Assembly (NCBI GenBank): GCA_900546355.1 | Contig: URCM01000065.1 | Coordinates: forward strand, 1 to 18,155 | DNA: 18,155 nt | From: an uncultured Bacteroides sp. | GTDB taxonomy: Bacteria > Bacteroidota > Bacteroidia > Bacteroidales > Bacteroidaceae | Direction: 5' to 3' | In this document: positions 1-18,155 of the stretch, in pieces | Position numbering within the stretch: the stretch's first letter is position 1 | Layout of the letters: each line of letters starts with the position of its first letter | Program-made: the position numbers and the translations under genes | The notes under the pieces: model-generated | Told to the model about the DNA's origin: nothing | Database searches by the model: none | What the model saw: the letters and a program-made list of their open reading frames with translations, nothing else

Positions 1-3
1 AAA

Positions 4-46
4 GTAGGAGGCAAATGCCTTTCTATGATTAGCATTTACCTCCTAC
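4..46. terminator. Stem-loop, possible terminator of an upstream gene
   Basis: Arms 4-18 and 32-46 are complementary over 15 positions with one mismatch (C12/A38) around a 13-nt loop. No strong T-run follows on the + strand, so a terminator role is inferred from position, upstream of the folP promoter and at the presumed end of whatever gene lies left of the window. It could also be an RNA-end stabiliser. Confidence 0.4.
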
Positions 47-54
47 CCGATTAT

Positions 55-86
55 ATTATATAATGTACGCGCGTACATTATATAAT
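55..86. repeat. 32-bp perfect palindrome
   Basis: Positions 55-86 form a perfect palindrome centred between 70 and 71. The core is GTACGCGCGTAC flanked by AT-rich arms (ATTATATAAT outwards). It has no loop, so as DNA it suits a dimeric regulator or a cruciform, and as RNA it would give a tight hairpin. It lies about 65 bp upstream of the folP promoter core. Function unknown; a bidirectional terminator or an operator are both possible. Confidence 0.6.
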
Positions 87-151
87 TAGGACCTTTCTAA
101 AAAAGCATAGAAAAAATCTGAAGCCATCGCTATCAAATCCGGATTATTGTG

Positions 152-160
152 TACATTTGC
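152..160 (+). promoter_or_regulatory. Bacteroidales-type promoter core for folP-cdaA
   Basis: TACATTTGC matches the Bacteroidales -7 consensus TAnnTTTG. I see no clear TTTG at -33. Transcription starting a few bases downstream would leave a leader of roughly 15-20 nt before the ATG at 183. It would also put the alternative TTG start at 147 upstream of the RNA start, which supports the ATG. Confidence 0.55.
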
Positions 161-182
161 ACTGTCTTTATACCAAGCCGAA

Positions 183-1046
183 ATGAACAGAAACATCAAG
201 ACCCAAATAAATGTAAACGGACAACTGATGGACTTGTCGCATCCGCAAGTAATGGGTATCCTGAACGTAACACCCGATTCTTTCTTTGCCGGAAGCCGCA
301 AGCAGAGTGAAAAAGAGATAGCAGAGCGCGTGCGTCAAATCGTAGAAGAAGGAGGAAGCATGATTGATATCGGTGCATATTCTTCACGTCCGAATGCCGG
401 AGACGTTCCTGCCGAAGAAGAAATGCGCCGTTTGCGTTATGGGCTTGCCGTTATCCGGCGTGAATGTCCCGAAGCGGTTGTTTCGGTAGATACTTTCCGT
501 GCCGATGTGGCAAAGATGTGTGTGGAAGAATATGGTGCGGCTATTATCAATGATATTTCTGCAGGCGAGATGGATGCGAATATGTTTCCGGTGATTGCCC
601 GCTTGGGAGTCCCTTATATTCTTATGCATATGCAGGGTACTCCGCAGACCATGCAGGCTTGCCCGCATTACGGCAATGTGGTGAAAGAGGTGATGTGTTA
701 TTTCTCTGAGAAAGTGCAACGTTTGCGCGACTTAGGAGCAAAAGATATTATCCTCGACCCGGGTTTCGGTTTCGGAAAGACGCTGGAGCATAACTATGCT
801 TTGCTGGACCAGCTGGAAGAATTCAGCATTTTCGAACTTCCTTTGTTGGTAGGTGTATCGCGCAAGTCGATGATATATAAACTGTTGGGCGGAGGACCGG
901 AAGATGCGTTAAACGGTACTACCGCCATTCATGCCCTTGCTTTGATGAAGGGAGCTTGTATTCTTCGTGTTCACGATGTGAAAGCAGCAGTCGAAACGGT
1001 AAAAATCGTCAATGCTATGCGGCAATCCCGATATGTTTGTCAATAA
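183..1046 (+). CDS. folP: Dihydropteroate synthase
   Basis: Cytoplasmic folate-pathway enzyme that joins 6-hydroxymethyl-7,8-dihydropterin diphosphate to p-aminobenzoate; it is the target of sulfonamides. From the ATG at 183 the product is 287 residues, a normal family length. Visible motifs are MGILNVTPDSF near residue 24, DIGAYSSRPNAG (the pABA/sulfonamide loop, here SSRPNA instead of the STRPGA of E. coli), a VSVDTF strand, DPGFGFGKT, GVSRKS and a C-terminal RVHDV, as expected of the TIM barrel. The frame also opens at a TTG (147), but that lies upstream of the likely transcription start, so the ATG is chosen. The cyclase gene follows after 15 bp and is probably co-transcribed. Confidence 0.95.
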   Translation: MNRNIKTQINVNGQLMDLSHPQVMGILNVTPDSFFAGSRKQSEKEIAERVRQIVEEGGSMIDIGAYSSRPNAGDVPAEEEMRRLRYGLAVIRRECPEAVVSVDTFRADVAKMCVEEYGAAIINDISAGEMDANMFPVIARLGVPYILMHMQGTPQTMQACPHYGNVVKEVMCYFSEKVQRLRDLGAKDIILDPGFGFGKTLEHNYALLDQLEEFSIFELPLLVGVSRKSMIYKLLGGGPEDALNGTTAIHALALMKGACILRVHDVKAAVETVKIVNAMRQSRYVCQ

Positions 1047-1061
1047 AACCTACTAACAGCT

Positions 1062-1844
1062 ATGCCATTCAGTTTTACGATACTCACTATTAAAGATGTC
1101 ATCGACATCTTGCTTGTGGCTTTCTTGCTCTACAAGACTTATAAGCTGATGAAATCCTCAGGGTCTATCAATGTGTTTACCGGCATATTGGTGTTCATTG
1201 TGATATGGGTCATCGTGTCGCAGGTGTTGCAGATGCGTTTGCTGGGGTCTATCTTCGATAAGTTGGTCAGTGTGGGAGTCATAGCCATTATTGTTTTGTT
1301 TCAAGATGAAATCCGTCACTTCCTGCTTTCGTTAGGTTCCCGCCACAGCACGAACACTATTTTGCGCTTCTTCAAAGGAAAGCAGAAAAGCGGTGGCGGG
1401 AAAGAAGATATCATGCCCATTGTCATGGCATGCCTTAGCATGAGTAAAGGCAAGGTAGGTGCGCTTATCGTTATGGAACGTGACTTTCCGTTGGACGACA
1501 TTGCCCGCACGGGCGACATTATCGACGCCAATATCAATCAGCGGCTGATTGAGAATATTTTCTTTAAGAACAGTCCGTTGCATGATGGTGCGATGGTTAT
1601 CAGCCATAAGCGCATCAAAGCAGCCGGATGTATCTTGCCAGTATCCCATAACCTGAATATCCCCAAGGAATTAGGCTTGCGCCACCGTGCTGCTTTGGGT
1701 ATTTCGCAAGAAACGGATGCGTTGGCTATCATCGTGTCCGAAGAGACTGGCGGCATATCCATTGCTTATCAAGGCGAGTTCCACTTGCGTCTTACAGCCG
1801 AGGAACTGGAACGCATGCTGACCGAAACACGTCAGGAAGAGTAA
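1062..1844 (+). CDS. cdaA: Diadenylate cyclase, CdaA type, membrane-bound
   Basis: Makes the second messenger c-di-AMP from two ATP. The 260-residue product has three hydrophobic segments (about 12-30, 38-57 and 66-82) and then a DisA_N/DAC catalytic domain (about 85-245). The catalytic signatures are intact: DGA at 175-177 within LHDGAMVI, and RHR at 207-209 within RHRAALG. Length and layout match CdaA (also called DacA or YbbP) rather than DisA or CdaS. It follows folP by 15 bp; this pairing is common in Bacteroidota, and I see no metabolic reason for it beyond shared transcription. The stop codon is 4 bp from the stop of the convergent PAP2 gene, leaving no room for a separate terminator. 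Confidence 0.93.
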   Translation: MPFSFTILTIKDVIDILLVAFLLYKTYKLMKSSGSINVFTGILVFIVIWVIVSQVLQMRLLGSIFDKLVSVGVIAIIVLFQDEIRHFLLSLGSRHSTNTILRFFKGKQKSGGGKEDIMPIVMACLSMSKGKVGALIVMERDFPLDDIARTGDIIDANINQRLIENIFFKNSPLHDGAMVISHKRIKAAGCILPVSHNLNIPKELGLRHRAALGISQETDALAIIVSEETGGISIAYQGEFHLRLTAEELERMLTETRQEE

Positions 1845-1848
1845 ACGC

Positions 1849-2409
1849 TTAAAACCGCATGGAAGCATAAAGTCCGTAGTATCCGTCGCCGGCTACAGGC
1901 TGAAGACTTAACTGATGCTTTCGTGCAAAAGGGCGGGTGAAGATGTAAGAACATCCTGCACCGATGGCGGCTCCTGCCAGCACATCCCAACCATCATGCT
2001 TCTTGCCGTATATGCGGCTCCAGCCCACGTAGGTAGATACAATGTATGCCGGAAGCCCCCATTGCCAGCCGTAACGCCGTTGGATAAAAGCCGCTGCCGC
2101 GAACGAGGTAGCGGTATGCATGGAAGGAAACGAGTGGTGGTCGCTATGGTCGGGACGTTCTTTCCGTACACTGTACTTCAGGGCATAAGTAATGCCGGCG
2201 GTAGTCACCGCTGCCAATGCGCCTTGTTTCAGTCCTTGCCAGTCTTGTTGTATCAATACGGCTGCCAGTCCGGCTACAGGCAGTGCAATGGCACCGATGT
2301 CGCCCGATGTACGTACCGCTTTGCGTGCGCCTGTTACTTCTATTTGTTGGGCGGACAGGGGAAGAAGTCCGATAAATAAAGTGAAAAGGATGAGCAGTCT
2401 TTTATCCAT
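1849..2409 (-). CDS. PAP2-family phosphatase, exported
   Basis: Member of the PAP2/lipid phosphatase superfamily with all three catalytic motifs: K78..R85-P86 within KYSVRKERP, PSMHT at 95-99 (the PSGH box with Met for Gly), and S130-R131..H137..D141 within SRIYGKKHDGWD. A signal peptide ends near residue 20 (LSA|QQ). After it come only moderately hydrophobic segments, so the active site should face the periplasm. Likely substrates are lipid phosphates such as undecaprenyl diphosphate, phosphatidylglycerol phosphate or lipid A phosphates; sequence alone does not decide. It is the last gene of a five-gene minus-strand run, 11 bp after the lipid kinase gene. Confidence 0.88.
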   Translation of the reverse strand: MDKRLLILFTLFIGLLPLSAQQIEVTGARKAVRTSGDIGAIALPVAGLAAVLIQQDWQGLKQGALAAVTTAGITYALKYSVRKERPDHSDHHSFPSMHTATSFAAAAFIQRRYGWQWGLPAYIVSTYVGWSRIYGKKHDGWDVLAGAAIGAGCSYIFTRPFARKHQLSLQPVAGDGYYGLYASMRF

Positions 2410-2420
2410 TTGTCGTTTGT

Positions 2421-2786
2421 TTACAGTTTGGGAAGGAATATCAGTAATCCGATAACGGCAGAAGCCATCGCCAGCAGTAAGACGGCTCCTGCTGCAAGGT
2501 CTTTGGTGCGCTTGATGGCTTCATCGTATTCGGCAGAGACACGGTCGGCTAACGCTTCGATGGCGGAGTTGACCGCTTCGGCCGCCAATACCATTCCGAT
2601 ACATAGGCAAATCGCTATCCATTCCGTGACAGACAGTTTTACACAAATGCCTGCAATCACGACGCAGGCGGTAATGAAACAATGTATCCACGCATTGTGT
2701 TCATAACGGATAAGCAAGTAGATGCCGTGAAAAGCATATTTAAAACTCAGCATCCGTTTGCGGAATGTAAACCCGTCGTTCTTCAT
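2421..2786 (-). CDS. dgkA: Diacylglycerol/undecaprenol kinase, DgkA family
   Basis: Small integral membrane lipid kinase of 121 residues, the usual family length. The signature E70-AVNSAIE-E77 region is intact and is followed by ADRVSAEYDEAIKRTKDLAAGAV. The two glutamates correspond to the metal- and ATP-handling residues of E. coli DgkA. Hydrophobic segments lie at about 34-50, 54-72 and 96-117. In many bacteria outside Proteobacteria these proteins phosphorylate undecaprenol, so the substrate here is uncertain. The gene sits 10 bp after the exonuclease gene and 11 bp before the PAP2 phosphatase, so a lipid kinase and a lipid phosphatase are co-transcribed. Confidence 0.92.
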   Translation of the reverse strand: MKNDGFTFRKRMLSFKYAFHGIYLLIRYEHNAWIHCFITACVVIAGICVKLSVTEWIAICLCIGMVLAAEAVNSAIEALADRVSAEYDEAIKRTKDLAAGAVLLLAMASAVIGLLIFLPKL

Positions 2787-2796
2787 GACTCTCTGT

Positions 2797-3552
2797 TCAG
2801 ATGTTTACGCATACTTCTACCGGGCAATGGTCGGAACCGAAAATCTCGGTGTGGATAGCGGCACTTTCCAGTTTGTCGGCAAGGCGTGCGGAAGCCAGGA
2901 AGTAATCAATGCGCCACCCGGCATTCTTCTCGCGTGCCTTGAACCGGTACGACCACCATGAATAGATACTTTCTTGTTCGGGATAGAAGAACCGGAAAGT
3001 ATCGATAAATCCAGCGTCCAGTAAAGTTTGGAACTTCTCGCGTTCCTGGTCGGTGAATCCGGCATTCATGCGGTTGGTTTTCGGGTTTTTCAGGTCTATT
3101 TCTTTATGGGCCACGTTCAGGTCTCCACAGACCAATACAGGCTTTTTGGCATCGAGCGCCAGCAGATATTGGCGGAAAGCGTCTTCCCATGTCATGCGGT
3201 AATCCAGCCGTTTCAGCCCGTCTTGCGAGTTGGGGGTATATACGGTCACCAGATAGAAATCTTCCATTTCCAGTGTGATGACTCTGCCTTCACGGTCGTG
3301 CTCGTCAATACCCAAACCGTAGCTTACTTGCAAAGGTTGGTGACGGGTAAAGATAGCTGTGCCCGAATAGCCTTTCTTTTCAGCATAATTCCAATACGAG
3401 GTATATCCGTCGAAAGCCAGGTCAAGCTGTCCTGCCTGCATTTTTGTTTCTTGCAGGCAAAAGAAATCAGCGTCCAGCTGGAGGAATGCTTCGCGGAATC
3501 CTTTGTCACAGCAAGCGCGAAGCCCGTTTACGTTCCAAGAGATGAATTTCAT
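2797..3552 (-). CDS. xth: Exodeoxyribonuclease III (AP endonuclease, ExoA/Xth family)
   Basis: Base-excision repair enzyme that cuts at abasic sites and has 3'-5' exonuclease activity. The 251-residue product shows the EEP-fold motifs: WNVNG at 6-10, LQETK with the metal-binding Glu35, GYSGTAIF, VYTPNSQ, GDLNVAH, IDYFLAS and the terminal GSDHCPV. The start is set at the ATG at 3552 (MKFISWNVNG). The longer frame from 3576 would overlap the end of the preceding gene and adds residues unlike any family N-terminus. It lies 7 bp downstream of the PorT-like gene in an otherwise envelope-related operon, so its place is probably operonic convenience. Confidence 0.94.
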   Translation of the reverse strand: MKFISWNVNGLRACCDKGFREAFLQLDADFFCLQETKMQAGQLDLAFDGYTSYWNYAEKKGYSGTAIFTRHQPLQVSYGLGIDEHDREGRVITLEMEDFYLVTVYTPNSQDGLKRLDYRMTWEDAFRQYLLALDAKKPVLVCGDLNVAHKEIDLKNPKTNRMNAGFTDQEREKFQTLLDAGFIDTFRFFYPEQESIYSWWSYRFKAREKNAGWRIDYFLASARLADKLESAAIHTEIFGSDHCPVEVCVNI

Positions 3553-3559
3553 ATAATCT

Positions 3560-4249
3560 TTATTTTTGTATATCAAACAAATAGGTTAGCCGCGCGCCGA
3601 TATACGAATGTGCCGAGCGCGAGAACGGGTCTTTCTTCGAATTGTTGTAGAAGTCCGCCAAGCCGAAGTAGTAACGCGCTTCCACGATGAAGTGGCCAAT
3701 GCCCGTACGTACTTCCAAGCCGCCTCCACCTACGATGCCATAATCGAATTTCTTGTCCGCCATCTTTCCGTATTGTTCGTTTGGCGTTCTTCCGGAAGGG
3801 TCCCACGGGTCACTCATCGTTTCTTTTTCGTTGAGCAGGTAGCCCACTTGCGGACCTAAATTGAGGACAAAACGCACGCCGTTGCCTTTGTCTTTACCGA
3901 AAGCGAGGTGTGCCAGCAACGGAATCTCGATGTAATTCATCGCACGGTGATACGTATTGCCCGTCTCGTCTTCGATGACTTCTTTCCAACCGCGTTGGGA
4001 AAAGTTCACTTCCGCTTGGATACCGCAAATCATGCTGAAATATTTTTCGCCGATGTAGCGCACGGTTACGCCGAATTCGGGACCAATCAGTTTGCTTTGT
4101 TTGAAACCAGGAGTGATGCTGATAGAACTGAAGTTCACCCCGCCGTTCACTCCGATGGCTAAATTGCTGCGTTGGTCTTGCAGTTGGGCGTTCGCCGGCA
4201 AGCTATACAGCATCAGCCCTGTCAGAAGAAAAAAGAATATCCGTTTCAT
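3560..4249 (-). CDS. PorT-like outer membrane beta-barrel protein
   Basis: Exported protein of 229 residues with a clear signal peptide (cleavage near ANA|QLQ, residues 20-23). The mature part alternates short amphipathic beta strands with polar loops, for example GVNGGVNFSSI, YIEIPLLAHLAF, FVLNLGPQVGYLL, FDYGIVGGGGLEV and FIVEARYYFGLADF, and ends in an aromatic-rich strand (YIGARLTYLFDIQK). This resembles the Bacteroidota outer-membrane beta-barrel family that includes PorT. The specific function is unknown; I do not claim a type IX secretion role. It follows the LysM/PBP1 gene by 6 bp, and proteins of these two families often occur together, which suggests an envelope-linked pair. Confidence 0.82.
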   Translation of the reverse strand: MKRIFFFLLTGLMLYSLPANAQLQDQRSNLAIGVNGGVNFSSISITPGFKQSKLIGPEFGVTVRYIGEKYFSMICGIQAEVNFSQRGWKEVIEDETGNTYHRAMNYIEIPLLAHLAFGKDKGNGVRFVLNLGPQVGYLLNEKETMSDPWDPSGRTPNEQYGKMADKKFDYGIVGGGGLEVRTGIGHFIVEARYYFGLADFYNNSKKDPFSRSAHSYIGARLTYLFDIQK

Positions 4250-4255
4250 GTAAAA

Positions 4256-6052
4256 TTATTCAAAATCAAGTTTGATCAGCTCATAATCTTGCGAGAAATG
4301 CACGAAAAATATCTTGCGGTTGATGAACCCGCCCCAATTGTTGACACGTTCAAACTTAAAGCCGGTCTGTATCGGCACTACGTTTAAACGGTTCAGGTTG
4401 TTTTCCAGCTTATTGCCGTACTTCGAGAGGCCTTTCAGGAAATAATAGCCGATGTCGAATCCCAACATGCCGTATTTGGGATAAATGTTCGCCATATCCT
4501 TGCTATACCAATGGCGGTAGGCATGGGTGAAATTGACCGCAGCCGGAAACAGGTTGTTGGTGTAGAACGACGAATAGAAATACGTGTCCAGTTCGTAGAA
4601 ATTGGCCAGGAAATCCTGTGTGTATGTCTGCCATTCCGGATAACCGAAAAGGTGCATGTCGAAGTGCGGGTGTTCTTTACGTACCAAGGTGAGGTGGGGC
4701 ACCAGTTTGGTCAGTGCCGTGCTGCGTGCCGAAATGGGGATAAATACATTTTGGCGCGTGGTGTCCATCGCACCGATAACTTTGTTCGGGTCGATGTTTG
4801 TTCCCAGCCGGATTTGGCTGAAACGGATGCCATTGTCTTTCAGTTCCGCCTTCATGCCTTTGATGAAGTCGGCTTTTTCCGGGTCGTCTGTCCCATCATC
4901 GAGGAATACGACGTTGCTTTGTCCGAATTTGCGGATAAAGTGTTCATATACTTCAGAGTACAGGTAAGATTGCGGCGTGTTGATTTGGTAAAGCAACGGG
5001 CTGTTGAACACTTCGTCCACTTTCGGTGCGAAAGGGACTATCAGCCGGATGTTATGCTGTTGGGCAAAGTCGGCCACAGAGGTGATTGAGCCTGGGTTTA
5101 CCGGGCCGATAATCAGGTCCATGTCTTTCATGACGCCGTTTGCCAATATTTTGTTTGTTCCTGCTTTTGTGCCTTTCGTGTCATACGCGTAAATATCCAT
5201 GGATACGTTTTGGCGCTTCAAGCTGTCGGCCGCTATCAGGAAGCCTTCGTAGAATTCCACAATGCGCGATTGGGCTTCGCGCTTGCTTCCCGCCGTCTCT
5301 TTAGAGAAAGGCAGCATCAATGCCACTTTGATGGTGTTGATAGGTTTCTTCTCCGTTACGCTTTGGCTGAACAGTTCTTCGTTGGTCGGTTCTATGACCG
5401 GTGCAGGAGTTTTTTCCGCTTCCACTTCCTGTTTCGGGTAAGGGATGAAGAGGAAAGTGCCCCGCTTCAGTTTGCCTTTCTTCAGTTCGGGATTGGCTGC
5501 TATCAGCTCTTCCTCGGTGATGCCATATTCACGGCTGATGCTGAAAATGGTTTCGCGGCGTTGCACCTTGTGCATGGTTTGCCAGTCGTCCTTCTTCGTT
5601 TCCCCGGCAGGTTGTGCGGAAGAGGCTTGAGTTGTTGTATCGGGTTCGCCGGTAGATGCCGGAATGATGACAACTTGCCCTATGCGGAAATTTTCGGCAC
5701 TTAGTCCCGGATTGGCGGCGCAGATGGCTTGTGCTGTCACGCCGTATTTTACCGTCAGTTGGTAAAGGGTTTCTCCCGTCTGAATCGTGTGATACTGGGG
5801 AGCATGGCTGCTTGTCCCCGATGCCTGAGGTATTTTCAGGGCTTTTCCGGTACGTATTTTCTGGTCGCTTCCCGGATTCATCCGCACGATGTCGTCTACC
5901 GATACGTTATACATACGTGCTATCGAATAAAGACTTTGTCCTTTGGCCACGGTGTGCAGAAAGTATTCCGTATTTCCGTTTGTTTGTGCTGTCGCAAAGG
6001 GCTGGCCCATAAAGAGCGCGGCCGCAAAGCAGAGAATATGAATGAATTTCAT
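4256..6052 (-). CDS. LysM repeats plus periplasmic-binding-protein-fold domain
   Basis: First gene of the minus-strand operon, 598 residues. A signal peptide ends at ATA|QT (about residue 22). Three LysM peptidoglycan-binding modules follow at about 31-75, 87-131 and 161-204; each has the x-V-x-x-G-x-T/S-L-Y-x-I-A start and an NP...L-K-x-G/I-P end. After a Pro/Glu-rich linker, residues 241 to about 590 look like a type 1 periplasmic-binding (ABC amino-acid receptor-like) fold, starting IKVALMLPFS and including DLIIGPVNPGSI and VVFLDDG. No transporter genes are nearby. Known relatives are annotated as PBP1 and LysM proteins. I infer a wall-attached sensor or structural protein; the ligand is unknown. 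Confidence 0.88.
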   Translation of the reverse strand: MKFIHILCFAAALFMGQPFATAQTNGNTEYFLHTVAKGQSLYSIARMYNVSVDDIVRMNPGSDQKIRTGKALKIPQASGTSSHAPQYHTIQTGETLYQLTVKYGVTAQAICAANPGLSAENFRIGQVVIIPASTGEPDTTTQASSAQPAGETKKDDWQTMHKVQRRETIFSISREYGITEEELIAANPELKKGKLKRGTFLFIPYPKQEVEAEKTPAPVIEPTNEELFSQSVTEKKPINTIKVALMLPFSKETAGSKREAQSRIVEFYEGFLIAADSLKRQNVSMDIYAYDTKGTKAGTNKILANGVMKDMDLIIGPVNPGSITSVADFAQQHNIRLIVPFAPKVDEVFNSPLLYQINTPQSYLYSEVYEHFIRKFGQSNVVFLDDGTDDPEKADFIKGMKAELKDNGIRFSQIRLGTNIDPNKVIGAMDTTRQNVFIPISARSTALTKLVPHLTLVRKEHPHFDMHLFGYPEWQTYTQDFLANFYELDTYFYSSFYTNNLFPAAVNFTHAYRHWYSKDMANIYPKYGMLGFDIGYYFLKGLSKYGNKLENNLNRLNVVPIQTGFKFERVNNWGGFINRKIFFVHFSQDYELIKLDFE

Positions 6053-6079
6053 GTTTCGTCTATTGAATGGTTTCGGCAG

Positions 6080-6088
6080 GCAAAAGTA
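6080..6088 (-). promoter_or_regulatory. Promoter core for the LysM-porin-xth-dgkA-PAP2 operon
   Basis: On the minus strand the sequence reads TACTTTTGC, matching TAnnTTTG, about 27 bp upstream of the ATG at 6052. A convincing TTTG at -33 is not seen. Together with gaps of 6-11 bp between the genes, this suggests one transcript down to 1849. Confidence 0.55.
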
Positions 6089-6279
6089 CGCATTTTTATT
6101 GGTAGACTCACGAATATTGCCAAGAATTTACGGTTTATAAAAGAAAAAAGTGAAATATGCTTGCCGCACGCTTGGCGTTTTATCGGACACGGAGGCGCGC
6201 AAGCGTAAATATATTCCACCCAACGTGTCAATTTTTAAATCTCTACGTTTGACTTTATTATCCTAATAGTCTCCCTTTT

Positions 6280-6362
6280 ACGTTCTCCGTCCCAAAACCG
6301 TACGGTTTCCGTCCCAAAAACATACGGTTTTGGTTCGGAGAACGTACGGTTTTGGGACGGAA
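6280..6362. repeat. Interlocked inverted/direct repeat cluster
   Basis: A unit of about 18-19 bp, CCGTCCCAAAACCGTACGG, appears four times: forward at 6287-6305 and 6309-6327 (two changes in the second), and inverted at 6321-6338 (imperfect) and 6343-6360. In addition ACGTTCTCCG (6280-6289) pairs with CGGAGAACGT (6336-6345). The inverted copy at 6343-6360 can pair with either forward copy, so several exclusive hairpins are possible. The cluster lies between divergent promoters (6080-6088 minus, 6511-6541 plus). It may be a dispersed intergenic repeat or a regulator-binding array. Confidence 0.7.
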
Positions 6363-6510
6363 ACCATAAAAAGAAACCGTCTGCACCGGCGATACAACCC
6401 GTATGTTTCGGCAAATGTATCGTGGCTTTTTGGAAACGGTTTCTAACTGCCCGTAGTTTTCGTTTTTGATTGATTCGATTCAAAATAGGGCAAGATTTCT
6501 TTACAATATT

Positions 6511-6541
6511 TTTGTGTTTACGAAAAAATGTATACATTTGT
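6511..6541 (+). promoter_or_regulatory. Promoter of the antiterminator-caspase operon
   Basis: TTTG at 6511-6514, an 18-bp spacer and TACATTTGT at 6533-6541 closely fit the Bacteroidales promoter TTTG-N19-21-TAnnTTTG. It is the best plus-strand promoter between the LysM operon and the antiterminator gene. Its transcript would begin near 6548 and carry a leader of about 600 nt. I see no inverted repeats bracketing it, so it does not look like an invertible capsule-type promoter. Confidence 0.65.
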
Positions 6542-6546
6542 ACTCA

Positions 6547-6977
6547 GACTCTCGGGTCTTGCGCTTTAATGCTTGAGGCGACCCGCGCCGGGCAGAGTGT
6601 GGCGAAGCCGTTACAGGTTAAGCCATACGAAGCGGGCTTTGGGCGGGAAGGAGAGTCAAGACATAATGGAAGGCGTTTACTTTGACGCTCTGTTTGAGAC
6701 GATCCGAAATCTAGCAAATTTACGAATCAAAGTCTTGAACATAGCAACGGTAGATGCCCGGGGTGTGATTTATATCACAGCCTTTGGCGTATCCTGCCAG
6801 CCCGAACTATACCGTTCGGGCACAAGGGGTTTCTATACCTATATAATTAGGTGTGCCAAGACTGGAGCGGTATACATTCATATCGGCGTGGGCTCTGACG
6901 TTGTCTGTTCAACTTTGATGGGCAGTGCTAGAGCCTCGGATCGTGGGACGGACAACAGGACGGACTCACGCTTTTTT
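6547..6977 (+). ncRNA. Structured leader RNA / possible attenuator
   Basis: The leader holds many complementary segments: 6547-6553 with 6651-6657 (closing a domain that contains 6554-6558/6580-6584 and 6620-6624/6635-6639), 6764-6769 with 6774-6779, a perfect 8-bp hairpin 6800-6807/6814-6821, 6891-6896 with 6930-6935, and 6900-6910 with 6946-6956 (11 bp, two G-U pairs). Some pairings exclude each other: 6656-6662 can pair with 6732-6738 instead of closing the first domain, and 6900-6910/6946-6956 clashes with the terminator stem. I do not recognise a known riboswitch class. An open frame runs through it (ATG at 6666), but no protein family was recognised. In Bacteroides fragilis capsule loci, UpxY proteins act on their own leaders; a similar role here is inference. 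Confidence 0.5.
6942..6977 (+). terminator. Candidate intrinsic terminator inside the leader
   Basis: CGTGGG (6942-6947) pairs with CTCACG (6965-6970), including one G-U, around a 17-nt loop. After a single C comes TTTTTT (6972-6977). The loop holds the first of two direct copies of GGACGGAC (6946-6953 and 6958-6965). The stem is only moderately strong, but the T-run is the best in the leader and lies about 170 bp before the antiterminator ATG, where an attenuation site would be expected. Confidence 0.45.
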
Positions 6978-7143
6978 ATGTCTGTACGTTTAAAGGTATA
7001 ATCATGCCGATATGGACACATTGCCTGATGTGAACACCCGACGAGGCGGGACAGAACCTCCTCACGCCGGATTTGCCTCCGGTGTCTCCCCCAAAGCCAA
7101 AGATTCATCAGTAGGGGTGTCGGTAAGGTATGCTCTACATCCA

Positions 7144-7686
7144 ATGAAACGTTGGTATGTATTGCGTGCCACTTACAACCGCACGCTCAAGGCATACGGT
7201 GTCTTGACAGAGAAGGGGATAGAGGCTTATCTTCCGATACATTATGTACAGAGAGACTTCAACGGCAAAAAGAAACGCATCGCAGAGCCGCTCCTTCCCA
7301 ATTTCTTGTTTGTTTACGCTACCTCGGAAGAGGTGGAAACCTGCGTCAAGCGCACTCCTGAACTTTCTTTCCTTTCTTATTACTACAACCATTTCCAGAC
7401 CGACCCGGCAGGCAAGAACCGCCCCTTGACGATAGGCTACGATGACATGATGAACTTCATCCGGGCAACCTGTGTAGACAACGGACACGTCCGGATAGTC
7501 AGTCCGGAGCAATGCCGTTTCAAGGGCGGCGATAAGGTGCGGGTTATCGAAGGCGCGTTTGCCGGAGTGGAAGGCAGGGTAGCCCGCGTGTCTGGCCAGC
7601 AATGCGTGGTGGTCGACCTGAAAGGCGTTTGCTTGGTAGCAACGGCTTATATACCGACCGGATTTTTAATGCGTATAACAATATAG
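7144..7686 (+). CDS. NusG-like processive antiterminator, UpxY family
   Basis: Specialised NusG paralog of 180 residues. The NGN domain covers about residues 1-110, starting MKRWYVLRATYNRTLKAYG and including EAYLPIHYV and LLPNFLFVYA. The KOW segment is at about 126-152 (FKGGDKVRVIEGAFAGVEG). UpxY proteins bind RNA polymerase and let it read through termination signals in the leader and body of their own long operon. The frame is open from an ATG at 7012, but the family N-terminus starts right at the ATG at 7144, so that start is chosen. It is the first gene of a seven-gene run, 26 bp before the next gene. Unusually, the downstream genes are not polysaccharide genes. Confidence 0.88.
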   Translation: MKRWYVLRATYNRTLKAYGVLTEKGIEAYLPIHYVQRDFNGKKKRIAEPLLPNFLFVYATSEEVETCVKRTPELSFLSYYYNHFQTDPAGKNRPLTIGYDDMMNFIRATCVDNGHVRIVSPEQCRFKGGDKVRVIEGAFAGVEGRVARVSGQQCVVVDLKGVCLVATAYIPTGFLMRITI

Positions 7687-7712
7687 AAGTTTAACTCTTA
7701 AAAAATGAAAGT

Positions 7713-8159
7713 ATGAAAACAATTTCGCTTCGGTTTATGGCACTGATGTGCTTAGGCTTAGCAGTCTCTGCGTGTGATGAAACAGAAATTACAACCGTCC
7801 TGTACTCTTCAGATATGGCGGATTTCACCGTAGCTAATCAGACTACCGGTGAAACGGTAGAAAACGAAACGCTGCAAACCGGCGGTTTGAAAGCCTTGGA
7901 AGTCCAGCCCGGCGACGTGTTGCGTTTATCCTACACTCCTCCCGAAGAGTATAAACAATACAATTGGGAAGTGGAATTTATCGCGTTCAATGATACGGTA
8001 AAGGTATCTTCCCCTTATGTAGCCAATTACACCATCGCCCATACGGAGCCAGGCGAGTATAGAGTGGCTTGCAGAGGGACGGTAGTGGCACAACAAGATG
8101 AAGAAACCACTTGGGTAGGTGAAGATACCGGTTCGGTTCGTGTTAAAGTGGTGGAATGA
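7713..8159 (+). CDS. Exported lipoprotein, unknown function
   Basis: A 148-residue lipoprotein: N-terminal MKTISLR, a hydrophobic stretch and lipobox AVSAC with Cys21. The residues after Cys are acidic (DETE), which resembles the surface-export signal of Bacteroides lipoproteins, so outer-leaflet display is possible. The mature part is polar and beta-rich. Its last third (YKQYNWEVEFIAFNDTV, then YTIAHTEPGEYRVACRGTVV) looks like an Ig/PKD-type fold in which a THTEPGEY-like turn precedes the last strands. Base composition resembles the antiterminator rather than the AT-rich genes that follow. No specific role is recognised; it may be the surface partner of the system. Confidence 0.8.
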   Translation: MKTISLRFMALMCLGLAVSACDETEITTVLYSSDMADFTVANQTTGETVENETLQTGGLKALEVQPGDVLRLSYTPPEEYKQYNWEVEFIAFNDTVKVSSPYVANYTIAHTEPGEYRVACRGTVVAQQDEETTWVGEDTGSVRVKVVE

Positions 8160-8189
8160 GGTTTGTGTGATTGATAAGACTGGATTATC

Positions 8190-8810
8190 ATGTTTAATCG
8201 AATGGATTTCTTGAATAAGCATAGGATATTGCCTGCTGTCATGGTGGCATGTTCTATGCTTTTTGTGTTGTCTTGTTGCGTGTTGCAGAGGAATAAGGAA
8301 CTTCGGCACGATAGTGATAGCATTGGGGTGTGTACAGATTCTGTGGTGTCTTCATCAGATACGTTTTCTGTTGCAAAGCTCGATTCTGTTAGGAAACAGG
8401 AATTGTTTTATGCGCTGCAACATACGGATAGTATGTCTTTGTATGTCATGCATTTCCCAAAACAATCTGATGACTCTGTTTATGTTGATAGTCTTTTCAG
8501 CTATCCGGTAGAAAAATGTATAAGAAAAATTTCCAAAGAACAACGTGCGGTTCTCGTGTTTCTATTGACTGATGATAGGATGCTTGTCGGGAAATGTCTT
8601 TCTGTCAGGCAACCCTTTTTCCCAAAATTCATTGTTTGCATAGCAGCCCCTAAAGGAAATGTCTATTTGTTATTCTCTTTAGGAACGGAAGAAATGGGCT
8701 TTTCTTCAGACGGTATGACCTATTCAACATATATGATTACTGACTTCCGCTCTGTCTTGCGATGGATAGATGCGGTTTTGCCTGACATGAACATTTTAAC
8801 CATTTATTGA
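8190..8810 (+). CDS. Hypothetical exported protein, probable lipoprotein
   Basis: 206 residues from the ATG at 8190; the ATG at 8202 (MDFLNKHRIL) is an alternative start. A hydrophobic segment at about 13-32 contains Cys21, Cys29 and Cys30. VLSC at 26-29 is a loose lipobox, so lipid attachment is probable but not certain. The mature region begins polar (Ser/Asp-rich, about 35-60) and continues as a mixed alpha/beta domain with SKEQRAVLVFLLTDDRMLVG and a hydrophobic strand FPKFIVCIAAPKGNVYLLFSL. I do not recognise the family. The gene is clearly AT-richer than the one before it, and the caspase ATG follows 8 bp after its stop, so translation is probably coupled. Confidence 0.7.
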   Translation: MFNRMDFLNKHRILPAVMVACSMLFVLSCCVLQRNKELRHDSDSIGVCTDSVVSSSDTFSVAKLDSVRKQELFYALQHTDSMSLYVMHFPKQSDDSVYVDSLFSYPVEKCIRKISKEQRAVLVFLLTDDRMLVGKCLSVRQPFFPKFIVCIAAPKGNVYLLFSLGTEEMGFSSDGMTYSTYMITDFRSVLRWIDAVLPDMNILTIY

Positions 8811-8818
8811 TTTTCTCT

Positions 8819-10006
8819 ATGAAAAAGATATGTTTCTTGTTATTGTTAAGTCTTACACTTGTTCAAAGTGTACAAGCCCAGACGCTTCATGCGATTGTGT
8901 TTGCAAATACGAAATGCCCAGGAAATCCTCGAAAGCCTAATGATCCTGGTATAGGAGCGTCTGTTATGTGCGATTATCAACGTATGCGCATTGAATTGGA
9001 AACCATAGCTACTTTTTGTGGATACAAAAAAGATTTTCAGATGTATGAAGGTTCTCCGCAAAATTTTTGCAGGGACAAATTGGAATACGCTTTGAACAAC
9101 TTGAAATGTGGTAAGAATGATATTGTATTCTTTTATTATTCCGGTCACGGAGGGCGTCCAGAAGTGATGACAAAAGATTCATTTCCCCATATGCAACTTC
9201 TTGTAAACCCTTTCAATCCTAATAATATTATAAAGGCGAGGAATTATTACCCGTTGTCACAGGTTTTGAAACGTATAAAGTCTAAACGTCCAAGATTGGC
9301 AATTGTTATAGGAGACTTGTGCAATAGTACGTCACCTTTAGTTCCTGTTGAAAACGTAGCATCAATGAGAGGTATTACTAAAATATCAAAAATACCTTGT
9401 GAGTTTTATAGGGCTTTATTTTTGAAAGTAAAGGGGAGTATTATTGCGACTTCAAGTAGACCAAAAGAAGTATCTAAGGGGGATGCTGTTTACGGGGGGT
9501 ATTTTACAGCCAGTTTTACAGAAGCCTTGCAAATCATGATAACTGAAAACATGAAGCCTGATTGGAATACGTTATTTGAAGGAAGTAAAATCCGGACGCG
9601 GGCAAGAACAGGTGGAGAACAAAATCCTTACTGGGAGCTTGACATACATCCTGCTGATGAAGCTCCTACCCATGATGTTTTAGATAATCCCGAACCTGTA
9701 ACGCCTCCTGTTCAAACAGATGGTATAGATACCTATTTAACGACTATCGGAAATGATCATACTCCTATTAACGAACGGATACGGCTGATTGATGTGGTGT
9801 TATCTAAATTCTTTTCTTCGCCTAAGGCCAAAGTGGAGGTAGTGGGAAAAGACGGGAAGACCATTGTGGCAACCAAATATGCAGATATGTATCTAAATAA
9901 TCTCAGCATAGCCAGGAAGTTGGTGAAAGTGGTTACTGTCAATCAGGAAGTAAACGGAAGTGGAAAATTAATTTCCCTGAAAGTTCACGAAATGTATAAA
10001 CTGTAA
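8819..10006 (+). CDS. Secreted caspase-fold (C14-like) cysteine protease
   Basis: From the ATG at 8819 the product is 395 residues, with a signal peptide ending at VQA|QT (about residue 20). Residues 23 to about 280 show a caspase/metacaspase hemoglobinase fold: strand LHAIVFANT, helix region DYQRMRIELETIA, strand NDIVFFYYSGHGG with catalytic His110, then RLAIVIGDLCNS with catalytic Cys168, and SIIATSSRPKEVS. Both dyad residues are present, so it should be active. After a Pro-rich linker (about 283-305) comes a C-terminal domain (about 306-395, including RIRLIDVVLSKFFSSPKAKV) of unclear family. A TTG at 8807 would extend the frame but spoil the signal peptide. It is secreted, unlike typical cytoplasmic bacterial caspases. 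Substrate unknown. Confidence 0.86.
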   Translation: MKKICFLLLLSLTLVQSVQAQTLHAIVFANTKCPGNPRKPNDPGIGASVMCDYQRMRIELETIATFCGYKKDFQMYEGSPQNFCRDKLEYALNNLKCGKNDIVFFYYSGHGGRPEVMTKDSFPHMQLLVNPFNPNNIIKARNYYPLSQVLKRIKSKRPRLAIVIGDLCNSTSPLVPVENVASMRGITKISKIPCEFYRALFLKVKGSIIATSSRPKEVSKGDAVYGGYFTASFTEALQIMITENMKPDWNTLFEGSKIRTRARTGGEQNPYWELDIHPADEAPTHDVLDNPEPVTPPVQTDGIDTYLTTIGNDHTPINERIRLIDVVLSKFFSSPKAKVEVVGKDGKTIVATKYADMYLNNLSIARKLVKVVTVNQEVNGSGKLISLKVHEMYKL

Positions 10007-10018
10007 TACAGATAGAAA

Positions 10019-10630
10019 ATGAAAAGATGGTTGTTTTTTCTTGCTGTGCTTGTTTGTTGCTTAAACGGTATGGCGCAAACGAATGATTTGACGCAAGAGC
10101 AGAAGGAAAGTTTCATTATGCGGTGTGAAGAAACGATTGAAGCGTTTCAGTATGGGCTGGAGATTATAGGTGATAAGTCTCAAGAAAAAGCGGTGAAAGA
10201 ACATTATAAGAAAAATATCCTGTCCTTTTTTATGGGGAATGGTTTGCCTTATCGGGATACAGAAGGAAGAGAACACCCTGCTGTAAAGATGGAAGTGTCG
10301 ACTGTGCGTTACAACAATGAGATAGGGAAACGGACGTTGTTATTGACTGAATATTTGAGGAATCTTGAAAATTTGAATTATGTAGAAGTCCGTATTACAA
10401 AAGCGCAGACATGTGTGATTAGTGATTTTTATAAAGTCGGCAATCATTACGAAGGGACAGTATCTATCTTTCAATATTTTACAGGAAAGACGAAAGAAGG
10501 TTATATGTACCGTGATAAGACTCAGAAGGATATAAAAGTATATCTTACAAAAGCCATTGATGGTCAGCTTGGCGAGTTTTGGGACTTGAAGTTAGGAGAT
10601 ATTAATGTAGTGGAAACCGTTAAGATGTGA
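10019..10630 (+). CDS. Exported protein of unknown function
   Basis: 203 residues with a signal peptide (MKRWLFFLAVLVCCLNGMA|QT). The mature N-terminus is helical and charged (LTQEQKESFIMRCEETIEAFQYGLEII in sense), followed by a beta-rich half (VEVRITKAQTCVISDF, YEGTVSIFQYF, KDIKVYLT, LKLGDINVVE). A helix pair followed by a curved sheet would suit an NTF2-like fold, but that is inference only. It starts 12 bp after the caspase gene and is followed after 7 bp by another exported gene. The opening T-x-x-Q-K pattern recalls the mature N-terminus of the 743-residue protein encoded at 11413-13644, so the two may share a domain. Confidence 0.78.
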   Translation: MKRWLFFLAVLVCCLNGMAQTNDLTQEQKESFIMRCEETIEAFQYGLEIIGDKSQEKAVKEHYKKNILSFFMGNGLPYRDTEGREHPAVKMEVSTVRYNNEIGKRTLLLTEYLRNLENLNYVEVRITKAQTCVISDFYKVGNHYEGTVSIFQYFTGKTKEGYMYRDKTQKDIKVYLTKAIDGQLGEFWDLKLGDINVVETVKM

Positions 10631-10637
10631 TTGAGTT

Positions 10638-11420
10638 ATGAAAAGATGCATTATTGCGCTATTTATAGTATGGCCTGCTTTTCTGTTTGCGCAATTCGAA
10701 AGCACGGTCATTGATGAATTGGAGCTTCAATTTAAAGTTAAACAGATAGATGAATTCATGAAACGTTTTAATTATGACATAACATTCAATCAACAACCTC
10801 CTGTCAGTGAAGAGGATACTTTAGCTTATAGAAGGAACAGGCTGAAAAATATGCTTACCTTGTTTAATCTGAATAAATACATGAATAAGGAGAAGGAAAT
10901 AAATGACAGTATCCTTCTTTTTATAAATTACGTTATAGATAATCGGTATCGGCTAAATTATGAGGATTCTACATGGTGTGCCAAATTGCAATGTGAAAGT
11001 CTGTATAGAGGTAAGAAATGTATGATAAATCTTTCGCTTCATGTTGAAAGGATAAAAGGAGTGGAATATAAATGGGTCATAGATGGAGTGGAAGGGGGCA
11101 TTTTTGAAATAACTCCGAAGCCAAGTGTAGATTCTCTTTTTATTTCACCAGCGGAACATGGCATTGGCTTCATTACCTTGCCGGACATTATAAATTCGAA
11201 TCCGTCTGCCATAGAGACGTTGGATTATCGAGGTTACATAAAAGATAATCTTTCTGTATTTAATTATCTGATAGCTAGTAAATCTTTAAAGCTTGTATCT
11301 GTAAATTCTGTCGTATATCATTATAAGGTAGGGCGATATGCTTTTGATGTAGAACGAATGGAAAAGGAAGGCAGCTATAATAAAGGATGGCTGATTAATA
11401 ATTTGATAATCTATGAATAA
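10638..11420 (+). CDS. Exported protein of unknown function
   Basis: 260 residues with a signal peptide (MKRCIIALFIVWPAFLFA|QFES). The mature part starts with a helical stretch (VIDELELQFKVKQIDEFMKRF) and a second helix-rich segment (YRRNRLKNMLTLFNLNKYM). A beta-rich C-terminal half follows, with VEYKWVIDGVEGGIFEI, a PAEHGIGFITLPDII segment and a last strand SVVYHYKVGRYAFDVERM. I do not recognise a family. Its stop overlaps the start of the next gene by 8 bp (ATGAATAA), which implies coupled translation and a shared function. Confidence 0.78.
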   Translation: MKRCIIALFIVWPAFLFAQFESTVIDELELQFKVKQIDEFMKRFNYDITFNQQPPVSEEDTLAYRRNRLKNMLTLFNLNKYMNKEKEINDSILLFINYVIDNRYRLNYEDSTWCAKLQCESLYRGKKCMINLSLHVERIKGVEYKWVIDGVEGGIFEITPKPSVDSLFISPAEHGIGFITLPDIINSNPSAIETLDYRGYIKDNLSVFNYLIASKSLKLVSVNSVVYHYKVGRYAFDVERMEKEGSYNKGWLINNLIIYE

Positions 11421-13644
11421 TATGAAAAAATGTATTCTGTTTTTGTTTGTGTTCTTCCCTAATTTCTGTATGTCGCAAGTTACGGAAATGCAGAAACAAG
11501 AAGCGTTATCTACAGCGAAACGCTTTTGCACACTGATGTCACAATTCAGCAATGGTGGAAGTGGTTATTTGGAAAATGACAAAAAGATTTTTTTGATGTG
11601 TTCTACTCCTAAGATTTCTGCCTTTGATGATATTAGTTCAAACAAAGAAATCATGCTTAATGCTTATATGGCGTTAATTACTAAAACTTACAAAAACCGT
11701 TTGCAGATGGATTTTTCAAATCCAGTGGTCTCTGAAGTGTTTTATGTGCCGCAATTTAATATAAGTATGGAATACGCTTCTATCTTTAATGGAGGAGATC
11801 AAGGGACAATGTCGCTCGGATTAAGAAAAACGGATTATTCTGATATTTATATTATCATAAACGTATCGCAAAGTATGCCGACTTTATATAAGACGACTAA
11901 AAGGTATATTGTATATAGTATTGTTGAAAAAAAGATTATTTCTTTTTCTAATACAAATAGTCCGTATGTATTGTATTGTAAGGCATTAGATTGTTACTCG
12001 AAGCAAAAGTATCAAGATGTGCTGTCATATTGCGATAAAGTGTTGGTTGCCGAACGTTTTGATAGGAAATCAGATTGTGCGGTTGTTGCTATGCACACTT
12101 GTTTCCTGATGCAAGATTATAATGCTGTTTCTCGTTATATTAAGTATTATAACGGTGAATATAAAAGTGCTTTTTTAACGCTGATAGACTTTGTTAAAGC
12201 TATTCAGGCGGATGATGTTGAAAAAGCGGTCTCTTGTGCGAAAATCATAGCGGAAAGCAATTTGCCTACGCGTTATGGTATGCAAACAATCTTGGGACGG
12301 TGTTATGCGTTTGGATTTGGAGGATGTGAAAAAGATGTCCCCAAAGCTATATATTGGTATAAAAGAGCAATGCGGGAAGGAAGTGCGGAAGCGGGATATA
12401 ATTTGGCAATGGATTTTGTTAATCCGAATTGTGATATCGATGAATATTTGACTGAAGAAGAATTGGTTGAAAGTGTGAGTATATCAGCTAGTCGAGGTTA
12501 TATCCCTGCATATTCTCTTTTGGGTACAATTTATGGAAGTCTTGGTCAGAGGGAAGAAGAAGGAAACTGGTATAAAAAGTCGGCTGAGAGTAATGACATT
12601 ATCGGAATGATTTATTATGGCTGCTTTTTATCTGTCGTGAAACATGATACACAGAATGCCTTGAGATGGCTTAAAAAGGCGGTGAATGACAAACGGTTTG
12701 ATACGTTTATGGAGTATCAGTATTTTAAGAAAAAAGGGTTTAAGACAAAGGAAGATATACAGCAAATCATCTACAATATAGAGAACGGCATACCTATATC
12801 TTTACCTTCTTCATTTGAAGAACCTGAAAAAGAAGAAGCTCTTTCGCAACCAATAGTATCTAGCCAGCCGAACATTCCTCATCAAACAACCGTTGTTCAA
12901 CCGCAACAGCATCCTCAACAACATTCTCAACAAACAACTACCGTTGACGTAATTTCTACGACTGCTACTCATTCCGAAAATACAGGAACTAGTTCTAATC
13001 ATCATCACGCAACTCCATCTTATCGTTATCGGAAATCGTTCAATAGTCCATCTGACGATTATTGTGTTGCCGGCATATCAATCGGTTATGTTCAAAAGTC
13101 ATGGTCATATAAAGAAGTGGATGGAGGAAAAGGGAAAATTGGTTTTTGGGAGGGAACAAACCATATTAAAGGTGTGCAAGCAGGTCTCCGGATAGAACCG
13201 TTATTTAAATATGGTTTTGGGGTGAATACCGGTTTGTATTATGAATTTTATTATTCAAAAAGCAAACCGTTGGTATATGCAGGGGAAGAATATAAACCCA
13301 CTTTGCAAGAACATGCGCTTTATCTTCCGATACATTTAGAATATAGATTGCATTTTTCAGAGAACTTTCAATTATTCTTTTATGGAGGCATTGGGTTGGA
13401 TTATGGCATTTCTGCAACTTTAAATACAAACAATGAACATTTTACTTACGATGACACGAACGCTTATCATGGTTCAGATTGGAAGAAATTCAATGCCTCT
13501 TTGGAGTATGGCGGGGGGATACGTATTTATATGGTACAACTGAATTTCTCTATTTCTAAAGGGTTGGTCAACATGAGTGAATCTTCTGAATATACAATGA
13601 AGCAGAATAAAGATTTGATGTGCGGCTTATCTGTAATGTTTTGA
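11413..13644 (+). CDS. Exported Sel1-repeat protein with C-terminal beta-barrel
   Basis: 743 residues. A signal peptide ends near CMS|QV (about residue 22). Residues 25 to about 190 form a mixed domain of unknown family. Residues 190-290 look like TPR-type helices (LYCKALDCYSKQKYQDVLSYC). Residues 295 to about 425 contain Sel1-like repeats (RCYAFGFGGCEKDVPKAIYWYKRA, SLLGTIYGSLGQREEEGNWYKKSA, MIYYGCFLSVVKHDTQNALRWLKKA). A Gln/His/Thr-rich low-complexity linker follows (about 470-535). The last 200 residues have repeated amphipathic strands and end in Phe (LSVMF), as in outer-membrane beta-barrels. The overall picture is a barrel in the outer membrane holding a periplasmic repeat scaffold. ATG 11413 is used; ATG 11422 is equally plausible. 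Last gene of the operon. Confidence 0.82.
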   Translation: MNNMKKCILFLFVFFPNFCMSQVTEMQKQEALSTAKRFCTLMSQFSNGGSGYLENDKKIFLMCSTPKISAFDDISSNKEIMLNAYMALITKTYKNRLQMDFSNPVVSEVFYVPQFNISMEYASIFNGGDQGTMSLGLRKTDYSDIYIIINVSQSMPTLYKTTKRYIVYSIVEKKIISFSNTNSPYVLYCKALDCYSKQKYQDVLSYCDKVLVAERFDRKSDCAVVAMHTCFLMQDYNAVSRYIKYYNGEYKSAFLTLIDFVKAIQADDVEKAVSCAKIIAESNLPTRYGMQTILGRCYAFGFGGCEKDVPKAIYWYKRAMREGSAEAGYNLAMDFVNPNCDIDEYLTEEELVESVSISASRGYIPAYSLLGTIYGSLGQREEEGNWYKKSAESNDIIGMIYYGCFLSVVKHDTQNALRWLKKAVNDKRFDTFMEYQYFKKKGFKTKEDIQQIIYNIENGIPISLPSSFEEPEKEEALSQPIVSSQPNIPHQTTVVQPQQHPQQHSQQTTTVDVISTTATHSENTGTSSNHHHATPSYRYRKSFNSPSDDYCVAGISIGYVQKSWSYKEVDGGKGKIGFWEGTNHIKGVQAGLRIEPLFKYGFGVNTGLYYEFYYSKSKPLVYAGEEYKPTLQEHALYLPIHLEYRLHFSENFQLFFYGGIGLDYGISATLNTNNEHFTYDDTNAYHGSDWKKFNASLEYGGGIRIYMVQLNFSISKGLVNMSESSEYTMKQNKDLMCGLSVMF

Positions 13645-13667
13645 AAGAGCATATCAATATGCCTCTT
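13645..13667 (+). terminator. Probable terminator of the caspase operon
   Basis: Directly after the stop codon, AAGAGCATAT (13645-13654) pairs with ATATGCCTCTT (13657-13667), with one bulged C and a 2-nt loop. Only a short pyrimidine stretch follows, so efficiency is uncertain, but the position fits. Confidence 0.5.
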
Positions 13668-13678
13668 CTTACCGAGGT

Positions 13679-13819
13679 TGTCTCAAAATAGAAATGGGCT
13701 GTCATTTTGTTATTCTGAACGTGGTGAAGAATCTCGAAAACACAAGCTAATGCACACGAGATTCTTCGCTTTGCTCCCTTAGACATTACTTTTTGATTCT
13801 CAGTTCTCATTTTGAGACA
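13679..13819. mobile_element. MITE-like element, 141 bp
   Basis: Perfect 11-bp terminal inverted repeats, TGTCTCAAAAT (13679-13689) and ATTTTGAGACA (13809-13819), enclose a non-coding segment. Inside is another perfect 11-bp inverted repeat, GAAGAATCTCG (13726-13736) and CGAGATTCTTC (13757-13767). The size, lack of coding capacity and inverted termini suit a miniature element mobilised by a transposase elsewhere. I see no clear target-site duplication. The internal GAAGAATCTC motif resembles a dispersed intergenic repeat familiar from Bacteroides genomes (from memory, not checked). Confidence 0.6.
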
Positions 13820-13829
13820 GCTTAATTTG

Positions 13830-13838
13830 TATCTTTGC
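13830..13838 (+). promoter_or_regulatory. Promoter core for the Fic remnant
   Basis: TATCTTTGC matches TAnnTTTG, 18 bp before the ATG at 13857. The nearest TTTG (13811-13814) lies inside the right end of the MITE-like element at a short 15-bp spacing, so the element may have replaced or damaged the original -33 box. Confidence 0.45.
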
Positions 13839-13856
13839 AAAAAAAAATGATTATTC

Positions 13857-14701
13857 ATGTCTATACATGAACATAAAGATTGGCCTTCGTTTTCATGGAA
13901 TAAGGAATTGGTAGGCGAAAAGCTGAATAAGGTATATAGTAAGGTGGGGTACCTGAAGGGGCGGCTCAGCGTAATAGGCTTCGATGATAGGATGTCCGCT
14001 ATGGTAGAATCGGTCTCTCATGACATTATTGCGTCATCGGAGATTGAGGGGTAGAATTGAACAATGAACAAGTCCGTTCGTCGGTTGCCCGTCAACAGGG
14101 CGTGCAGTTGCCGAATCTTGCAACGTCTTCCCGTTATATAGACGGGGTGGTGGAAATGGCTTTGGATGCGGCTGTGAATTATAACGCTTCGCTTACCGAC
14201 GAAAGACTGTTCGGTTGGCATAACTGCCTTTTCCCTACGGGGTGGAGCGGTTCTGTAAAATATATGTAGTTCAATACCGGCACGGGGAGATGAAAGTGGT
14301 GTCAGGTATGTTCGGAAGGGAAAAAGTGCATTATGTAGCCCCTGCTCCCGATAGAATAAACAGAGAGATGAAACGGTTCTTGGATTGGCTCAATTCCGAT
14401 GTTCATACCGGCTATGTGAAATCGGCAATCGCTCATCTGTGGTTTGTTTGTATTCATCCTTTCGATGACGGGAACGGACGAATCGGACGACCCATAGCCG
14501 ATATGGCTTTGGCGCAAGCGGAAGATTCAAACATGCGTTTTTTCAGTATTTCCCATCAGAAAAACAAGGACAAAAAGCAGCATTACGATATTTTGGAAAA
14601 AACGCAAAAGGGAGATTGTGAAATAACGGAATGGATCAACTGGTATCTTGATTGCCTGATTCGCTCGGTGGAACAGGCTGATAATATTCTATTGAACAAG
14701 G
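13857..14701 (+). pseudogene. Fic-domain protein (AMP transferase family), broken
   Basis: Three consecutive open segments together read as one Fic protein. Segment 1 (13857-14054) encodes the N-terminal Fic region and ends with the inhibitory-helix motif SSEIEG, followed at once by a stop. Adding one base in the G-run restores the next segment (starting VELNNEQVRSSVARQ, to about 14250). A second single-base loss near 14250 (after PTGWSG) shifts to the segment ending at 14727, which holds an intact Fic core, HPFDDGNGRIGR. The last recognisable Fic residues (LLNK) lie at about 14700, where the tatC stop codon begins, so the C-terminal wing of about 70-80 residues is missing. Fic proteins transfer AMP or similar groups to target proteins; this copy should be inactive. 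Confidence 0.85.
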
Positions 14702-15493
14702 CTACTTGTTTGTCCGCTTCACGATGAAGATGCTGGCTTCGTAAAGCAGGAACATCGGGGCGGCTACCAGCATCAGGGTAATGGCATCAGAAGTAGGAGT
14801 GATGATGGCGGAGATAACCAAAGCGATGACGATGGCGTGTTTGCGGTAGGTGCGCATGAAGGCGGAAGTGAGGAAACCCAGCTTGGCAAAGAGCCACGCC
14901 AAGACGGGAATTTCGAACGTGATGCCTAACATGAGGCTCAGCATCGTAAGCGTGTCAATATACGAACTGAGAAGGATGGCGTTTTCCACTTCCGGGCTTA
15001 CCTGATAGAGGGCAAGGAAACGGAAGGTAAAGGGGAAGACCAGGAAATAGCTGAACAATACGCCCAACAGGAACAGTACATATCCCCACACCACTACCCG
15101 CAGGGAGTAACGCCGTTCGTTGGCGTAAAGGGCGGGCGAGACGAAACGGAACAGTTGGTATATAATATAAGGTGAAGCCAGCACGATGCCCGCATAAAAA
15201 GACACGCTCATGTGGGTGAGGAATTGCCCCGACAGTTTGGTGTTGATGAGTTGCACGTGGAAATCGGAAGCCGTTGCGCCCGTCAGATGCAAGGCTTCGC
15301 CAATATAATCGAAAAGCCGGTAGACGAGGAAATCGCTTTCTTTCGGCGCAAGAACAACACGGAACAATTCGTCCTTGAAACAGAACGCTACGAGCATAAA
15401 CATCACTACCACGCCGATGATGCGGAAAAGCACTTTACGCAATTCATCCACGTGGTCCCAAAAAGTCATGTTCGAAGGGTCATTGGATTCCAC
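14702..15493 (-). CDS. tatC: Twin-arginine translocase subunit TatC
   Basis: Polytopic inner-membrane receptor of the Tat pathway, which exports folded proteins. 263 residues from the GTG at 15493, with AAGGAG about 14 bp upstream. ATG codon 9 (MTFWDHVDELR) is an alternative start. The family signature FWDHVDELRKVLFRI is near the N-terminus. Six hydrophobic segments are visible, including FYAGIVLASPYIIYQLFRFVSPAL, VVVWGYVLFLLGVLFSYFLVFP and VIALVISAIITPTSDAIT (the conserved TPxxD loop before the last helix). tatA lies 18 bp upstream, so the two are co-transcribed. The 3' end directly abuts the Fic remnant. Confidence 0.94.
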   Translation of the reverse strand: MESNDPSNMTFWDHVDELRKVLFRIIGVVVMFMLVAFCFKDELFRVVLAPKESDFLVYRLFDYIGEALHLTGATASDFHVQLINTKLSGQFLTHMSVSFYAGIVLASPYIIYQLFRFVSPALYANERRYSLRVVVWGYVLFLLGVLFSYFLVFPFTFRFLALYQVSPEVENAILLSSYIDTLTMLSLMLGITFEIPVLAWLFAKLGFLTSAFMRTYRKHAIVIALVISAIITPTSDAITLMLVAAPMFLLYEASIFIVKRTNK

Positions 15494-15511
15494 GATGCTC
15501 TTTTCTCCTTG

Positions 15512-15727
15512 TTATTTATTTTTCGGAGGATTGTTTTCTTCTTTCTTCGTGTCGGTCTTCAGGTCTTCTTCGATGCCGTTTACACCGTCCTTGAAGTTCT
15601 TCACGCCTTTGCCCAATCCTTTCATCAGTTCGGGAATCTTCTTCCCGCCGAACAAAAGCAAGAAAATCAATACGATAACAACCAGTTCTTGCATCCCGAA
15701 TCCCATAAATAAAAGTGTCGTGCTCAT
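15512..15727 (-). CDS. tatA: Sec-independent translocase subunit TatA
   Basis: 71 residues with one N-terminal membrane segment (about 8-26, MQELVVIVLIFLLLF), then the signature FGGKKIPELMKGLGKG and an amphipathic helix (KNFKDGVNGIEEDL), ending in a charged tail. This is the classic TatA/E layout; the pore-forming role is known for the family. The start is the ATG at 15727, which lies downstream of the promoter core at 15749-15757. The longer frame from 15784 includes the promoter. No separate tatB is seen, as is usual in this phylum. Confidence 0.93.
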   Translation of the reverse strand: MSTTLLFMGFGMQELVVIVLIFLLLFGGKKIPELMKGLGKGVKNFKDGVNGIEEDLKTDTKKEENNPPKNK

Positions 15728-15748
15728 ATCTTCGTTTTTTATTTTCCG

Positions 15749-15777
15749 GCAAAAGTAGGGATTTATTTGAACACAAA
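15749..15777 (-). promoter_or_regulatory. Promoter of tatA-tatC
   Basis: Minus strand reads TACTTTTGC (15757-15749), with TTTG at 15777-15774 and a 16-bp spacer, slightly short for the Bacteroidales consensus. The -33 box touches the inverted repeat at 15777-15843. Confidence 0.55.
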
Positions 15778-15843
15778 GGCGCAAAGAAACGGAGTTTTTT
15801 CTATCCGTTTGGATAAATTATAAATCTTCGTGTCTTTGCGCCT
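15777..15843. repeat. Inverted repeat between sod and tatA
   Basis: AGGCGCAAAGA (15777-15787) and TCTTTGCGCCT (15833-15843) are perfect 11-bp inverse copies; between them TATCC (15802-15806) and GGATA (15811-15815) form a small inner hairpin. It probably serves as the sod terminator or is a dispersed repeat; the arms resemble the common ACACAAAGGCACAAAG type of intergenic sequence. Confidence 0.55.
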
Positions 15844-15860
15844 CTGCGATAACGGTGATA

Positions 15861-16436
15861 TCAAGCAATGCGTGAAGCTACCTTTTCCCAATCTACTAAG
15901 TTCCAAAAGGCTTCGATGAAAGCTGCCCGCCGGTTTCGGTAATCGATGTAATAGGCATGTTCCCATACGTCGAGAACGAGAACAGGCTTCATACCTTTGA
16001 CCAGCGGATTGCCTGCATTAGGTTCAGCGAGGATAGAAAGTTTGCCTTGCGTGTCTTCTACTAACCAAACCCAGCCTGAGCCGAATAAGGTTGTCGCTTT
16101 CTGCGTGAATTCTTGTTTGAACGCTTCGAGCGAACCGAAGTTTTCCGTCAGCTTTCGAATGAGCTTATCGGGCAGGACGGTTTGCTGGGGTGTAAGCGTC
16201 TCGAAGAAAAACGTATGGTTCCATGTCTGTGCGGCATTGTTGAAGATGCCTCCGTCCGCTTTGCGGATGATGTCTTCCAACGGCAAGTCTTCGAATGGCG
16301 TTCCGGTTATCAACTTGTTCAGGTTGTCCACGTAGGTTTGCAGATGCTTCCCGTAGTGGTATTCCAGTGTTTCTTGGCTCATGTGAGGAGCCAACGCTTC
16401 CATCGTATAAGGAAGCTGGGGCATTGAATGTTTCAT
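15861..16436 (-). CDS. sodB: Iron/manganese superoxide dismutase
   Basis: Disproportionates superoxide in the cytoplasm. 191 residues, normal for the family. All four metal ligands are visible: His27 (EYHYGKH), His74 (QTWNHTF), Asp156 and His160 (DVWEHAYYIDYRN). Gln70 in NNAAQTWNH is the active-site Gln placed as in Fe-type enzymes, whereas Mn enzymes usually have Gly here and a Gln near residue 146. Bacteroides enzymes are known to accept either metal, so it may be cambialistic. It follows the start MKHSMPQLPYTMEALAPH. Monocistronic by spacing: 133 bp separate it from tatA, with a repeat and a promoter between. Confidence 0.95.
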   Translation of the reverse strand: MKHSMPQLPYTMEALAPHMSQETLEYHYGKHLQTYVDNLNKLITGTPFEDLPLEDIIRKADGGIFNNAAQTWNHTFFFETLTPQQTVLPDKLIRKLTENFGSLEAFKQEFTQKATTLFGSGWVWLVEDTQGKLSILAEPNAGNPLVKGMKPVLVLDVWEHAYYIDYRNRRAAFIEAFWNLVDWEKVASRIA

Positions 16437-16473
16437 ATTTTCTGCTTTTAAAGGGTTTATAGATAATCAACAC

Positions 16474-16482
16474 GGAAAGATA
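16474..16482 (-). promoter_or_regulatory. Possible sod promoter core
   Basis: Minus strand TATCTTTCC differs from TAnnTTTG by one base and lies about 38 bp upstream of the sod ATG. No clear -33 TTTG was found. Confidence 0.35.
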
Positions 16483-16550
16483 CGAAAAAGTTTTGAGAAA
16501 CAGGGTATTGTTTGGGGAAAATATATTTATCGCACGATGAATTCAAGACT

Positions 16551-16616
16551 ACTGCATTGCCGACACGATTAGTAATCGTCGCGCTGTACGATTACTAATC
16601 GTGCAGGCGTTGCAGT
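16551..16616. repeat. Nested palindromic hairpin
   Basis: CACGATTAGTAATCGT (16564-16579) and ACGATTACTAATCGTG (16588-16603) are perfect 16-bp inverse copies around an 8-nt loop, and ACTGCA (16551-16556)/TGCAGT (16611-16616) extends the stem. Each arm is itself a near-palindrome around one central base (ACGATTA-G-TAATCGT), so both DNA-binding dimers and alternative folds are possible. It sits between the divergent sod and uxuA promoters. Apart from the two promoter cores, I see nothing else in 16437-16878. Confidence 0.65.
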
Positions 16617-16791
16617 TATATTTCTTGTGCGCTCATAGGTAAATCAGGTTGATGATGCGGTTTATTGCAACCGGATTGACGGGCTGGTTCGAATGTCCGG
16701 ATAGCCTTTGCCACAGGATGAAGCAATGAAACTGTTTCCGGGGCATTATGGAAGGAAATTTGAACTGATTCGTAAAATGATTCTTTCGGAA

Positions 16792-16824
16792 TTTGTCTAT
16801 GTGGAATATTCTTGATAACTTTCG
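16792..16824 (+). promoter_or_regulatory. Candidate uxuA promoter
   Basis: TTTG (16792-16795), a 20-bp spacer and TAACTTTCG (16816-16824) fit the Bacteroidales consensus with one mismatch (C for G). Transcription would start near 16831, about 48 bp before the ATG. Confidence 0.5.
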
Positions 16825-16878
16825 CCGTCCTTTGAATTTTGAATAAGAATAGGGTTAACAATAAAAAAAGAAAAGCTT

Positions 16879-18072
16879 ATGATGGAAAGAACTTGGAGAT
16901 GGTTTGGAAAGAAAGACAAGATTACGCTTTTCATGCTGAGACAAATCGGAGTAGAAGGAATTGTAACGGCGCTTCACGATGTGCCGAATGGTGAGATATG
17001 GACCGTAGAAGCGATTAATGACTTGAAGTCGTATATCGAATCGTATGGCTTACGCTGGTCGGTAGTGGAAAGCCTTCCGGTATGCGAGGCTATCAAGTAT
17101 GCGGGTCCGGAGCGCGACCAGCTGATTGAAAACTACAAGGTGAGCCTTGCCAATCTGGGCAAATGCGGCATCAAGACCATTTGCTATAACTTTATGCCGG
17201 TCATCGACTGGGTACGTACCGACCTGCAACATCCGTGGGCGGACGGTGCCAGCTCGTTGTATTTCGACCGGGTACGTTTCGCTTACTTCGACACGATGAT
17301 TCTGAAGCGCAAAGGTGCCGAAGCCGATTATACGGAAGAAGAACTGCGCAAAGTGGCGGAACTGGACAAGGTGATTACCGAAGCCGAGAAAGACGAACTG
17401 ATTGACTCGATTATCGTGAAGACGCAGGGATTCGTAAACGGTAACATCAAGGAAGGCGACAAGAATCCGGTGGCAATCTTCCGCAACCTGCTGGCTTTGT
17501 ATGACGGAATCGACCGTGCCGCTTTGCGTGAGAATATGCGTTACTTCCTGGCTGCCATTATGCCGGTATGCGAGGAGTATGGCGTGAATATGTGTGTGCA
17601 CCCCGATGACCCTCCGTTCCAAATCTTGGGCTTGCCACGTATCGTGACCAATGAAGAAGACATTGCCTGGTTCTTGAACGCCGTAGACAATCCGCATAAC
17701 GGCTTGACTTTCTGTGCCGGTTCGCTCAGTGCAGGCGAACACAATGATACGCGTGAATTGGCGAAGAAGTTTGCTTCGCGCACGCATTTTGTACATCTGC
17801 GCAGTACGGCGGCTATGCCGGGCGGCAATTTCATCGAAAGTTCGCACTTGGAAGGACGCGGACACGTGCTTGACTTGATTCGTATCTTCGAACAAATCAA
17901 GCCGGGGTTGCCGATGCGTGTCGACCACGGACGCACGATGCTGGGTGATGAAGACAAAGGCTACAATGCCGGTTATTCGTTCCACGGCCGTATGCTGGCT
18001 TTGGCACAGGTAGAAGGCATGATGGCTGCTGTAGAGGACGAAATGAGACGGAATATTAAAGTGGAATATTGA
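16879..18072 (+). CDS. uxuA: Mannonate dehydratase
   Basis: Converts D-mannonate to 2-dehydro-3-deoxy-D-gluconate in glucuronate catabolism. 397 residues, close to the E. coli enzyme length. The sequence runs MMERTWRWFGKKDKITL at the start and shows CVHPDDPP, TFCAGSLSAGEHND, HFVHLRS and MRVDHGRTMLGD, whose Cys, His and Asp residues are the metal and active-site positions of the TIM-barrel family, then GYSFHGRMLALAQVEGMM near the C-terminus. The ATG at 16882 is an equally possible start. In Bacteroidales the partner fructuronate reductase gene (uxuB) often follows; the window ends before that can be seen. Confidence 0.96.
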   Translation: MMERTWRWFGKKDKITLFMLRQIGVEGIVTALHDVPNGEIWTVEAINDLKSYIESYGLRWSVVESLPVCEAIKYAGPERDQLIENYKVSLANLGKCGIKTICYNFMPVIDWVRTDLQHPWADGASSLYFDRVRFAYFDTMILKRKGAEADYTEEELRKVAELDKVITEAEKDELIDSIIVKTQGFVNGNIKEGDKNPVAIFRNLLALYDGIDRAALRENMRYFLAAIMPVCEEYGVNMCVHPDDPPFQILGLPRIVTNEEDIAWFLNAVDNPHNGLTFCAGSLSAGEHNDTRELAKKFASRTHFVHLRSTAAMPGGNFIESSHLEGRGHVLDLIRIFEQIKPGLPMRVDHGRTMLGDEDKGYNAGYSFHGRMLALAQVEGMMAAVEDEMRRNIKVEY

Positions 18073-18086
18073 TATTTGTTTTTCAC

Positions 18087-18135
18087 CACAGATTACACAG
18101 ATTATAGTCAATCAGAAATGGATTGCGAAAAATCC
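18087..18135 (+). repeat. Short tandem repeat and weak hairpin after uxuA
   Basis: CACAGATTA occurs twice in tandem (18087-18104), followed by a 5-bp hairpin GGATT/AATCC (18120-18135). CACAGATTACACAGATTA-type sequences are common dispersed intergenic repeats in this group (from memory). Terminator function is uncertain. Confidence 0.4.
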
Positions 18136-18155
18136 GTTAATCCTTTATATTGAAC

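Follow-up and report, generated by a model that had tools for sequence, protein, structure and literature searches.

Organization of the locus

The window, the whole stretch of 18,155 nucleotides analysed here, contains a promoter-like stretch and a structured leader RNA, followed by upxY, lipA, lipB, and the genes for a caspase-fold protease, unkC, unkD and a Sel1-repeat protein (Table 1). The genes occur where the initial annotation had placed them, and its gaps of at most 30 bp and its 8-bp overlap between unkD and the Sel1 protein gene (11413-11420) are both correct. Its report that sugar-biosynthesis genes are absent also holds, as no such family was found among nine proteins in Pfam or eight in NCBIfam. 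GC content falls from 47-51% over the leader, upxY and lipA to 34-39% from lipB onward; the AT-rich composition from 8190 had been read as a sign of one co-inherited unit, yet the drop, which is real, marks the join of two units.

Table 1. Features of the upxY-caspase locus; G001 is the nearest genome compared.
Feature	Position	Strand	Basis or remark
Promoter-like stretch	6514..6545	+	TTTG ... TACATTTG; 6500-6545 identical in G001
Structured leader RNA	6586..6978	+	Profile match E 2.3e-96 in window
Leader domain 1 (consensus helices 1-2)	6672..6758	+	Columns 126-221 of alignment A5, mapped by hand
Leader domain 2, candidate terminator	6885..6977	+	Long rod closed by GCGTGGG/CTCACGC, then six T; model R1
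upxY, UpxY-family antiterminator	7012..7686	+	NF033644, alignment A2, tree; N-terminal extension 7012-7146
lipA, predicted lipoprotein, nearly orphan	7713..8159	+	Protein clusters, genus genomes
lipB, probable lipoprotein, opens cassette	8190..8810	+	32 sequences in iterated family
Exchanged segment	8279..13826		No DNA similarity to G001; aligned flanks 90-96% identical
Exported caspase-fold protease (C14), predicted	8807..10006	+	Profile, His-Cys dyad, own C-terminal domain
unkC, exported protein, NTF2-like	10019..10630	+	Fold from AlphaFold2 model
unkD, exported unknown	10638..11420	+	Alignment A3, 16 rows; cassette order
Sel1-repeat protein with C-terminal outer-membrane beta-barrel	11413..13644	+	PF08238, PF13568 above cut-off

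The promoter-like stretch presumably represents the Bacteroides -33/-7 type. No convincing inverted-repeat pair was found around it in the sequence; the strong inverted repeats of the window are palindromes at 6276-6371, and G001 carries the region in the same orientation. An invertible promoter is unsupported by the sequence.

The UpxY protein and its relatives

The first gene after the leader encodes a UpxY-type NusG paralog, as initially annotated: the protein scored 136.6 bits against the NF033644 cut-off of 100 (NCBIfam), its NGN domain 38.9 against 22.2 bits (PF02357, Pfam), and its KOW domain (PF00467, E 2.3e-4) 21.3 bits, one bit below the cut-off of 22.3. The open frame begins at 7012, a start supported by conservation of the N-terminal extension among relatives. 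Judged from alignment and tree (moderate support, 88/84), the predicted protein belongs to a group that shares this extension and stands at the head of long operons of varied content. Some 11 of the 46 extended-UpxY loci looked polysaccharide-related on visual inspection, and at others the cargo includes T6SS, SrfB or kinase-VWA-PP2C proteins; cargo was typed by shared gene families and by Pfam searches with 20 representatives (nine loci), and by eye for the remainder. The L280 PP2C and the SrfB and T6SS loci except L243 and L255 were typed by shared families, and a tubulin-like cargo match lay below Pfam cut-offs. Homologs shared with other UpxY loci occurred at 6 of 45 extended loci with cargo, versus 15 of 16 control loci, each of the 15 sharing a homolog with another control locus and some being near duplicates (20 other UpxY loci fetched, UpxY recognised in 18, cargo scored in 16). 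The label "capsule-type" originally given to the antiterminator is thus too narrow for the extended group. The possibility that this is a capsule locus whose sugar genes were overlooked is ruled out by the missing sugar families (Pfam, NCBIfam) and by the cargo after upxY: none of the seven proteins scored there, a Fic piece among them, shares homologs with other UpxY loci.

The lipA product, with a presumed lipobox (VSAC-DE), goes with upxY; it forms two clusters in the protein database and occurs in 1 of 61 genus genomes. As a candidate UpxZ it yielded no Pfam match above cut-off and no NCBIfam match. Two uncharacterised UpxY proteins without UpxZ appear in the accessible part of an account of B. 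fragilis (PMC7593976); in the portions of the open-access literature consulted, nothing was found on UpxY heading non-capsule operons.

The exported caspase cassette

The order lipB-caspase-unkC-unkD is kept in 22 of 25 loci, and these genes form a conserved module, more than chance would give, of proteins predicted to be exported; the Sel1-repeat protein is listed in 10 of the 25. The shared gene order anticipated by the initial annotation therefore exists for these four genes and does not extend to the antiterminator, since upxY lies upstream in only 2 of the 18 loci whose upstream sequence reaches 6.7 kb or more. The caspase, a putative protease, matches the peptidase C14 profile and has the His-Cys dyad. 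Its C-terminal domain is weakly similar to unkC (hhalign 59.5%); unkC and the Sel1 protein reached 77%, unkD and the Sel1 protein 56%, and unkC and unkD 33%, while the caspase C-terminus gave 0.1-0.2% with unkD and with the Sel1 protein. At most, these profile comparisons suggest a shared domain. The Sel1 (PF08238) and beta-barrel (PF13568) domains pass Pfam cut-offs, which bears out the earlier description of this protein; export and outer membrane location are predicted.

Scanning genome contigs with only the caspase of the window gave no locus, and viral contigs gave no caspase locus; caspases of the wider group occur in 20 of 299 family genomes (E <= 1e-15), not always together with the cassette. 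The module may represent an envelope protease system for conflict or damage response. An envelope quality-control or maturation protease without any role in conflict would suit the exported proteins and the beta-barrel, and PADLOC, besides weakly matching a generic caspase model (E 6.8e-5) and still more weakly unkC (E 0.0049), gave no match to a known defence system; yet the patchy distribution of the caspases, the AT-rich composition, the replacement of the cassette in G001 and the local divergence of one caspase allele (P0002) speak against this reading, which is regarded as less likely than not.

A structured leader RNA upstream of upxY

The leader is conserved and covarying, with a U-run at its end: paired cells amounted to 95.9% versus 92.5% in shuffled alignments, and cells with changes on both sides to 43 versus 17.3, values reached by none of 500 shuffles in either case. 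No Rfam covariance model matched at E <= 1 within 6586-6990, and the Rfam matches listed concern solely the upstream palindrome, with miRNA models under their cut-offs. In the open-access literature, as far as its accessible text goes, the leader was not found either; at capsule loci it may already be included in Saba et al. (2024, Nat Commun 15:10862). Leader domain 2 is a candidate terminator with a folding z-score of -2.76, equalled by 4 of 200 shuffles; a simple terminator scan (loop 3-8) makes no call there.

On balance, the reading leaned towards is that antitermination gates the exported caspase module. What the sequence shows at the locus is the order of the genes, the leader, a single exchange and, for two proteins, the predicted fold. 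Transcription starting at a promoter near 6545 would enter a folded leader, about 430 nt long, whose end just upstream of upxY is formed by a terminator-like rod and U-run; a fraction of polymerases would read through, allowing UpxY to be made; UpxY would then join RNA polymerase and promote passage through the leader and the 7-kb operon with its AT-rich cargo of lipB lipoprotein, caspase with C-terminal domain, NTF2-like unkC, unkD and the Sel1/beta-barrel protein of the predicted outer membrane. Relief of leader termination by UpxY is proposed in line with published work, according to which UpxY proteins keep transcription from ending early in the 5' leaders of their own operons (PMC7819879).

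The leader is present at 26 of 46 extended-UpxY loci (one match weak), where it directly precedes upxY or overlaps the ORF start, ORFs having been chosen mechanically by script, and at 3 of 20 other UpxY loci; of the 20 extended-UpxY loci without a match, only L197 is short of upstream sequence (3 bp). Of 21 testable caspase cassettes without upxY, nine likewise have the leader in front, 11 have no match at E <= 0.1 and one, L061, has a marginal match (E 0.064). The count of 21 excludes duplicate loci and L006, L008 and L037 (<1 kb upstream) and includes L018, which has lipB and caspase with no unkC or unkD detected and stands outside the 25 cassettes. The distance from the end of the leader to the first ORF of the operon is 12-69 nt at L007, L010, L013, L016, L017, L026, L199 and L202, and 382 nt at L018. 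Model R1 was built partly from five of these nine loci; blastn with the window sequence alone had already found six (L007, L010, L013, L016, L017 and L199), of which L016 and L017 are near duplicates. The initial annotation had overlooked this shared element; the link between upxY and the cassette is the leader RNA.

This distribution allows a second reading, in which the leader is a general attenuator sensing a ligand, translation, stress or another NusG-type factor, with upxY one of many genes that it precedes. R1 gave at least 394 matches in at least 109 of 161 family genomes, with up to 17 per genome among the matches listed, and 37 of 40 copies, hand-picked from the E-ranked matches listed and including one with no downstream ORF, have no UpxY match among the next six same-strand ORFs. 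An extended UpxY elsewhere in the genome (E <= 1e-80) was found in 3 of 8 genomes with a strong-leader, upxY-less cassette (G157, G774, G776) and in 3 of 12 with a leaderless cassette (G001, G122, G784), which gives no association in a set where many genomes are incomplete; L202, whose leader is weaker and whose genome G299 has a weak UpxY-like match only, was left out of both counts. All eight strong-leader genomes nevertheless contain a UpxY-like match (E <= 1e-10; the G777 copy has internal stops), and other UpxYs could act on leaders in trans; the leader is tied to UpxY starts in two UpxY groups, and its read-through corresponds to the UpxY role given in the consulted part of PMC7819879. 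The general attenuator is a serious though less favoured possibility. In a broader reading, the leader would be an attenuator RNA wiring scattered Bacteroidales surface, secretion and conflict operons into one antitermination regulon; UpxY-type proteins would read it both in cis and in trans, and its regular cargoes would include the exported caspase cassette. This regulon is proposed tentatively and seems doubtful; it is weakened by the finding that extended UpxYs are no commoner where cassettes bear leaders.

Exchange of the cassette

In G001, upxY-lipA aligns at the same 90-96% identity as the flanks and is followed by a different caspase cassette, without DNA similarity to that of the window; the first ~88 bp of lipB persist as a truncated stretch. 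A caspase cassette thus occupies the site in both species despite replaced DNA, and by analogy it appears that the cassette can be exchanged in the way capsule cargo is. The leader gave no match to plasmid sequences and one short match to phage records, while a single distant plasmid match was obtained for the caspase, so that mobility on plasmids or phages is unsupported.

A single inherited unit of upxY and cassette, as postulated in the initial annotation, is ruled out by the 2/18 count and the G001 replacement; what stands of the proposed system is an order-conserved, exported, non-capsule caspase module behind an antitermination-type head. The two parts might also be chance neighbours, upxY-lipA being the stump of an older locus behind which caspase cassettes land without functional coupling. 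The GC break at lipB, the absence of upxY upstream of 16 of 18 testable cassettes and the confinement of lipA to this lineage are in keeping with this view, which is nonetheless improbable: in G001 the cassette has been replaced by another caspase cassette, and the leader is found again ahead of upxY-less cassettes, where about 0.0004 would be expected per locus under random placement, a figure that flatters the link because leaders are not randomly placed.

Significance and comparison with known systems

In the published accounts examined, as far as accessible, UpxY proteins figure as switches for capsules. Should one UpxY group, together with its leader, gate operons for T6SS, SrfB, kinase-phosphatase and caspase proteins, the regulatory layer behind capsule choice in a gut Bacteroidales cell may also decide which weapons and envelope systems are made. 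Model R1 provides a sequence handle by which leader-headed operons can be listed in any genome; the exported caspase cassette, with its conserved gene order, offers a concrete target for learning caspase roles beyond the cytoplasm.

The locus resembles the UpxY capsule operons of Bacteroides fragilis, as described in the consulted parts of PMC7819879, PMC7593976 and PMC13114119, in placing UpxY first, behind a long 5' leader and ahead of several kb of cargo. It differs in that no UpxZ, glycosyltransferase or clear invertible promoter was found, and in the conserved N-terminal extension of its UpxY and its predicted exported caspase cargo. RfaH and LoaP likewise act on long operons, some of which encode secretion systems, toxins or antibiotics, and a service of NusG paralogs to secretion systems and toxins is stated in general terms in the part of PMC7819879 consulted; the window protein is best classified as UpxY (136.6 bits, versus 49.8 for RfaH and 27.6 for LoaP, both below cut-offs), and its leader has no Rfam match. 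With caspases, MALT1 and metacaspases (C14) the protease shares the predicted fold and the His-Cys pair; in contrast to these, it is predicted to be exported and has its own C-terminal domain and fixed partner genes. Bacterial metacaspases likewise include proteins with Sel1/TPR domains and possible signal peptides (PMC3501461, accessible part), whereas the lipB-caspase-unkC-unkD order is absent from the account of metacaspase operons in that part of the paper and sets the present cassette apart.

Locus organization and replacement of the caspase cassette

The window represents a chromosome segment of Bacteroidales; G001 was the nearest of the genomes compared, with 20% of the sampled words in common. 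The coordinates, motifs and spacing of the initial annotation were borne out when the window was re-checked.

Features around the leader (a structured RNA), the antiterminator gene upxY and the caspase cassette
Feature	Position	Strand	Remarks
LysM-protein gene	4256-6052	minus	Left neighbour of the leader-upxY-cassette stretch
Palindromic array	6276-6371		TACGGTTTTGGGACGG-type units 5' of the leader; same sequence in G001; miRNA matches in Rfam, under cut-off
Leader (6586-6978), upxY, lipA, five exported-protein genes	Between the LysM gene and the broken Fic gene plus tatC	plus (all)	
Second domain of leader	About 30 nt 5' of upxY		Long rod closed by GCGTGGG / CTCACGC, then six T
MITE-like element	13679-13820		Between operon and Fic gene; ends TTGTCTCAAAAT / ATTTTGAGACA; G001 does not align over this stretch
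Fic/DUF4172 gene	13857-14727		In pieces, two of which pass Pfam; G001 copy likewise in two frames

Of 18 loci with 6.7 kb or more of sequence 5' of the cassette of exported-protein genes (lipB, C14 caspase, unkC, unkD), two, the window and G001, had a UpxY/NusG-type match there. These two share DNA identities of 92.2% (534-8278), 96.0% (13827-16520) and 90.2% (16751-18104), and nothing aligns from 8278 to 13827; both middle segments are AT-rich (30-39% GC) caspase cassettes, with caspases 30% identical. G001 retains approximately the first 88 bp of a window-type lipB (94% identical), followed in the alignment by an in-frame TAG. The conserved flanks, the unalignable caspase middles and the lipB remnant indicate that a cassette was swapped at least once behind a fixed head of leader, upxY and lipA. 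The proposal that antiterminator and cassette form one co-inherited unit was not borne out, given the rarity of upstream upxY and the replaced cassette in G001; the accompanying claim of a system holds when confined to the cassette and the leader. The predicted lipoprotein gene lipA is nearly an orphan, and neither upxY, lipA nor the cassette genes occurred in 20 LysM-gene-adjacent loci from other genus members (two of which, L127 and L132, span less than 5 kb).

Extended UpxY proteins and their cargo

An N-terminal extension, approximately 45-80 residues in the extended-UpxY alignment and longer at some loci, is common to close relatives of the window UpxY. With the profile of this alignment (E <= 1e-35), extended UpxY turned up in 57 of the 349 genomes searched at family level and in 8 of 393 at order level; the 45 extended rows formed one group in the tree (support 88/84).

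Among 46 inspected loci (the window and 45 fetched), approximately 11 carried polysaccharide-related cargo by eye, with several others ambiguous. SrfB and a PF10139 (SrfC) protein occurred in five (E 2.6e-188 and 5.6e-103 in the Pfam test of L243), and type VI secretion parts in three. The latter operons, headed by extended UpxY in L252, L255 and L271, include ClpV-like AAA, TssC, Hcp and VgrG-like proteins, assigned by Pfam in L255 (TssC, E 3.3e-125; Hcp, E 2.1e-32) and by shared families in L252 and L271. Elsewhere, L194 carries kinase, VWA and PP2C genes, L196 a weak tubulin-like match that stays under the cut-offs, L247 dynamin-like GTPases and L258 a radical-SAM peptide locus; L280 has FHA plus a further C14 caspase, with PP2C assigned by shared family. 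Homologs in common with other UpxY loci were found in 6 of 45 extended loci with scored cargo; as a control, 15 of 16 other UpxY loci had homologs in common among themselves. Cargo types are scattered over the UpxY tree (five SrfB rows require five changes, three type VI secretion rows three, and 11 polysaccharide rows seven), so regulator and cargo recombine. In L258 and L276, extended UpxY is followed by a gene judged by eye to encode a small Cys-rich peptide of Tat type, accompanied in L258 by a radical-SAM gene; the UpxYs of these two loci are identical, yet the genomes belong to two different families, which suggests recent transfer.

Structure and distribution of the leader

Queried with window positions 6546-7146, sequences upstream of other extended upxY genes matched at 68-77% identity in pieces of at least 300 nt. 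Matches to the leader profile occurred at 26 of the 46 extended loci, the one at L269 being weak, at 3 of the 20 other UpxY loci and at several caspase cassettes that lack upxY; Rfam gave no match to the leader. The consensus structure of the 26 leaders comprises 43 pairs, of which 13 show changes in both partners; paired cells amount to 95.9%, falling to 40-50% when partners are slid. All five covariation measures exceeded all 500 shuffles, a test that related sequences can inflate and whose structure was derived from the very sequences tested. The rod folds with a z of -2.76 (4 of 200 shuffles equally good); a simple terminator scan, permitting loops of 3-8 only, misses it.

The leader model R1 was scanned against 57 sources (978 kb: 26 cassette sources, 13 other caspase loci and 18 genus loci); all 12 matches at E <= 0.1 lay in cassette sources, 5' of the cassette. 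Nine of the 21 upxY-less cassettes with 1 kb or more of upstream sequence had a match at E < 1e-3 (L007, L010, L013, L016, L017, L018, L026, L199, L202), five of them included in building R1; L061 matched marginally (E 0.064), and 11 had no match at E <= 0.1. Six of the same nine were already found by blastn with the window sequence alone. Random placement, a generous null, predicts approximately 0.0004 correctly oriented leaders per locus at a distance of up to 1 kb (394 matches, 161 family genomes). In leader-bearing cassettes without upxY, the gap between the end of the leader and the first operon ORF is 12-69 nt (382 nt in L018). The caspase genes of L018 and L280 lie in operons with FHA, PP2C and kinase genes (the latter two by eye or shared family), and the L018 operon has the same leader as the window; these loci may represent a second architecture for leader-linked caspase operons.

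The most novel result is how widely the leader is distributed: R1 matches came from 109 of the 161 family genomes (at most 17 copies in one genome), 48 of the 295 order genomes and a single one, G001, of the 198 phylum genomes. Among 40 copies hand-picked from the matches listed (L358-L397), all outside known extended-upxY loci, a UpxY match appeared within the next six ORFs in three and in none of the other 37, including L362, for which there was no downstream ORF to inspect. First genes after these leaders included, by eye, exported-protein, lipoprotein, fimbrillin-like, FHA/PP2C/kinase, SrfB-like and methylase genes. Extended UpxY was no commoner in genomes with leader-bearing cassettes (3/8) than in those without (3/12). 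The leader copies without a nearby UpxY match and this absence of genome-level association argue most strongly against a UpxY-only reading.

Putative role and comparison with known UpxY systems

In alignment columns 121-200, the caspase P0002 matches the window caspase at 24 of 39 and 25 of 37 residues; from column 321 onward, at the C-terminus, the two are identical. The divergence is concentrated near the catalytic His and Cys and in the stretch separating them, the pattern that gene conversion would leave; differences from the window caspase in P0001 lie mainly near residues 37-52. Whole-cassette replacement and the localized divergence of P0002 point to a putative conflict role for the caspase cassette.

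Published work describes UpxY as keeping transcription from terminating early within its operon's leader (PMC7819879, PMC13114119). By analogy with this published action, the leader would keep the window operon off until UpxY has been produced; cassettes that lack upxY would depend on a different UpxY or some other factor. The leader offers a credible route from a variant of a known system to something larger.
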